From contig JACFMS010000012.1 of the NCBI GenBank assembly GCA_019455285.1, positions 12,459 to 76,458 of the forward strand: a DNA stretch of 64,000 nt. Reading direction: 5' to 3'. The notes below the pieces were generated by a model that did no database searches, was not told where the DNA came from, and worked only from the letters and a program-made list of their open reading frames with translations. Both the position numbers and the translations under genes were made by a program. This document shows, one piece after another, positions 1 to 64,000 of the stretch (the first letter of the stretch is position 1; each line of letters begins with the position of its first letter). This DNA comes from Sphingomonadales bacterium (GTDB taxonomy: Bacteria; Pseudomonadota; Alphaproteobacteria; Sphingomonadales; Govanellaceae).

Positions 1-110
1 GTGGTGCAGGCCGAGGCCATCATCGAGACGCGGGTCCAGAATTTCATGCACTGGCTCAGCAACCGGGAGATCGTGCCGACCATCGTTCGATACCAGCAAG
101 ATGCCGAAGC
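1..110 (+). other. HemA (glutamyl-tRNA reductase) C-terminal fragment joined in frame to ribD
   Basis: The first 35 or so codons contain [16 protein letters not shown] followed by VPTI and a [10 protein letters not shown] stretch. This is the pattern of the dimerisation-domain helix of proteobacterial glutamyl-tRNA reductase, especially the beta/gamma type, and not the start of RibD. The two families share an AEALRQA-like string here, so the junction lies near bases 97-125. Most alphaproteobacteria make aminolevulinate by ALA synthase and lack HemA, which makes a natural origin less obvious. It could be a recombination product or a misassembled contig end. Confidence 0.6.
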
Positions 111-1041
111 CTTGCGCCAGGCCGGACCGCGCGCCCGGGGAGCTAGCGCCTATGTCTCCCTGGAACCCTGCGCCCATCACGGACATACCCCGCCCTGCGC
201 CGAGGCGTTGATCAAGGCGGGCGTTGGCCGGGTGGTTGCCGCCTGCGTCGATCCCGACCCCCGGGTGAGTGGCCAGGGTCTGGCGATGTTGAGAAACGCC
301 GGCATTAAGACCGAGGTCGGGGTGTGTGAAGCGGCGGCGCAGAGCTTGAACGCCGGCTTCATCAAGCGCGTCACCGAGGGTCTGCCGCTGGTCACCTTGA
401 AGCTCGCCACCTCGCTCGATGGCCGAATCGCCACCGCAACAGGGGAGAGCCGGTGGATCACCGGGGAAGCGGCGCGCCGGCGCGGCCATCTGATGCGCGC
501 CACCCACGACGCCATTCTCATCGGCCGGCGCACCGCTGAGCAGGACGACCCGGAGCTGACCTGCCGGCTGGCCGGGCTGGAAGACCGCTCGCCGGTCCGC
601 GTGGTGGTCGACAGCGCGCTGTCGCTGTCGCCCGCCTGCCGGCTTTACGCCACGGCGCGCCAAACCCCCACCTGGGCGATCGCCGCGGCTGACGCCGAAC
701 CGGCGCGGGTGGAGACGCTCTCGGAACTGGGGATGGAGATCGTAATGACGCCCCGCTCGGCGGCGGGCGTCGATCTCGGGGAAGGCTTGCGGGCGCTGGC
801 GGGCCGGGGGGTCACCCGTCTCCTGGTGGAGGGCGGGGCGCGGATCGCCACCACCCTCCTTCAGGCCGAACTGGTGGACCGCCTCGCCTGGTTTCGCGCA
901 TCCAGGCTCCTTGGAGCCGATGGCCGGGCGGCCATTGAAAGTCTGGCGCTGGACCGTCTGGCCGATACGCCGGCGCTGTTGCGGCTGACAAATGAAGTCG
1001 TCGGCGAAGATATGCTGGAAACCTACCTCACAGGTCGCTAG
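1..1041 (+). CDS. ribD: Bifunctional riboflavin biosynthesis protein RibD, 5'-incomplete, with aberrant N-terminus
   Basis: RibD deaminates and then reduces the pyrimidine intermediate of riboflavin synthesis in the cytoplasm. From about residue 38 the protein is a normal RibD. It has the second zinc motif [11 protein letters not shown] (residues 56-66) and a complete reductase domain from about residue 130, including [13 protein letters not shown] and [14 protein letters not shown]. The usual N-terminal part with the HAE zinc/catalytic motif is absent. In its place residues 1-35 look like the C-terminal end of glutamyl-tRNA reductase. The frame is open to base 1, so the true start is outside the window or lost. 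The gene is followed 10 bases later by ribE. As drawn, deaminase activity is doubtful while the reductase looks intact. The identity of the RibD part is certain; whether the N-terminal join is real is not. Confidence 0.85.
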
Positions 1042-1051
1042 AACAAGAGCC

Positions 1052-1654
1052 ATGTTTACCGGGATCATCACCGACGTCGGCGCTGTGCGCGCCATCGATA
1101 AGCGCGGCGACACGCGCCTGGTCATCGCCACCCAGTACGATACCGCCAGTATCGAGATCGGCGCCTCCATCGCCTGTTCAGGGGCCTGCCTGACCGTGGT
1201 CGATGTCGGCGAGGACTGGTTTGCCGTCGATGTCTCGGCGGAAACCTTGTCGCGGACCTGCCTGGGTGATTGGCGGCCGGGCGCGCCGGTCAATCTGGAG
1301 CGGGCGCTGAAAGTCGGCGATGAGCTGGGCGGCCATATCGTCACCGGCCATGTGGACGGCCTGGGCGAGGTGGTTGCCATCGTCCCGGAGGGCGACAGCC
1401 GCCGTTTCACCTTCGCCGTCCCCAAGGTGCTGGCCCCTTACCTGGCGGCGAAGGGCTCGGTGGCCATTAATGGCGTATCGCTTACCGTCAACGAGGTCGA
1501 GGACAAAGCGGACGGCAGCGCCGTTTTCGGCGTCAACATCATTCCGCACACCCAAGAGCACACCACCTTCGGCAGCGCCAAGGTCGGCGAGCGTGTAAAT
1601 ATCGAAATTGATATCCTCGCCCGCTACGTCGCGCGCCTGCATGAGAGAACGTAA
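1052..1654 (+). CDS. ribE: Riboflavin synthase, alpha subunit
   Basis: This enzyme dismutates two 6,7-dimethyl-8-ribityllumazine molecules to riboflavin. The 200-residue protein starts with the family hallmark MFTGII and has two lumazine-binding repeats, with CSGACLTV near residue 42 and INGVSLTVN near residue 139. GGHIVTGHVDG lies between them. I chose the ATG at 1052 because the family begins exactly with MFTGI; an upstream in-frame ATG at 992 lies inside ribD. The gene sits between ribD and ribBA with short gaps, which fits one riboflavin transcript. Confidence 0.95.
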   Translation: MFTGIITDVGAVRAIDKRGDTRLVIATQYDTASIEIGASIACSGACLTVVDVGEDWFAVDVSAETLSRTCLGDWRPGAPVNLERALKVGDELGGHIVTGHVDGLGEVVAIVPEGDSRRFTFAVPKVLAPYLAAKGSVAINGVSLTVNEVEDKADGSAVFGVNIIPHTQEHTTFGSAKVGERVNIEIDILARYVARLHERT

Positions 1655-1657
1655 AAC

Positions 1658-2770
1658 ATGTCGCGCAGTTTTCTCTCACCCATCACCGAAATCATTGAAG
1701 AAGCCCGCAATGGGCGCATGTTCATTCTGGTCGATGACGAGGATCGCGAAAATGAGGGCGACCTTGTCATTCCGGCGCAGATGGCGACGCCGGCGGCCAT
1801 CAACTTCATGGCCAAGCATGGCCGCGGCCTGATTTGCTTGACGCTGACCAGCCAACGCGCCGCCGAGCTGGGTCTGACCTTGATGTCGGATCGCAACGGC
1901 TCGCGGCATCAAACGGCATTCACCATCTCCATCGAAGCGCGCGAAGGCGTCTCCACCGGCATATCGGCGCACGACCGGGCGCACACCATTTCGGTGGCCA
2001 TCGATACGACCAAGGGCAAAAGCGATATCGTCTCGCCCGGCCACGTCTTTCCGCTGATCGCCCGTGACGGCGGCGTGCTGGTGCGCTCCGGGCACACGGA
2101 AGCGGCGGTGGATGTGGCGCGCCTCGCCGGGCTTATTTCCGCCGGCGTCATCTGCGAGATCATGAACGATGACGGCACCATGGCGCGGCTGCCGGAACTG
2201 GTCGCGTTCGCCAAGGAGCATAATCTGAAGATCGCCACCATTGCCGACTTGATTGCTTATCGCTTGAAGCACGACAGGCTGGTGAGTTGCACCGCCAAAG
2301 TGGATTTCCTCAGCCGTCATGGCGGCGCCTTCAATTTAAGATCCTATGCCTCGATCCTCGACGGCGCCGAGCATCTGGCGCTGATCAAGGGCGATCTCAG
2401 CGGTGATGAACCGGTGCTGGTGCGCATGCATGCCTTCAATATTTTTGAGGACATGCTGGACGAAATATCGTCGCGCTCCGGGCAATTCACCCGCGCGCTG
2501 GAGATGATCGGCCAGGAAGGCCGCGGCGTCATCGTGGTGATCCGCGACGCTCATCCGCCGACCTTGAGCGATTTCATCAGGAGCCGCAGCGGCGAGAAAC
2601 AGGCGCGGCCGGAATTGAAGAACTACGGCATCGGTGCGCAAATTCTGCGCGATCTGGGCATCCATCGCATGGTTTTGTTGTCGAACACCGAGCGTCATGT
2701 GGTCGGCTTGGAAGGCTACGGTCTGGAAATCGTCGAGCGGCGGCCCATTCCCACGGAGACGCCGTCATGA
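1658..2770 (+). CDS. ribBA: 3,4-dihydroxy-2-butanone 4-phosphate synthase with degenerate GTP cyclohydrolase II domain (RibBA-like)
   Basis: The N-terminal half (about residues 1-205) is a DHBP synthase. It carries the acidic loop DDEDRENEGDL at 26-36 and SGHTEAAVDVARLAG near 145, so it should make dihydroxybutanone phosphate from ribulose 5-phosphate. The C-terminal half follows the GTP cyclohydrolase II fold, but its zinc site is gone. The expected HSEC and RCDCG segments read MHAFNI and SRSGQ, with no cysteine. GTP cyclohydrolase activity is therefore unlikely, and a separate RibA should exist elsewhere. Such degenerate fusions are known in alphaproteobacteria. The stop overlaps the ribH start by four bases. 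Confidence 0.9.
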   Translation: MSRSFLSPITEIIEEARNGRMFILVDDEDRENEGDLVIPAQMATPAAINFMAKHGRGLICLTLTSQRAAELGLTLMSDRNGSRHQTAFTISIEAREGVSTGISAHDRAHTISVAIDTTKGKSDIVSPGHVFPLIARDGGVLVRSGHTEAAVDVARLAGLISAGVICEIMNDDGTMARLPELVAFAKEHNLKIATIADLIAYRLKHDRLVSCTAKVDFLSRHGGAFNLRSYASILDGAEHLALIKGDLSGDEPVLVRMHAFNIFEDMLDEISSRSGQFTRALEMIGQEGRGVIVVIRDAHPPTLSDFIRSRSGEKQARPELKNYGIGAQILRDLGIHRMVLLSNTERHVVGLEGYGLEIVERRPIPTETPS

Positions 2771-3222
2771 CCGACAAACCGCATCTCTTGATCATCGAAG
2801 CGCGCTTTTATGAGGACCTTGCCGACGAACTGGTGCGCGGTGCGGCCGGCGCGCTGGCGGAAGCAGGGGCGACCTATGATCGCGTCAGCGTTCCCGGCGC
2901 CTTCGAGATACCCGGCGTCATTCGCTTTGCGCTGGACGGCATGAAGGCGGGCGGCACGCATTACGATGGTTTTATCGCGCTCGGCTGCGTCATTCGCGGC
3001 GAGACCACGCACTATGATTACGTATGCCAGGAAAGCGCCCGCGGCTTACAGGAATTGGCGGTGCGGGAAGGCGTCGCCCTGGGCTACGGCATCCTGACGG
3101 TGGAGAATGACGATCAAGCGTGGGCGCGGGCGCGGGTGAGCGAGAAAAACAAGGGCGGCGACGTTGCCCGTGCGGCGCTGGCCATGATCGCGCTGAAGCG
3201 TCGTTTTTTGAGCCGATCGTGA
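2767..3222 (+). CDS. ribH: 6,7-dimethyl-8-ribityllumazine synthase
   Basis: Lumazine synthase condenses the products of RibD and RibB to form the riboflavin precursor, usually as an icosahedral or pentameric assembly. The 151-residue protein has GAFEIPG at 44-50 and CVIRGETTHYDYV at 74-86, where His82 fits the catalytic histidine. The segment near 108-120 reads GILTVENDDQA; the usual form is GVLT followed by a T-x-EQA element, a modest deviation. The ATG at 2767 overlaps the ribBA stop (ATGA), indicating translational coupling. Confidence 0.95.
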   Translation: MTDKPHLLIIEARFYEDLADELVRGAAGALAEAGATYDRVSVPGAFEIPGVIRFALDGMKAGGTHYDGFIALGCVIRGETTHYDYVCQESARGLQELAVREGVALGYGILTVENDDQAWARARVSEKNKGGDVARAALAMIALKRRFLSRS

Positions 3223-3233
3223 GAGGCAAGACG

Positions 3234-3710
3234 GTGGGCGAGCAGACGGTTAAAAATCACAACCTGAAGGGCGGGGCGCGCAGCGCCGCCCGGTTGGGCG
3301 CGGTGCAGGCGCTCTACCAGCTTGAAGTTGCCGACGGCGCAGCGCCGGAAGCGGTGGCGCAGGAATTTCTCGATCATCGCTTAGGACAGGAAATCGAAGG
3401 CGCGCGCTACGCCAAGGCCGATCGCGATTTCTTTCGCGATCTCGTCATTGGCGCTTCGGCTGAACGGCCGACGTTGGATGGTTATATCGCCCATGCGCTG
3501 GTCAAGGAATGGCCGCTCGATCGCTTGGAGACCATCGTGCGGGCGATTTTGCGCGCCGGCGTCTATGAACTGCGCCATCGCCCCGACGTGCCGACCAACA
3601 CCATCATCAACGAATACGTCGATGTGGCGCACGCCTTTTACCAGGATGACGCGCCGCGCTTCGTCAACGGCGTGCTGGATCGCCTGGCGAAAGAGATCCG
3701 GCCGTCATGA
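3234..3710 (+). CDS. nusB: Transcription antitermination factor NusB
   Basis: NusB binds boxA RNA with NusE/S10 and supports rRNA antitermination. The conserved core is GGARSAARLGAVQALYQLEVAD at the N-terminus and DVPTNTIINEYVDVAHAF plus FVNGVLDRLAKE at the C-terminus. I place the start at the GTG at 3234, which has GAGAGG seven bases upstream and gives 158 residues, normal for the family. A GTG at 3219 overlapping the ribH stop is the alternative. The gene overlaps thiL by four bases, and ribH-nusB-thiL is a common proteobacterial order. Confidence 0.93.
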   Translation: MGEQTVKNHNLKGGARSAARLGAVQALYQLEVADGAAPEAVAQEFLDHRLGQEIEGARYAKADRDFFRDLVIGASAERPTLDGYIAHALVKEWPLDRLETIVRAILRAGVYELRHRPDVPTNTIINEYVDVAHAFYQDDAPRFVNGVLDRLAKEIRPS

Positions 3711-4696
3711 CCAACACCGGCGAAGCGCTCGGCGAGTTCGAGGCGATCGCTGAGTTCTTCGCGCCGCTGGCCGGCAAGGGCGCGCCGGCTTTCGAATTGA
3801 CCGATGACGCCGCCGTCTATACCCCCCCGCCGGGCCAGGCGCTGGTGTTGACCAAGGACGCTATGGTGGAGGGCGTGCATTTCCTCCCCGCCGATCCCCC
3901 CGATCTCATCGCCCGCAAGTTATTGCGGGTCAATCTCTCCGATCTCGCCGCCATGGGGGCCGACGCGGTGGGCTATCTGCAGGCAACGGCGGTGCGCCCG
4001 GCCGACGCCGCCTCCTGGCTCAAAGCGTTTGCCCGCGGCCTGGCCGAGGATCAGGCGATCTTCGGCTGCCGGTTGTGGGGTGGCGACACAACCTCGACGC
4101 CCGGCCCCATCACCTTGTCCCTGACCGCCATCGGACTGACGCCGCCGGGCGCGGAACTGCGGCGCAATGGCGCGCGGGTCGGCGACCTCATTGCCGTTAC
4201 CGGCACCATCGGCGATGGCGCGTTAGGGCTTCTTGCCCAGCGCGGCGAGCTGCCCGGTCTGGGCGCGGAGGAGCTGGCCTACCTGAAAGGCCGCTATCTG
4301 TTGCCGCAACCAAGGCTTGCCGTGGGAAGATGCTTGCGCGGGCTGGCGCACGCCGCGCTGGACGTATCTGACGGCCTGGTTGCCGATATGGCGCACATTT
4401 GCGAAACTTCCAAGCTGGCCGCCCGTCTCCGGGTCGCTGATATCCCGCTGTCGCCGGCGGCGCGCGCGGTCATCAAGCGTGATCCGCGCCGACTCGCCGA
4501 TATTTTCAAGGGCGATGATTATGAGCTTCTGTTCACCATCCCGCCGGCCAAGGCCGCTGAGTTGGGGGCTATCGCCGCCAAGACCGGCGTGCCGATCACG
4601 CTGATCGGCGAAGTGGTTGAAGGCTCGGCCGTTCGGTTGTTTAATGCCGATGGCTCGGCTTTTGACGCGGCGGGCCTGGGCTTTACACACTTCTGA
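3707..4696 (+). CDS. thiL: Thiamine-monophosphate kinase
   Basis: ThiL phosphorylates thiamine monophosphate to the cofactor thiamine diphosphate in the cytoplasm. The 329-residue protein has the PurM/ThiL pattern: DDAAV near 36-40, DAMVEGVHF near 51-59, a VNLSDLAAMGA segment near residue 78, and WGGDTTSTPGP near 124, which fits the metal/nucleotide site. ALDVSDGLVADM occurs near 221. The start ATG overlaps the nusB stop. Family length and order fit well. Confidence 0.95.
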   Translation: MTNTGEALGEFEAIAEFFAPLAGKGAPAFELTDDAAVYTPPPGQALVLTKDAMVEGVHFLPADPPDLIARKLLRVNLSDLAAMGADAVGYLQATAVRPADAASWLKAFARGLAEDQAIFGCRLWGGDTTSTPGPITLSLTAIGLTPPGAELRRNGARVGDLIAVTGTIGDGALGLLAQRGELPGLGAEELAYLKGRYLLPQPRLAVGRCLRGLAHAALDVSDGLVADMAHICETSKLAARLRVADIPLSPAARAVIKRDPRRLADIFKGDDYELLFTIPPAKAAELGAIAAKTGVPITLIGEVVEGSAVRLFNADGSAFDAAGLGFTHF

Positions 4697-4704
4697 GGGG
4701 GGGC

Positions 4705-5247
4705 ATGGCCAAGGACAAAGCCAAGGCGGATGATAAATCCAAGCCCGATGACAAGGCCAAGGAGGCTGACGGAAAAGCCTCCGCCGGCAGCGGCAAGAAA
4801 CTGCTGATCATCGGACTGGCTGCCGGACTTCTGGTGGGCGGCGGTATCGCGGCCGCCTATTTCCTGTTCCTGGCGCCGCAGAAAAAAGCCGTGGCCGCCG
4901 TCGAGGCCCCGCCGCCGCCACCGCCCCCGCCGGAAAATACCACCTTCGTCAAGGTTGATCGCGTCTCCGCCCCCTTGGTGCATGAGGGCCAAGTGCTCGG
5001 CTACGTGCTCCTCGACTTGTCTTTAGAGGTCAAGGGCAATGCCAACGAGCTTTTAGTGGCGCAACGCCTGCCGGCGCTCAAGGCGGCGTTCTTGAAGGAA
5101 GTCACCCGCGCTCCCATCGGCAAGGAGGGGGAGCCCCTGATTATCGACTTCGACGCATTGACCAACCGGCTGCGCCAAGCGGCGAATCAGGAGCTGGGCA
5201 AGGCCGCCATCCTACGGGTCCTGATCACCCAGAGCACGCGGGTGTGA
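4705..5247 (+). CDS. FliL-like single-pass membrane protein
   Basis: The 180-residue protein has a Lys/Asp-rich hydrophilic N-terminus (1-32), one hydrophobic segment at about 33-57, a proline run (about 71-78), and a C-terminal domain of about 100 residues. The topology and the C-terminal pattern (long beta-rich domain, VAQRLPALKAAFL, then a helix with NQELG and a final LITQ strand) recall FliL, the flagellar stator-associated protein. No flagellar gene is nearby. It sits 8 bases after thiL, preceded by GAGGGGGG, and is probably co-transcribed. I regard FliL similarity as suggestive only. Confidence 0.6.
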   Translation: MAKDKAKADDKSKPDDKAKEADGKASAGSGKKLLIIGLAAGLLVGGGIAAAYFLFLAPQKKAVAAVEAPPPPPPPPENTTFVKVDRVSAPLVHEGQVLGYVLLDLSLEVKGNANELLVAQRLPALKAAFLKEVTRAPIGKEGEPLIIDFDALTNRLRQAANQELGKAAILRVLITQSTRV

Positions 5248-5338
5248 GGAAACGACCATCACGCTGCCGATTTTTCCTTAAAAGATTGCCGGCCGGCGGT
5301 ATGATTCGGTCGCGCGTTGCCCTGGCCCATCCCACCCG

Positions 5339-5409
5339 GTCATTCCCGCGTAAGCGGGAATCCATCGTAAAATCAATAGACTGGATCCCTGCTTTCGCGG
5401 GGATGATGG
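5339..5409. repeat. Interspersed palindromic repeat, copy 1
   Basis: Two hairpins, CATTCCCGCGTAAGCGGGAAT and a matching half CCCTGCTTTCGCGGGGATGA, are separated by about 20 bases and form a larger imperfect palindrome. A second copy of the same design is at 46669-46742. The rest of the 5248-5566 gap shows no gene. Confidence 0.8.
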
Positions 5410-5566
5410 GCAAAAGCAGGGCCTTAAGATTCCATCCAAAGGCAAATCTTTCTGGGGAAGCGAAGCTTGCCTAAGGCTTTGCTGTGCGGATAGATTGCGG
5501 CGGGACTTAGGCGGAGGGGTAAATCTCCGCCCGATAACAGGATTAACAAGGAAGGGGCGATACTCC

Positions 5567-7639
<2,073 letters not shown>

Positions 7640-7670
7640 CTGTAGGCCAAGGTAATCTGTTAAACGACAA

Positions 7671-7700
7671 ACGGCCCGCTTAATCGGCGGGCCGTTTCAT
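7671..7700. terminator. Bidirectional terminator between hppA and bamE
   Basis: ACGGCCCGC at 7671-7679 pairs with GCGGGCCGT at 7687-7695, loop TTAATCG, followed by a short T run. On the other strand the stem is preceded by A residues, so it can serve both convergent genes. Confidence 0.8.
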
Positions 7701-7716
7701 TTGATAACGAATAGGT

Positions 7717-8172
7717 CTATTCGGTGGGGCCAGGGGCCGCGCCGCCGCCGCTGAAGCGGCCGATGTTGCCGAAGATCTGCTCCCAGAAGCCCAGCTCGCG
7801 GCCGCGGGTCGGCGTCTTGCCGCCCACCGGGTCGACCTCGCGAGCGGCCTCGGCGCCGACTTTCTCAACCCCGGTGACATAGCCGCGGGTGTCGAAGCTC
7901 ACCGTGATGACTTGCTGGTCAATAGTTTCGGGATCGAAAAAGGCCAACTGCTCGGCCGTCCGGGAAACATAGTACCACTTGTTGCGGCCAAACGATGCCT
8001 CCACCGAGGGCGTGCCCAGCATGGCGCGGATCGACTCCTGATTGTCGACCCCGGGCTGAATCGAGTCGACTAGGCGCTGGTCGGCCAGATAGCCGCGAAT
8101 GTTGGTGGTCGGCGAACAGCCGGCCACAATGCAGGCCAGGGCAAGACTGGGAAGTACGAAACGCAGGTTCAT
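7717..8172 (-). CDS. bamE: Outer membrane assembly lipoprotein BamE (SmpA/OmlA family)
   Basis: BamE is an accessory lipoprotein of the beta-barrel assembly machine. The 151-residue product starts MNLRFVLPSLALACIVAGC, a lipoprotein signal with Cys19 as the lipidation site. It is followed by the SmpA/OmlA pattern: a region reading LVDSIQPGVDNQESIRAMLGTPS, a KWYYVS segment, and a VTVSFDTRGYV strand. The C-terminus is glycine/proline-rich. I chose the ATG at 8172 because it opens the signal peptide; an in-frame upstream extension to 8304 covers a repeat element. It is convergent with hppA. Confidence 0.9.
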   Translation of the reverse strand: MNLRFVLPSLALACIVAGCSPTTNIRGYLADQRLVDSIQPGVDNQESIRAMLGTPSVEASFGRNKWYYVSRTAEQLAFFDPETIDQQVITVSFDTRGYVTGVEKVGAEAAREVDPVGGKTPTRGRELGFWEQIFGNIGRFSGGGAAPGPTE

Positions 8173-8250
8173 CAAAACACTACCTTGGACGGCGCTAATC
8201 AGGCGCGGTCGTATCGATTGCGCCCTTTCCGGCAGCCATGCTACCACTAG

Positions 8251-8353
8251 AGCATCGCGCGCAAAAGTGGGTACCGATTTTGCGCAATAGCGATGCGATA
8301 TCAAAAACCTATAGCAGTAAGGGCGATTTTAATATCGTGCTCACTGCTATAGG
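8251..8353. repeat. Alphaproteobacterial palindromic elements (two in tandem)
   Basis: The first element pairs GCATCGC at 8252-8258 with GCGATGC at 8290-8296 around an inner GCGCAAAAGTGGGTACCGAT arm. It resembles the AGAGCATG...AAAAGTGGGAACCGGTTTT repeats common in rhizobia and relatives. The second pairs CCTATAGCAGT (8308-8318) with ACTGCTATAGG (8343-8353), an 11-bp perfect stem. Both lie between the divergent bamE and the cbp3-like gene. Confidence 0.75.
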
Positions 8354-8369
8354 ACGAAGCGGAAGGAAC

Positions 8370-8945
8370 ATGGCACCTCGTATACCGGCTGTCAACGCGA
8401 TGAGGCGGTTGAAAAAGTTCTTCACGCCGCCGGCGGACGAGGCGGCGGCGCATAGCCTCTATACGGCGTTGGTAACGATGAGCCGGCGGCCGGCGCTCTA
8501 TACCGACGGCGGCGTGGCGGATACGGTGGATGGCCGTTTTGATCTGATTGTCCTGCACCTCTATCTGGCCATAGAGCGGCTGCGGCGCGAGCCAGCGGAT
8601 ACCCCGGCGCGGCGGGTCGAGACCCCGCTCCTGGAGGTTTTTTTCGCCGATATGGATCAGGCGTTGCGGGAGATGGGGGTCGGCGATCTGTCCGTCGGGC
8701 GGCGGGTCCATGACATGGCCGGCGCCTTCTTTGGCCGCATCCAAGCCTATGAGGCGGCGCTTGCCGCCTATGACGGCGGCGGTGGACCGGGGCCGCTGAG
8801 CGACGCCATCCGCCGCAACCTCTATCGCGGCGAAGAGCGCGCCGAGGCCGGGCGTTGGATGGCACCCTATATTCTGGCCCTGCGCACTGCCCTGGCCGCC
8901 GTCCCGGTCAAGGATTTGCTTGCCGGGCGGCTGCCCCAGGCCTAA
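8370..8945 (+). CDS. Ubiquinol-cytochrome c chaperone (Cbp3 family)
   Basis: The 191-residue protein matches the Ubiq_cyt_C_chap family, homologous to mitochondrial Cbp3, which assists cytochrome bc1 assembly. Visible signs are AHSLYTALVTMSRRPALY near the N-terminus, VDGRFDLIVLHLYLAIERL, and FFADMDQALREMGVGDLSVG with KxxR-like spacing and a following MAGAFFGR. I chose the ATG at 8370 with GGAAGGAA just upstream; an ATG at 8400 is possible. In alphaproteobacteria this gene commonly sits beside bamE and yceD-rpmF, as here. Confidence 0.88.
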   Translation: MAPRIPAVNAMRRLKKFFTPPADEAAAHSLYTALVTMSRRPALYTDGGVADTVDGRFDLIVLHLYLAIERLRREPADTPARRVETPLLEVFFADMDQALREMGVGDLSVGRRVHDMAGAFFGRIQAYEAALAAYDGGGGPGPLSDAIRRNLYRGEERAEAGRWMAPYILALRTALAAVPVKDLLAGRLPQA

Positions 8946-8955
8946 GAGGGATGCC

Positions 8956-9498
8956 ATGCCGACCAAACCCGAATTTAGCCGCCTGGTGCGGCTGGAAGAG
9001 ATCGCCGCCAGTGGCGGCCTGACGGAGGAGCTTCGGGCCAGTGCCGAGGAGTGCGCCCGGCTTGCCGCCCGCTTTGGCCTGTTGAAGCTGGAGCACCTTC
9101 AGGCCGAGGTGACGTTGCGTATGGCGGCCGGCGCGGCCGTGCTGGTGACCGGCCGCCTGGAGGCCCAGGTCACCCAGGCCTGCGTGGTTACCCTGGAGCC
9201 GGTGGCGAGTAAAGTTGTCAGCCAGTTCGCGGTGCGATATATCTCCAGCGGCCTTGCCGAGGGGCTGCCTGAGGATGAGCTGGATCTCGATTTTACCGAG
9301 GAGGACGTCGAACCTCTCGCGGGCGATACCATCGATATCGGTGAGATGGTAGCCCAATACCTGGCCCTTGCCCTTGATCCTTATCCTCGCAAGACCGGCG
9401 CCGAATATGCCGCCGGGCGTGAGGACGGGGCGGCTGAGGTTGAAAGCAAAGAGCCCAATCCCTTTGCTATTCTTAAGAATCTCAAAGAGAGGGGTTGA
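8956..9498 (+). CDS. yceD: YceD/DUF177 family protein
   Basis: This family is small, acidic and linked to rRNA processing and L32 expression; it is almost always encoded just before rpmF. The 180-residue protein lacks the usual cysteines but shows VLVTGRLEAQVTQACVVTLEPV followed by an acidic C-terminal half (EDELDLDFTEEDVEPL, then GDTIDIGEMVAQYLALALDPYPR), the core signature. The ATG at 8956 has AGAGGG upstream. It lies 10 bases after the cbp3-like gene. Confidence 0.88.
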   Translation: MPTKPEFSRLVRLEEIAASGGLTEELRASAEECARLAARFGLLKLEHLQAEVTLRMAAGAAVLVTGRLEAQVTQACVVTLEPVASKVVSQFAVRYISSGLAEGLPEDELDLDFTEEDVEPLAGDTIDIGEMVAQYLALALDPYPRKTGAEYAAGREDGAAEVESKEPNPFAILKNLKERG

Positions 9499-9585
9499 AG
9501 GGCGGCGGAAAATCGGTATTTTCGTGCGCTTGATCGTGCGGTCGTGGGCTGCCCCGCCACACCTTTTAGAACGGAAGATAGAGTT

Positions 9586-9771
9586 ATGGCTGTTCCGAAG
9601 AGAAAAACTACGCCCTCGCGGCGGAATATGCGCCGGTCGCATGACGCCTTGAAAGCGAGCGCGCACCAAGAATGCCCGAACTGCGGTGAACTGAAGCGGC
9701 CGCATCATCTTTGCCCGGCCTGCGGCTACTATGACGGCCGAGAGGTAAAGAGCGACGGCGAAGCCGCCTAA
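9586..9771 (+). CDS. rpmF: 50S ribosomal protein L32
   Basis: The 61-residue product starts [20 protein letters not shown], the standard L32 N-terminus, and carries a zinc-ribbon-like CPNCGE ... [10 protein letters not shown]. The ATG at 9586 is the family start. The order yceD-rpmF-plsX-fabH couples ribosome and membrane lipid synthesis and is conserved in proteobacteria. Confidence 0.97.
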
Positions 9772-9799
9772 GCACCCGGGCCCAGCCGGGGAGGTAGGT

Positions 9800-10849
9800 T
9801 TGACGCGTAGGCTGACGATTGCGCTTGACGCCATGGGCGGCGACCATGCCCCCGCGGCCGCCGTCGAGGGCGCAGCCATTGCCCGCGAGCGCTACCCCAA
9901 TGTCAGTTTTCTCCTGTTCGGCAATCAGGCGGCCTTAACCTCGCTTCTGGCCGCCTATCCGAAGCTGGCCGCGATCAGCGAGATACGCCATACCGACGAA
10001 GTGGTCAGCGCCGACGACAAGCCAAGTCAGGCGCTGCGCCGCGGCCGCGGCTCCAGCATGGGTCTGGCCATCGCCGCCGTGCAGGAGGGCGAGGCCGATG
10101 TGGCGGTATCGGCCGGCAATACCGGCGCCATGATGGCCATGGCCAAATTCATGCTCAAGACCATGCCCGGCATCGACCGGCCGGCCTTGGCCACCATTCT
10201 GCCTTCCAGCCGCGGCGAATGCGTGATGCTGGACCTTGGCGCCAACGTTGAATGCGACGCTCGCAATCTGGTGGAATTCGCGGTGATGGGGGCGGCTTTC
10301 GCCCGCACCGTGCTCGGCATCCCCCGGCCGCGGGTGGCGCTCCTCAACGTCGGGGTCGAGGAACTGAAGGGCCACGAGGAAGTCAAGGAGGCGGGCCAGC
10401 GTCTGAAAGCCGTCGACCTGTCGTTCGATTTCGTTGGCTTCATCGAGGGCGACGGGATTGCCGCCGGATCGGTGGATGTGGTGGTGACCGACGGCTTTAC
10501 CGGCAATGTCGCCTTAAAGACTGCGGAAGGCACTGCCCGCATGGTGACCAGGCTGTTCGCCTCCGCCTTTCGCTCCTCGCTGCGCTCCAAGCTGGGGGCG
10601 CTTATGGCCAAGCGGGGCTTGAAGGCGCTCAAAGACCATCTCGATCCCAACAATCATAACGGGGCGGTGTTTTTAGGGCTCAATGGCTTGGTGGTGAAAA
10701 GCCACGGTGGCGCTAACGCGCTGGGGTTCGCCAGCGCGCTCGGCGTCGCCCACGACATGTCGGCGGATAATCTCTTAAGCCGCATCGCCGCCGATCTGGA
10801 AAACAGCGGCGATGGCGACGGCACGGCGGAGGAAGCGGCGGTATCATGA
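9800..10849 (+). CDS. plsX: Phosphate acyltransferase PlsX
   Basis: PlsX converts acyl-ACP to acyl-phosphate for phosphatidic acid synthesis at the inner face of the membrane. The 349-residue protein begins [17 protein letters not shown] and carries [40 protein letters not shown] and a C-terminal [14 protein letters not shown]. The start is a TTG at 9800 preceded by GAGGTAGG. It overlaps fabH by four bases. Confidence 0.96.
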
Positions 10850-11823
10850 GTGTGTTGCGTTCTGTGATCGTGGGCTGCGGCTCCTATCTTCCCGCTCGCA
10901 TCGTGACCAACGACGAACTGGCGGCCCAAGTCGACACCAGCGATCAATGGATTACCGAGCGCACCGGCATCAAGATGCGCCATATCGCCGCCGACAACGA
11001 ACTGACCTCGGACCTGGCGGCGGCCGCCGCCAAGGCGGCGCTGGCCCAGGCCAAACTGGAAGCCGCCGCCATCGATCTCATCGTGGTGGCGACTGCTACC
11101 CCCGATCAGACCTTTCCCGCCACCGCCACCCGGGTGCAGGAAAAGTTGGGTCTCACCCGAGGCGTAGCCTTCGACGTCCAGGCGGTGTGTTCCGGCTTCA
11201 TTTTCGCGCTCACCGTGGCCGATAACTTCTTGCGCCTCGGCCAGGCCAACCGGGCGCTGGTGATCGGCGCTGAAACCTTCTCCCGCATCCTCGATTGGGA
11301 AGATCGCGGCACCTGCGTGCTGTTCGGCGACGGGGCGGGCGCAGTGGTGCTCGAAGCCCGCGCCGGCCACGGCTCCACCGATGACCGGGGCATTCTGGTG
11401 TCGCGAATCCATTCCGACGGCCGTTATCATGACCTCCTCTACGTCGATGGCGGGCCGTCCTCGACCCAAACCACCGGCCACGTGAAAATGGAAGGCAAGG
11501 AAGTTTTCCGTCATGCCGTGACCAACCTTGCCGCCGTGGTTGGCGAAACCTTAGGCGCGGCGGGCCTGAAAGCGACCGATCTCGATTGGATCGTTCCCCA
11601 CCAAGCCAATAAGCGTATTCTTGACGCTACCGCCAAAAAACTGGGGTTGGGCGCGGATAAAGTGATCGTCACCGTCGATCATCATGCCAATACCTCGGCC
11701 GCTTCCGTGCCGCTGGCGCTAGCCGAGGCAGTGGCGGACGGCCGCATTCAAGTGGGTCAGTTGGTGCTCCTGGAGGCCATGGGCGGCGGCTTCACCTGGG
11801 GGGCAAGCCTTATTCGAATGTGA
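10846..11823 (+). CDS. fabH: 3-oxoacyl-ACP synthase III
   Basis: FabH starts fatty acid synthesis by condensing acetyl-CoA with malonyl-ACP. The 325-residue protein has the catalytic triad: Cys115 in VQAVCSGF, the histidine of VPHQANKRI near residue 251, and the asparagine of [13 protein letters not shown] near residue 281. [11 protein letters not shown] lies in between. Its start overlaps plsX, so it is translationally coupled. The chain is close to the usual family length. Confidence 0.97.
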
Positions 11824-11840
11824 CCACTCCTCCTTTGCTG

Positions 11841-11869
11841 TTGACGAAAAACCCTGCCCGCACTAGGCT
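11841..11869 (+). promoter_or_regulatory. Candidate sigma-70 promoter for ihfA
   Basis: TTGACG at 11841-11846 and TAGGCT at 11864-11869 are separated by 17 bases, about 30 bases before the ihfA start codon. Pattern match only. Confidence 0.45.
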
Positions 11870-11903
11870 TTAGATCATTCCATAAGAGCTGCGGAAGGGC
11901 GAC

Positions 11904-12200
11904 ATGGCTGTAAAAACAATCACCCGTGCCGATCTTGCCAATGCGATCTATCTTGGCATCGGCCTCTCTCAGCACGACTCCGCACTCATCGTCGAGGCGA
12001 TCTTGCGTTCCATTTCCGATAGCCTGGTGGCCGGCGATGACGTGAAAATCACCAATTTCGGCACCTTCAGCGTACGTAGTAAGAAGGCCAGGGTCGGACG
12101 CAATCCCAAAACCGGCGAGGAAGTGCCGATCGAACCCCGGCGGGTGGTGGCGTTCCGGCCGTCGCTGCACATGAAGACCAAGGTCGCGGTCCGCAAATAG
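11904..12200 (+). CDS. ihfA: Integration host factor, alpha subunit
   Basis: IHF alpha is a DNA-bending nucleoid protein that works as a heterodimer with IHF beta. The 98-residue protein starts with TITRADLANAIY, has VKITNFGTFSVR and the beta-arm RKKAR-like region with GRNPKTGEEVPIEPRRVVAFRPS, whose proline intercalates in DNA. GGAAGGG precedes the ATG. The neighbours fabH and a MerR regulator give the usual alphaproteobacterial arrangement. Confidence 0.95.
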   Translation: MAVKTITRADLANAIYLGIGLSQHDSALIVEAILRSISDSLVAGDDVKITNFGTFSVRSKKARVGRNPKTGEEVPIEPRRVVAFRPSLHMKTKVAVRK

Positions 12201-12215
12201 TCGAGGATCGTCGTC

Positions 12216-12635
12216 ATGGGGGCTAAGCCCATCAAATCGCCGGAGGCGTTTCGCACCATCAGCGAGGTAGCCGACGATCTCGCCGTGCCGCAGCATGTGC
12301 TGCGGTTCTGGGAAACCAAGTTTGCGCAGATCAAGCCGATGAAGCGCAGCGGCGGCCGACGCTATTACCGGCCTGAGGATCTCGAGCTTTTACGGGCGAT
12401 CAAGAGCCTCCTCTACGACAGCCGTCTGACCATCCGCGGGGTGCAGAAGCTGCTGCGCGAGAAGGGGGCGAAGGCGGTCATCGCCAGTCTCCATCAGGCC
12501 GAGGGGGTCTCCCTGCTGCCGTCAACCGCCAGCCGCACGAATGGAACGGCGGTCGAGCCCCATGCGCTGCGCGCCATCTTAGCCGAGCTTGAGGACATCC
12601 GCCGCCTGCTGATTGGCGAAACCACCGTCGCATAG
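12216..12635 (+). CDS. MerR family transcriptional regulator
   Basis: A 139-residue DNA-binding protein. Residues about 12-75 form a MerR helix-turn-helix: [22 protein letters not shown], then [20 protein letters not shown] and [12 protein letters not shown]. The C-terminal part is short with no cysteine cluster, so it is not a metal sensor of the classical type. It follows ihfA by 15 bases, and this pair is conserved in alphaproteobacteria. The ligand and targets are unknown. Confidence 0.9.
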
Positions 12636-12639
12636 TCAG

Positions 12640-12668
12640 TTGCCCTTGCCAAAAGTGGACGCTATATA
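12640..12668 (+). promoter_or_regulatory. Candidate sigma-70 promoter for tRNA-Pro
   Basis: TTGCCC at 12640-12645 and TATATA at 12663-12668 with a 17-base spacer. The tRNA 5' end is 25 bases further on, a suitable leader length. Confidence 0.6.
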
Positions 12669-12693
12669 AGGCCAGCCGCGACGCGCGGCGTGA

Positions 12694-12770
<77 letters not shown>

Positions 12771-12791
12771 ATAAGCCGGAACCTTAGGATT

Positions 12792-12829
12792 CGGCCGCCC
12801 CCGGCTTTGCCGGCAGGGCGGCCGTTTTC
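12792..12829 (+). terminator. Rho-independent terminator after tRNA-Pro
   Basis: CGGCCGCCC (12792-12800) pairs with GGGCGGCCG (12816-12824), with an inner CCGGC/GCCGG helix and loop TTT, then TTTT. Confidence 0.85.
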
Positions 12830-13015
12830 ATTCCCGGATGAGCCCCGTATGGCTATTTCGCAGCCATCCCTATCTCTTTGAAAACCTTGATTCTACTGAC
12901 GGTTGCCATCTATCTTTATGTATAGCTTCCGTTAACAAATTCGTGCCCATAGTCACACTTAGGTTAGTAATATTTTTGACGGTAGAGAGAACGGCAGAGC
13001 TCGGAGGGCACGGCG

Positions 13016-14287
13016 ATGCTGGAACACGTGGAAGAGCTGCGACCGGATATTAAGGAGCGGCTTAAGCATCTCCTGCACACCCAGGACACGGTGAGCGCCG
13101 GGCAACTGGTGCTCCTGGGCCTGGACGATATGAAAGCCCGGCTGGGCGATGACTGGCCGCGCTATGCCGACCGCGTCCATTCCCTCCTCCATAAGGTTTT
13201 CACCAACACGCTGCTGCCGTCGGAGGTTTTTCTCCGCCTCGGCGATGATCGCTATGTGGTGGTCTTTCACGAGCGCGATCAGGCGGCGGCGCGGCTGGTC
13301 TGCGAAAAGATGGTGCAAAACGTTTACGAGATTTTTCTCGGCACGCCGCATTTCTCCAAAATGGCGCTGGATAGCGTGGTGATGACGTTGGATTCGACGA
13401 CTCTGGCGCGTTCACTTGGCGTAGGCTTAAGCGAATCTATCGCGGGTGATGTGCAAACCACATTCATGGATAAGCTGTCGCCGGTGCGCTTGGCGCGGGA
13501 AGAAGCTGGCGGCCTGCCGCTCAGAGAGATCTGCTATATTCCGATGTGGGATATCGCCCACCGTATCGTTTATGCCTATCAGCCAACGATTTTCAAGCTG
13601 TCCGGCCGGCGGCGTCTTAGCGGCTATGCGGCGCTGTCCAATCAGAAAAATCCCACCCTGGTGCATGAGTTCGACGCCGCCCTCTACAAGACGGCGGTTG
13701 CCGATCTGGAGGCCGTCGCCGGCGCGAAGCGTCCGGTTCTCGGCGTGGTTCCGGTGAGCTATCTGACTCTTTCCGGCGTTGGCTCCTCGGTCGACTATTA
13801 CCGCCTGTGCATGGGACATGGCGCCAAGGTGGCTCGGAATCTGATTTTCGAGGCGGCGCATTTTAATGCCGGCACGCCGCCGTGGCGGGCCTATGAAATC
13901 GTCTCGATGCTCAAACAATTCAGCCGCGGCGTGTTCGTGCGCATCGACGCCAGCTGGCGCAATCTGGAGCTGCTCGGCGATCTGCAGCTTCTGGGCATTA
14001 CCCTGGACCTGGAGCTTGACGCCCGTCCCATCGCGCAGATCCGCGCCGATATCGAGCGTGTCGCGGCTTACGCCAAGAAGCATCGGCTGCTGCTGGCGGT
14101 CGCTGGCGTTCATTCGCCGATGACCGCTTACGCCGCCGCCGAGGCTGGGGCGCGGTTCGTTTCCGGCCATTATTTGGTGGCGGCGACCGCCAAGCCGCAG
14201 CCTGCCCTGAGCCTCGACTGGCTGGACTTCAGCCATCTGGAAAGCCAGCCGCAGCGCCCGGTGGCGAGCCTTGCCGTCAACGGCTGA
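13016..14287 (+). CDS. Degenerate GGDEF/EAL-like regulatory protein
   Basis: A 423-residue soluble protein. Residues about 60-150 have the outline of a nucleotide-cyclase (GGDEF-like) fold: FLRLGDDRYVVVFHE and a following AAARLVCEKMVQNVYEIF. Residues about 255-400 follow the order of an EAL domain: GVFVRID, an inter-strand LLGITLDLELD, YAKKHRLLLAVAGVHSP and GARFVSGHYL, which matches the G-x-Q-G end. Neither GGDEF nor EAL catalytic residues are visible, so I infer a non-catalytic signalling or binding role. The ATG has GGAGGG seven bases upstream. It stands alone between the tRNA terminator and queD. Confidence 0.6.
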   Translation: MLEHVEELRPDIKERLKHLLHTQDTVSAGQLVLLGLDDMKARLGDDWPRYADRVHSLLHKVFTNTLLPSEVFLRLGDDRYVVVFHERDQAAARLVCEKMVQNVYEIFLGTPHFSKMALDSVVMTLDSTTLARSLGVGLSESIAGDVQTTFMDKLSPVRLAREEAGGLPLREICYIPMWDIAHRIVYAYQPTIFKLSGRRRLSGYAALSNQKNPTLVHEFDAALYKTAVADLEAVAGAKRPVLGVVPVSYLTLSGVGSSVDYYRLCMGHGAKVARNLIFEAAHFNAGTPPWRAYEIVSMLKQFSRGVFVRIDASWRNLELLGDLQLLGITLDLELDARPIAQIRADIERVAAYAKKHRLLLAVAGVHSPMTAYAAAEAGARFVSGHYLVAATAKPQPALSLDWLDFSHLESQPQRPVASLAVNG

Positions 14288-14343
14288 ATTTGCCTATTCT
14301 CAGCGCTGGATTTTCCCTGCCGCATTGGCTATAAGCCGGCGCC

Positions 14344-14727
14344 ATGAGCGACCAATTTGAAATTTTCAAGCGGTTTACCTTCGATGCCGCGCACCATCTG
14401 GCCAGCAACGTGCCGGCCGGACACCGCTGCGCCAAGCTTCATGGCCATTCCTTTGAAGTGGAAGTCTACATCCGGGGCTCGGCGGAACCGCAAGAAGGCG
14501 GCTGGGTGATGGACTTCCAGGACTTCGAGGCCGCCCTGGAGCCGCTGCGGGCCGAGCTCGATCATAACTATCTCAACGAAATCCCCGGTCTTGAAGTGCC
14601 GACCATGGAAAATATCAGCCGTTGGATCTGGCAGCGACTCGCCCCGCAATTCCCCAACCTTTCCCGCGTCATCCTGCGCCGCGGCAGCTTCGGCGAAGGC
14701 TGCGTCTACTACGGCCCGGGCAAATAG
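14344..14727 (+). CDS. queD: 6-carboxy-5,6,7,8-tetrahydropterin synthase (QueD/PTPS family)
   Basis: QueD makes 6-carboxytetrahydropterin, an early step of queuosine and other 7-deazapurines. The 127-residue protein has the zinc histidines in FDAAHHL (about 17-18) and LHGHSF (33, 35), the catalytic Cys29 in HRCAKLHGH, and VMDFQDFE plus LDHNYLNE and PTMENISRWIW. The C-terminal strand reads LRRGSFGEGCVYYG, where many homologues have a WET motif, so substrate use could differ somewhat. No other queuosine gene is adjacent. Confidence 0.88.
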   Translation: MSDQFEIFKRFTFDAAHHLASNVPAGHRCAKLHGHSFEVEVYIRGSAEPQEGGWVMDFQDFEAALEPLRAELDHNYLNEIPGLEVPTMENISRWIWQRLAPQFPNLSRVILRRGSFGEGCVYYGPGK

Positions 14728-14772
14728 ATCCCGTTCTCGTCCTGCCGCCGCTCTTCTGTATCATGAAATGTA

Positions 14773-14812
14773 CCATATAGGTAAATTTTATTGAAAAATA
14801 TATCCATATAGG
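14773..14812 (+). promoter_or_regulatory. Twin CCATATAGG motifs upstream of the lysis pair
   Basis: CCATATAGG occurs at 14773-14781 and again at 14804-14812, 31 bases apart (about three helical turns), in a strikingly AT-rich stretch just before the endolysin gene. This is a candidate operator; the protein is unknown. Confidence 0.4.
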
Positions 14813-14847
14813 ATATAATCATCAGGTTCTGCCAGTTCTGAGAACCG

Positions 14848-15300
14848 ATGATGCAGTTATCTGCCCATTTCAGCCTTGCTGAACTGACGAAAAGCCAGGT
14901 GGCGCTGCGCCGTGGCCTCGACAACACGCCGGGCGAGCGGGAAATCGCCAATCTGCGCCGGCTGACCAACGGCGTCCTGGAGCCGGTGCGGGCGCGCTTT
15001 AGCGTCCCGTTCTCGCCGTCGAGCGGCTATCGGTCGCCGGCGCTCAATCGTCTGGTGGGGTCGCATGACGGCTCACAGCACCTTACCGGCGAGGCGGCGG
15101 ATTTCGAGCTGCCGGGGGTGAGCAATGCCGAGGTGGCGCGCTGGATCGCCGCTGCGCTTGAGTATGACCAACTCATCCTGGAATTTTACGAGCCCGATGA
15201 TCCGTCATCGGGCTGGGTGCACTGTTCGCTCAAAGCCGTCCATAACCGTCGGCAGACGTTGACCATCAGCCGCGCCGGCGTCCGGCTTGGACTGACTTGA
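14848..15300 (+). CDS. Peptidase M15 family endolysin-like protein
   Basis: The 150-residue protein belongs to the zinc D-Ala-D-Ala carboxypeptidase-like M15 group used by phage endolysins. FSPSSGYRSPALNRLVGS leads to SQHLTGEAADFE, giving His78 and Asp85, and WVHCS supplies His125, the three zinc ligands. There is no signal peptide, so export would depend on the holin that follows 10 bases later. Upstream is an AT-rich region unlike its neighbours. Substrate is inferred to be peptidoglycan peptide. Confidence 0.85.
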   Translation: MMQLSAHFSLAELTKSQVALRRGLDNTPGEREIANLRRLTNGVLEPVRARFSVPFSPSSGYRSPALNRLVGSHDGSQHLTGEAADFELPGVSNAEVARWIAAALEYDQLILEFYEPDDPSSGWVHCSLKAVHNRRQTLTISRAGVRLGLT

Positions 15301-15310
15301 GGGAGACAAC

Positions 15311-15721
15311 ATGGGCTTATTATCGGCCATAGCTGGCGTTCCCGCCGTCGACGCGGTGACCGCCATCGGCAACGTCTTTGACAAGCTTTTTACCTCGGAC
15401 GCTGAGCGCGCCCAGGCTAAGGCGGTACTGCAAAAGATCGCCCAGGAGCCGGCGATCCTGCAGGCGGAGATCAACAAGATCGAGGCAGCGCACCGCTCGG
15501 TGTTCGTTGCCGGCTGGCGGCCGTTCATCGGCTGGGTATGCGGCTGCGGTTTCCTGTGGGCGTTCATCGGCCAGCCGATCTTCGAATGGGTGGTGCGTCT
15601 GCAAGGCATCAACGTCGAGCCGCCCATTATCCTTACCGACAACCTGATGGAGCTGGTGATCGCCCTTCTTGGCCTTGGCGCCCTGCGCACCTATGAGAAG
15701 ACCACCGGCCGGGCGAAGTAA
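15311..15721 (+). CDS. Holin, GTA_holin_3TM family
   Basis: The 136-residue protein resembles the three-TM holin family first noted in gene transfer agents. An amphipathic N-terminus with LFTSDAERAQAKAVLQKIAQ is followed by EAAHRSVFVAGWRPFIGWVC, a hydrophobic span at about 70-88, and another at about 103-121 (LMELVIALLGLGALR), ending in YEKTTGR. It forms a lysis pair with the preceding endolysin. No phage or GTA structural gene lies within the window. Confidence 0.85.
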   Translation: MGLLSAIAGVPAVDAVTAIGNVFDKLFTSDAERAQAKAVLQKIAQEPAILQAEINKIEAAHRSVFVAGWRPFIGWVCGCGFLWAFIGQPIFEWVVRLQGINVEPPIILTDNLMELVIALLGLGALRTYEKTTGRAK

Positions 15722-15787
15722 CGCTGTCCCTTGCCATCACCGGCTCCCTCTGGTAGGCGAGGGGTACCCGTTCGCAAGGAGACGAGC

Positions 15788-16390
15788 ATGCGTCAGTCCA
15801 TTGTCCGCTTGACTGGCCTCATCATCGCCGGCGCCGTTGCCGCCGGCTGCTCGATGAAGCCGCAAAACGTCATCATCGATCCCGCCCCCGAGATGATGGC
15901 GTTTAATGTCGGCCAGAAACAACGCGTCGCCGTCACTGTGGTAGACAAGCGCGCCTCGTCCTTGCTCGGCTATCGCAAGGACGAAACCAAGGAGCAGGCG
16001 CCGCTCAAAACCGGCAACGACGTGGCCGCGGCGGTGGCCGCCAAGGTACGGGAGGCGGTTGTCGATAATGCGTTTACGGTGGCCGGCGGCGATGGCGATG
16101 CCAAGCTGACGGTGGAGATCACCGAGATCACCTATAAGGCGTCCGGCAAATACGTCGCACCGAAGGTGGCGACCCGGGCAGCATTCCGCGCCGTCGCCGA
16201 ACGCGGGCTGACGACTTATAGCCAAAGCTATTCCATCGCCAACGAAGACGTGGAAGCGCTGCCGCTTACCGCCGAGCGCAACGAGCGGATCATCAACGAG
16301 ACCGTGTCGCAGGCGCTGGCTATGATGATCGAAGACGAAGGCTTGTGGCGCTTTCTGGCGACGGGCGTCGTGCCGGGCGCACGGCAATAA
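15788..16390 (+). CDS. YajG-like lipoprotein
   Basis: The 200-residue product starts MRQSIVRLTGLIIAGAVAAGC, a lipoprotein signal peptide with the lipidated cysteine at residue 21. The mature part has QRVAVTVVDKRASSLLGYRKD, typical of YajG-family lipoproteins, and a repeat-like TVEITEITYKASG strand. The ATG at 15788 is preceded by AAGGAG. The function of the family is not established; some members are linked to polar or division-associated envelope sites. Confidence 0.65.
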   Translation: MRQSIVRLTGLIIAGAVAAGCSMKPQNVIIDPAPEMMAFNVGQKQRVAVTVVDKRASSLLGYRKDETKEQAPLKTGNDVAAAVAAKVREAVVDNAFTVAGGDGDAKLTVEITEITYKASGKYVAPKVATRAAFRAVAERGLTTYSQSYSIANEDVEALPLTAERNERIINETVSQALAMMIEDEGLWRFLATGVVPGARQ

Positions 16391-16412
16391 CAGACATCTT
16401 TAGGGGGTATTC

Positions 16413-17477
16413 ATGGCGAGCGTGCAGGCGATCAATAGCGACGTCGTTTGGCAAAAGGGCGATCGGCTGATTGCCCGTTGGCTGTTCATCGTCGCCGCCA
16501 TGATCTTCGCCATGGTGGTGGTGGGCGGCATCACCCGCCTTACCGAATCTGGCCTATCCATGGTGCGCTGGGAGCCGGTGAAGGGCATCATACCGCCGCT
16601 GACCGATGAAGCGTGGCAAGCGGAATTCGCCGCCTATCAGCAGTATCCTGAATACCAGAAAGTCAATCTCGGCATGACGCTCGACGAGTTCAAAGCCATA
16701 TACTGGTGGGAATTCGGCCATCGCTTGCTGGGCCGCTCCATTGGCCTGGTGTTTCTGCTGCCGTTTCTGGTGTTTCTCGCCAAAGGGTACGTGCGGCCAA
16801 AGTTGAAGCCGAAATTGTGGGCGATGTTCGTACTGGGTGGGCTGCAAGGTGCGCTTGGCTGGTATATGGTGGCCAGCGGTCTGGTCGATCAGCCGGATGT
16901 CAGCCATTACCGCTTGGCAGCGCACCTGATGATGGCGCTCATCATTTACGCTTATATTTTATGGGTCGCTTTTGATCTGGTGGAGCCCGCCGGCGCGCCG
17001 CCATCCAGTCTGTGGCGACAGGATCAGCGCGCTTCATCGTTGGTGATCGCCATGGCGGTCCTGGTGACGGCGCAGATTACGCTTGGCGCGTTCGTCGCCG
17101 GGCTTAACGCCGGCTTTTCCTACAATACCTGGCCGCTGATGGATGGCCGCTTCATTCCCACCGGCTTGTGGCTCCTGCAACCGTGGTGGCATAATTTGCT
17201 GGAAAATCACACCATGCTGCAGTTTCTCCATCGCATGGGCGCTTATGCGGCGCTCTTCGGCGCGCTGTTGCTGTGGCTGCTCGTGAAGCGCTCGAACCGC
17301 GCCGAGGTGCGGCAGGCCTCGCATCTCTTGCTGGCGGCGATGCTGCTCCAGGTCATTTTGGGCATCATCACCCTTCTTCTGGTGGTGCCGGTATCCTGGG
17401 CGGCGGCGCATCAGGCGGGCGCGGTGATTGTGCTGACGGCGCTGCTATTTTTGGCGCATAAGATGAGGCGGGCATGA
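16413..17477 (+). CDS. ctaA: Heme A synthase (COX15/CtaA family, type 2)
   Basis: CtaA hydroxylates the heme O methyl group to make heme A for aa3-type cytochrome oxidase. The 354-residue protein has about eight membrane segments. It shows VVVGGITRLTESGLSMVRWEP near residue 35, WWEFGHRLLGR near 106 and LQFLHRMGAYAALFG near 270, which hold heme-ligand histidines, and NTWPLMDGRFIP. It overlaps cutA by four bases. The aa3 subunit IV gene at 26.7 kb supports the presence of such an oxidase. Confidence 0.95.
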   Translation: MASVQAINSDVVWQKGDRLIARWLFIVAAMIFAMVVVGGITRLTESGLSMVRWEPVKGIIPPLTDEAWQAEFAAYQQYPEYQKVNLGMTLDEFKAIYWWEFGHRLLGRSIGLVFLLPFLVFLAKGYVRPKLKPKLWAMFVLGGLQGALGWYMVASGLVDQPDVSHYRLAAHLMMALIIYAYILWVAFDLVEPAGAPPSSLWRQDQRASSLVIAMAVLVTAQITLGAFVAGLNAGFSYNTWPLMDGRFIPTGLWLLQPWWHNLLENHTMLQFLHRMGAYAALFGALLLWLLVKRSNRAEVRQASHLLLAAMLLQVILGIITLLLVVPVSWAAAHQAGAVIVLTALLFLAHKMRRA

Positions 17478-17809
17478 GCGACGCCTGCACCGTTTACGTC
17501 ACGGCGGCGAGCCGCGAAGAAGCGCTCAAAATCGCCCGAACGGTGGTGGAGGAACGCTTGGCCGCCTGCGCCAATGTGATTGATGGCGTCACGTCGATCT
17601 ACCACTGGCAGGGCGAGGTAGAGGAGGAGCGCGAGGTGGCGCTCTTGCTCAAAACCCGGCTCTCCTTGTTTGATGCCTTAGAAGCGCGCATTCGTACGCT
17701 CCACAGTTATGCCTGCCCATGCATCGTCGCTTGGCCTATCGTGGCCGGCTCGCCCGATTATCTCGCTTGGATCGCCGCCGAAACCCACGCCCCCGGCGCT
17801 ATGACTTAA
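17474..17809 (+). CDS. cutA: Divalent-cation tolerance protein CutA
   Basis: A 111-residue trimeric cytoplasmic protein of the CutA1 family, implicated in copper tolerance though its mechanism is unsettled. Family marks are VVEERLAACANVIDGVTSIYHWQGEV, EVALLLKTR, and HSYACPCIVAWPI. The second cysteine in ACPCIV is an addition relative to the usual YE-x-P motif. The start overlaps the ctaA stop. Confidence 0.93.
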   Translation: MSDACTVYVTAASREEALKIARTVVEERLAACANVIDGVTSIYHWQGEVEEEREVALLLKTRLSLFDALEARIRTLHSYACPCIVAWPIVAGSPDYLAWIAAETHAPGAMT

Positions 17810-17883
17810 GCGTTTTTTCCCTTATACTCGCTGCTGTAAACCTCATGATGAATAAAGATCGTGAGGCGGGGAGGGGGCTAGTC

Positions 17884-18576
17884 ATGGAAATTCGCGATTT
17901 CAGCCGCATCATCGGCTGTTTGTTCGCTGTCGATATTTTGCTGGGCTTGTTCTATGTCGCCGACTGGTGGGCCGGCATGCCGTTCTTTTTCATCAGCCGC
18001 CTGGTCTCGCTGCAATGGGAGATGAGCCTGGCGTCGTGGTACTCCACGGTGCAACTGTTCGCTCTCGCGCTGGCGCTGACGCTGCTGTGGTGGTCGTCGC
18101 GCCGCCTGGATGGCGGCCGACACCTGTCCCTGGCGCTGTTTGCGGCGTTGGTATTCCTGATGTCGTGCGACGAGGCGATCAGCCTGCACGAACGCTTAGG
18201 CATGGTGATGACGAAGGCGATTGCCGCAAAAGAGGCGCGGGGCGTATTTGCGGAGCGCACCGGCTATTGGCCCTATGTTCTCGGGCTGCCGGCGGCGGCG
18301 CTCCTCGGCGTGACGCTCTATTTTGCCGCACGGAGCCTGCGCGACGCGCCCGTCACCAGAGTAAAATTAGCAAGCGGCATGGCGATGCTGCTTATTGGCG
18401 CGGTCGGTCTGGAAAGTTGGTGGAACTTTGCATCAGAAGGGGCGATGGCAGATGTCGTCGAGCCCTGGCTTGAGGAGACGTTGGAAATGCTCGGCGTCAC
18501 CGTCATGCTGTGGGGCGCGCTGCAAGGACTGGAGCGACGCGGCGTTGCCATCGCCATGCGCCGCTCCAGCTCTTGA
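17884..18576 (+). CDS. Uncharacterised multi-spanning membrane protein
   Basis: Not recognised as a known enzyme. The 230-residue product has about six hydrophobic segments, roughly at 9-30, 55-72, 80-95, 135-152, 163-180 and 205-222. Between the third and fourth lies MSCDEAISLHERLG, a DE-x4-HE arrangement that recurs in unrelated-looking bacterial integral membrane proteins and could bind metal. I chose the ATG at 17884 because GGGAGGGGG precedes it; upstream in-frame ATGs at 17845 and 17848 lack such a site. Confidence 0.7.
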   Translation: MEIRDFSRIIGCLFAVDILLGLFYVADWWAGMPFFFISRLVSLQWEMSLASWYSTVQLFALALALTLLWWSSRRLDGGRHLSLALFAALVFLMSCDEAISLHERLGMVMTKAIAAKEARGVFAERTGYWPYVLGLPAAALLGVTLYFAARSLRDAPVTRVKLASGMAMLLIGAVGLESWWNFASEGAMADVVEPWLEETLEMLGVTVMLWGALQGLERRGVAIAMRRSSS

Positions 18577-18583
18577 TCTGTGG

Positions 18584-19867
18584 TTACACCTGCGCCAGCG
18601 CTTGATCGAGGTCGGCGATGATATCGCCGACGTTCTCGATGCCCACCGACAGCCGCACCACATCGGGGCCGGCGCCCGCCGCCATCTGCTGCTCGGGCTT
18701 GAGCTGGCGATGGGTGGTGGACGAGGGATGAATGATCAGACTGCGGGTATCGCCGATGTTGGCGAGGTGCGAGTGGAGCTTCACTGCGCCGACAAGCTTG
18801 GTGCCCGCCTCATAGCCGCCTTTGACGCCAAAGGTCAGAACCGCGCCGAAGCCGTTCTTCAAATAGGTATTGGCAAGCTTGTGGTACTGGTCATCTTCCA
18901 GCCCCGGGTAGGAAACCCAGGTGACCTTGGGATGCTTTTTCAGGTGGCGCGCAACAGCCAGCGCATTGTCGCAGTGCCGCTGCATGCGCAGCGCCAAAGT
19001 CTCGACGCCGGTCAGGATCAGGAAGGCGTTGAACGGCGACAGGCAGGGGCCAAGATCGCGCAAGCCCAACGCCCGCGCCGCAATGGCGAAGGCGATGGGG
19101 CCGAAGGTGTCGGCGAATACCATGCCGTGATAGGCGGCGCAGGGCTCGCTTAACGTCGGGTATCTGCCTGACGCCTTCCAGTCGAACTTGCCGGAATCCA
19201 CCAAGACGCCGCCGATGGAATTGCCATGGCCGCCCAGAAACTTGGTCATCGAGTGGACGACGATATCGGCGCCGTGCTCGAAGGGGCGGCAGAGATAGGG
19301 CGTGGCCAGCGTGTTGTCGACGATGAGGGGCACGCCGGCGTCATGGGCGATCTTGGCGATGGCGGCGATGTCGGTGACGATGCCGCCGGGATTGGCCAGG
19401 CTTTCGATGAAGATGGCTTTGACCTTGGGGCTTAGTGCCTTGCGGAAGTTATCGGCATCGTCGGGATCGACGAAGCGGGCGATCCAGCCCATTTTCTTGA
19501 AGCTGTGACTGAGCTGGTTGATGGAGCCGCCGTAAAGCTTGGTGGCGGCGAGGATCTCATCACCGGCCTCCAGCAGGGTATGAAAAGCCAAAAGCTGCGC
19601 GCTATGGCCGGAAGCGGCGGCCAGCGCCGCGGTGCCGCCTTCCAGCGCGGCGATGCGGGCCTCCAGCGCGCCTACCGTCGGGTTGGTCAGGCGGGAATAG
19701 ATGTTGCCGAATTCCTGCAAGTTAAACAGCCGCGCCGCATGGTCCACATCATCAAACACGAACGAGGTGCTCTGATAAATGGGCGTCGCCCGGGCCTTGG
19801 TGGTGGGATCGGGGGCCGCGCCGGCGTGGACGGCCAAAGTATCAAAGGCAAGGCTGCGGTCACTCAT
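18584..19867 (-). CDS. metY: O-acetylhomoserine (thiol)-lyase / cystathionine gamma-synthase-family PLP enzyme
   Basis: This cytoplasmic PLP enzyme makes homocysteine from O-acetylhomoserine and sulfide (direct sulfhydrylation) in methionine synthesis. The approximately 427-residue protein has FDTLAVHAGAAPDPTTKARATPIYQ at its N-terminus, YSRLTNPTVGALEARIAALEGG, IVDNTLATPYLCRP and the PLP lysine in HSMTKFLGGHG near residue 207. Its C-terminal HPSSTTHRQL and RLSVGIEN are standard. ATG at 19867 has AAGGA about 11 bases upstream; an ATG four codons earlier (19879) is the alternative. Confidence 0.93.
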   Translation of the reverse strand: MSDRSLAFDTLAVHAGAAPDPTTKARATPIYQSTSFVFDDVDHAARLFNLQEFGNIYSRLTNPTVGALEARIAALEGGTAALAAASGHSAQLLAFHTLLEAGDEILAATKLYGGSINQLSHSFKKMGWIARFVDPDDADNFRKALSPKVKAIFIESLANPGGIVTDIAAIAKIAHDAGVPLIVDNTLATPYLCRPFEHGADIVVHSMTKFLGGHGNSIGGVLVDSGKFDWKASGRYPTLSEPCAAYHGMVFADTFGPIAFAIAARALGLRDLGPCLSPFNAFLILTGVETLALRMQRHCDNALAVARHLKKHPKVTWVSYPGLEDDQYHKLANTYLKNGFGAVLTFGVKGGYEAGTKLVGAVKLHSHLANIGDTRSLIIHPSSTTHRQLKPEQQMAAGAGPDVVRLSVGIENVGDIIADLDQALAQV

Positions 19868-19939
19868 GATGGTTGACATCCTTTATGTGATTTGACGATA
19901 CGTGACGGCCCAGCACGCCAGAAATCGCCGCGATTATTG

Positions 19940-19955
19940 TGGTATTATAATACCA
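19940..19955. promoter_or_regulatory. Perfect 16-bp palindrome, candidate operator for metY or rplM
   Basis: TGGTATTATAATACCA is fully self-complementary and lies in the AT-rich divergent interval between metY and rplM. It is consistent with a dimeric repressor site. No binding protein can be named. Confidence 0.45.
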
Positions 19956-19967
19956 TATTTATAACTC

Positions 19968-20008
19968 ATTGAAAAATATAGATTTATCTGAGTGTAATTG
20001 AAAAATAT
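19968..20008. repeat. Direct repeat ATTGAAAAATAT (two copies)
   Basis: The 12-mer is at 19968-19979 and 19997-20008, 29 bases apart; a third copy is at 14790-14801 before the endolysin gene. All three are in AT-rich intergenic DNA. Confidence 0.6.
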
Positions 20009-20012
20009 GACG

Positions 20013-20040
20013 TTGACTTTAGCGGCGGATCGGGCATAGT
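20013..20040 (+). promoter_or_regulatory. Candidate sigma-70 promoter for rplM-rpsI
   Basis: TTGACT at 20013-20018 and CATAGT at 20035-20040, spacer 16, about 60 bases before the rplM start codon, just after the AT-rich repeats. Confidence 0.5.
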
Positions 20041-20101
20041 GCGCGCCCGTAAGGAGGTTCGGAGTCGGACCTCCAAGTCTTTAAGCATTAGGGACGTAGC
20101 G

Positions 20102-20566
20102 ATGAAAACCTATTCGGCGAAGCCCTCGGAGATCGAGAAAAAGTGGCTGCTCGTCGATGCCAACGGCGTGGTCCTCGGCCGGCTGGCGTCGATCGTGGCC
20201 AATGTTCTTCGCGGCAAGCACAAGCCGAGCTACACCCCGCACATGGATTGTGGCGATAACGTCATCATCATCAATGCGGAAAAGGTAAAGCTCACCGGCA
20301 ATAAACTGAAGGACAAGGTCTATTACTGGCACACCGGCTATCCCGGCGGCATCAAGGAACGCCGGGCGGGCGAGGTGCTGGCGGGTCGCTTTCCGGAGCG
20401 GGTGATCACCACCGCTGTCGAGCGCATGATCCCTAAAGGGCCGCTGGGTCGCGAGCAGATGCGTAACCTGAAGGTCTACGCCGGTGCGACGCACCCCCAT
20501 GAGGCGCAGCAGCCGCAGGTGCTGGATATCGCCAGCATGAATCCGAAGAACACGAGGAGCCGTTAA
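20102..20566 (+). CDS. rplM: 50S ribosomal protein L13
   Basis: The 154-residue protein starts [20 protein letters not shown] and has [36 protein letters not shown] and [20 protein letters not shown], all standard L13. The ATG at 20102 fits the family start; earlier in-frame codons are not conserved. It is followed by rpsI after two bases, the universal pair. Confidence 0.98.
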
Positions 20567-20568
20567 TT

Positions 20569-21051
20569 ATGGCCGAAGAGAAGAAAAGCTTCGAAGACCT
20601 GAAGGCGATGTCCGGCGCGGCTGAGCCTGCGGCGGCGACCACCGCGCAGCCGAAAATCGACGCCCAGGGCCGCTCCTACGCCACCGGCAAGCGCAAGGAC
20701 GCCATCGCCCGCGTCTGGATCAAGCCCGGCAACGGCAAGATCACCGTCAATGGCCGCGATCAGACGACTTATTTCGCCCGTCCCACCTTGCGCATGCTGG
20801 TCAATCAGCCGTTCCAAGTGACCAAGCGCGAAGGCCAGTATGATGTGGTCTGCACGGTGGTCGGCGGCGGCCTCTCCGGTCAGGCAGGAGCGGTGCGCCA
20901 TGGCGTATCGAAGGCTTTAAGCCTGTTTGAGCCCGGCCTGCGTCCGGCCTTAAAGCAGAACGGCTTCTTGACCCGCGACCCGCGGGTGGTGGAGCGCAAG
21001 AAGTACGGTCACGCCAAGGCCCGCCGCAGCTTCCAGTTCTCCAAGCGCTAA
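20569..21051 (+). CDS. rpsI: 30S ribosomal protein S9
   Basis: A 160-residue S9. The first 35 residues are an acidic, alanine-rich extension typical of alphaproteobacterial S9. The core has [37 protein letters not shown] and the C-terminal [16 protein letters not shown], whose last arginine reaches the P site. It is co-transcribed with rplM and ends before a terminator. Confidence 0.98.
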
Positions 21052-21077
21052 TCCAAGGACAGGATCTGTTCGCCAAA

Positions 21078-21107
21078 AACAGCGGCCCGAGGCCGCTGTT
21101 TTTTTTG
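21078..21107 (+). terminator. Rho-independent terminator after rpsI
   Basis: AACAGCGGCC (21078-21087) pairs with GGCCGCTGTT (21091-21100), loop CGA, followed by an eight-base T run. Confidence 0.92.
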
Positions 21108-21126
21108 CGTTGTATACCCCCGGTTG

Positions 21127-21153
21127 CCCTTCGACAAGCTCAAGGCGAAGGGG
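21127..21153. repeat. Short interspersed repeat remnant (CCCTTCG...CGAAGGG type)
   Basis: CCCTTCGACAAGCTCAAGG followed by CGAAGGGG forms a small hairpin of a type widespread between proteobacterial genes. Only one copy is seen in the window. Confidence 0.5.
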
Positions 21154-21189
21154 TATGGTTGTGCCGCTAATGGCTACAGAGGGGGCGTT

Positions 21190-21795
21190 ATGAAAACCGA
21201 GCAGGAAGTCTTTTGGCAGGGTGAGTTTGGCGATGCCTATACCGACCGCAACGCGCCGCCGAGCCTGAAGTCCAACCTCAACCTCTTTGCTAAGGCATTG
21301 TCCAAGACCTCGGGCGTCCGGACGGTCTATGAGGTCGGCACCAACCGCGGTCTCAATCTCGACGCGCTGCGCCACCTGCTGCCCGATGGCCAGCTTCACG
21401 GCATCGAAATTAACCACAAGGCCGCCGCCATCGCCGCCGGCAAGGGCCATCAGATCGAAGTCGGCTCGGTGCTGTCCTGCCAAGAGGCGCGGACCTTTGA
21501 CCTGGTGTTCACCCGCGGCGTCCTCATCCATATCAACCCGGCGGAATTGCCCGCGGTTTACGACTTCATGGGCCGGATTGCCGGCAAATACATCCTGGTG
21601 GATGAGTATTTCTCGCCTAATCCGGTGGCGATCGACTATCGCGGCAACCAGGAGCGCCTATTCAAACGCGATTTTGCCAAGGAAATCATGGACCGGCTGA
21701 GCCTGGAGCTGGTGGATTATGGTTTTACCTGGAAGCACGATCCCAATTTCCCCTTGGACGACTCCACTTGGTTCCTGTTCCGCAAAACCCGTTAA
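21190..21795 (+). CDS. SAM-dependent methyltransferase, pseudaminic-acid-biosynthesis-associated methylase family
   Basis: The 201-residue protein begins MKTEQEVFWQGEFGDAYTDRN, the opening signature of the TIGR03587 family. It is followed by a class I methyltransferase SAM site, VYEVGTNRGLNLDAL near residue 46, with GIEINHKAA as the second acidic strand. FDLVFTRGVLIHINPAEL is the post-motif region. Homologues often lie in flagellin or surface glycan modification clusters, but none is here. It is a single gene between rpsI and argC; the substrate is unknown. Confidence 0.8.
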   Translation: MKTEQEVFWQGEFGDAYTDRNAPPSLKSNLNLFAKALSKTSGVRTVYEVGTNRGLNLDALRHLLPDGQLHGIEINHKAAAIAAGKGHQIEVGSVLSCQEARTFDLVFTRGVLIHINPAELPAVYDFMGRIAGKYILVDEYFSPNPVAIDYRGNQERLFKRDFAKEIMDRLSLELVDYGFTWKHDPNFPLDDSTWFLFRKTR

Positions 21796-21866
21796 GCCCG
21801 ATCATTGACGCTTTTTACGTCCGGCGATTTCGTGTATGACACCCCCTGTTGCTGCTTTAGGGTGTG

Positions 21867-23000
21867 ATGGACATGGCCGAGGATCAAAAAATCAGGGTAG
21901 GCATACTGGGGGCCAGCGGCTACACCGGCGCTGACCTTATCCGCTTGCTGTGCCGCCACCCCAATGTCGAGATCGTGTTCGCCACCGCCGACCGCAAGGC
22001 CGGGCAGACGCTGGCCGACGTGTTCCCCCACCTCGGCCGCCTCAAGGTGCCAGACCTCATTGCCCTTGAGGATATCGAGTGGGCGGGCGTCGACGTGGAC
22101 GCCGTGTTCTGCGCCCTGCCGCACGCCACCTCGCAGCGCATCGTCAAGGGTATCCTGCACGCCGCCGGCCATACCGTGGTTGATGAACTGATCGCTGAAG
22201 CGCCGGAAGACATCGCCGCCTCGATCCGCGGCGACGTCAAGGTGATCGATCTCTCCGCCGATTTTCGTCTGCGCGACTTGAGTGTTTACGAGCGCTGGTA
22301 CGGCAAGGCGCACGACGCGCCGGCGTTGCAGAAGATCGCGGTCTACGGTCTGCCCGAGCTTTACCGCGACGAGATCAAAAGGGCCAAGCTGGTGGCCTGC
22401 CCGGGCTGCTATCCGACGGCGGCGATTTTGGCGCTTGCCCCCTTGTTGCAGCGCAAGTTGATCATGGCCGACGATATCATCATCGACGCCAAGTCGGGGG
22501 TGTCGGGCGCGGGGCGCAGTATTAAGGAACAGAATTTGTTTTCGGAAGTGGCCGAGGGGATGCACGCTTACGGCGTCGCCAACCATCGCCACGCGCCGGA
22601 GATCGAGCAGGAACTGGTCCGCGCCGCCGGGCAAGCGATGACGGTGAACTTCACGCCGCACCTGGTGCCGATGAACCGCGGCGAGTATGAAACCATTTAT
22701 GTCAAGCTCAGCGCCGGCGTCAGTGCTGACGATGTGCGCGCGGCGCTGGCCGAGCGCTATGACGCCGAGCCGTTCGTGCATGTGGTGCCGAAGGATATGG
22801 TGCCGGCGTCGCGCCATGTGCGCGGCTCCAACGATTGTATGATCGGCGTCTTTGCGGACCGCATTCCGGGCCGCGCCATCATTCTTTCCACCATCGACAA
22901 TCTGGTGAAGGGATCGTCCGGTCAGGCGATTCAGAACATGAACTTGATGTATGGGCTTCCCGAAGTGACGGGACTTGAGCAGGCGCCGTTGTTCCCATGA
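21867..23000 (+). CDS. argC: N-acetyl-gamma-glutamyl-phosphate reductase
   Basis: ArgC reduces acetylglutamyl phosphate to the semialdehyde in arginine synthesis. The protein (about 377 residues) has the nucleotide-binding VGILGASGYTGADLIRLL at its N-terminus, the catalytic cysteine in ACPGCYPTAAILAL near residue 178, and GVSGAGRSI and HRHAPEIEQEL downstream. The start is ATG 21867 or 21873. The stop overlaps the carbonic anhydrase-like gene by four bases. Confidence 0.95.
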   Translation: MDMAEDQKIRVGILGASGYTGADLIRLLCRHPNVEIVFATADRKAGQTLADVFPHLGRLKVPDLIALEDIEWAGVDVDAVFCALPHATSQRIVKGILHAAGHTVVDELIAEAPEDIAASIRGDVKVIDLSADFRLRDLSVYERWYGKAHDAPALQKIAVYGLPELYRDEIKRAKLVACPGCYPTAAILALAPLLQRKLIMADDIIIDAKSGVSGAGRSIKEQNLFSEVAEGMHAYGVANHRHAPEIEQELVRAAGQAMTVNFTPHLVPMNRGEYETIYVKLSAGVSADDVRAALAERYDAEPFVHVVPKDMVPASRHVRGSNDCMIGVFADRIPGRAIILSTIDNLVKGSSGQAIQNMNLMYGLPEVTGLEQAPLFP

Positions 23001-23527
23001 AAACTAAGTTGTACCCGTTTAAAGGCAAGTACCCGAAGCTGGGGGAGGGCGTGTTCATCGCGCCCGGCGCTCGCATCATCGGCGACGTGGAGATCGGCGA
23101 CCAATCCAGCGTGTGGTTTAATTGCGTCGTGCGCGGCGACGTGGAAATCATCCGCATCGGCGCGCGCACCAACATCCAGGACGGCACCATCGTCCATGTC
23201 ACCGGCGGACAGTACGGCACCTTCATCGGTGATGACGTGCTGATCGGCCATATGGCGATCATTCATGGCTGCACCTTGGAATCGCGCTCCTTTGTTGGCA
23301 TGGGGGCGACGGTGATGGATGGCTGCGTCATCGAGAGCGGCGGCATGCTGGCGGCGGGTGGACTGTTGACGCCCGGCAAGCGCATCGCCAAGGGCGAGAT
23401 GTGGGCCGGCCGGCCGGCGCGTCTGGCGCGCCAGATCAGCGACGATGAAATGAAGCAGTATCTGGTCGGCGTCGGCCATTACAAGGAACTGGCCGCCATC
23501 TACGGCGCGGAATACGAAAAGCTGTAG
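22997..23527 (+). CDS. Gamma-carbonic anhydrase family protein (YrdA/CaiE-like)
   Basis: A 176-residue left-handed beta-helix protein. Hexapeptide-type repeats run through residues about 20-145, with ARIIGDVEIGDQSSVWF and VVRGDVEIIRIGARTNIQDGTIVHV. The zinc histidines sit in IVHV, IGHMAIIHGC, spaced as in the gamma class. Members can be carbonic anhydrases or have other roles, so activity is not assured. It is translationally coupled to argC. Confidence 0.9.
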   Translation: MKTKLYPFKGKYPKLGEGVFIAPGARIIGDVEIGDQSSVWFNCVVRGDVEIIRIGARTNIQDGTIVHVTGGQYGTFIGDDVLIGHMAIIHGCTLESRSFVGMGATVMDGCVIESGGMLAAGGLLTPGKRIAKGEMWAGRPARLARQISDDEMKQYLVGVGHYKELAAIYGAEYEKL

Positions 23528-23538
23528 AATAAATTGAA

Positions 23539-23640
23539 TTCCCTCCCCCTCGATGGGGGAGGGTCAGGGTGGGGGTGGCGTCTTACAGCGAACGAACCAT
23601 CACCCCCATCCAAACCTTCCCCCATCAAGGGGGAAGGCTT
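23539..23640. repeat. Long inverted repeat between convergent genes, copy A
   Basis: An arm reading CCCTCCCCCT...GGGGTGGGGGTG is mirrored by CACCCCCATC...GGGGGAAGG, giving nested hairpins. A near-identical element occurs at 44688-44790; both lie between convergent genes and may terminate transcription from both sides. Confidence 0.85.
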
Positions 23641-23655
23641 TAGAGGCGACTTTTT

Positions 23656-25068
23656 TCAAAACGACTTGACGATTTCCTCGCACACCTTCTTGGCGTCGCC
23701 GAACAGCATCATGGTGTTGTCGCGAAAGAATAGTTCGTTCTCGACGCCGGCATACCCGGACGCCATGGAGCGCTTGACGAACAGCACCGTCTTGGCTTTT
23801 TCCACGTCCAGCACCGGCATGCCGAAGATCGGGCTTGTGGGATCGGTCTTCGCCGCCGGGTTGGTGACGTCGTTGGCGCCAATGACGAAGGCGACATCCG
23901 CAGTCTGGAACTGACTGTTGATGTCTTCCAGTTCGAACACCTCGTCGTAAGGCACTTGCGCTTCGGCCAAGAGCACGTTCATGTGCCCCGGCATGCGGCC
24001 CGCCACTGGATGAATGGCGTAAGAGACCTTAACGCCTTCTTCCTTGAGGAGGTCCGCCATTTCCCGCAGCGCATGCTGCGCCTGCGCCACCGCCATGCCG
24101 TAGCCCGGCACGATGATGACCGAGCCGGCGTTCTTCATAATGAAGGCGGCATCTTCCGCCGAGCCTTGCTTGACCGGGCGATCCTCGCGCCCGCCGGCCA
24201 CCACCGCCGTCTCGCCGCCGAAGCCGCCCAAGATGACGTTGAACAGCGAGCGGTTCATGCCCTTGCACATGATGTAGCTCAAGATCGCACCCGAGGAACC
24301 CACCAACGCGCCGGTGACGATGAGCGCCGAGTTTTGCAGCGTAAAGCCAATGCCCGCCGCCGCCCAACCGGAATAGGAGTTGAGCATGGACACCACCACC
24401 GGCATATCCGCACCGCCGATGGGAATGATCAACAGGAAACCGATGAGGAATGCCAGCGCGGTCATGGTCCAGAAGTACTTGTCCGCCTGATCCAGGCAGA
24501 AGAGCACGATCAGCGCCACGATCACCACGCCGATGGCGAGGTTGAGGTAATGCTGACCGGCAAACACCACCGGTTTGCCCGATACCAGCCCCTGCAATTT
24601 CAAGAACGCCACCACCGAGCCCGAGAAAGTAATGGCGCCGATGACGACGCCCAATCCCATCTCGACCCGGCTGGCGAGATGGATTTGTCCGGCCAACGCA
24701 TGATCCGCGCCATAGGCAATGCCGAAGGCTTCCGGGTGCAGGTAGGCGGCGCACGCCACCAGCACCGCCGCCAGACCGACCAGGCTGTGGAAGGCGGCTA
24801 CCAGTTGCGGCATCGCCGTCATGGCGATGCGTCGCGCGGTGAATACGCCAATGCCGCCGCCGATCAGAATGCCTAAGATGATCCATTCATAGGAGACGAT
24901 TTCGGGATTAAGAATGGTGGCGATGACGGCGATGGTCATGCCGATCATGCCATAGAGGTTGCCTTGTCGCGAAGTTACGGGCGAGGACAGGCCGCGCAGC
25001 GACAGGATGAACAGAACGGCGGCGACCAGATAGGCCGCGGCGGTCAGATTGACAGCCAAGGATGACAT
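23656..25068 (-). CDS. pntB: NAD(P) transhydrogenase subunit beta
   Basis: PntB carries the NADP(H)-binding domain III and part of the membrane domain of the proton-translocating transhydrogenase. The 470-residue protein has about nine membrane segments in residues 1-265. A C-terminal Rossmann-like domain has VPGYGMAVAQAQHALREM and YAIHPVAGRMPGHMNVLLAEA. It also shows FVIGANDVTNPAA and VLFVKRSMASGYAGVENELF. It is the last gene of the minus-strand operon pntAa-pntAb-pntB. Confidence 0.97.
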   Translation of the reverse strand: MSSLAVNLTAAAYLVAAVLFILSLRGLSSPVTSRQGNLYGMIGMTIAVIATILNPEIVSYEWIILGILIGGGIGVFTARRIAMTAMPQLVAAFHSLVGLAAVLVACAAYLHPEAFGIAYGADHALAGQIHLASRVEMGLGVVIGAITFSGSVVAFLKLQGLVSGKPVVFAGQHYLNLAIGVVIVALIVLFCLDQADKYFWTMTALAFLIGFLLIIPIGGADMPVVVSMLNSYSGWAAAGIGFTLQNSALIVTGALVGSSGAILSYIMCKGMNRSLFNVILGGFGGETAVVAGGREDRPVKQGSAEDAAFIMKNAGSVIIVPGYGMAVAQAQHALREMADLLKEEGVKVSYAIHPVAGRMPGHMNVLLAEAQVPYDEVFELEDINSQFQTADVAFVIGANDVTNPAAKTDPTSPIFGMPVLDVEKAKTVLFVKRSMASGYAGVENELFFRDNTMMLFGDAKKVCEEIVKSF

Positions 25069-25080
25069 GCTGCGCGCTCC

Positions 25081-25386
25081 CTATTTCTTTTCTTTTTTCT
25101 TGTACATGCCCAGCATACGCTGGGTGACGGTGAAGCCGCCGAAAATGTTCACTGAGGCGAGCGCAATGGCGATGGCGCCGAGAACTTTCGCCACGCTCGC
25201 ACCTTCTGGGCCGGCGGCGATCAGCGCGCCGACGATGATGACGCTCGATATGGCGTTGGTCACCGACATCAAGGGCGTGTGCAAGGCCGGAGTCACGCTC
25301 CACACCACGTAGTAGCCGACGAAGATCGCCAGCACGAACAGCGACAGCTGCGAAATAAAGGGGCTTACGGTTACGGCCGCTTCCAT
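25081..25386 (-). CDS. pntAb: NAD(P) transhydrogenase subunit alpha part 2
   Basis: This 101-residue protein is the detached membrane segment of the alpha subunit, as in Rhodospirillum rubrum. Three hydrophobic helices include LFVLAIFVGYYVVWSVTPAL, and VTNAISSVIIVGAL carries the family pattern. The C-terminus is Lys-rich. It lies between pntAa and pntB with gaps of 4 and 12 bases. Confidence 0.97.
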   Translation of the reverse strand: MEAAVTVSPFISQLSLFVLAIFVGYYVVWSVTPALHTPLMSVTNAISSVIIVGALIAAGPEGASVAKVLGAIAIALASVNIFGGFTVTQRMLGMYKKKEKK

Positions 25387-25390
25387 GGTC

Positions 25391-26542
25391 TTATGCTCCC
25401 TCTTTGAAGGCGGGGTGGATGACTTGACCGTCGCGGGTCAGCGCCGTTCCCTTGATGATCTCATCGTCCCAGTTGATCTTTAAGGTTTTGCTTTCCTTGT
25501 CGATCAAGGGCGTCAGGAAATTGAGGAGGTTCTTAGCGTAAAGCGCGCTGGCGTCGGTGGCGAGCCGCGCCGGCAGATTGAGATGGCCGACGATCTTTAC
25601 GCCACCCACTTCGATAATCTCGCCGGGCTTGGCCAGCGTGCAGTTGCCGCCTTGCTCGACGGCGAGGTCAACGATGATCGACCCCGGCTTCATGGATTTG
25701 ACCATGGCGTCATCCACCAGCACCGGGGCCTTTTTGCCCGGAATGAGCGCGGTGGTGATGACGATATCCTGCTTCTTGATGGTCTCGGCGATGAGCGCGG
25801 CTTGCTTTTTCTTGAAGTCCTCGCTCATTTCCTTGGCGTAGCCGCCGGCGGTTTCGGCGCTCTTCAATTCCTCGCTTTCCGCCACGACGAAGGTGGCGCC
25901 CAGGCTTTCCACCTGTTCCTTGGCGGCCAGCCGCACGTCGGTGGCCGAAACGATGGCGCCCAAACGGCGGGCGGTGGCGATGGCCTGCAAGCCGGCGACG
26001 CCTGCCCCCATGACCAGTACCCGGCCGGGGGCGACGGTGCCCGCCGCCGTCATCATCATCGGCATGGCGCGGCCGAACTCATAGGCGGCCTCGATCACCG
26101 CACGGTAGCCGGCGAGGTTCGATTGCGAGCTCAAGACGTCCATGGTCTGCGCCCGGGTGATGCGCGGCATGAACTCCATGGCGAAGGCATTGACCCCGGC
26201 GGCGGCGTAAGCCTTGACCTGCTCTGGCGCCTGGTAAGGGGAGAGCACGGACACCAGTAGCGCGCCTTTTTTCAAAAGCGCCAGCTCGTCCGCCCCTTCG
26301 GCCGCCGACTGGGGTCGCTGAACTTTGAGCACGATATCTGCCTCTTTCAAGGCGGCCGCGGCGTCGGGGGCGATCGTCGCCCCGGCGTCCACATATTGGC
26401 TATCCGGGTATCGGCTGGCTTCGCCCGCGCCGCGTTCGACGATGACGTCGAACCCCAAGGCACGGTATTTTTTTACGGTTTCCGGCGTGGCCGCCACCCG
26501 CTTCTCATGGGCGCGCCGCTCTGCCGGGATTGCGATCTTCAT
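25391..26542 (-). CDS. pntAa: NAD(P) transhydrogenase subunit alpha part 1
   Basis: The 383-residue soluble NAD(H)-binding domain I of transhydrogenase, homologous to alanine dehydrogenase. It starts MKIAIPAERRAHEKRVAATP, and the NAD site is VLVMGAGVAGLQAIATARRLG near residue 173. The flexible mobile-loop region follows. It is the first gene of the three-gene pnt operon, which links NADH and NADPH pools to the proton gradient. Confidence 0.97.
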   Translation of the reverse strand: MKIAIPAERRAHEKRVAATPETVKKYRALGFDVIVERGAGEASRYPDSQYVDAGATIAPDAAAALKEADIVLKVQRPQSAAEGADELALLKKGALLVSVLSPYQAPEQVKAYAAAGVNAFAMEFMPRITRAQTMDVLSSQSNLAGYRAVIEAAYEFGRAMPMMMTAAGTVAPGRVLVMGAGVAGLQAIATARRLGAIVSATDVRLAAKEQVESLGATFVVAESEELKSAETAGGYAKEMSEDFKKKQAALIAETIKKQDIVITTALIPGKKAPVLVDDAMVKSMKPGSIIVDLAVEQGGNCTLAKPGEIIEVGGVKIVGHLNLPARLATDASALYAKNLLNFLTPLIDKESKTLKINWDDEIIKGTALTRDGQVIHPAFKEGA

Positions 26543-26629
26543 GGACGCTCACCCCTTGTATATTGGCTGTTGTTATTTGTGATAGGTTTGCCGCCGGTAT
26601 TGGTTTCGGCAGCCAAATCGTCCGCCCCT

Positions 26630-26758
26630 TTAAAGGAGCGTCAGGGCCATCACGACCAGCACCACCACCGTGCCGGCGATGCTGTACTTCACCAGCTTCA
26701 GGAAGTTGCCGTACATTTCCTTGTGTGCCGTGGTATCCATGTGTCCTTGCGCGGTCAT
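26630..26758 (-). CDS. aa3-type cytochrome c oxidase subunit IV-like small protein
   Basis: The 42-residue protein reads MTAQGHMDTTAHKEMYGNF and then has a single membrane helix (about 22-42). This matches the bacterial aa3 oxidase subunit IV family (PF07835). The ATG at 26758 has GGGGGA upstream; a longer in-frame extension on this strand is not conserved. It lies just upstream of pntAa on the same strand and may share its transcript. No other oxidase subunit is nearby. Confidence 0.85.
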   Translation of the reverse strand: MTAQGHMDTTAHKEMYGNFLKLVKYSIAGTVVVLVVMALTLL

Positions 26759-26898
26759 CTGTTGTAATCCCCCTTTGGATTGGGCCTTGCTGCGGAGCAA
26801 TATAAACGAGCCCAGTTGCCCGGACAACCTCAGAAAATGACCTCCTTTAGCCATAATAGGGCTTGTCAGGACCACTTTTATTGGCCGATGGTACGGCC

Positions 26899-27267
26899 AT
26901 GAAGGCAGGCAACAAAACCATCGGCGCGCGGCTGCGGATCGTCCTCAAGCCCGATATCGCCATCGGCCCCGGCAAGGCGGATATCCTGCAAGGCATCCGC
27001 GACACCGGATCCATCGCCGCGGCCGGCCGCCGCATGGGCATGAGCTACAAGCGGGCCTGGCTTCTGGTGGAGACGCTGAATGGGTATTTTCAGGCTCCTT
27101 TGGTGGAATCCAGCCGGGGCGGGCGCTCCCGCGGGGGGGCAAAACTGACCCCCACCGGCGATCTGGTGCTGGACAGTTACCGGCGGATGGAGGCGTTGAC
27201 CGAAGGGGTGGTTGCTGAGGAAATGGAAACCTTGCGGCAACTCCTGCCCGACACAGCGCAAAAATAA
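26899..27267 (+). CDS. ModE-type molybdate regulator, DNA-binding domain only
   Basis: The 122-residue protein is the winged-helix N-terminal domain of ModE: RIVLKPDIAIGPGKADILQGI, DTGSIAAAGRRMGMSYKRAW and GGAKLTPTGDLVLDSYRRME. The C-terminal molybdate-binding (TOBE/MOP) domains of E. coli ModE are missing, a form frequent in alphaproteobacteria. The ATG at 26899 is the likely start; a TTG at 26863 gives a non-conserved extension. It lies just before modABC and a Mo-box-like repeat, so it probably controls them. Confidence 0.85.
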   Translation: MKAGNKTIGARLRIVLKPDIAIGPGKADILQGIRDTGSIAAAGRRMGMSYKRAWLLVETLNGYFQAPLVESSRGGRSRGGAKLTPTGDLVLDSYRRMEALTEGVVAEEMETLRQLLPDTAQK

Positions 27268-27293
27268 TAGTTGCAGACATGACCCTCTTCTCG

Positions 27294-27313
27294 ATATGTT
27301 TTACGGTACATAT
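27294..27313. promoter_or_regulatory. Candidate ModE operator (Mo-box) before modA
   Basis: ATATGT at 27294-27299 and ACATAT at 27308-27313 form an inverted repeat with an 8-base spacer, ending 15 bases before modA. Spacing and AT-rich half sites recall ModE boxes. Confidence 0.5.
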
Positions 27314-27328
27314 TTAGAGGGGCTCGGT

Positions 27329-28138
27329 ATGTTTGGGTTAGGGGCGGGACGCCGTTGGCTGCGAGCGGTTTTTTTATCGTTGGCCGTTGCGTGCGGAGTC
27401 TCTGCCGGCGCCCGGGCGGAAGAAGGGCCGGTGATCGCCGCCGCGTCCGACTTGCAGTTCGCCTTAGAGGAGATCGCGGCGGCGTTTGCCGCAAATAGCG
27501 GCCAGAAGGTCCGGCTATCCTTCGGCTCGTCGGGGAATTTCGCCCGCCAGATCCGCCAGGGCGCGCCCATCGAGATGTTCCTCTCGGCGGATGAGGACTA
27601 TGTGTTGGCGTTGGCGCGGGACGGCTTTACCAGGGATCAGGGAGCGCTATACGCCATTGGCCGGATCGCCCTCATCGTTCCCCATGGTTCGCCATTGAAG
27701 GCGGATGGCACGCTTGCCGATCTGAAGGCGGCGCTCCGTGACGGCCGACTGGTCAAATTCGCCATCGCCAATCCCGAGCATGCGCCCTACGGCAAACGGG
27801 CGGCGGAGGCACTGCGCCATCAAGGATTGTGGGACGCCATCGCGTCCAAATTGGTTTATGGCGAGAACGTCACGCAAGCCGCCCAATTTGCGATGTCCGG
27901 TAATGCCCAGGGCGGCATCATTGCCTATTCGCTGGCGCTGTCGCCGCGCATCTCGGCGCTTGGGGCATATGCGCTGATTCCCGAAGATTGGCACGCGCCG
28001 CTGCGCCAACGCATGGTTCTTCTAAAGAATGCCGGCCTGGCGGCGGAACATTTTTACGCTTATGTGCAGCAGCCAGCGGCGCGCGCGATCTTCCAACAAT
28101 ACGGCTTTGCGTTGCCGGGCGAAGCGGAGTGGAAATAG
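27329..28138 (+). CDS. modA: Molybdate ABC transporter, substrate-binding protein
   Basis: ModA captures molybdate in the periplasm. The 269-residue protein has a signal peptide (residues about 1-30, ending ACGVSAGARA) and then VIAAASDLQFALEEIAAAF, SFGSSGNFARQIRQGAPIEMFLSAD, AIANPEHAPYGKRAAEAL and a VYGENVTQAAQF segment, all typical. The ATG at 27329 with GAGGGG upstream opens the signal peptide. It is the first transport gene of modABC. Confidence 0.95.
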   Translation: MFGLGAGRRWLRAVFLSLAVACGVSAGARAEEGPVIAAASDLQFALEEIAAAFAANSGQKVRLSFGSSGNFARQIRQGAPIEMFLSADEDYVLALARDGFTRDQGALYAIGRIALIVPHGSPLKADGTLADLKAALRDGRLVKFAIANPEHAPYGKRAAEALRHQGLWDAIASKLVYGENVTQAAQFAMSGNAQGGIIAYSLALSPRISALGAYALIPEDWHAPLRQRMVLLKNAGLAAEHFYAYVQQPAARAIFQQYGFALPGEAEWK

Positions 28139-28142
28139 TGGC

Positions 28143-28811
28143 ATGGATTGGACGGCGCTGATCATTTCGCTGCGCCTTGCGGTCTTTACCGTGCTTATCC
28201 TGTTGCCCATCGGCATCGTGACAGGCCGTGTGCTGGCGTACCGAAATTTTCCCGGCAAAGGCATGGTGGAAGCGCTGGTGGCGTTACCCTTGGTACTGCC
28301 GCCCACGGTGTTCGGGTATTATTTACTGGTCGCCTTCGGCGCGGCGTCGCCCATCGGCCAACTCTGGCAGGCGACATTCGGCCATCAGCTGGTGTTTACG
28401 TTTGAAGGATTGCTGCTGGCATCGATCATTTTCAATCTGCCGTTCGCCATCCAGCCCATGGAACGCGGCTTTGAAGCGATCGCGCCGGAGATTCGCGAAG
28501 CGGCGGCCTGCTGCGGCTTAACGCCTTGGCGGGCGCTTCTTAAAATCGAACTGCCGCTGGCGTTGCCAAGCATTCTGACCGCCATGGTCTTAAGTTTTGC
28601 CCACACCCTGGGCGAATTCGGCATCGTGCTGATGGTCGGCGGCTCGATCCCCGGCGAGACCAGAACCATCGCCATCGCCATCTATGACCGGGTGCAAGCC
28701 TTCGATGAGGCCGGCGCGGCGCAGATGTCGGCGCTGCTGTTGGCAATTTCGCTCATTACTATCGCTCTGGTTTTCATCTTCTCGCGCCGGGGCGATCGGT
28801 GGCCGAAATGA
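28143..28811 (+). CDS. modB: Molybdate ABC transporter, permease
   Basis: The 222-residue inner-membrane permease has about five helices and the ABC interaction loop EAAACCGLTPWRALLKIELPLA near residue 120. PLVLPPTVFGYYLL and LSFAHTLGEFGIVLMVGG are ModB marks. It follows modA after 4 bases and overlaps modC by four bases. Confidence 0.95.
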   Translation: MDWTALIISLRLAVFTVLILLPIGIVTGRVLAYRNFPGKGMVEALVALPLVLPPTVFGYYLLVAFGAASPIGQLWQATFGHQLVFTFEGLLLASIIFNLPFAIQPMERGFEAIAPEIREAAACCGLTPWRALLKIELPLALPSILTAMVLSFAHTLGEFGIVLMVGGSIPGETRTIAIAIYDRVQAFDEAGAAQMSALLLAISLITIALVFIFSRRGDRWPK

Positions 28812-29914
28812 GCGCGCCAACAGGATTGCAGGTCGAGCTTCGGCAAGACGCCCCCATTCCGCTGGCGGCTGAATTTTCCTGCGCGCCCGGCGAGGTGCTG
28901 GCGCTGGTGGGGCCGTCGGGCAGCGGCAAGACGACGATTTTAAGATCCATTGCCGGCGCCTACCGGCCACGCCATGGCGCGGTCGCCATCAACGGCGAGA
29001 CGTGGTTTTGCAGCGACGACAACATTCATCTGCCGCCGCACCGGCGCGCCGTCGGCATGGTGTTTCAGAACTACGCGCTGTTTCCCCATCTGACGGCGCT
29101 GCAGAACGTGATGACCGCCATGGACCATCTGCCGCGTGGCGAGCGGGAGGCCGAGGCGCGGCATCTGTTGCAGATGGTGCATCTGGGTGGGTTGGAGGAG
29201 CGCCGGCCGGCGGCGTTGTCCGGCGGCCAGCAACAGCGCGTCGCCGTGGCCCGCGCGCTGGCGCGCAAGCCGCAGGTGCTGCTCTTGGACGAGCCGTTTT
29301 CCGCCGTGGACAAGGCCACCCGGCAGCGTCTTTACCGCGAGATCGCCGAGTTGCGGCGCGCGCTCCATCTGCCCATCGTGCTGGTCACTCACGATCTGGA
29401 TGAAGCGGCCATGCTGGCCGATCGCCTGGCGGTGCTGCATCATGGCCGCACGTTGCAAACCGGCACGCCGGAAGAGGTCACCACCAGGCCGCTCTCGCCC
29501 GAAGTCGCTAGGCTGGTCAATCTGCGCAATGTGTTTGACGCAACCGTCACCGGGCGTCGCGATGGCGGCGGCGTTATTATCCAATGGTCGGGCATGACGA
29601 TGGAGACGGTGAAGGATACGCGCTTGCCGATTGGCACGGCGGTATGTTGGGTCATTCCCGACGGCTTCGTGGTCGTCCATCGCCGCGACCGTCCCTCCCG
29701 CGGCGAACATGAAAATCCCGTCTCGGGGATGGTTGAGTCCATGCTGTCAATCGGCCAGGCGGCGATGCTGACCATGCGGCCGCATCACGATGCGCGCCTG
29801 CCCTTGCATTTCTCCGTGCCGCTGCATGTGGCGCGGCGCAACGGCCTTGCGCCCGGCGTCGAGGTAACGGTGTCGCTGCTGGCCGAAGGCATTCACCTGA
29901 TGCCAGCAGCATAA
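28808..29914 (+). CDS. modC: Molybdate ABC transporter, ATP-binding protein
   Basis: A 368-residue ATPase. Walker A is GPSGSGKTT near residue 38, the signature is LSGGQQQRVAVARAL near 138, and Walker B is VLLLDEPFSAVD near 158, with a following LVTHDLDEA. The C-terminal third (about 285-365) is a MOBE/TOBE-type regulatory domain. The start overlaps modB. Together with ModA and ModB it imports molybdate for molybdoenzymes. Confidence 0.96.
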   Translation: MSAPTGLQVELRQDAPIPLAAEFSCAPGEVLALVGPSGSGKTTILRSIAGAYRPRHGAVAINGETWFCSDDNIHLPPHRRAVGMVFQNYALFPHLTALQNVMTAMDHLPRGEREAEARHLLQMVHLGGLEERRPAALSGGQQQRVAVARALARKPQVLLLDEPFSAVDKATRQRLYREIAELRRALHLPIVLVTHDLDEAAMLADRLAVLHHGRTLQTGTPEEVTTRPLSPEVARLVNLRNVFDATVTGRRDGGGVIIQWSGMTMETVKDTRLPIGTAVCWVIPDGFVVVHRRDRPSRGEHENPVSGMVESMLSIGQAAMLTMRPHHDARLPLHFSVPLHVARRNGLAPGVEVTVSLLAEGIHLMPAA

Positions 29915-29919
29915 CTTAC

Positions 29920-31725
29920 CTATCCTTGCGCTTCCAGCTCGTCAATCAGCGCGGCGATGACATCAAGACCGCGCTGCCAGAAGGCGGGATCGGCGGCGTC
30001 AAGCCCGAAGGGGGCAAGCAGTTCGCGGTGGCGTTTCGAGCCGCCGGCGGCGAGAAGCTCCAGATACTTTTCCGCAAAGCCTTCTGGCGCGGCCTCATAA
30101 GCGGCATAGAGCGAATTGACCAGACAATCGCCGAAAGCATAAGCGTAGACATAGAACGGCGAATGGATGAAGTGCGGGATATAGCACCAGTAAATTTCAT
30201 AGCCGTCGTTGAGGCGAATGCCGTTGCCCAGGCTTTCGCCCTGCACCGCCAGCCAGTGGCCGGCGATGTCCTCGGCTGATAGCTCGCCGCCGCGCCGGGC
30301 GTCGTGCAGCCGCCGCTCGAACTCGAAAAAGGCGATCTGACGCACCACGGTGTTGAGCATGTCCTCGATCTTGGAGGCGAGGAGAATGCGCCGCCGCCGG
30401 GCGTCGGGCGCTGCGGCCAAGAGCGCCTTGAAGGTCAGCATCTCGCCGAACACTGACGCGGTTTCAGCCAACGTCAGCGGCGTATCGGCAAGGAGCAGTC
30501 CCTGCGGTGCGGCCAGCACCTGGTGCACACCATGCCCCAATTCATGGGCGAGCGTCATCACGTCCCGCGCCTTGCCCAGGTAATTCATGAACAGATAGGG
30601 ATGGACGCTGGGCACCGTGGGATGGGCGAAAGCCCCCGGCGACTTGCCGTCCCGCAGCGGGGCGTCGATCCAGGGATTTTGGAAGAACCGCGCACCGATC
30701 TCGGCGAGCTTGGGCGAGAACTTGCCGTAAGCCGTCAGCACCAGCTCCTTTGCCGCATCCCAGGAAATATGCTCGTCCAGATCTTCCGGCAAGGGCGCGT
30801 TGCGATCCCAAAAATCGAGCTTGTCCTTGCCGAGCCATTTAGCCTTCAAGCGGTAATAGCGGTGGGAGAGACGGGGATAGGCGGATTTGACGGCCGATAC
30901 CAGGGCGTCCACCACCTCGGGCTCCACCTGATTGGCGAGATGGCGGGCCGATTCGGGGCGTTCAAAATGCCGCCAGCGATCCTCCACCTCTTTGTCCTTG
31001 GCCAGCGTATTGGTGATCAGGGTGAAGAGCCGCACGTTTTCCTTAAAAGTTTTCGCCAGCGCGTCGGCCGCCGCCCGGCGTTTTGCGCCATCACGGTCGG
31101 AAAGGAGATGCAGGGTTTCTTCTGCGCCCAATTCCTCCGTCTCGCCGGTTTCAGGATCGGTAACGGCAAAGCGCAAGGCGGCCATGGTTTCGTCAAAGAG
31201 CCGCACCCAGGCGGCGCGGCCGGTCACCGCCTTGTCATGGAGGAGCCTTTCCATGTCCGCCGACAATTGATGGGGCTTTAATTTACGTACGTCTTCGAGC
31301 CACGGCCGGTAGCGGGCAAGCTTGGGGCTTTGCGCCAGGGCCGTTTGCAGCGCAGCTTCGTCAAGGCCATTCAGTTCCAGGGTGAAGAACACCAGCCGGA
31401 TGGCGATGTCGTTGATCTTTTCCATCATGGTCTGATGGAAGCGACCAATCGCAGGGTCGCTCAAGTCGGCAGCGTAAAGGAGCGAGGCGTAACTCATCAG
31501 CCGCCCGAAGCCTTCTTCGATCGACTCATAGGCGGCGACCGCTTCGGCCAAGCCATGGCCGTCAAGTTCAGACAGCTTGCCGGCATATTTTGTCTCGAAG
31601 GCTTCGGCGGCTTGCCGCGCGGCAGCCAAATCAGCTTCGATCTCAGGCGCATCGAGACTGGCGTAAAGGTCGGACAAATCCCATTCCGGCAGCGGGGCGG
31701 TATTTGGGGCGGGGCGATCCAGCAT
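29920..31725 (-). CDS. pepF: Oligoendopeptidase F (M3 family)
   Basis: PepF is a cytoplasmic zinc peptidase that cleaves short oligopeptides. The 601-residue protein has the zinc motif in LAHELGHGVHQ near residue 391, with the third ligand in a downstream ETASVFGEM segment. The C-terminus has FFEFERRLHDAR and YIPHFIHSPFYVYAYAFGDCLV. It is transcribed convergently with modC, with only five bases between stops. Confidence 0.95.
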   Translation of the reverse strand: MLDRPAPNTAPLPEWDLSDLYASLDAPEIEADLAAARQAAEAFETKYAGKLSELDGHGLAEAVAAYESIEEGFGRLMSYASLLYAADLSDPAIGRFHQTMMEKINDIAIRLVFFTLELNGLDEAALQTALAQSPKLARYRPWLEDVRKLKPHQLSADMERLLHDKAVTGRAAWVRLFDETMAALRFAVTDPETGETEELGAEETLHLLSDRDGAKRRAAADALAKTFKENVRLFTLITNTLAKDKEVEDRWRHFERPESARHLANQVEPEVVDALVSAVKSAYPRLSHRYYRLKAKWLGKDKLDFWDRNAPLPEDLDEHISWDAAKELVLTAYGKFSPKLAEIGARFFQNPWIDAPLRDGKSPGAFAHPTVPSVHPYLFMNYLGKARDVMTLAHELGHGVHQVLAAPQGLLLADTPLTLAETASVFGEMLTFKALLAAAPDARRRRILLASKIEDMLNTVVRQIAFFEFERRLHDARRGGELSAEDIAGHWLAVQGESLGNGIRLNDGYEIYWCYIPHFIHSPFYVYAYAFGDCLVNSLYAAYEAAPEGFAEKYLELLAAGGSKRHRELLAPFGLDAADPAFWQRGLDVIAALIDELEAQG

Positions 31726-31950
31726 GAACTTGTTACTCCTTGTAGAGGCCCGTGGTAGCGCATTTGGGGTTGCGCGATCAACTCTTGTCCATTTTCTGCG
31801 CTACCCGATATTTAGGGTACCCTACCCACTTTGAATTTTTCTCTACCCACCCGCGCAGGTTCAATCTTCCAATTTATCAATCGGTTGATAGGGCCGTTGT
31901 GGCGTACCTTAAAAAAATCGCCATCGCTTAATCAAGCGGGAGATGAAGGG

Positions 31951-33528
31951 TTGCGGATTGGCATCGACGTTGGCGGCACCAATACGGACGCGGTCCTGAT
32001 GGACGGGCGTCGGGTGGTGGCCTGGGCCAAGCGGCCGACCACTCGGCCGGTGGAAGACGGCATCATCGCCGCCATGACCGCCGTCATCGGCGACAGCAGC
32101 GTCGCCACGTCTGCGATCCAGGCGGTGATGATCGGCACCACTCATTTCACCAACGCCTTTGTCGAAGGCCGGGGTCTCTTGAAAGTCGGCGTCATTCGCC
32201 TGGCGAGCCCTTCCGGCGAAGCCCTGCCGCCGATGATCGGCTGGCCCAAGGCGCTGCGGCAGGCGGTGGAAGGACAAACCTTCATGCTGCCCGGCGGCTA
32301 TGAATTCGACGGCCGGACCATTGCTGAGTTCGACGAAGATCAGGTGCGACAGTCTGCGCGCAAAATTCACCGCGCCGGGCTTGAGGCGGTGGCCATCACG
32401 TCGGTCTTCGCGCCCATCAACGCGGCGATGGAGGAACGGGCGGCGGCTATCGTGCGCGAGGAATGTCCCGGGGCGAAAATTACGCTCTCCAGCAGCATCG
32501 GCCGCATCGGCCTTTTGGAGCGAGAGAATGCCGCGATCATGAATGCCTCGCTGGCCGCCATGGCCGGCGAAGTGGTGCAATCATTCCGCGACGCCTTGCG
32601 TGAAATGCGCATCAGGGCACCCTTCTATGTCAGTCAGAACGACGGCACGCTGATGTCGGCGAAATATGCCGAGGTGTTGCCGATCTTGACCTTCGGCTCC
32701 GGCCCCACCAACAGCCTGCGCGGCGCGGCGTTTCTTACCGGCTGTCGTGACGCCATCGTCATTGATGTTGGCGGCACCACCAGCGATGTTGGCGTGCTCA
32801 TCAACGGCTTTCCGCGCGAATCCACGGCCTCGGTCGATATTGGCGGCGTGCGCACTAATTTCCGCATGCCCGATGTGCTGGCGATCGGCCTTGGCGGCGG
32901 CACAAGGGTGCATCTGGATCCATCGCTCTATAGCGCCGATGTCCTCAGTGATGACGACTTTTCCATCGGCCCGGACTCTATGGGCTATCGGCTGCTCAGC
33001 GATTCTTATCTCTTCGGCGGCGGTACGCTGACCATGAGCGATGTCGCGGTTGCGGCCGGGTTGGCGACGTTCGGCGATCCATCGCGGGTGCCGGCGCTCA
33101 GTGATGCGGTCAAGGCGGCGGTCATGGGCCGCGCTCGTCGGATGATCGAGGACGGGATCGACAGAATGAAAACGGCGGCCGGCGACGTACCAGTGGTGGT
33201 GGTTGGGGGAGGGGGGTTCCTCCTTCATGAGAAGCCGCGCGGGGCGAGCGAACTGTCGCAGCCGGAACATGCCTCGGTGGCGAACGCCATTGGCGCTGCC
33301 ATCGGCCAGGTGAGCGGCGAGCTTGACCGGGTGATCAGTTATGCCGGCGGCGTCCGGGAACGGGCGCTCAATGACATTCGCGCCCTGGTAATGGAACTGG
33401 CCGTTGCGGCGGGGGCGTCGCCGGCAACCGTTGAAGTCATCGATGTGGAAGAAGTGGCGCTCAACTATTTGCCCGGACAGTCAGTTCGGGTACGCGCCCG
33501 AGCGGTGGGGGACCTAAAATTCTCGTGA
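31951..33528 (+). CDS. Hydantoinase/oxoprolinase family protein (HyuA-like)
   Basis: About 525 residues, of the ATP-grasp-free hydantoinase/5-oxoprolinase A group that opens five-membered cyclic amides with ATP. The actin-like nucleotide motifs are IGIDVGGTNTDAVLMDG at about residue 3-19 and IVIDVGGTTSDVGVLING near 268. VVGGGGFL follows near 412. I chose the TTG at 31951 because homologues begin here and GGGAG lies 8 bases before it; a TTG at 31831 would add 40 non-conserved residues. It overlaps the DUF917 gene and no HyuB follows. Substrate unknown; hydantoin-like is inferred. Confidence 0.85.
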   Translation: MRIGIDVGGTNTDAVLMDGRRVVAWAKRPTTRPVEDGIIAAMTAVIGDSSVATSAIQAVMIGTTHFTNAFVEGRGLLKVGVIRLASPSGEALPPMIGWPKALRQAVEGQTFMLPGGYEFDGRTIAEFDEDQVRQSARKIHRAGLEAVAITSVFAPINAAMEERAAAIVREECPGAKITLSSSIGRIGLLERENAAIMNASLAAMAGEVVQSFRDALREMRIRAPFYVSQNDGTLMSAKYAEVLPILTFGSGPTNSLRGAAFLTGCRDAIVIDVGGTTSDVGVLINGFPRESTASVDIGGVRTNFRMPDVLAIGLGGGTRVHLDPSLYSADVLSDDDFSIGPDSMGYRLLSDSYLFGGGTLTMSDVAVAAGLATFGDPSRVPALSDAVKAAVMGRARRMIEDGIDRMKTAAGDVPVVVVGGGGFLLHEKPRGASELSQPEHASVANAIGAAIGQVSGELDRVISYAGGVRERALNDIRALVMELAVAAGASPATVEVIDVEEVALNYLPGQSVRVRARAVGDLKFS

Positions 33529-34685
33529 TGGTGAAAAGGGACGGGATGCAAGAAAACCACGGCTATAGGGCCGAGGCCGAGGCAGTGCGCTACCTCACTC
33601 TGGAGGACGTTCGCGATATGGCGCTGGGCACAGCGTTTCTCGGATCGGGCGGCGGCGGCGCGCCGGTCAGCGCGCTTCTGCAACTGGAGGCGGCGCTGGC
33701 CAGTGGGCGCCAAATCAAACTTATTGATCTGGCGGCGGTGCCGGACGATGCGCTCATCGCGCCTTGCGGCTGGATGGGGGCGCCAACGGTGTCGGAGGAA
33801 AAACTGCCCAACGGTCGTGAGGCGATCCGCGGCCTGGAGAAGCTTGAGGAGATCAAAGGACAACGGGTGTTCGCGGTGTTTCCGGTGGAGATTGGCGGCA
33901 GCAACGGCCTGTCGCCGCTGCTGATCGCTGCCGAGCGCGGCATTCCGGTGGTCGATTGCGACGGCATGGGACGGGCGTTCCCAGAGTCGCAAATGGTGGT
34001 GTTCAATGTTTACGGCTGTTCCGCCAACCCAGTCATCGTCACCGACGAGAAGGGCAACGTGATCGTGCTTGAGGCGGTGACCAACGCCGAGGAGGAGCGC
34101 ATCACTCGCGTTCTCTCCATCGCTATGGGCGGCTCATGCCATGTCATCGACTATAGCGGCAGTGGCTATCAGATGAAGCAGCACGCGGTGCGCGGCACCA
34201 TCTCGCTGGCGATCGCCGTCGGGCGGGCGGTGCGACTGGCGCGCAGCGCTGGGCGTGATCCTTTTGCGGCGCTCATCTCCTGTCTTCGTTCGTCTAGTTA
34301 TTACAGTCATGGCGGCGTGTTGTTTGACGGCAAGATCGTCGATCTGGACCGCAATACAGAAGGCGGTTTTGCCGTCGGTCGGGCGGTTCTTGAAGGCTTT
34401 GGTTCCACCGAGCGCATGGTGGTGGAATTCCAGAACGAAAACCTGGTGGCCCGGCGCAATGGCACAACCGTCGCCACGGTGCCGGATATCTTGACATTTT
34501 TCGACCGCGAAACCGCGGAACCGATTACCACCGAACGCTTGCGCTATGGTCAGCGCTTGAAGCTGGTTGGACTGAGCGTGCCGCCGCTGCTGCGCACGGC
34601 GCAGGCGCTGGCGGTGTTTGGTCCGCAGGCGTTCGGAATTGCGGAACAGTACCAGCCCATTGAGGAGATCAATGGTTGGCTGTAG
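33528..34685 (+). CDS. DUF917 family protein (S-methyl thiohydantoin desulfurase family)
   Basis: A roughly 385-residue protein of the DUF917 family, whose domain is now described from S-methyl thiohydantoin desulfurase. It shows TLEDVRDMALGTAFLGSGGGGAP, IGGSNGLSPLLIAAERGIPVVDCDGMGRAFPE and a C-terminal GKIVDLDRNTEGGFAVG and VPDILTFFDRETAEPI. HyuA-like and DUF917 proteins are often encoded together or fused, which fits this overlapping pair. The start is ATG 33528 (overlapping the previous stop) or ATG 33546 after AAGGGACGGG. The reaction in this locus is inferred to involve a hydantoin or thiohydantoin ring. Confidence 0.85.
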   Translation: MVKRDGMQENHGYRAEAEAVRYLTLEDVRDMALGTAFLGSGGGGAPVSALLQLEAALASGRQIKLIDLAAVPDDALIAPCGWMGAPTVSEEKLPNGREAIRGLEKLEEIKGQRVFAVFPVEIGGSNGLSPLLIAAERGIPVVDCDGMGRAFPESQMVVFNVYGCSANPVIVTDEKGNVIVLEAVTNAEEERITRVLSIAMGGSCHVIDYSGSGYQMKQHAVRGTISLAIAVGRAVRLARSAGRDPFAALISCLRSSSYYSHGGVLFDGKIVDLDRNTEGGFAVGRAVLEGFGSTERMVVEFQNENLVARRNGTTVATVPDILTFFDRETAEPITTERLRYGQRLKLVGLSVPPLLRTAQALAVFGPQAFGIAEQYQPIEEINGWL

Positions 34686-34748
34686 AGAGCCTCATTAGTG
34701 AGGGGAAGCTTGATCGGGCATATGCCCAGGATAACGAGGAGGACTATC

Positions 34749-36920
34749 ATGGTGGGGAAATTTTACTATTTGGCGGCATATACTGCGCTGGCAGTGCTGC
34801 CTTCTGTGACGATGGCGGCAGTAGCGGACAATATGGTTTCGTTGGATGAAGTTATTGTTACGGTGCGCAAGATTGAGGAAAATCTGCAAAAAGCACCAGT
34901 ATCGGTGACAGCGGTGACCAGCAAAATGATCGATAATATGTCGATCAATAATCTTAGTCAGCTTGATCACATTGCGCCCAACCTGCAGTACAGCCCGGGG
35001 TTTTCAGGCAGTTCCAACGGAGCTAACTTCTATATCCGCGGGATCGGGCAGTCTGACTTTGTCGCTACTGCTGACCCCGGCGTGTCGCTTTATCTGGATG
35101 GCATTTATATCGGACGTACCATGGGCGCGTCTTTGGACGCGGCGGATATCGAGCGGGTTGAAGTCTTGAAAGGCCCGCAGGGCACGCTGTTCGGCAAAAA
35201 TACTATCGGCGGCGCCATCAACGTGGTGACCAAGCGGCCAGCCAAGGAAGCTGGCGGTTATGTGGAGGGCACCATCGGTAATTATCAGCGCATGGATGCG
35301 CGTTTCTCTGCTAATGCTCCCTTGTCCGATACGCTGTTCGCCAAAATCTCAGGCGTCACGCGCAACAATGACGGGTTCGCCAAGCGCGTGCTCGATGGTG
35401 TTCGCGTCGGCGATGACAATGATGTCGGCGGACGGATTCAATTGTTGTGGGATCCGGGCGAGAATGTGGATGTAATGTTGACCGTTGACGGCACCCATCG
35501 CCGGGCGCATATCGCGGCCCATAGCGCAACCCATGTGGTGGCGAGCGGCGGGGGTAATTATTTTACCTTGCTTACCGGCTTGGATGTGCTTGATTTCCCC
35601 GCATCTTCAGATCCACAGAAGATTAACACCACCAGCGTACGGCCAACGGATAACCTTGACGTTTTGGGCGTATCAGCGGAAATCAACTGGGATCTTGGCG
35701 GTGTTCGGTTGAAGTCTATTACCGCATACCGCGAAATGGACAATCAGTCGGGGGCGGATTTTGATGGCACTCTGGCCTTTTACAATGACCAGGAAGTCGA
35801 TCAACGGCAGAATCAGTTCACACAGGAACTCCAGCTATCGGGCAACTCTGAAAATCTGAAGTGGATTGTTGGCGCTTATTATCTGAAGGAGAACGTCGAT
35901 CAGAATATAGCCAACTACTACTATGCCTACTATGGCGCGCCTTTTAATCTGCCTTATGGCACTGCACGCACTACCGTCCTTGAACTCGATACCGAAAACA
36001 TCGCCGTCTTTGGACAGGCTACATATAACGTAACGGAGCAGTTCAGCCTGACCGCTGGGGCGCGATGGACTCACGAAAAGAAGGAGGCCGCCATCGTTGC
36101 GCCGTTCCAGATTCCTGGAGATGCTAGTTGGAACAATTTTTCACCAAGATTTGGGGTTGAGTTTCAGGCCACGGATGATGTGATGCTGTATGCCTCGGCG
36201 ACACGCGGCTTCAAAAGTGGCAGTTTCAATGGCCGTCCTGACTCGGCCTCGCAGTTCAATGCCTATGAGCCGGAAAAGGTCTGGTCCTTTGAAGCTGGTG
36301 TGAAATCGCAATGGTTGGACAACAGATTGCGCCTTAATGCGGCGGCATTCTTGACAAAGTATAAAGATATTCAAATGCTAACCGGTGCGGTAGACAATGA
36401 AGGGAACTTCTACTTCCCAGTGAACAATGCTGGCGACGTTGATCTAAAAGGCTTTGAAATCGAATTCCAGGCGCGACCCGCCGACCCGCTCACGTTATAT
36501 GGCAGCCTAGGCTATACTGATGAGGAATGGACGGAAATCGCGCCGATTGCCTTTGTTACCGAATCTACAAGGCTGCCGTCGCTATCGCATTGGAATGCCA
36601 ATATTGGTGCGCAATACGAAATGGCGCTGGCGAATTTTGGCTCGCTGATCCTCGGCGGTGACTACAGTTACCGCTCAAGCTACTTCCAGACCACCATCAA
36701 TTCGGCATTTGAGAAGGAAGACGGCTACTCGATGGTCAATGCCTACCTTATCATCGAGCCGGAAAGCAAGAAGTGGCAATTGAAGTTCTGGGGGAAGAAC
36801 CTGACGGATTCCGAGTATATAGCTTGGGCGCAGGACCTCATCGCCATCGGCGATTCGCACACTTCAGTCTGGTTCGGGCGGCCACGCGAGTACGGGGCGA
36901 CATTCCGCGTGAATTTCTAG
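34749..36920 (+). CDS. TonB-dependent outer membrane receptor
   Basis: A 723-residue outer-membrane active transporter. A signal peptide (MVGKFYYLAAYTALAVLPSV, cut after AVA) precedes the TonB box region LDEVIVTVRK. The plug domain (about 40-150) includes NFYIRGIGQSDF and VEVLKGPQGTLFGKNTIGGA, and a beta-barrel ends in phenylalanine (TFRVNF). The ATG at 34749 has GAGGAGGA upstream. Its codon usage is visibly less GC-rich than the flanking genes. Its place between DUF917 and a permease suggests it imports the substrate of this locus. No FecR-type partner is present. Confidence 0.93.
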   Translation: MVGKFYYLAAYTALAVLPSVTMAAVADNMVSLDEVIVTVRKIEENLQKAPVSVTAVTSKMIDNMSINNLSQLDHIAPNLQYSPGFSGSSNGANFYIRGIGQSDFVATADPGVSLYLDGIYIGRTMGASLDAADIERVEVLKGPQGTLFGKNTIGGAINVVTKRPAKEAGGYVEGTIGNYQRMDARFSANAPLSDTLFAKISGVTRNNDGFAKRVLDGVRVGDDNDVGGRIQLLWDPGENVDVMLTVDGTHRRAHIAAHSATHVVASGGGNYFTLLTGLDVLDFPASSDPQKINTTSVRPTDNLDVLGVSAEINWDLGGVRLKSITAYREMDNQSGADFDGTLAFYNDQEVDQRQNQFTQELQLSGNSENLKWIVGAYYLKENVDQNIANYYYAYYGAPFNLPYGTARTTVLELDTENIAVFGQATYNVTEQFSLTAGARWTHEKKEAAIVAPFQIPGDASWNNFSPRFGVEFQATDDVMLYASATRGFKSGSFNGRPDSASQFNAYEPEKVWSFEAGVKSQWLDNRLRLNAAAFLTKYKDIQMLTGAVDNEGNFYFPVNNAGDVDLKGFEIEFQARPADPLTLYGSLGYTDEEWTEIAPIAFVTESTRLPSLSHWNANIGAQYEMALANFGSLILGGDYSYRSSYFQTTINSAFEKEDGYSMVNAYLIIEPESKKWQLKFWGKNLTDSEYIAWAQDLIAIGDSHTSVWFGRPREYGATFRVNF

Positions 36921-36940
36921 GAAGCACGTGTTCGACTTGC

Positions 36941-36979
36941 GAGTAGGATAGGGAACTTTTTCCCTATCCTACTCGAATT
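36941..36979 (+). terminator. Strong hairpin between TonB receptor and permease (attenuator or terminator)
   Basis: GAGTAGGATAGGGAA (36941-36955) pairs perfectly with TTCCCTATCCTACTC (36960-36974), loop CTTT, followed by GAATTTTT. A 15-bp perfect stem within an otherwise codirectional gene run suggests partial termination or mRNA stabilisation. Confidence 0.75.
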
Positions 36980-37032
36980 TTTCTCTAGTGATGGACGCGG
37001 CTTCCGAGGGATAATCGGGCCAAGGTGACGGT

Positions 37033-38334
37033 ATGGAAAAGCTTGAAGCTTTGGTTGAGGATTTCTCCACCGCGCCGGTGCCTGACCAGGCGACGGTCAG
37101 CGGCACCCGGGTGGCGCTGATCATCATCGGCATCAGCATCGCCTTGCCGGGTTTTTTGATGGGGGCGCAGATCGGCACCGCCCTTGGCCTGGAAAAGGCT
37201 GGCATTGCCTTTGCCGCCGGCGGGCTTATTCTGGCATTTGTCGCCAGCCTGACCGCCCTGGTGGGGGCTGAAGCCAGGCTTAGCACCTACATGGTGGTGC
37301 AATTCGCCTTCGGCGTTGCTGGGGCGAGGTTGGTCAACACCGTATTCGCTGTTACCATGTTTGGCTGGTTTGGCGTCAATGCCGCTTTGTTCGGCGACGC
37401 CATGGTGGCGACCATGCGCGAGCTTTATCATATGTCAGGGGGCTGGCAGCTTTACGTCGCCATTGGCAGCATGCTGATGGTGCTGACCACCATTTTTGGA
37501 TTTAAGGCGCTGGATCGTCTGTCGCTGCTGGCGGTGCCGCTGCTGGTCATCATTCTGGTCGTCATCATGAGTGTGGCGATCATGCAGGCGACCCCCGAGG
37601 TTTTGTTTGGCGAGCCGCCTCAAACCATGAGTCTGGGGCTGGCGATCTCGGCTGTGGCCGGCGGCAGCATGGTGGGCGCGGCCTCCATCCCTGACCTCAC
37701 GCGCTACATCTCCTCACGAAAAAGCGCGGTGGGCAGCATGTTCGTCTCCTATGGGATTGGCGCTCCAGTGATTTTATTGTCGGCAGCGATTCCGAGCCTG
37801 GTCACCGGCGAGGCCGATTTGATGAAGATATTTCTCGGCCTTGGCCTTGGCTTGCCAGCATTATTCGTGCTCATCTTTTCTACCTGGACGTCGAATGCCG
37901 CCAATCTCTATAGCTCGGGGCTGAGTTTGGCGGCGACGTTCCGGCTGATCAAACCATGGAAATTGACGCTGATCGCCGGCGTGCTGGGCACGGGGGTGGC
38001 GCTTTCCGGCATCATCGAGGTGTTCATTCCCTTCCTCATTACGCTTGGTGTGTTCATGCCTCCCGTGGCTGCCATTTATGTCACTGATTTCTATCTCATC
38101 GCCCGGCGGCGGTATGATGTGGAAATTCTTGCCAAGGGGCCACCCATTCGCTGGTCGGCTTTTGCGGCCTGGGGAATGGGTTCTGTCACGGGGCTTGTCA
38201 CCGCCAACACTTCCTTGACGTTGACGACTATTCCGTCGGTCGATTCATTTATGGCGGCTGGGCTGTGTTATGTTGCCTTGATGCGCTGCGCTGTCAAATT
38301 CGGCAAGCCGCTGCCGGAATACCAAGGGAACTGA
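37033..38334 (+). CDS. NCS1 family permease (cytosine/hydantoin permease-like)
   Basis: A 433-residue inner-membrane transporter of the purine/cytosine permease-like family with about 12 helices. Signs are the N-terminal TRVALIIIGISIALPGFLMGAQIG, GWFGVNAALFGD, AGGSMVGAASIPDLTRY near residue 210 and IFSTWTSNAANLYSSGLSL near 290, all typical of CodB-like members. In this locus, uptake of a hydantoin-type ring is a reasonable guess. It is followed after 2 bases by the racemase gene. Confidence 0.92.
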   Translation: MEKLEALVEDFSTAPVPDQATVSGTRVALIIIGISIALPGFLMGAQIGTALGLEKAGIAFAAGGLILAFVASLTALVGAEARLSTYMVVQFAFGVAGARLVNTVFAVTMFGWFGVNAALFGDAMVATMRELYHMSGGWQLYVAIGSMLMVLTTIFGFKALDRLSLLAVPLLVIILVVIMSVAIMQATPEVLFGEPPQTMSLGLAISAVAGGSMVGAASIPDLTRYISSRKSAVGSMFVSYGIGAPVILLSAAIPSLVTGEADLMKIFLGLGLGLPALFVLIFSTWTSNAANLYSSGLSLAATFRLIKPWKLTLIAGVLGTGVALSGIIEVFIPFLITLGVFMPPVAAIYVTDFYLIARRRYDVEILAKGPPIRWSAFAAWGMGSVTGLVTANTSLTLTTIPSVDSFMAAGLCYVALMRCAVKFGKPLPEYQGN

Positions 38335-38336
38335 GG

Positions 38337-39113
38337 ATGCTGAAAATATATACTATCGCGCCGGTGATCGCATCGCCGCACATCTCGGAAGACAGCTATC
38401 AGGCGTTTCTTGACCGGCAATTTGCCGACCTGGCCGGGGTGCAAGTGATCGGCCGGCTGTTGGATAGCGGGCCGAGCTCGGTGGAAAACGAAATGGATGA
38501 CGCTCTTGCGGTTCCCGGCGTCTTGCGGGCCGGCCTGAAGGCGCGGCAGGAAGGCGCAGACGGCATTCTTATTGATTGCATGCTCGATCCCGGCCTGAAG
38601 ACCTTGCGCGCCGCCCTTGATATTCCGGTCATGGGCGCGGCAGAGATCGGGTTTCGCCTGGCGGCGACCTTGGGCAACAAGTTTGGCATTATCGATGTTT
38701 GCGACGATACCGGACCGATGGTGGGGGCGCAGGTGCGCGCGATGGGGCTGGGCGAGCAATTTGCCGGCGTGCGCGGCACCGGGCTTGCCGTGGAAGCGGT
38801 GGAGAAAGATGAAGCATTGACCATGGCGCGGCTGGTGGAGGCGGCGTCGCGGGCGGTCAGAGAGGACGGCGCCGATATCCTGGTTTTTGGCTGCACCGAA
38901 TTTTCACGCTATACGGACAAGCTGCGAAAACGCCTGTTGAACGACAAGATTGACGTGCCGGTGATCAACCCCACCGCGTTGGCCGTCGGGACCCTGGCGG
39001 CGGTGGTGCGCGCCGGCGTTATCCACAGCAAGCGCGTCTACCCCACCCCCCGGGAAAGGAAAGCGCTGCGCGGCTATGATTTGCCGCAATTTTATGATGT
39101 TTTAAAGGGCTGA
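38337..39113 (+). CDS. Asp/Glu/hydantoin racemase family protein
   Basis: The 258-residue protein belongs to the Asp/Glu racemase superfamily, close to hydantoin racemase (HyuE). It has the two-cysteine catalytic pair in LIDCMLDPG (Cys81) and VFGCTEFSRY (Cys186), with NKFGIID and PVINPTALAV between and after. The ATG at 38337 has GAGG just upstream and follows the permease gene. It would let the pathway use both enantiomers of a hydantoin-like substrate; this is inferred from context. Confidence 0.9.
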   Translation: MLKIYTIAPVIASPHISEDSYQAFLDRQFADLAGVQVIGRLLDSGPSSVENEMDDALAVPGVLRAGLKARQEGADGILIDCMLDPGLKTLRAALDIPVMGAAEIGFRLAATLGNKFGIIDVCDDTGPMVGAQVRAMGLGEQFAGVRGTGLAVEAVEKDEALTMARLVEAASRAVREDGADILVFGCTEFSRYTDKLRKRLLNDKIDVPVINPTALAVGTLAAVVRAGVIHSKRVYPTPRERKALRGYDLPQFYDVLKG

Positions 39114-39176
39114 GACCGCAGGCCGTACGACCTGGTTGGGTATAGAATAGTGTAATAATGCACAGGATTTTGTAGC

Positions 39177-40223
39177 GTGAAAACGATCTACAGCGACAAG
39201 CATAGACTGCAGCATGGCCAGGCCGAACTTTTCGGTAACAAGCTGGTGCCCTGCCACGAGCGACCTGTCCGAGCGGATGCCATCCGCGCCCGCATCGAGG
39301 AGGTAAAACTCGGCCCCATCATCGCGCCCGGCGACTTTGGGATCAATGCCATCACGGCGGTGCATGCCCGCGATTATGTGGAGTTTCTTCACGGGGCGTG
39401 GGAGGCATGGCGTGCGGCGGGAGGCGAGGGGGATGCGCTGCCCTGCTGCACGCCGATGCCCGACATGAGCCGCCGTCTGCCGACATCGATTTATGGCAAG
39501 ATCGCTTACTACTCCTTTGACGCCACGGCGCCAATCACCCAAGGTACCTGGGAGGCTGCCTACGCGTCGGCGCAGGTGGCGCTGACCGGCGCCGATCTAT
39601 TGATCAAGGGTGATCGGGCGGCGTTTGCGCTGTGCCGGCCGCCGGGTCATCATGCCTCACGCGCCTATTACGCCGGCTACTGCTTCCTCAATAACGCCGC
39701 CATCGCCGCTCAGTCCTTGATTGCGCGCGGCATGAAGCGCATTGCCATTCTTGATGTCGATTACCATCATGGCAATGGCACGCAGTCGATTTTCTATGAT
39801 CGTGACGATGTTTTGTTCGTTTCCATCCATGGTGATCCCAATGAGGACTACCCCTTCTTTTTGGGCCACGCGGATGAGAGAGGCGTTGGTAAGGGCGAGG
39901 GATATAATATTAATTTCCCGCTGCCCCATGGCGCCACGGTCAAGGAGTGGTTTAATACGTTGGCGGTATCGCTGGAGGCCATCCGCAAGTATAAGCCGGA
40001 GGCAGCGGTGATCTCGCTGGGGGTTGATACCTATGCGGGAGATCCGATTTCCCATTTTAAGCTTGATTCTGAGGATTTTCTTCGCCTGGGCGAACGACTG
40101 TCCACCTTGCGCCTGCCGACGCTGTTCATCATGGAGGGCGGCTATAACGTGGACGCCATTGGTATGAACGTCGCCAACGTGCTAATGGGCTTTGAAGAGA
40201 CTAGAAAGCCTGCCCTCGCTTGA
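39177..40223 (+). CDS. Acetylpolyamine amidohydrolase / class II histone deacetylase family
   Basis: A 348-residue zinc deacetylase very like Mycoplana ramosa acetylpolyamine amidohydrolase. The numbering even coincides: His158-His159 in RPPGHHA, zinc ligands Asp195 and His197 in DVDYHHGNG, Asp284 in LGVDTYAGDP, and Tyr323 in EGGYN. The start GTG at 39177 has only a weak ribosome site. It lies in the hydantoin-type locus, so it could remove an acyl group or hydrolyse an amide in the catabolic product rather than act on polyamines. Confidence 0.9.
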   Translation: MKTIYSDKHRLQHGQAELFGNKLVPCHERPVRADAIRARIEEVKLGPIIAPGDFGINAITAVHARDYVEFLHGAWEAWRAAGGEGDALPCCTPMPDMSRRLPTSIYGKIAYYSFDATAPITQGTWEAAYASAQVALTGADLLIKGDRAAFALCRPPGHHASRAYYAGYCFLNNAAIAAQSLIARGMKRIAILDVDYHHGNGTQSIFYDRDDVLFVSIHGDPNEDYPFFLGHADERGVGKGEGYNINFPLPHGATVKEWFNTLAVSLEAIRKYKPEAAVISLGVDTYAGDPISHFKLDSEDFLRLGERLSTLRLPTLFIMEGGYNVDAIGMNVANVLMGFEETRKPALA

Positions 40224-40309
40224 ACCTTGGATAATTTTCATTCTCGCGATGACTGTGATATGCTCCATAAGCGTCATGGTGGGGACATGACTAACGTGGG
40301 CAACATGTC

Positions 40310-43036
40310 ATGCGGCGATCGAATGAGCGCAGTGACCTACATACCAGGCTGGATGAACTAGCCGCCACCAAGCTTGCCCCCCAGGACCGCGATGAAGGTC
40401 ATATTGTTCGCCAAGACCTGATGATACTGCTGGACGACGTGCTGCGCCACCGTTTGACGGTGGTTCACGCCGGCGCCGGCTATGGCAAAACCAGCCTCCT
40501 TATGCAGTGGTTAAAGGAAGTGCAGGGTCGGCGCATCGCTGCCGCCTGGCTGACGCTGGAGGAAGACGAAGCTTCGCCCTCCGTGTGCTTGGCGCATATG
40601 TTCGCCGCCATCGCCAAAATCGGCTATGTGAACTATGATCCGCTATCAGGCTTGGTCAATTTTGATGAAAAAATGTCGGTCAAGTCGCTGGCTACGGCAT
40701 TCATCAACACTGTTGCCGAGAACAGCGATCCCTTGGCCATCTTTCTTGATGAATTCAATCGTGCTCAGTCGGAAGAATTAAGCGCGCTGTTCAAGACTCT
40801 GATGCGCCAGCTTCCCCGGCATGTTCACTTTATCATCGCGTCGCGCTGGCGGCCGGAAATCGATATTGAGAACTTTCGGGCTCGTGGCGATCTGATTGAA
40901 GTCACCGCTCACGATCTGCGTTTTTCTCGGCAGGAGGTTGCCGCCCTGTTGGCAAGTTCCGGCGCGCATTTGAGTGAACTGGAACTGCATCGCCTGACCG
41001 ACCGCACGGAAGGCTGGCCTATTGCCTTGCAGATGGCGCGGATGTGGCTGAATGGCGATGGGCAGAAGGCGCGTCTGGTGTCCGATTTCTCTGGTCGGAC
41101 GACGGATCTGACGCGCTATTTGAGCGAACAGGTGCTGTCCGCCCTGCCGGAAGAGACGCAAAGCTTTCTCATGCAAACCGCGATTCTTGACCGCCTCAAT
41201 GGTGATATCGCCAATGCCCTGACAGATCGGCGCGACGGCTGGCTGATGCTGGAACAGCTTTATGAGCGCGATCTGTTTCTGGTGCCGGAAAATGATGACC
41301 GCCAGTGGTTTCGCTATCACATGCTGTTTCTCGATTTTCTGCGCGACCGACTTCAGCGTTATGGCGCTGAAGCCATTGCCGAGCTGCACTACCGGGCGGC
41401 GGATTGGCTGGCCGGGCATGGCATGACCAGGGCGGCGGTGCATCACGCCTTGAAGGCCGGCGATTATCATCTCGCGGCGCGGCTGTTGAGCGACGCCGGC
41501 GGTTGGCGTCTCATCATGGATGGCCGCATCAATATGATACGCAGCGCAATCGCGGGCTTTCCTGACGCGATCGTGCGGGAATATCTGCTGCTTTCCCTCG
41601 CCAAGGCTTTCCTTCTGGTCAAGGATGGCGATGTCAAGTCGGCTCTTGATTATTTTCATGGTCTGGAAAAGCAGCCAACCTGGAGCGCGCAGGAGGCAAT
41701 AGACTATGAGGTGGTCGCGCATATTCTGGCCGATTATGCCGATGAGGCGATGCCGCTGGCGGATATCGAACGAGTCAAGAAACTGCGGCAAAGAATTCAT
41801 AAGAACGACCATGTTCTGCATGCCATCCTGGCGGATTCGCTAGCGACGAAATATTACGAGTACGGCTCCTTCAAGCAGGCGCTTGAAGCCTGTGATGACG
41901 CGATCAGCCACTATCGCGTTTTAAGATCGCTTTACGGCGAGGTGTTTTTGCGCTTTACCCAGGCCAAGGCGCACTTGGCGCAGGGTCGCCTAGATGACGC
42001 CGAGCAGATTCTGCGCGGCACCGAGAAGGAGCTCGAGGTGCGCTTTGGCGACGGTATCGATCTTTCGGCGCACACGTCGATTTACCTGGCCGAAGTTCTG
42101 GCCGAGCGCGGCCTGGTGGAGGAAGCCGCCAAGCGCTTGCGTCATGCCTTGCCGGTAGCCGAGCAAAGTGACGGCTGGTATGAGCTTTACGCCACCGCCT
42201 ATTCCGCCGCGGCTGCCGTGGCATGGGCAGAGCATGGCCTGGATGCCGCCCTGGCGGCCTTGGATCGGGCCCGCGCCATGGCCAGAGAGCGTCATTTGGA
42301 TCGCCTGCTTCTCTTGGCGGATTGTCAGTCGGTATATTATCTTTTCCTCAGTGGCCGCACGGCGGAGCTTCCAAGTTATGTTCCCCGTTTGCGGCAGTTC
42401 CTGGCGGTATCGATTGACCTGCCGTCCCATCGTTCCGTGTGTCTGACAGCGGCGAGCCTGGCGATGATCCATATCGCCGGCAAGGACTATGATGCGGCCG
42501 AAGACACGCTGACGCCATGCGTGACAGCTGCCGAAACCAACGGGGATATTTGCCAGTTGATCATGCTCACCTTGTTGCAGGCCGCGGCGGCGTCGGCGGC
42601 GGGACGGACAGAGGCGGCGGCGCGGGCCCTTGACAAAGCGGTGCGAGACGGGCTTTTCACCGGCATCCTGCGTCCCTACCTGGAGCATGGACGCCGCTTG
42701 AAGCCGGTTATCGAGGCTATCCTTCATGGCGGTTCATCACTGCCGCAGGATCGCTACCGCGACAATTTTCTGCGCGAGTTGCTGCGCGATCTCCGCCGCT
42801 TGGAGAAACGGCAGGACAGCGAAGGGATTGTGTTGACCTCGGCTGAATTGGCGGTTCTGCGGGAGCTTGACCATGGCTTTTCTAATAAGGAAATCGCCCT
42901 TAAGCTCGGCATTTCGCCCAACACCGTCAAGTATCGCATGAAGAGCCTGTTCGCCAAGCTTGGCGTCTCGCAGCGCGCGGAGGCGGTCAAGGTTTGCCGC
43001 GAGCAAGCGCTGCTTTCCAATAATCCCGCTGACTGA
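40310..43036 (+). CDS. LuxR family regulator of MalT type (ATP-dependent)
   Basis: A 908-residue regulator. A P-loop (VVHAGAGYGKTSLL, residues 51-64) and Walker B-like LAIFLDEFNRAQ start a STAND-type NTPase. A long helical repeat region (about 350-830) follows, and the C-terminus is a LuxR helix-turn-helix with LTSAELAVLRELDHGFSNKEIA and NTVKYRMKSLFAKLGV. MalT-like proteins bind a small inducer and ATP. Its position at the end of the codirectional run makes it the likely regulator of the locus; the inducer is unknown. Confidence 0.93.
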   Translation: MRRSNERSDLHTRLDELAATKLAPQDRDEGHIVRQDLMILLDDVLRHRLTVVHAGAGYGKTSLLMQWLKEVQGRRIAAAWLTLEEDEASPSVCLAHMFAAIAKIGYVNYDPLSGLVNFDEKMSVKSLATAFINTVAENSDPLAIFLDEFNRAQSEELSALFKTLMRQLPRHVHFIIASRWRPEIDIENFRARGDLIEVTAHDLRFSRQEVAALLASSGAHLSELELHRLTDRTEGWPIALQMARMWLNGDGQKARLVSDFSGRTTDLTRYLSEQVLSALPEETQSFLMQTAILDRLNGDIANALTDRRDGWLMLEQLYERDLFLVPENDDRQWFRYHMLFLDFLRDRLQRYGAEAIAELHYRAADWLAGHGMTRAAVHHALKAGDYHLAARLLSDAGGWRLIMDGRINMIRSAIAGFPDAIVREYLLLSLAKAFLLVKDGDVKSALDYFHGLEKQPTWSAQEAIDYEVVAHILADYADEAMPLADIERVKKLRQRIHKNDHVLHAILADSLATKYYEYGSFKQALEACDDAISHYRVLRSLYGEVFLRFTQAKAHLAQGRLDDAEQILRGTEKELEVRFGDGIDLSAHTSIYLAEVLAERGLVEEAAKRLRHALPVAEQSDGWYELYATAYSAAAAVAWAEHGLDAALAALDRARAMARERHLDRLLLLADCQSVYYLFLSGRTAELPSYVPRLRQFLAVSIDLPSHRSVCLTAASLAMIHIAGKDYDAAEDTLTPCVTAAETNGDICQLIMLTLLQAAAASAAGRTEAAARALDKAVRDGLFTGILRPYLEHGRRLKPVIEAILHGGSSLPQDRYRDNFLRELLRDLRRLEKRQDSEGIVLTSAELAVLRELDHGFSNKEIALKLGISPNTVKYRMKSLFAKLGVSQRAEAVKVCREQALLSNNPAD

Positions 43037-43202
43037 ACACACCGCCTGCAAAGTTTTTCATCGCCCTTTGCGCCGACGCATGGTTGTAGCCATGGCAGCG
43101 GCGATTTGCCGATCATGAAAGGCGCTTCCAAAAAATTAAGTAAATTTTAACCACTTGTGCCGTAATGAGACGGTAGGACAAAAAGTCAAATGGCGGATTG
43201 CG

Positions 43203-44660
43203 ATGGCGAAGGTTGTGCTCATTGTCGACGACGAACCCCTGCAGCGTAAACTGTTGATGGCGGCGCTGTCATCGTTCGGATATGAGGTAGTATCCGCCGC
43301 CTCGGGCCGTGACGCCGCTGACCTCATTCTCGGCGGACAGAGCAAGATCGATGTCGTTCTTCTCGACCTGATGATGCCGCAGATGAGCGGGCTCGATGTG
43401 CTGGCCGAGGTCCGCCCGAAAAAAGCCAATCTGCCGATCATCGTGCTCACCGCCGAAAGCTCGGTGGAAACCGTGGTTGCCGTCATGCGCGCCGGCGCCA
43501 CCGATTTTATTCCTAAGCCGGCGTCGCCCGATCGTCTGAAGGCGGCGGTAGAGAACGCCCTGCGTACCAATACCGCAACTGGCGAAATTACTCGCGGCAA
43601 GCGGCGCTGGGCCGGGCGCATGAACTTTGCCGATCTGATTGGCGAAAGTCCGGCCATGATGCGCGCGGTGGAGCTCGCCAAGAAGGGCGCGGCTTCCAAT
43701 ATCCCAATTCTGATCGAAGGCGAAAGCGGCGTCGGCAAGGAAATGTTCGCCCGCGCCATTCAAGGATCGAGCGACCGCGCCGACAAGCCCTTCATCACCG
43801 TCAACTGCGGCGCGATTCCGGAAAACCTGGTAGAAAGCATTCTTTTCGGCCATGAAAAAGGCGCGTTTACCGGGGCTACTGATCGCCACGACGGCAAGTT
43901 TGTGGAAGCCAACGGCGGCACGCTATTTTTGGACGAGATCGGTGAACTGCCGCTGGATATCCAGGTCAAGCTGTTGCGCGCCATTCAGGAGGGCGAGGTC
44001 GATCCGGTGGGCGGCCGCAAGCCGGTCAAGGTTGATATCCGGCTCATCTCCGCCACCAACAAGACGCTGATCGAGCGCGTCAAGGAAGGCAACTTTCGCG
44101 AAGATCTGCTTTATCGCTTGAATGTCTTTCCGATCCGCATCCCGCCCTTGCGCGAACGGCGGGAGGATATTCCGCGCCTGGTTCGTCATCTGGTGGAAAC
44201 CTTGTCCAAGGGCGAAGGAAAGTCGGTGCGCCCGGTGACGCAGCGCGCCATGGAACTGCTCACTCAGTATGATTGGCCGGGCAACGTCAGGCAGTTGGAA
44301 AACGCCATCTTCCGCGCCGTTATCCTGGCCGATGGCGACGAGCTGGACGTCAACGACTTCCCGCAGGTTCTGTCCGCGGTTTCAGGGCCGCCGCCCGCCG
44401 TAACGGCGGAAACGTCGGCGGTCAACGATCATCGCCCATCTGCGCCGACCACCATTGCGCTGACCGATGACAAGGGCCACCTGCGCATGCTGAGCGATAT
44501 CGAATCGGATATCATCCGCCTGGCCTTGGAAAAATATAACGGCCATATGTCGGAAGTGGCGCGGCGGCTGGGCATTGGCCGCTCCACCCTTTATCGCAAG
44601 GTGGCGGAGTTGGGGCTGGAAGGCTTCCCCCACGCCATCAACGGCGGCAAGGCGGGGTAG
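43203..44660 (+). CDS. NtrC-family sigma-54-dependent response regulator
   Basis: A 485-residue activator. The receiver domain (1-115) has Asp55 in VVLLDLMMP and Lys105 in FIPKPAS. The AAA+ domain has Walker A GESGVGKE (173-180), the sigma-54 contact loop GAFTGA (220-225) and a Walker B at [10 protein letters not shown] Fis-type HTH lies near 440-480 ([20 protein letters not shown]). The ATG at 43203 opens the receiver. No histidine kinase is adjacent, so it is an orphan in this window. Confidence 0.94.
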
Positions 44661-44687
44661 GTAAGCTGGGTTTTTAATCAGCTATTT

Positions 44688-44790
44688 CCCCCTCCCCCTT
44701 TGATGGGGGAGGGTCGGGGTGGGGGTGATGTCGAACATTTCACGTGCTATCACCCCCATCCAAACCTTCCCCCATCGAGGGGGAAGGCTT
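44688..44790. repeat. Long inverted repeat between convergent genes, copy B
   Basis: Nearly identical to the element at 23539-23640: CCCCTCCCC... with GATGGGGGAGGGTC, then CACCCCCATCCAAACCTTCC and GGGGGAAGGC followed by a T run. It separates the response regulator from the convergent gapR. Confidence 0.85.
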
Positions 44791-44800
44791 TTTTTTATGT

Positions 44801-45052
44801 CTACCCCCGATCAAGACCCAAGGCATGGGTATAAAGGTCAAGGAGCGCCTCCTGCTCCTTGCGGGCGTGCTCTTCCATTTTCCGCAAGCGGATGACCTGG
44901 CGCATGATCTTCGGCTCAAAGCCGGTACCCTTGGCTTCGGCGTAGACGTCCTTGATGTCCTCAGCGAGCGCCTTTTTTTCTTCCTCCAGGCGCTCAATAC
45001 GCTCGATGAAGCTTTTCAGTTGCTCGGCGGCGATGCCCCCTACGTCGGCCAT
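44801..45052 (-). CDS. gapR: GapR family DNA-binding protein (DUF2312)
   Basis: An 83-residue helical nucleoid protein that in Caulobacter clamps overtwisted AT-rich DNA ahead of replication and transcription. The sequence reads [20 protein letters not shown], then [20 protein letters not shown], and ends LYTHALG, the family pattern. It is a single gene, convergent with the response regulator. Given the AT-rich repeats elsewhere in the window, its targets would be interesting, but no link is shown. Confidence 0.93.
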
Positions 45053-45185
45053 GACGAACGGTCTCCTTGATCCTCAAAAACGGGCGGGCACCATAGCCGC
45101 CACGGCGCGGCGAGGCAATGGGCTTTGCGGGTACGCGCGCCTGTGGCATGCTCCGCGCCCTAAACGGCAACGGAGGGCAGGGGCG

Positions 45186-45983
45186 ATGCAAGGCCGGGTG
45201 TTGATTGTGGCGGGCTCGGATTCCGGCGGAGGCGCGGGCATTCAGGCCGATATCAAGGCGGTGACCATGATGGGCGCTTATGCCGCCACCGCGGTAACCG
45301 CGCTCACCGCCCAGGACACCGTGGCGGTGCACGAGGTATTCCCTGTCCCGCCGGCCTTCGTCGCCAAGCAGATCGCGGTGGTGCTCGACGATATCGGCGC
45401 TGATTGCATCAAGATCGGCATGCTGGCCACGGCGCCTATCATTCAAGCAGTGGCCGATGCCCTGGACGCCCATGGGCCGGCCATCCCCCGGGTGGTGGAC
45501 CCGGTGATGGTGGCGACCTCCGGCGGGCGGCTACTGGCCGATGATGCGGTGGGAGCGTTGAAGGCCCGGCTGATCCAAGGCGCGGCGGTGGTCACGCCCA
45601 ATATCCCCGAGGCCGAAGTGCTGACCGGCCGCGCCATTGCCGGCGAGGCCGATATGGTTGAGGCGGCGAAAGAAATCATAGGCATGGGGGCGCGGGCGGT
45701 GGTGATGAAAGGCGGCCACTTGCCGGCGCGCCGTTTGGTGGACCTGTTGGTGACGGCCGAAGGCATCACGCGCTTTGAAAGCAACAAGATCGACAGCGCC
45801 AGCACCCACGGCACGGGCTGCACGCTCGCTTCCGCTATCGCTGCCGGCGTCGCCCAGAACATGCCCCTGGAAAAGGCTGTCGCCCGCGCACGGGACTATG
45901 TGTGGCGGGCGATTCAGCTTGCTCCCGGTTTTGGTCATGGTCATGGGCCGTTGAACCATATCGATGCGGCGATTGGCAGATAG
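45186..45983 (+). CDS. thiD: Hydroxymethylpyrimidine/phosphomethylpyrimidine kinase
   Basis: ThiD phosphorylates HMP and HMP-P for the thiazole-pyrimidine coupling of thiamine synthesis. The 265-residue protein has VAGSDSGGGAGIQADIKA at its start, a TALTAQDT strand, VVDPVMVATSGGRLLADDA, and the C-terminal THGTGCTLASAIAAG anion hole with its catalytic aspartate-equivalent. The ATG at 45186 is the family start. It lies 45 kb from thiL in this window and is not in a thi operon. Confidence 0.95.
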   Translation: MQGRVLIVAGSDSGGGAGIQADIKAVTMMGAYAATAVTALTAQDTVAVHEVFPVPPAFVAKQIAVVLDDIGADCIKIGMLATAPIIQAVADALDAHGPAIPRVVDPVMVATSGGRLLADDAVGALKARLIQGAAVVTPNIPEAEVLTGRAIAGEADMVEAAKEIIGMGARAVVMKGGHLPARRLVDLLVTAEGITRFESNKIDSASTHGTGCTLASAIAAGVAQNMPLEKAVARARDYVWRAIQLAPGFGHGHGPLNHIDAAIGR

Positions 45984-45990
45984 GCCCCAT

Positions 45991-46158
45991 TCACGCCACT
46001 TCCCGAAACGAGTCGCAGATTTTTTGGTGGCGGCGGTACGCTGCCCGCTTGATGCGATGACGCCGGGCGCTCAGACGATTGAAAAATCCGGCGCTGTCGG
46101 CGAAATCGTTGTCCGGCTGCACCAGCCGCGCGGTTGAGAAGTAATGAACGGTCAACAT
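45991..46158 (-). CDS. Small arginine-rich protein (55 residues)
   Basis: A short gene not obvious by length. The ATG at 46158 is preceded by AAAGGAGA with a 9-base spacer, an excellent ribosome site. The product has an N-terminus MLTVHYFSTARLV and a basic C-terminal half (FNRLSARRHRIKRAAYRRHQ). It recalls small DUF1127/YjiS-like proteins in size and charge but lacks their usual motif. A TGTGA-N6-TCACA site lies about 150 bases upstream. I cannot assign a function. Confidence 0.6.
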   Translation of the reverse strand: MLTVHYFSTARLVQPDNDFADSAGFFNRLSARRHRIKRAAYRRHQKICDSFREVA

Positions 46159-46305
46159 GGCTCTTAATCTCCTTTAGGCTTGATGTTGCGGCAGGCGAAC
46201 CTGCATCTTTCTGGCCGATTGTCCGTGGCGGCGCCTGGTGGATGTTGTCTTGCGTCATCACGTAAGCGGCATGGTCGTAATGTAGGAAATCCCGCCGCGC
46301 CCCGC

Positions 46306-46321
46306 TGTGATCGGCATCACA
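46306..46321. promoter_or_regulatory. Perfect CRP/FNR-superfamily consensus site
   Basis: TGTGATCGGCATCACA matches TGTGA-N6-TCACA exactly, about 148 bases upstream of the small minus-strand gene (start at 46158). The cognate regulator is not in the window. Confidence 0.55.
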
Positions 46322-46668
46322 ATCGGCGAGGAAAAATGTGCGCCCTGACTATGAGGATGCCGAAGAGGCGGCACGGCATCTATTGACGCCATGGTTTGGC
46401 AAGGCATTTATAAAAATAATATTTTTATATCAATGGGTTATATGATTTTAGCAAGCCAGAGCCCAGGACTGCGCCGCTTGCCACGGTCAGCGAACTTAAC
46501 CGATGGCGAAGCTGAGGGAGGGGGTAGTTTTTCGGCTATTTTAACTTGGCATGTTAAATTGGACGAAAAAATAGGGACGCGCTGATCAAGTGGCGGCTCT
46601 CTCATTCTCCTGCCTTTCTCTGGGCAAGGGTTCAGCGTTTCTGGTTGAGCATAAAAAACGGCCCTTGG

Positions 46669-46742
46669 CGTCATCCCCGCGAAAGGCGGGGAACCAGTCA
46701 ATCGCAAAAGAATCTGGATTCCCGCTTTCGCGGGAATGACGG
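46669..46742. repeat. Interspersed palindromic repeat, copy 2
   Basis: GTCATCCCCGCGAAAGGCGG and TTCCCGCTTTCGCGGGAATG arms match the copy at 5339-5409 in design and size. It borders the AT-rich DUF2971 gene on its left. Confidence 0.8.
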
Positions 46743-46813
46743 AGTGGTGTATATATTTAAGCTCCCCTTAGTTGCAATTTGCTTTGATAACACGCATAGG
46801 GAGATGGTGAAAA

Positions 46814-47785
46814 ATGGGTGACGAGCCTGACTATAGTAAGCTAGAAGAAATTTTTTTTCCATTTTCTCTAAACGAAAAACAAAAGATCATTAATTCAAAT
46901 AATAAGTTTGTTCACTATACAAGCGCTGAGAACGCATTAAAAATTATAGACACAAGAGAGTTCTGGATGAGGAACGCACTGTGTATGAACGACTATAGCG
47001 AAATAAATTATGGCCTCCAATTACTCAATTCATATTTCCGTGATGAACAGAAACGAAATAAGTTCTTCGAAGTGTTGATGGCGTGTGGAGTAAATTATGA
47101 TATAATAAATATTGTTATCAAGAAATTTGACGATAGCTCTCTTTTTATTAGATTTGAAACATATGTAAGCTGCTTTTCCGTACACGATACAAAAAACGAA
47201 GATGATGTGGGTCGGTTATCTATGTGGAGGGCCTATGGTAGAACTCCTGCTCGTGTTGCCTTGGTCCTAAATTCGGCTCTTTTTTTTGGTGAATCAGACG
47301 CGTTGGAAGCGTACTTATTCCCTGTTTCATACTCGGATACCGTTTTTTTCAATGAACTGAACAATATCGTTTCCAATATGGAAAATAACCGCGACTACAT
47401 CAAAAGCATAAACCCGGGAATAATTGCAGAGTGTATTTATAGGGTATTTCTATTCGGCATAACATGTACAAAGCATAAGGGTTTTTCAGAAGAGCAGGAA
47501 TGGAGAGTGTTGCATTTTCCTGAAATATGGAAATCTGAAGTTCTAAAGCCTGATGTTGTTACGATTGATGGGGCTCCACAGAAAATTTTTAAAATTCCAT
47601 TGGCAGATATCCCTGATGAAGGCTTGGTTGGCGTAGAGTTGCCGTCACTAATTGATCGGATTATTATTGGTCCTTCGCTAAATCCGTGGCCGATTCAGGG
47701 GGCTTTCATTCATGCTCTAATGAAAGCCGGCGTGCATGACGCAGCGGAAAGGGTATTTGTTTCTGAAATTCCGCTAAGAACATAA
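46814..47785 (+). CDS. DUF2971 family protein, AT-rich (probably acquired)
   Basis: A 323-residue soluble protein of the DUF2971 family: FVHYTSAENALKII, then FWMRNALCMNDYSEINYGLQLL, LSMWRAYGR and the C-terminal KGFSEEQEWRVLHFPE. The family is uncharacterised, though members appear in mobile and defence-rich regions. Base use is strongly AT-rich compared with all neighbours, so recent transfer is likely. GGGAGATGG precedes the ATG. It stands alone and its stop is a few bases from the convergent DUF486 gene. Confidence 0.85.
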   Translation: MGDEPDYSKLEEIFFPFSLNEKQKIINSNNKFVHYTSAENALKIIDTREFWMRNALCMNDYSEINYGLQLLNSYFRDEQKRNKFFEVLMACGVNYDIINIVIKKFDDSSLFIRFETYVSCFSVHDTKNEDDVGRLSMWRAYGRTPARVALVLNSALFFGESDALEAYLFPVSYSDTVFFNELNNIVSNMENNRDYIKSINPGIIAECIYRVFLFGITCTKHKGFSEEQEWRVLHFPEIWKSEVLKPDVVTIDGAPQKIFKIPLADIPDEGLVGVELPSLIDRIIIGPSLNPWPIQGAFIHALMKAGVHDAAERVFVSEIPLRT

Positions 47786-47795
47786 ATGTCTAACT

Positions 47796-48158
47796 TCACC
47801 CCACCGGCTTGCCGAAAACAAAATACGCGCCGATGAAAATCAGCGTGAAGCCGATGGCGTGGTTGATCGTCATCGGTTCCTTTAAATAAAATACCGAAAA
47901 CGCCGCGAAGACGCAGAGCGTGATCACCTCCTGCATGGTCTTTAATTCCGCCGCCGAATAGACCGCGTGGCCGATGCGGTTGGCCGGCACGGCGAGCCAG
48001 TATTCAAAAAACGCGATGCCCCAACTGACCAGCACGGCGATCCATAGCGCTGTGCTCTTGAATTTCAAATGCCCGTACCAGGCAAAGGTCATGAACACGT
48101 TGGAGCAGACCAAAAATATGATGGGTAATATATGGGGCAGCGATAACGCGGCGGGCAT
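47796..48158 (-). CDS. DUF486 family (DMT superfamily) membrane protein
   Basis: A 120-residue protein with four membrane helices of the DUF486/small-multidrug-type fold: IFLVCSNVFMTFAWYGHLK near the N-terminus, VSWGIAFFEYWLAVPANRIG, a following YSAAELKTMQEVITL, and FYLKEPMTINHAIGF. Transport function is suspected but the substrate is unknown. It is transcribed away from serC. Confidence 0.9.
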   Translation of the reverse strand: MPAALSLPHILPIIFLVCSNVFMTFAWYGHLKFKSTALWIAVLVSWGIAFFEYWLAVPANRIGHAVYSAAELKTMQEVITLCVFAAFSVFYLKEPMTINHAIGFTLIFIGAYFVFGKPVG

Positions 48159-48190
48159 GGCAACCTCGTGACTGGATGATGGAAGGAACT

Positions 48191-48281
48191 CTACCTCACC
48201 CCACCCCTCTCCTGCTAGGAGAGGGAGAAAAAAGATGCCCTCTCCTCAAAGGAGAGGGAGATAAAAACTGGGAGGGGGGAT
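48191..48281. repeat. Interspersed CT-rich palindromic repeat near serC
   Basis: CTCTCCTGCTAGGAGAGGGA and CCCTCTCCTCAAAGGAGAGG are consecutive hairpins, flanked by CCTCACCCC-like arms. The same family is at 49563-49621 and 51232-51324. Confidence 0.75.
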
Positions 48282-48355
48282 AAAAAGCCTTTCGCACCTG
48301 CGAAAAGATTTCCATTGACTTCCCGGCGGCGATCTATACCCTCGCGCCCGGGCCA

Positions 48356-48396
48356 CACCCTCCCAACGGGGTGAGCCTATTCTGTCACAGAATAGG
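48356..48396 (+). promoter_or_regulatory. Two-hairpin leader of serC covering the ribosome site
   Basis: The first hairpin pairs CACCC (48356-48360) with GGGTG (48369-48373). The second, CCTATTCTG (48376-48384) with CAGAATAGG (48388-48396), loop TCA, includes part of the AGGAG ribosome site before the ATG at 48405. An alphaproteobacterial serC leader RNA motif has been described, and this may be an example; the match is from memory of its layout, not an alignment. Confidence 0.5.
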
Positions 48397-48404
48397 AGAT
48401 TGAC

Positions 48405-49553
48405 ATGACCAAACCTGCCGCCAAGCCGCGGTCCGCCTTGTTTTCCTCAGGACCCTGCGCCAAACGTCCCGGATGGGACTTATCCGCTCTCAAAGACGCT
48501 CTCCTCGGCCGTTCGCACCGCTCCAAACCGGGTAAAGAGCGGCTCAAGGAAGCCATCGACCGCACCCGCGCCGTGCTCGGCGTGCCCGCCGACTATAAGA
48601 TCGGCATCGTCCCGGCTTCCGACACCGGCGCGGTGGAAATGGCGCTGTGGACCATGCTCGGCGCGCGCGGCGTCGATCTCCTCGCTTGGGAAAGCTTCGG
48701 CGAAGGTTGGGTCACCGATGTCACCAAGCAATTAAAGCTCAATGATGTACGCATTCTGAAAGCGGGCTACGGCGAGCTGCCGGACTTGATGCAAGCAGAC
48801 ATGTCCCATGACGTGGTGTTCACTTGGAACGGCACCACCTCCGGCGTGCGCGTGGCAGACGGCGAGTGGATTGCTGATAAGCGCGGCGGGCTGACCATTT
48901 GCGATGCCACCTCGGCGGCGTTCGCCATGGATTTACCGTGGCCCAAGCTCGATGTCGTCACCTTCTCCTGGCAGAAGGTGTTGGGCGGCGAAGCGGCGCA
49001 CGGCATGCTGGTTTTAAGCCCGCGCGCGGTGGAGCGGCTGGAAACCTATAAGCCAACCTGGCCGTTGCCGAAGATTTTCCGCATGACCAAGGGCGGCAAG
49101 TTGATCGATGGCATTTTCGAGGGTGAGACCATCAACACCCCCTCCATGCTGTGCGTCGAGGATTACATCGACGCGCTGAAATGGGCGGAAAAAGTCGGCG
49201 GCTTGCAAGGACTGATCGCCCGTTCGGAAGGAAACTTCCAGACGCTGGCCGAATGGGTCGAAAAAACGCCGTGGGTGGATTTCCTGGCGGTTGACCCGGC
49301 TACGCGCTCTTGCACCTCGGTGTGCTTGAAGATCGTCGATCAGAAATTCACCGCGCTTGATGCCGAGGCGCAGGCCAAGGCGGCCAAGAAAATCGCCTCG
49401 CTTCTCGAAGCCGAAGGCGTCGCCTTCGATATCGGCAATTATCGCGACGCACCGCCCGGACTGCGCATCTGGACCGGCGCCACGGTGGAAAAATCAGACA
49501 TCAAAGCGCTCACGCCCTGGCTTGATTGGGCGTTTGCGGAATTGAAGCTCTGA
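48405..49553 (+). CDS. serC: Phosphoserine aminotransferase
   Basis: SerC converts 3-phosphohydroxypyruvate to phosphoserine with glutamate as amino donor and PLP as cofactor. The 382-residue protein has [14 protein letters not shown] at its start, [28 protein letters not shown] and the PLP lysine in [15 protein letters not shown] near residue 190. It is of the alphaproteobacterial long form. It is followed by serA, the preceding enzyme of the serine pathway. Confidence 0.96.
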
Positions 49554-49562
49554 AGGATTTTC

Positions 49563-49621
49563 CCCTCACCCCGACCCTCTCCCCACGGGAGAGGGGGATC
49601 CGCGCAGCGGAGGGTGAGAGG
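49563..49621. repeat. Interspersed CT-rich palindromic repeat between serC and serA
   Basis: CCCTCACCC... and CTCTCCCC/GGGAGAGGG hairpins ending GGGTGAGAGG. Same family as 48191-48281 and 51232-51324. Confidence 0.75.
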
Positions 49622-49645
49622 CCTTAAACACAAAAGGATTCTCCC

Positions 49646-51223
49646 ATGGTCAAGATTTTGATCTCTGATGACTTAAGCCCGCTCGCCAAGGCGATTTTTG
49701 AAGCCCGCGGCATCGTTGCCGACCAGATCGTCGGGCTTAGCAAGGACGAATTGATCGCCTGCATCGCGCAATATGACGGCCTTGCCATCCGCTCCGCCAC
49801 CAAGGTGACCAAGGAGGTCATCGCGGCGGCAAAAAACCTCAAGGTGATCGGCCGCGCCGGCATCGGCGTCGATAATGTTGACGTGCCAGCCGCCACCACC
49901 AAGGGCATCGTGGTGATGAACACGCCGTTCGGCAATTCCATCACCACCGCCGAACACGCCATCGCCATGATGTTCGCGTTGGCGCGGCAAATTCCCCAGG
50001 CTGACCGTTCCACCCGCGCCGGCAAGTGGGAGAAGAACAAGTTCATGGGCGTCGAGCTGACTTCCAAGACGCTCGGCATCATTGGCTGCGGCAACATCGG
50101 CGCCATCGTCGCCGAACGGGCGCTGGGGCTGAAGATGAAGGTGATCGCTTTCGATCCCTACCTGTCGCCGGAACGCGCGGTTGATCTTGGCGTCGAGAAA
50201 GTGGAGCTGGATGACCTCCTGCGCCGCGCCGATTTCATCACCTTGCACACGCCCTTGACGCCCGCCACGCGCAACATCATCGATGCTGCAGCGTTCGACA
50301 AAATGAAGGATGGCGTGCGCATCATCAACTGCGCTCGCGGCGGCCTTGTTGTCGAGAAGGATTTAAAAGTCGCGCTGGAGTCCGGCAAGGTGGCGGGCGC
50401 GGCTCTGGATGTGTACGAAGTAGAGCCAGCCAAGGAAAATGAACTCTTTGCCATCGATAAAGCCATTTTCACGCCGCATCTCGGCGCTTCCACCAATGAA
50501 GCGCAGGTCAACGTCGCGGTGCAGGTCGCCGAGCAGATGGCGGATTATCTCTTGGACGGCGCGGTGACCAATGCCTTGAACATGGCCTCGGTCAGCGCCG
50601 AGGATGCGCCGCGGCTGCGGCCCTACATGAAGCTTGCCTCGCAATTGGGCAGCTTCGCCGGCCAGCTCACCGAAACCGCCATCAAGAAAGTCACCATCGA
50701 GTATGAGGGCGATGTTACCGCCCTGAATACTCGGCCGCTGACAGCCGTGGTGGTGGAAGGCTTGCTACGGCCGCTGATGGATTCGGTCAACATGGTCAAT
50801 GCGCTCACCATCGCCAAGGAGCGCGACATCGAGGTGACCGAGGTCAAGCACGACCGCGAGGGCAACTATCACACCCTCGTCCGCCTGGTGGTGACCACCG
50901 AAAAGCAGACCCGCGATGTCGCCGGCACGCTGTTCGCTGACGGCGGCCCGCGCATCGTCCAGGTCAAGGGCATCAACATCGAGGCCCAGGTGACGCCCAA
51001 CATGATCTACATCGTCAACGAGGACTTGCCGGGCTTCATCGGCAATTTTGGCTCCATCCTCGGCGACGCCAAGATCAACATCGCCACCTTCAACCTCGGC
51101 CGCACGGCCGCCGGCAAGGAAGCCATCGCACTGATTGCCGTCGACCAGCCGGTGCCGGCGAAGGTGTTAGAGCAGATCCGGGCGCTGAAAATGGTCCGCC
51201 AGGTCAAGCTTCTGCAATTCTAG
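49646..51223 (+). CDS. serA: D-3-phosphoglycerate dehydrogenase
   Basis: SerA oxidises 3-phosphoglycerate, the committing step of serine synthesis. The 525-residue long form has an N-terminal NAD-binding pair of domains with LGIIGCGNIGAIVAERALGLK near residue 147, INCARGGLVVEKDL near 230 and LGASTNEAQVNVA near 280. An intervening allosteric-substrate-binding domain and a C-terminal ACT domain (about 450-525, IYIVNEDLPGFIGNFG) follow. The ACT domain implies serine feedback. Confidence 0.97.
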   Translation: MVKILISDDLSPLAKAIFEARGIVADQIVGLSKDELIACIAQYDGLAIRSATKVTKEVIAAAKNLKVIGRAGIGVDNVDVPAATTKGIVVMNTPFGNSITTAEHAIAMMFALARQIPQADRSTRAGKWEKNKFMGVELTSKTLGIIGCGNIGAIVAERALGLKMKVIAFDPYLSPERAVDLGVEKVELDDLLRRADFITLHTPLTPATRNIIDAAAFDKMKDGVRIINCARGGLVVEKDLKVALESGKVAGAALDVYEVEPAKENELFAIDKAIFTPHLGASTNEAQVNVAVQVAEQMADYLLDGAVTNALNMASVSAEDAPRLRPYMKLASQLGSFAGQLTETAIKKVTIEYEGDVTALNTRPLTAVVVEGLLRPLMDSVNMVNALTIAKERDIEVTEVKHDREGNYHTLVRLVVTTEKQTRDVAGTLFADGGPRIVQVKGINIEAQVTPNMIYIVNEDLPGFIGNFGSILGDAKINIATFNLGRTAAGKEAIALIAVDQPVPAKVLEQIRALKMVRQVKLLQF

Positions 51224-51231
51224 GAGATCGC

Positions 51232-51324
51232 CCCCTCACCCTGGCGCTCCGCGCCCTCCCTCTCCCCACGGGAGAGGGTAAAATAAAAAATCCCCGCTCT
51301 TTGGGGAGAGGGTAGGGTGAGGGG
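51232..51324. repeat. Interspersed CT-rich palindromic repeat after serA
   Basis: Outer arms CCCCTCACCCT (51232-51242) and AGGGTGAGGGG (51314-51324) enclose CTCTCCCCACGGGAGAGGG and CCCCGCTCTTTGGGG hairpins. Confidence 0.8.
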
Positions 51325-51402
51325 TATTTCCGCGCTCGACGAGGGCAGGGAATGCCGATATTGTGGCGGGCGATTTAAACCAGGGCATTCCGATTAATTA
51401 CC

Positions 51403-52557
51403 ATGGCCGACTATTCGGAAAGAGCATTGCTGCCGGAGGGATTTCACGATGATCTCCCGCCCGACGCCGAGCGTCAGGCAGCCCTCGTCACCCGTCTGCT
51501 CGACCGCTTCGCCGCCTTCGGCTACGACCGAGTGTCGCCGCCGCTGGCGGAGTTCGAGGATAGCCTCCTGGCCGGCTCCGGCAAGACCCAGGCCCGCGCC
51601 ATGTTCCGGGTCATGGACCCGGTGACCCATCGCATGATGGGCTTACGCACCGACATGACCATTCAGGTGGCGCGCATCGCCGCCACGCGGCTTGCCGCCG
51701 AGGCGCGCCCCTTGCGCTTGGCTTACGCCGGCGACGTGCTCAGGGTGCGCGGCGGCCAATTGCGGCCCGAGCGGCAGTTCGGCCAGGCCGGCATCGAGCT
51801 CATTGGCGAGCCGTCCCTGGAGGCCGATCTGGAGGTCTTGCTGATCGCCGCCGACGCCTTGACGGCCATCGGCCTGGAGAATCTTTCCGTTGATCTAACG
51901 GTGCCGACCTTGGCGCCGACGCTGGCCGCGCACTTCGAGTTGTCGAAGGCGGCGACCAAGGCGTTGCAGGCGGCCTTGAACGATAAGGACGCCGGCGAGC
52001 TGGCCGCTCTGAAGGGTGAAGCCGGCGCGGTGTTTCGCGGCCTGCTCGCCGCTGCCGGCCCGGCCGACGACGCGTTGGCCGCCTTGGGTCGGCTGGCCTT
52101 GCCGGATGCCGTGCAGCCGCTGATCGCCGGCCTCAAAACCCTGGTGGCGCGCTTAAAAGAGGCCGCGCCCGACCTGGCCGTCACCGTCGATCCCGGCGAG
52201 TTCGAGGGCTTTGAGTATAAGACCGGCATTTCCTTTACCTTGTTCGCTAAGGGTGCGCGGGGTGAGATCGGCCGTGGCGGCCGCTACGAGATTGCCGCCG
52301 CCGAAGGCCGCGGCCGGGAAAGCGCCACGGGCTTTACGGTCTACCTCGATAGCGTTATCAGGGCAGCGCCGGCGGCAATCCCGTCGCAGAAGGTCTATGT
52401 ACCGTTCGGCGTCTCGCTGGCCGAGGCGCGGCGGCTGCAAGGGGAAGGCTGGCGCACCGTGCGCGGTCTGGCGAAAGAGGCTGATGTCCGTCAACAAGCG
52501 GCGGCATTGGGCTGCACCCATATTCTGGCGCATGGCGGCGTTCAGGCCATCGCTTAA
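51403..52557 (+). CDS. hisZ: ATP phosphoribosyltransferase regulatory subunit
   Basis: HisZ is a histidyl-tRNA-synthetase-like subunit that activates short-form HisG in histidine synthesis. The 384-residue protein has LLPEGFHDDLPPDAERQAAL, a motif 2-like MMGLRTDMTIQVARIAATRL near residue 80, and RPERQFGQAGIELIGE. The anticodon-binding domain of true HisRS is missing. It directly precedes purA by 27 bases, the usual alphaproteobacterial arrangement. Confidence 0.93.
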   Translation: MADYSERALLPEGFHDDLPPDAERQAALVTRLLDRFAAFGYDRVSPPLAEFEDSLLAGSGKTQARAMFRVMDPVTHRMMGLRTDMTIQVARIAATRLAAEARPLRLAYAGDVLRVRGGQLRPERQFGQAGIELIGEPSLEADLEVLLIAADALTAIGLENLSVDLTVPTLAPTLAAHFELSKAATKALQAALNDKDAGELAALKGEAGAVFRGLLAAAGPADDALAALGRLALPDAVQPLIAGLKTLVARLKEAAPDLAVTVDPGEFEGFEYKTGISFTLFAKGARGEIGRGGRYEIAAAEGRGRESATGFTVYLDSVIRAAPAAIPSQKVYVPFGVSLAEARRLQGEGWRTVRGLAKEADVRQQAAALGCTHILAHGGVQAIA

Positions 52558-52584
52558 ACGAAACGGAAAGAGAGACGAAACAAC

Positions 52585-53877
52585 GTGGCGAACGTCGTGG
52601 TAGTTGGCGCCCAGTGGGGCGATGAAGGCAAGGGCAAGATCGTCGACTGGCTGTCCGAGCGGGCCGATGTGGTGGTGCGCTTTCAGGGCGGGCATAATGC
52701 CGGCCATACCCTGGTCATCGACAAGGTGACCTATAAGCTGAGCCTGCTGCCCTCAGGCATCGTCCGCAAGGGCAAGCTGTCGGTCATCGGCAACGGCGTG
52801 GTGGTCGATCCCTGGGCGCTATTGAGCGAGGTCGAGCGCCTGACCGGGCAGGGGGTGGCGGTGACCCCGGCAAACCTGAAGGTTGCGGAAAACTGCGCCC
52901 TCATTCTACCCTTTCACCGTGAGCTGGACGCCTTCCGCGAGGACGCCTCGGGCGCCGGCCAGATCGGCACCACCCGGCGCGGCATTGGCCCGGCTTATGA
53001 GGACAAGGTGGCGCGCCGCGCGCTCCGCGTCGCCGATTTGGCGGATCGGAATCAAGTGGCCTCCCGGGTCGATGGGCTGCTGGCCCATCACAATCCGCTG
53101 CGCGCCGGGCTTGGCAAGCCGCTCATCGACCGCGACGCGCTGATTGCCGAGATCCTGGCCGTTGCGCCTAAAATCCTGCCCTTTGTATGCGCTTCCTGGC
53201 GGGTTCTGGACGAGGCGCGCCGCGCCGGCAAACGCATCCTGTTTGAGGGCGCGCAAGGCATTATGCTCGACGTCGATCACGGCACCTACCCTTATGTCAC
53301 CTCGTCCAATACCGTCTCTTCGCAAGCCGCCGGCGGCTCCGGCCTCGGCCCCAATTCCCTGAACTATGTCCTGGGCATCACCAAGGCCTACACCACCCGG
53401 GTCGGCAGCGGACCGTTTCCCACTGAGCAGGTCAACGAGATCGGCAAAACCCTGGGCGAGCGAGGGCACGAGTTCGGCACCGTGACCGGCCGCTCCCGGC
53501 GCTGCGGCTGGTTTGACGCCGTGATGGTGCGCCAGGCGATGAAGATCGGCGGCATCGACGGCATTGCATTAACCAAGCTCGACGTACTGGACGGCTTTCG
53601 CGAGTTGAAGGTCTGCGTCGGCTACCGGCTGGACGGGGCGACGCTCGATCACTTCCCGGCCGGGGTTAACGATCAGGCCCGGGTCGACCCCATCTATGAG
53701 ACCTTCGAGGGCTGGCCGGAGAGCACCCGCGGGGCGCGCTCCTGGGCCGACCTGCCGGCCACCGCCATCAAGTATATCCGCCGCATCGAGGAATTGATCG
53801 AAACCCCGGTGACCCTGTTGTCCACCAGTCCGGAACGGGACGATACCATCCTGGTGCGCGATCCTTTCGCCGCCTGA
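52585..53877 (+). CDS. purA: Adenylosuccinate synthetase
   Basis: PurA joins IMP and aspartate with GTP in AMP synthesis. The 430-residue protein starts at a GTG and has [20 protein letters not shown] (GTP loop, residues about 3-22), [29 protein letters not shown] and [14 protein letters not shown]. Near its end it has [16 protein letters not shown]. The preceding AAAGAGA is an adequate ribosome site. Confidence 0.97.
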
Positions 53878-53971
53878 GGCTTCCTTAACCCCCCTTTAAG
53901 GCAACCGTGTTCTGATAGCATGGGGCGCGCCTACCCATTGGGTAGGCGGCATATTGCAGCGGACGAGGGGG

Positions 53972-56002
53972 ATGGTTAGCAATACCGCGTCGACAGCCAA
54001 TGAAGCCATCGTCGCCGACCGCTTTGCGGTGGACCTGATGGCGCCTCTGCCTGAGCTCGACACCGCCGGCGGCTATGCCTTTGCGGCGCGCGACGTCGTC
54101 GACCCGCGGCAGAAGGTCTATGGCCTTATCCAGCGGCTTGACGTGCCGCGCCGGGACGTGGTGGTCTCCAAGCTGAAAAGCCGGTTGGTCAAGGGAGTGC
54201 TGTGCCCGCGCGGCGAAGGGATCGTTACCGCATCGACCGGGGACGGTCAGGGCCAGCGGTTATGCACCATCGTGGAATTTCCTGCCGGCGGCCGGCTGAT
54301 CGATGGCGAGCATTTTTCCGCTTTCAGCGAACGCACGCTTAGACAGGAAATTTTGCCGCAACTGGCGCGTACGCTGTCGGACCTCCATGATATTGACATC
54401 ACCCACCGCAGCCTGACGCTCCACGATCTTTACTACCGCGATCGCGAGCGCAGCGAATTGGTGCTCGGCGAGTGTTTTTCGGCGCCGCCCGGCGTTCATT
54501 TGTCATCGGCGCAAGAGCCGATCGAACGGGCGCTGGCGCTGCCCGCCGGGCGCGGCATAGGCGACCCCGCCTGCGACATGTTTGCCTTGGGCACGCTCAT
54601 CATGTCGCTTTATCTCGGCCGCGACGTGACGCAAAACGGCAGCATCAGCTTTCTTGAGCAGCGTATTCAGTTGGGATCCTTTGTCGCTTCCGGCGGCACG
54701 CATGACGGCACCGGACCGATCAATGATCTGTTGCGCGGCCTCTTGGACGATAACGCGGAAAAACGCTGGACAGCTGACGACGTTAGCAACTGGGCGGAAG
54801 GCTTGACGATACGCAAAGGCACGATGAGCGATCTCGGTTGGGCGCTTAATCGCCCGCTATCGTTCCAAGGCCGCAATTTCAAGGATCGACGGTTGCTGGC
54901 CTTGGCGTTCGCCAATGCGCCGCGAGAGGCCATTGAATTCTCGCAGACGGAACGTTTCCGCCATTGGATCACCAACGGCTTGGCGGAGGGCTTGAGCGAG
55001 GATTGGCTCAAGCGCGCCCTGGACTCGCGGCAATTCAAAGCCGGGCATGCCGATGATGCCGGTGAAGAAGCAATGGCGCTGGGGCGGCTGATGGCGGTAT
55101 TTTTTCCTGAAGGACCGATCATTTTCGGACCGCTGCGGTTCATGCCCGACGGTTTTGTCTCGCTGTTGACGGTATCATTTGCCGATAACGATCAGGAAGC
55201 GCAGGCGCTGGTGCGTGACCTGATCGGCCGCGGTCGCCTTGATATGCTGCTCGACATTCTCAGCGGGCGCAGCCCTTCCTTGCGCGCCAGCACGACGAAA
55301 TTCGCCGGCTTGTCAGCCATGGCCAATAACCCGGCGCTGGGGTTTGGATTGGAGCGCTGCCTTTATGAACTGAATAAATCGTTGCCATGCGTCAGCCCGA
55401 AGGTGGAGATGAGCTATGTTGACAGCTTGAGCAAGCTGGCGGCGGCGCTGGATGGAGCGGCGGGGCGCGGCGAGCCGGTGATGACGATGATCGATGCTCA
55501 TGTCGCCGCCTATCTGTGCCGTCAGTCCAGTTCGTTCGAGACGCTCCTCAGCCGCCTTGGCGCCGCTGCCGGGCAGAGCGAGGCTTACACCATGGAGATG
55601 GTGCGCATCCTGGGATCGTTGCAGGAAAGATATTATCCCCAGGGATTGAAGAATCTGGCGAAAGGCATTCTGCCGGCGCTGAAAAAGCTGGTAGAGCCTT
55701 TGCACAGCAAGACCAGACGCCGCCAGCTCGGGCAACTCATCACCCGCTATATCGAGGAAGGCAATATTTTCGCCATCGCCAATACCATCAATTTTACGGC
55801 GATCAAGAAACATGATGAGCGTGATTTTGAAAACGTGCGGCGTCAAATTTCGCTGATCGATCGCGAACGCCGCCGGCTTGAACAGCCGATCGGTCCAGAT
55901 GATGCCCGGGCGCGTCTGACAGGCTATCGGTATGCCTTTTATCTCGCCTGCACGGTGATGGGGGTATTCGCCACCAGCTCCTTGTTCCAGTTGTTGATGT
56001 AG
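53972..56002 (+). CDS. Membrane-anchored protein pseudokinase
   Basis: A 676-residue protein. The N-terminal 280 residues follow a Ser/Thr kinase lobe pattern, but the key residues are replaced: the HRD loop reads ITHRSLTLHDLYY (no catalytic Asp), and the DFG position reads LGECF. The helix ACDMFALGTLIMSLYLG is kept. The middle is helical, and one hydrophobic segment lies at the C-terminus (about 655-674), so it is tail-anchored. The ATG at 53972 has GAGGGGG upstream. It is followed by a small membrane protein and may form a unit with it. The partner is unknown. Confidence 0.75.
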   Translation: MVSNTASTANEAIVADRFAVDLMAPLPELDTAGGYAFAARDVVDPRQKVYGLIQRLDVPRRDVVVSKLKSRLVKGVLCPRGEGIVTASTGDGQGQRLCTIVEFPAGGRLIDGEHFSAFSERTLRQEILPQLARTLSDLHDIDITHRSLTLHDLYYRDRERSELVLGECFSAPPGVHLSSAQEPIERALALPAGRGIGDPACDMFALGTLIMSLYLGRDVTQNGSISFLEQRIQLGSFVASGGTHDGTGPINDLLRGLLDDNAEKRWTADDVSNWAEGLTIRKGTMSDLGWALNRPLSFQGRNFKDRRLLALAFANAPREAIEFSQTERFRHWITNGLAEGLSEDWLKRALDSRQFKAGHADDAGEEAMALGRLMAVFFPEGPIIFGPLRFMPDGFVSLLTVSFADNDQEAQALVRDLIGRGRLDMLLDILSGRSPSLRASTTKFAGLSAMANNPALGFGLERCLYELNKSLPCVSPKVEMSYVDSLSKLAAALDGAAGRGEPVMTMIDAHVAAYLCRQSSSFETLLSRLGAAAGQSEAYTMEMVRILGSLQERYYPQGLKNLAKGILPALKKLVEPLHSKTRRRQLGQLITRYIEEGNIFAIANTINFTAIKKHDERDFENVRRQISLIDRERRRLEQPIGPDDARARLTGYRYAFYLACTVMGVFATSSLFQLLM

Positions 56003-56021
56003 ACGAGGAAGGGCGGGCATC

Positions 56022-56600
56022 ATGGCGGCCCCGAACGGCAAAAAACGCTCATCAGTCAATCCGCCTACGGGTGGCGGCGCGTCTGGACGAGCGCCGTCAG
56101 CGTTGCAGCCTACGCATGCCCGCAAACCGCGACGGAACAACTGGTCGCGCCTGTTAGGCATCGCCAGCGTAATCTCGGTGATTGCGGTCGCCGCATTTCC
56201 GACATTTTTGGTGGCGGTTTGCGGCTTGGCGCCGGTGATCGCCGCCTACTTGGCGGATGATCAACGCATCCCCTATCGCCTGCGCACCATCGCGGCCGCC
56301 AATGTCGCTGCCGTCATTCCCTATCTTACGTTGCTCTGGCAACGCGGGCACGACGTCAACCAGGCAACGCGCCTGTTGTCCGATCCCTATACCTGGGCGG
56401 CGATGTACCTCGGCGCGGTCTCCGGCCTGGCCTTGCTGTGGCTTGGCCCAGTCTTTGCCGCCGGGGTCTTCAATGGCATGGCGGCGCAACGCCGTCGTTC
56501 GCTTGAAAACTATCGCCGCCGCCTCATCGAAGAATGGGGCGACGACATCCTGAGCGAAAAGACGAATCCCTCAGCCAATACGACGCAGAACAATGCTTAG
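56022..56600 (+). CDS. Uncharacterised membrane protein
   Basis: Not recognised. The 192-residue product has a basic, proline/serine-rich cytosolic N-terminus (1-42), hydrophobic segments at about 43-75, 85-104 and 125-150, and a basic C-terminal tail ending in NTTQNNA. It lies 19 bases after the pseudokinase and is probably co-expressed with it. Its stop is part of the palindrome that also holds the rpoH stop. Confidence 0.7.
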   Translation: MAAPNGKKRSSVNPPTGGGASGRAPSALQPTHARKPRRNNWSRLLGIASVISVIAVAAFPTFLVAVCGLAPVIAAYLADDQRIPYRLRTIAAANVAAVIPYLTLLWQRGHDVNQATRLLSDPYTWAAMYLGAVSGLALLWLGPVFAAGVFNGMAAQRRRSLENYRRRLIEEWGDDILSEKTNPSANTTQNNA

Positions 56601-56634
56601 GGTCCAGACCCATTATTTATGGGTCTGGACCCTA
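56598..56634. terminator. Bidirectional palindrome holding both stop codons of convergent genes
   Basis: TAGGGTCCAGACCCA (56598-56612) pairs perfectly with TGGGTCTGGACCCTA (56620-56634), loop TTATTTA. The outer TAG is the stop of the upstream gene (56598-56600) and, on the other strand, of rpoH (56632-56634). Confidence 0.85.
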
Positions 56635-57543
56635 ATCGCCGCTGTCGCCCGTCACCAGTTGCGGTGCTGCCAGCTTCTGATCGGTCGTCAACCGCTTCAT
56701 GGCTTTTTGCAGTTTTTCAAACGCGCGCACTTCGATCTGACGCACCCGCTCGCGGCTGATGTCATAAACCTTGCTTAAATCTTCCAGCGTCGCCGGGTTG
56801 TCCTTCAGCCGGCGTTCGGTGAGGATGTGGCGCTCGCGCTCGTTCAGACCTTTCATGGCTTCCGTGAGCAACGCCATGCGCTGATCATATTCATCGCGTT
56901 CGGCGAGGTTCGTTTCTTGACTCTCGCTTTCGTCCACCAGCCAATCCTGCCACTCGCCGTCGCCGTCGATGCGCATCGGCGCATTCAAGGAAGGATCGCC
57001 GGCGGACATGCGGTTGTCCATGGCCACCACGTCCTCTTTTGACACGTCGAGACGCCGGGCGATCTCTTCCACCTGGTGGGGCTTTAAGGAACCTTCGTCG
57101 GCTTCCTGAATTTGGCTTTTCAAGCGACGCAGATTGAAAAACAGCTTCTTTTGCGCCGCCGTGGTGCCGATCTTAACCAGCGACCACGAACGTAGAATGT
57201 ATTCCTGGATCGCCGCCCGGATCCACCACATGGCGTAGGTGGCGAGCCGGAAGCCGCGATCAGGGTCGAAGCGCTTGACCGCCTGCATCATGCCGAGGTT
57301 GCCCTCGGCAATGAGTTCGCCCACCGGCAGGCCATAGCCGCGATAGCCCATGGCGATCTTGGCCACCAGCCGCAGGTGGCTGGTTACCAACTTGTGCGCC
57401 GCATCCACATCGCCATGCTCGCGCCAGGCCTTGGCGAGCATGAATTCTTCCTCGGCGGCGAGCATGGGAAACTTGCGGATTTCCTGCAAGTAGCGCGTCA
57501 GGCTGCCTTCGGGGCTCAGGGCTGGCAAGTTCAGGGTGGCCAT
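56632..57543 (-). CDS. rpoH: RNA polymerase sigma-32 factor (heat shock)
   Basis: RpoH directs RNA polymerase to heat shock promoters. The 303-residue protein has LNLPALSPEGSLTRYLQEIR at the start, region 2 with RFDPDRGFRLATYAMWWIRA and the RpoH box QKKLFFNLRR (131-140). It also has a region 4 helix-turn-helix, LEDLSKVYDISRERVRQIE. The start ATG at 57543 has a purine-rich AGGACGAAAT upstream. Confidence 0.97.
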   Translation of the reverse strand: MATLNLPALSPEGSLTRYLQEIRKFPMLAAEEEFMLAKAWREHGDVDAAHKLVTSHLRLVAKIAMGYRGYGLPVGELIAEGNLGMMQAVKRFDPDRGFRLATYAMWWIRAAIQEYILRSWSLVKIGTTAAQKKLFFNLRRLKSQIQEADEGSLKPHQVEEIARRLDVSKEDVVAMDNRMSAGDPSLNAPMRIDGDGEWQDWLVDESESQETNLAERDEYDQRMALLTEAMKGLNERERHILTERRLKDNPATLEDLSKVYDISRERVRQIEVRAFEKLQKAMKRLTTDQKLAAPQLVTGDSGD

Positions 57544-57664
57544 TTCGTCCTCTTCTGTCCGCCTTGATGGTGGCGGTTCGTTACTGGAGCAATCCTACTC
57601 AGCCGCTACCGGCGGCGTCAAGGAACTCACAAATTTTTGATGATCTTCTTGAAGGTTATCCCTT

Positions 57665-58651
57665 TTATTTGAATTTTTCTAATTCATTTAAGAGCGCTGT
57701 CATGTCATGTGGCAATTCGGCGCTGAATTTCAAGGTCTTAGAGGTGCGGGGATGGCGAAATCCTAGACTGGCGGCATGCAGCGCCTGACGCGGGAAGGCG
57801 GCGAGCAGCCGCTTTAGTCCTTCCGGCAGAGCACGGCCATGGCGGGTGGCGCGGCCATAGACGGCGTCGCCGATCAGGGGGTGGCCGATATGGGTCATGT
57901 GGACCCGGATCTGGTGGGTGCGGCCGGTCTCTAGTCGGCATTCCACCAGCGCCGCCGCCGCCTTGCCGGCGAAATCGAAGCGTTTCAGGGTGCGGTAATG
58001 GGTGACCGCCGTCTTGCCGCCGGTGGAGCGCACTGTCATTTTCTGGCGCTGGAGAGGGTGGCGGCCAATGTTGCCCGCGATGCGTCCGGCGGGCGGCGCC
58101 GGCGCGCCCCAGACGAGGGCAAGGTAAGCGCGCTCCAGGTCGTGGGCGGCGAACTGGGCGGCCAGAGCGTGGTGGGCAAGATCATTCTTGGCCGCCACCA
58201 GGAGGCCGCTGGTTTCCTTGTCGATGCGGTGGACGATGCCCGGCCGGCGCACGCCGCCGATGCCGGACAGGCTGGCCCCGCAATGATGAATCAAGGCATT
58301 GACCAGGGTATGCTCGGGATTGCCCGCGCCGGGGTGAACCACCAGGCCGGCCGGCTTATTGATGACGATGAGATCATCGTCCTCATAAACCACGTCGAGC
58401 GGCAGCGCTTCCGGCTGGGGCGTCGCCGCCACGGCGGCCGGCACGACGACCTCCACCGCCTCGCCGCCCTTGAGCTTGTGGGCGGGCTTGGCCGGCCCTC
58501 TGTCCAGGGTGACGTGGCCGTCCTCGATCAGCGCCTGCAGCCGGCTGCGGCTCAAGTCCGGCAGCCGCGCCGCCAGCACCCGGTCCAGGCGTTGGCCGGC
58601 CTCCGCCATCTCCACCGTAAAGGCCCGTCTGGTCACATGATTGTCGTTCAT
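57665..58651 (-). CDS. rluD: RluA-family 23S rRNA pseudouridine synthase (RluD-like)
   Basis: RluD makes pseudouridines in helix 69 of 23S rRNA. The 328-residue protein has an S4 RNA-binding domain (about 15-80, LSRSRLQALIEDGHVTLD), then VINKPAGLVVHPGAG and the catalytic Asp144 in HRIDKETSGL, with LETGRTHQIRVHM near 235. I chose the ATG at 58651; an in-frame extension of 73 residues upstream is low-complexity and unlikely. It is divergent from the next gene and from rpoH by about 120 bases. Confidence 0.95.
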   Translation of the reverse strand: MNDNHVTRRAFTVEMAEAGQRLDRVLAARLPDLSRSRLQALIEDGHVTLDRGPAKPAHKLKGGEAVEVVVPAAVAATPQPEALPLDVVYEDDDLIVINKPAGLVVHPGAGNPEHTLVNALIHHCGASLSGIGGVRRPGIVHRIDKETSGLLVAAKNDLAHHALAAQFAAHDLERAYLALVWGAPAPPAGRIAGNIGRHPLQRQKMTVRSTGGKTAVTHYRTLKRFDFAGKAAAALVECRLETGRTHQIRVHMTHIGHPLIGDAVYGRATRHGRALPEGLKRLLAAFPRQALHAASLGFRHPRTSKTLKFSAELPHDMTALLNELEKFK

Positions 58652-58748
58652 GTCCCGAGAGGTGACAGAGAAGCGCCGGCGCGTCCAGCGCGATTTGACG
58701 CCCCTCAGCCCCTCCGCTAAGGTTCTCAGCCCACTGAGGAGATCAACC

Positions 58749-59135
58749 TTGACCCAGCCGCCCCTGAACGAACCGCCCGCCCTCAGCGCCGAGGAAGTCC
58801 GCGTCCAGCGCATTCTGAAGCTGGTGGTCATTGGGCTTGGCCTGCTCATTGTGGGGGTACTGGGTCTCATGGTCTATACCGTGATCAGCGGTGACCGCAC
58901 GGGTCAGGACGTTTCGGCGGCTAATGGCGTGACGGCGGTGGGAAAAAATGCTGCCGCCATGCCCTATAGCCACGACATCGCCATCCCGCGCCACGCCATG
59001 GTGATCGAGAGCCGAGTGGACGGATCGACCCTGATGCTGCGCCTCACCTTGCCCGAGGGCGGCGAGGAAATCATGATGATCGACATGCCGACGGGCAAGG
59101 TGCTGGGCCGCATGCGCATGCTGCCGTCGGACTAG
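58749..59135 (+). CDS. Single-pass membrane protein (DUF6476-like)
   Basis: A 128-residue protein with one hydrophobic segment at about 25-45 and a small C-terminal domain ending GKVLGRMRML. Small proteins of this design often accompany rluD in alphaproteobacteria (DUF6476-like), which is my guess. The start is a TTG at 58749 with GAGGAG upstream; in-frame upstream codons overlap the rluD start. It leads into the M67 peptidase gene after 4 bases. Confidence 0.65.
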   Translation: MTQPPLNEPPALSAEEVRVQRILKLVVIGLGLLIVGVLGLMVYTVISGDRTGQDVSAANGVTAVGKNAAAMPYSHDIAIPRHAMVIESRVDGSTLMLRLTLPEGGEEIMMIDMPTGKVLGRMRMLPSD

Positions 59136-59139
59136 ACTT

Positions 59140-59562
59140 ATGGGCGCGGTCATCCGCCAGGCTACCCTTGACGCCGTGACCGCCGCCGCCAGCGCCGCCT
59201 ATCCCGAGGAATGCTGCGGGCTTCTGATTGGCGCAAAAGAGGGGGATCGCTGGCGCATCGACGAGGCAGTGGCGGCAGCCAATGTGGCGCCGAGGCCGCG
59301 GCATGACCACTTTGAGATCGACCCCGCGCTGCATTTGCGCCTGCAACGAGAGTTGCGGGGGACCGCGCAGGCGGTGATCGGCCATTACCATTCCCATCCC
59401 AATGGCCGCGCCGCGCCATCCCGGGCTGATATGGCGCAGGCCGAGGATCCAAGCCGTCTCTGGCTGATTGCCGCGGTGGCGGGCGATGCCGTAAAGGTGG
59501 CGGCGTTTCGCCTGACTGGCGGCGCATTTATCAAGGTTGACCTGAACGTGGGGGAAAGCTGA
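59140..59562 (+). CDS. M67 family metallopeptidase (JAMM/MPN domain)
   Basis: A 140-residue Mov34/MPN/PAD-1 domain protein. The JAMM zinc site is complete: a glutamate in YPEECCGLL (23-24), His84 and His86 in GHYHSHPNG, and Asp97 in PSRADM. Bacterial members are isopeptidase or cysteine-release proteins, for example in sulfur-carrier pathways. No sulfur-carrier protein is adjacent, so the substrate is unknown. It is followed immediately by the crotonase gene. Confidence 0.88.
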   Translation: MGAVIRQATLDAVTAAASAAYPEECCGLLIGAKEGDRWRIDEAVAAANVAPRPRHDHFEIDPALHLRLQRELRGTAQAVIGHYHSHPNGRAAPSRADMAQAEDPSRLWLIAAVAGDAVKVAAFRLTGGAFIKVDLNVGES

Positions 59563-60360
59563 GTGAGCCAGTATCAACATATTCTGCTCGACATCGCCGA
59601 TGATGTAGCGACGCTGACCATCAACCGGCCCGAGGTCTACAACGCCTTTCGCCCCGAAACCTACGGGGAAATTCACGACGCCGTTTTGAAGCTGAAATCC
59701 GGCGTCCTGCCGGCGCGGGCCTTGATGCTGACCGGCGCCGGCAAGGCGTTTTCCAGCGGCGCCGATTTGAACCGCAACTTCGCCGCGGAAGGCGGCGGCA
59801 AGGTGGACATGGGCGCCACCATGGAGCGCTATTTAAATCCGCTCCTGGAGGATTTGCGCTCCCTGCCGCTGCCGACCATCGCCGCGGTCAACGGCGCGGC
59901 GGCCGGCTCCGCCGTGGGGCTGGCGCTATCCTGCGACCTGGTGGTGGCGGCGCGCTCGGCGGTATTCCGCCTGGCCTTCATCAACATCGGGCTCATCCCC
60001 GACGGCGGCGTCACCTACACCCTGCCGCGGGCGGTGGGTAAGGGCCGCGCCATGGGCCTTGCCATGTTGGGCGATAAGATACCGGCCGAGGACGCCGCCG
60101 CCATGGGCATGATCTTCAAGGTGATCGACGACGACCGCTTCGCCGTCGAGGCCCGCGCCCTGGCGCTGCGGCTGGCCAAGGCCCCGACCGTAGCCCTCGT
60201 CAAGCTGCGGGAGGCGTTGGAGGCCAGCGGCGGCAACAATTTTGCCAGCCAGATCGCGCTGGAGCGGCGGTTGCAGAAACTCTGCGGCGAGACCGATGAT
60301 TTCGCCGAAGGCGTCGCCGCCTTCCGCGACAAGCGCCCGCCGGCGTTCAGGGGCTGCTAA
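59563..60360 (+). CDS. Enoyl-CoA hydratase/isomerase family protein
   Basis: A 265-residue crotonase-fold protein. The first oxyanion hole motif is LTGAGKAFSSGADLNRNF near residue 55, and the second is AAVNGAAAGSAVGLALSCD near 106. The LIPDGGVTYTLPR helix follows near 144, typical of PaaG-like or short enoyl-CoA hydratases. One catalytic glutamate of classical crotonase is replaced by aspartate-glycine at LIPDGG, so an isomerase role is also possible. Start GTG at 59563. The specific substrate is unknown. Confidence 0.88.
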   Translation: MSQYQHILLDIADDVATLTINRPEVYNAFRPETYGEIHDAVLKLKSGVLPARALMLTGAGKAFSSGADLNRNFAAEGGGKVDMGATMERYLNPLLEDLRSLPLPTIAAVNGAAAGSAVGLALSCDLVVAARSAVFRLAFINIGLIPDGGVTYTLPRAVGKGRAMGLAMLGDKIPAEDAAAMGMIFKVIDDDRFAVEARALALRLAKAPTVALVKLREALEASGGNNFASQIALERRLQKLCGETDDFAEGVAAFRDKRPPAFRGC

Positions 60361-60465
60361 GAGCTAGGCTATCGCCGTCAGCCACTAGCCGGATTTGTTT
60401 TTGCGGCGGCATTTCAAACGCTGTATAAGGCCCGCAGCCAAAAAATCGCCTACGGAGAACCGCCG

Positions 60466-63400
60466 ATGTCTGAGCTTCGCCCCATCCGCAAACTCATGGT
60501 TGCGAATCGCGGTGAAATCGCCATTCGCGTCATGCGCGCGGCGGGTGAGTTGGGCCTTCGGCCGGTGGCGATCTATGCCGAGGAAGATCGGCTGTCGCTG
60601 CACCGCTTCAAGGCCGATGAAGCCTACCTGGTGGGCAAGGGCAAGAAGCCGGTGGAGGCCTACCTCGATATCGAGGGCATCATCCGGGTGGCGCGCAAGG
60701 CCGGCGTCGACGCCATCCATCCCGGCTACGGCTTCCTGTCGGAAAACCCCGAGTTCGCCGAAGCCTGCGCCGCGGCCGGCATTCTCTTTATCGGCCCGAG
60801 CCCCGAGATCATGCGCCGTTTGGGCAACAAGGTGACGGCGCGGGAGGTGGCGATCGCCGCCGGCGTGCCCGTGGTGCCGGCTACCGGACCGTTGCCGGCG
60901 GACGAGAGCGAGATGCGCCGGCTGGCGGCCAACGTCGGTTATCCCGTCATGCTCAAGGCGATCTGGGGCGGCGGCGGGCGCGGCATGCGGGTGATCGAGC
61001 ATGAGGATGATCTGGCGCATCAGGTGGCCGCCGCCAAGCGCGAGGCCAAGGCGGCGTTCGGCAAGGATGAAGTTTATCTGGAAAAGCTGGTGCGCCGGGC
61101 GCGTCATGTGGAAGTTCAGATCCTCGGCGATCTACACGGCAACCTGGTGCACCTATTTGAGCGCGATTGCTCGGTGCAGCGCCGGCATCAGAAGGTGGTC
61201 GAGCGCGCGCCGGCGCCCTATCTGAACGAAACGGAGCGCGCAGCGCTGTGCGAGGCGGCCTTGAAGCTCGGCCGCGCTGTCGGCTATCAAAACGCCGGCA
61301 CGGTGGAGTTTCTGCAAGACGCCGATACCGGCGCATTTTATTTCATCGAAGTCAACCCGCGCATCCAGGTCGAGCACACCGTCACCGAAGCGGTGACGGG
61401 GCTCGATATCGTCAAATCGCAAATCCGCGTCGCGCAAGGGGCGAAAATCGGCGCTGTGGCGTCCGGCGTGCCGAGCCAGGCCGACATTCACTTGAAGGGC
61501 CATGCCCTGCAATGCCGGGTAACTACCGAAGACCCGCGCAATAATTTCATTCCCGACTATGGCCACATCGTCGCCTATCGCAGCCCGGCCGGTCCCGGCA
61601 TACGGCTCGATGGCGGCACCGCCTATTCCGGCGCGTTCATCACCCGCCATTTCGATAGCCTTTTGGTGAAGGTAACGGCCTGGGGTGCGAGCGAAAGCGA
61701 AGCCTTAAACCGCATGCGTCGGGCGTTATTGGAATTTCGCGTGCGTGGCGTGGAACCCAACCTGTTATTCTTGGAAGCGCTGATCAATCATCCAGCCTTC
61801 GCCGCCGGCGCCTACACCACGCGCTTCATTGACGAGACGCCGGAGTTATTTCATTTCCCCAAGCGCCGCGACCGTGCGACGCGCCTGTTGCGCTTCATTG
61901 GTGACGTCATCGTCAACGGCAATCCGGAAGTCAAGGGACGCGCCATCCCAAAGCATCTCTATGCGCCGGAGCCGCTGGAAGTTAGGGACGGGACACCGCC
62001 CAAGGGCACCAAAAATATTCTGGATGAGCTGGGGCCAGACAAATTCGCCGATTGGATGAAACGCCAGGACCGCGTGCTGATCACCGATACCACGCTGCGC
62101 GATGCCCATCAGTCGCTGATCGCCACCCGCATGCGCAGCTTCGACATGCTGGCCGCCGCGCCGTTTTACGCCCATAAACTGCCGCAATTGTTTTCCCTGG
62201 AATGCTGGGGCGGCGCGACCTTCGATGTCGCCTACCGCTTCTTGAAGGAAGATCCCTGGGCGCGTTTGGCAGGCTTGCGCGAGGCAACCCCCAATATCCT
62301 GTTGCAAATGCTGCTGCGCGCCTCCAACGCGGTGGGCTACACCAACTATCCCGACAACGTGGTGAAGTTTTTTGTCCAAGAAGCGACGGATGCCGGCATC
62401 GATGTGTTCCGCATCTTCGATAGCCTCAACTGGGTGGAGAATATGCGCGTCGCCATCGACGCGGTGCGCGACACCGGTAAACTGTGCGAGGCAGCGATCT
62501 GCTATACCGGCGATCTTCTTGATCCCAACCGCCCGAAATATGATCTGAAATATTATGTCTCGCTGGCCAAGGAGCTGGAGGCGGCGGGGGCACACATCCT
62601 CGGCATCAAGGATATGGCGGGCTTATGCAAGCCGGAAGCGGCGCGATGTTTGGTAAAAGCCTTGAAAGAGGAAATATCGCTGCCCATCCATTTTCATACC
62701 CATGACACCAGCGGCATTGCGGCGGCGAGCGTGCTGGCGGCGGTGGAGGCCGGGGCCGAGGCGGTGGATGCCGCCATCGACGCCATGAGCGGTTTGACCT
62801 CCCAGCCCAATCTCGGCTCCATTGTCGAAGCGCTGCGCCACACGCCCAAAGACAGCGGCCTTGATCCCGACGCCATTCGCGAGTTTTCGATCTTTTGGGA
62901 AAAGACACGCGAGCAGTACGTGGCTTTTGAAAGCGACATCCGCGCCGGTGCTTCGGAAGTGTACCTGCATGAAATGCCCGGCGGGCAATACACCAACCTG
63001 CGTGAACAGGCGCGCGCCTTGGGTATCGAACAACGCTGGCACGATGTCGCCAAGGCCTATGCGGCGGTCAACCACATGTTCGGCGATATTGTGAAAGTCA
63101 CGCCGTCGTCCAAAGTCGTCGGCGACATGGCGTTGATGATGGTGACCTCGGGGTTGACCGAGGATGACGTGATGAATCCCGACACGGAAATCGCTTTTCC
63201 TGAGTCCGTGGTGGCGATGTTCCGCGGTGATCTGGGCCAACCGCCGGGCGGCTGGCCGGCGGCGCTGCAAAAGAAGATTCTAAAGGGCGAGGCGCCGCTC
63301 GACTGCCGGCCGGGTGCGGTGATGGAAGAGGCTGATCTGGAAGCGTCGCGGCGCGAGCTTGCCGGCAAGATCGGCCGCAAGCCGACGTCGCGGGATTTGG

Positions 63401-63921
63401 CCGGCTATCTGATGTATCCCAAGGTCTTTACCGACTATGCCGCGCACGACAGCGCCTTTGGCGATGTCAGCGTGTTGCCGACGCCGGTCTTCTTCTATGG
63501 CATGGCGCCGGGCGACGAGATCACGCTGGCCTTGGAGCCGGGTCATGAAATCATCATTCGCTTCCTGGCTGCCAGCGATACCGATGAGGCGGGCCTGCGC
63601 TCGGTATTCTTTGAGCTCAATGGTCAGCCGCGCTCGGTCAAGGTCGCCGATAAATCCCGGACCGCGGTGCGGCCGGCGGCGCGCAAGGCGGAGGCTGGCA
63701 ATCCGGCGCACCTCGGCGCGCCGATGCCGGGACTGGTGACGGGCTTGAGCGTCAAGGTCGGCGATAAGGTTGAACGAGGCGATACTCTGATGACCTTGGA
63801 GGCGATGAAGATGGAGACCGCCATTCGCGCTGATCACGATGGACGAGTGACGGAAATCTACATTCACGTCGGCTCCCAAGTCGATGCCAAGGACCTGTTG
63901 ATAGTGGTGGAGCCGACTTAA
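60466..63921 (+). CDS. pyc: Pyruvate carboxylase
   Basis: Pyc is the biotin-dependent anaplerotic enzyme that makes oxaloacetate from pyruvate and bicarbonate with ATP. The 1151-residue chain has all three parts. The biotin carboxylase domain (about 1-460) has GGGGRGMRV and HVEVQILGD. The carboxyltransferase domain (about 540-820) has DTTLRDAHQSL with metal-binding histidines in PIHFHTHDTSG. The C-terminal biotinyl domain carries the biotin lysine in LEAMKMET. The ATG at 60466 has GGAG upstream. Length matches single-chain Pyc. Confidence 0.98.
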   Translation: MSELRPIRKLMVANRGEIAIRVMRAAGELGLRPVAIYAEEDRLSLHRFKADEAYLVGKGKKPVEAYLDIEGIIRVARKAGVDAIHPGYGFLSENPEFAEACAAAGILFIGPSPEIMRRLGNKVTAREVAIAAGVPVVPATGPLPADESEMRRLAANVGYPVMLKAIWGGGGRGMRVIEHEDDLAHQVAAAKREAKAAFGKDEVYLEKLVRRARHVEVQILGDLHGNLVHLFERDCSVQRRHQKVVERAPAPYLNETERAALCEAALKLGRAVGYQNAGTVEFLQDADTGAFYFIEVNPRIQVEHTVTEAVTGLDIVKSQIRVAQGAKIGAVASGVPSQADIHLKGHALQCRVTTEDPRNNFIPDYGHIVAYRSPAGPGIRLDGGTAYSGAFITRHFDSLLVKVTAWGASESEALNRMRRALLEFRVRGVEPNLLFLEALINHPAFAAGAYTTRFIDETPELFHFPKRRDRATRLLRFIGDVIVNGNPEVKGRAIPKHLYAPEPLEVRDGTPPKGTKNILDELGPDKFADWMKRQDRVLITDTTLRDAHQSLIATRMRSFDMLAAAPFYAHKLPQLFSLECWGGATFDVAYRFLKEDPWARLAGLREATPNILLQMLLRASNAVGYTNYPDNVVKFFVQEATDAGIDVFRIFDSLNWVENMRVAIDAVRDTGKLCEAAICYTGDLLDPNRPKYDLKYYVSLAKELEAAGAHILGIKDMAGLCKPEAARCLVKALKEEISLPIHFHTHDTSGIAAASVLAAVEAGAEAVDAAIDAMSGLTSQPNLGSIVEALRHTPKDSGLDPDAIREFSIFWEKTREQYVAFESDIRAGASEVYLHEMPGGQYTNLREQARALGIEQRWHDVAKAYAAVNHMFGDIVKVTPSSKVVGDMALMMVTSGLTEDDVMNPDTEIAFPESVVAMFRGDLGQPPGGWPAALQKKILKGEAPLDCRPGAVMEEADLEASRRELAGKIGRKPTSRDLAGYLMYPKVFTDYAAHDSAFGDVSVLPTPVFFYGMAPGDEITLALEPGHEIIIRFLAASDTDEAGLRSVFFELNGQPRSVKVADKSRTAVRPAARKAEAGNPAHLGAPMPGLVTGLSVKVGDKVERGDTLMTLEAMKMETAIRADHDGRVTEIYIHVGSQVDAKDLLIVVEPT

Positions 63922-64000
63922 GCGCTCAAGGCGTTGGCATGACCGATGGCGCGATGCCACTCGGCGGTACTGCTGACCGGAAACGGCAGACCGCTGCGGA
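63918..64000 (-). CDS. Possible 3' end of a minus-strand gene at the window edge
   Basis: On the minus strand a frame open from base 64000 ends in TAA (63918-63920), giving a last stretch RSGLPFPVSSTAEWHRAIGH. It would overlap the pyc stop by two bases. A plus-strand frame from ATG 63939 is also open to the edge, so the call is weak. Confidence 0.25.
   Translation of the reverse strand, partial: RSGLPFPVSSTAEWHRAIGHANALSA

Follow-up and report, generated by a model that had tools for sequence, protein, structure and literature searches.

Within the window, i.e., the whole 64,000-nucleotide stretch analyzed here, profile searches recovered seven co-directional genes on the + strand between positions 31951 and 43036, each matching the family that a first-pass annotation of this DNA had named. 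The set begins with a short HyuA-type ATPase subunit (31951..33528, TTG start, 525 aa; PF05378 135 bits, PF01968 91 bits), whose frame is open from 31831, and a 386-aa DUF917/S-Me-THD-like protein (33525..34685; PF06032 190 bits, PF20906 200 bits), the two genes overlapping by 4 bases. These are followed by an outer-membrane TonB-dependent receptor (34698..36920; PF07715 68.6 bits, PF00593 172.2 bits), an NCS1-family permease (37033..38334; PF02133), an Asp/Glu/hydantoin racemase (38337..39113; PF01177 120 bits) with a start set by inspection and lying 3 bases after the permease stop, an HDAC-type zinc deacetylase of the acetylpolyamine amidohydrolase group (39177..40223; PF00850), and a MalT-like LuxR-type transcriptional activator (40310..43036; PF17874, PF00196). 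Two further features lie on the same strand: three CTACCC direct repeats with exact 21-bp spacing, forming a probable operator array (31802..31848), and a hairpin with a 16-bp perfect stem and a T-rich tail between receptor and permease (36940..36975). HyuB and N-carbamoylase are both absent from the locus, as the first-pass annotation had noted; ~10 HyuB genes occur in the same genome, all outside the locus.

The HyuA protein yielded an AlphaFold model with a pLDDT of 92.5, whose structural matches were the caprolactamase subunit CapA, N-methylhydantoinase, and carboxylase subunits, including those of acetone and acetophenone carboxylases. The phosphate-1 motif DVGGTNTD (DxGGTxTD) and the phosphate-2 motif DVGGT (DxGGT) are both present, these ATP-site motifs being kept as in CapA (PMC8453981), and their core residues were invariant or nearly so in alignments of 27 and 49 sequences. 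The protein nevertheless falls short of the full-length type of ~690 aa with its C-terminal domain: the PF01968 match spans 173 of 291 positions, and the long HyuA paralogues of this genome occupy open frames of 684–731 aa.

For the DUF917 protein (AlphaFold pLDDT 92.7), comparison with the PDB returned a single clear fold match, 2o3i, which is another DUF917 protein (Z 41.2, rmsd 2.3, 341 residues), and among the PDB matches listed no likeness to HyuB or to a known hydrolase rose above noise. Since the confident match is limited to 2o3i, no mechanism can be read from the fold. In the DUF917 alignment, no His or Cys position was invariant or close to it, so that the metal chemistry of HyuB is not simply transferable; the invariant positions include the acidic residues E92, E122, D146, E191, E305, and D321. 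DUF917 is seldom named in the literature: our search returned four papers that mention it, one of which describes it as a family without experimental characterization, and returned no enzyme assay and no characterized example of any HyuA–DUF917 pair. Against the curated desulfurase models, the protein scored 105.1 bits (NF058529, cut-off 440) and 94.3 bits (NF058532, cut-off 450). Lone DUF917 genes in G006, G013, G018, and G023 were considered as true desulfurases and rejected, their scores lying likewise far under the cut-off.

The seven-gene grouping is not due to chance, as the whole set recurs with identical operon gene order in another genus of the same family (L075), and a short HyuA adjoins DUF917 in 45 of 47 sampled Sphingomonadales loci. 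The first-pass annotation would have been undone by a lack of co-occurrence in other genomes; this was checked, and the set was found there. Across the 47 loci, a TonB-dependent receptor was present in 38, a MalT-type regulator in 34, and an NCS1 permease in 29, with the racemase and the deacetylase found in 11 and 3, respectively. Co-variation with HyuA was highest for DUF917 (r = 0.87), followed by NCS1 (0.71), MalT (0.48), and the receptor (0.44), where the highest value obtained by shuffling for these four pairs was 0.36; the racemase (r = 0.55, n = 10) remained below its shuffled maximum of 0.64. The 3.3 Mb Sphingomonadales genome itself carries six paralogous modules, each with a short HyuA and a DUF917 gene, in none of which a PF02538 (HyuB) match was detected, and all four of its NCS1 genes fall inside these modules. 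The pairing is widespread, extending to other phyla and to archaea. The set is not a one-off, being one of six paralogous modules and part of a very widespread class. The absence of HyuB is normal for this short-HyuA class, in which DUF917 occupies the place of HyuB. Long frames (L087, L135, L136, L141, L144, and others) were searched for HyuA–DUF917 fusions, and the two never shared a frame; fusion is therefore not claimed as proof of pairing. In L101 and L215, close DUF917 genes stand beside NCS1 with no adjacent HyuA, so that DUF917 may need no HyuA at all or may work with one supplied in trans. Module contents also vary, as C–N hydrolases of the M24, Amidohydro_3, creatininase, and M19 types swap between modules, and a sister module in this genome combines a xanthine-dehydrogenase-type hydroxylase and a luciferase-like monooxygenase with HyuA–DUF917, pointing to chemistry on a ring, the same combination being found in Peribacillus (L142). 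In other Alphaproteobacteria, PotABCD-type transporters lie beside HyuA–DUF917, with three ATPases scoring over the potA subfamily cut-off.

Both plug and barrel domains of the receptor scored over their cut-offs, and a TonB-box-like DEVIVTV is present, while its score was under the siderophore-subfamily cut-off. With 66 receptor plug domains in the genome, a neighboring TonB-dependent receptor is by itself weak evidence, and it is solely from this receptor that we infer a bulky imported compound. The permease is nearest to the cytosine permease CodB (PRK11017, 207 bits against a cut-off of 326; 7qoa, E = 3e-34), and likely represents an NCS1 transporter with a cargo other than that of CodB. 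The hairpin between these two genes is a candidate attenuator or mRNA-stability element, and L075 and L072 have hairpins of different sequence at the same position.

The racemase matches allantoin/hydantoin racemase structures, and its Cys81/Cys186 pair is kept in 32 of 33 and 33 of 33 sequences, respectively. Such an enzyme suits a substrate with a chiral ring better than it suits a polyamine lactam, which is achiral. The deacetylase is identical to PsApaH (9gkz) at 197 of 341 positions (58%), and all of the HDAC active-site motifs RPPGHH, DVDYHHGNG, GVDTY, and EGGY are there. Judged by its sequence, it is a predicted acetylpolyamine amidohydrolase of cluster 4, the group of PsApaH, which has been assayed on acetylputrescine (PMC11532494). 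Among four genomes of the family, a close homologue (60%) occurs only where the window-type module does.

The regulator reached 316.7 bits against the MalT equivalog model (cut-off 537) and is thus predicted to be a MalT-like activator, not MalT. Upstream of HyuA, TACCC starts at 31802, 31823, and 31844, an exact 21-bp period whose score was not reached in 1000 shuffles, and a (C/T)TACCC direct-repeat array also precedes HyuA in seven related loci. In L103 (Sphingomonas formosensis), L211, L213, and L214, the array stands before HyuA and also before a separate TonB-dependent receptor gene. This 21-bp-spaced array, a new element of the present analysis, is probably the operator of the MalT-type regulator, and would probably place the receptor, the permease, and the enzymes in a common regulon. 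A 27-bp stretch common to the HyuA and NCS1 upstream regions scored 30 against a random maximum of 26, a weak signal that L075 does not conserve, and a sigma-70 promoter scan showed no real excess (9 found, 6.1 ± 2.7 expected).

Taken together, the seven genes probably capture an external nitrogen-ring compound and open its ring at the cost of ATP, and we lean towards reading this locus as a regulon that is induced to take up and break down one cyclic-amide compound (lactam, imide, or hydantoin-like). The uptake and breakdown proposed by the first-pass annotation thus stands as the best reading, and several of its components are recognizable: inducer control in the MalT-type regulator and upstream array, transport across both membranes in the receptor and NCS1 families, a hydantoin-type racemase in PF01177 and the two catalytic Cys, and amide cleavage in the acetylpolyamine-type deacetylase. 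Under this scheme, the regulator would bind both an inducer and the TACCC repeats to switch the operon on, after which the receptor and the permease would carry the compound over the outer and inner membranes, and the racemase would make both stereo-forms usable. HyuA would then activate the ring amide with ATP, analogous to the proposal for CapA, DUF917 may finish the ring opening, and a module-specific C–N hydrolase, here the deacetylase, could cut a second amide to release an amine. Our leading guess for the substrate is a cyclic amide whose side chain is an N-acylated aminoalkyl group, e.g., a polyamine-derived lactam, based on the deacetylase's identity to PsApaH and on the PotABCD-type transporters seen beside HyuA–DUF917 elsewhere.

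This reading must be weighed against other uses of the same genes. It is rather unlikely that the module degrades a cyclic dipeptide (diketopiperazine), with ring opening by HyuA–DUF917 yielding a dipeptide for a peptidase-like enzyme to finish, as no peptidase is encoded in the window module, where the hydrolase is of the acetylpolyamine type and the permease is closest to a cytosine permease instead of a peptide carrier. Sister modules do include prolidase-like M24 peptidases or an M19 dipeptidase, L106 and L153 encode oligopeptide-type ABC transporters, with a nitroreductase-family gene in L106, and the part of PMC11055893 considered here reports cyclodipeptide-oxidase clusters enriched in DUF917, hydantoin racemases, dipeptide/oligopeptide transporters, and peptidases. 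Those clusters, as described in that part, share DUF917, a hydantoin-type racemase, and transporters with the locus, whereas the window lacks the oxidase and adds a TonB receptor and MalT-type control; HyuA is not discussed in that part of the report. The desulfuration raised by the first-pass annotation fares worse: a pathway in which DUF917 desulfurates a thiohydantoin (e.g., an ergothioneine derivative) before HyuA opens the ring would account for the homology to thiohydantoin and S-methyl-thiohydantoin desulfurases, with which the locus shares the S-Me-THD_N/C family, yet scores this far below the curated cut-offs, the pairing with HyuA, the lack of an ergothionase- or urocanase-like gene or other ergothioneine-pathway genes, and a deacetylase and permease left unexplained make it scarcely credible.

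Two alternatives concern the enzymes themselves. HyuA–DUF917 could use ATP to activate its substrate without hydrolyzing a ring, e.g., as a carboxylase, since subunits of the acetone and acetophenone carboxylases of the HyuA superfamily are, in addition to CapA, among the matches of the HyuA model, but no HyuB-like coupling subunit is found and the partner genes encode amide hydrolases, racemases, and permeases of the nucleobase type, so that we regard this as improbable. Similarly, an operon serving acetylpolyamine use, with HyuA, DUF917, and the racemase as passengers or acting on an unrelated side product, would fit a deacetylase that clearly belongs to the polyamine group and the Pot-type transporters of other modules; it is very improbable, given that the deacetylase is found in so few of the 47 loci, that HyuA–DUF917 is the constant part, and that the operator array stands before HyuA.

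Compared to the HyuA/HyuB amidohydrolases (HyuAB, 5-oxoprolinase, N-methylhydantoinase, and CapAB), the cyclic-amide locus shares the HyuA fold and ATP-binding motifs, the cyclic-amide setting, and a nearby hydantoin-type racemase and NCS1-type permease. It differs in a HyuA ~165 residues shorter than the long type, and in having, in the stead of HyuB, a DUF917 protein that lacks an invariant His and so does not carry HyuB's Asp-His-Asp-His metal ligands. In TonB-receptor-led carbohydrate utilization loci, a single inducible unit encodes an outer-membrane receptor together with an importer of the inner membrane, enzymes of the cytosol, and a regulator. The present locus has the same overall layout, although its enzymes are for cyclic amides and not glycans, SusD is missing, and the regulator is of the MalT type. 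A broader and more tentative proposal, which we hold at somewhat short of even confidence, is that HyuA–DUF917 forms a class of its own among ATP-dependent ring-opening enzymes, pan-prokaryotic in range and with DUF917 supplying a new, non-HyuB active site. In Sphingomonadales it would be deployed in receptor-led cyclic-amide loci akin to polysaccharide utilization loci, in which the amide hydrolases are interchangeable and the operator is a 21-bp-repeat array. If the pair is such an enzyme, this would explain a large gene set annotated by resemblance alone, and would provide a second way to hydrolyze lactams and hydantoins that are otherwise stable, a reaction of interest in dealing with nylon-type lactams and drug residues and in producing amino acids. 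Cyclic amides would likewise have a TonB-fed route of uptake into Sphingomonadales, and the operator array offers a direct handle on the search for the inducer.

The first-pass annotation had proposed seven co-directional genes on the forward strand at 31951-43036, and all seven were confirmed with the families claimed: a HyuA-like ATPase, a DUF917 protein, a TonB-dependent receptor, an NCS1 permease, a racemase, an acetylpolyamine-type deacetylase, and a MalT-like regulator. The locus is both genuine and conserved, and a system for inducible uptake and ATP-dependent ring opening explains it best. By sequence inspection, the most plausible HyuA start is the TTG at 31951, the HyuA and DUF917 genes overlap by 4 bases, and the racemase gene begins at 38337, 3 bases past the permease stop. 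CodB is the nearest relative of the permease, yet its score falls under the CodB cut-off, while the regulator scores under the MalT cut-off and the racemase keeps its Cys81/Cys186 pair. A hairpin lies between the receptor and permease genes (36940-36975), and others occur in two related modules, L075 (about 6737-6810) and L072 (in the NCS1-receptor gap); the three hairpin sequences are unrelated, and their role is possibly to make expression unequal.

A neighborhood search for the set had been suggested from the sequence, and the whole set indeed recurs at L075, a DUF917 locus from another genus of the same family. There, the HyuA-DUF917-receptor-NCS1-racemase-deacetylase order is identical and a MalT-type gene adjoins, with identities to the window of 59, 60, 52, 51, 42, 60, and 38%, respectively. 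Within 8 kb of 47 such Sphingomonadales DUF917 loci, we detected HyuA at 45, a TonB receptor at 38, a MalT-type gene at 34, NCS1 at 29, a racemase at 11, and a deacetylase at 3. The close deacetylase homolog (60%) was confined to genomes with a window-type module, in a small sample of four family genomes, two of them incomplete. Across 80 named loci from Alphaproteobacteria, Gammaproteobacteria, Actinobacteria, Firmicutes, Chloroflexi, and several archaea, short HyuA and DUF917 genes were mostly adjacent, often with NCS1. Pairwise distances of HyuA and DUF917 were strongly correlated (r = 0.87, 39 Sphingomonadales pairs), followed by HyuA with NCS1 (0.71), MalT (0.48), and the receptor (0.44), against a largest value of 0.36 in shuffled controls for the four comparisons. 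Taken together, neighbor counts and distance correlations indicate that HyuA-DUF917 is the constant unit, to which exchangeable carriers and second enzymes are added.

The window genome (3.30 Mb, rated 100% complete) encodes 6 DUF917 proteins, 16 HyuA N-domains, 4 NCS1 permeases, about 10 HyuB, 66 TonB plug domains, and 10 MalT-type regions, 9 of them above cut-off. By length, its HyuA proteins divide into a class of ten long ones (684-731 aa) and a class of six short ones (open frames of 524-616 aa); every short one (6/6) has a DUF917 gene in its cluster, no HyuB was found in these six clusters, and all four NCS1 genes lie within them. Beyond the shared HyuA and DUF917, module content varies: the window module (contig C23) carries the deacetylase; in C42, two prolidase-like M24 enzymes occur along with a zinc-type oxidoreductase and an MFS carrier; and C16 encodes a luciferase-like monooxygenase together with a xanthine-dehydrogenase-type hydroxylase in three parts. 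A receptor, NCS1, and a racemase are present in C2 and in C47, and NCS1 alone in C48. On contig C36 (11895-13500), a HyuB gene that adjoins a long HyuA gene and a MalT-type one is apparently broken into two open frames, which may reflect either a frameshift or a break in the assembly.

HyuA retains the ATP-site motifs of the caprolactamase subunit CapA (PMC8453981), and its model (pLDDT 92.5) gave full-length matches to N-methylhydantoinase, carboxylase subunits, and CapA. By position, DUF917 stands in the place of HyuB, and we infer that it has taken over HyuB's function. Its model (pLDDT 92.7) had one clear structural match, the uncharacterized DUF917 protein 2o3i. No His or Cys was found among the invariant or near-invariant DUF917 residues, and thus a metal site with HyuB's Asp-His-Asp-His ligands cannot exist there in that form. 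The HyuA class gains here a variant whose partner has an undescribed role. Desulfuration, also put forward in the first-pass annotation, is unsupported because the curated models for thiohydantoin desulfurases, NF058529 and NF058532, give DUF917 scores of 105 and 94 bits, under their cut-offs of 440 and 450; as far as sequence tells, this is not a desulfuration locus. Separately, L101 and L215 carry a window-subclade DUF917 (identity about 55-58%) alongside NCS1 and a LysR regulator and lack an adjacent HyuA, so that DUF917 may act there alone or with HyuA in trans. Nine loci (L104, L106, L107, L111, L114, L115, L119, L120, and L153) have two to five DUF917 genes per HyuA, which suggests hetero-oligomers or several substrates.

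Upstream of HyuA, three CTACCC repeats exactly 21 bp apart (31802, 31823, and 31844) form a candidate operator. Period 21 ranked top in both the window and L075, its score being reached by 0/1000 and 5/1000 shuffles, respectively, and across 1.1 Mb of Sphingomonadales loci TACCC pairs were seen 17 times at distance 21 and at most 4 times at any other. Such pairs precede HyuA in the window, L075, L103 (Sphingomonas formosensis), L211, L212, L213, L214, and L216, the exceptions being L217 (22 bp) and L084 (a single copy); L080 likewise has (C/T)TACCC repeats spaced by 21 bp, and in L082, L147, and L171 the spacing is 22-23 bp. In L103, L211, L213, and L214 the same pair also precedes a separate receptor gene, which gives physical support for one regulon of receptor, permease, and enzymes. 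No TACCC pair was found before HyuA in the five other modules of the window genome, and its three further pairs are no excess over a reversed control pattern; the regulon in this genome is therefore probably limited to this cluster. Given the position of the array and the presence of the gene, the MalT-type regulator would be the protein that binds it. Repeats of (C/T)TACCC spaced by 21 bp are a candidate operator through which such regulators would control HyuA-DUF917 modules. Nothing that we found describes this operator.

The deacetylase shares 58% identity (197/341) with PsApaH (9gkz), which is reported to deacetylate N1-acetylputrescine (kcat 4.12 per second) and was placed in a polyamine deacetylase cluster (PMC11532494). 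PotABCD-type transporters occur in the alphaproteobacterial modules L104, L114, and L117, with three ATPases over the potA subfamily cut-off and PotB and PotD identified by structure matches; together with the deacetylase, these point to an amine group in the substrate. The hydroxylase-monooxygenase-HyuA-DUF917 set is a second conserved pathway, found in two phyla (L018, the C16 module, and L142 of Peribacillus glennii), and its occurrence in sister modules argues for nitrogen-ring chemistry. A second amide is suggested by the hydrolases that exchange between modules (M24, Amidohydro_3, creatininase, M19, and the acetylpolyamine deacetylase). The main rival substrate is a cyclic dipeptide, consistent with the peptidases in the modules, the oligopeptide-type transporters in L106 and L153, and clusters described in PMC11055893.

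Elsewhere in the window, local G+C falls to 0.54 at 44001-48000, against ~0.61 around it, and a 323-aa frame (46814-47785) lies within this stretch.
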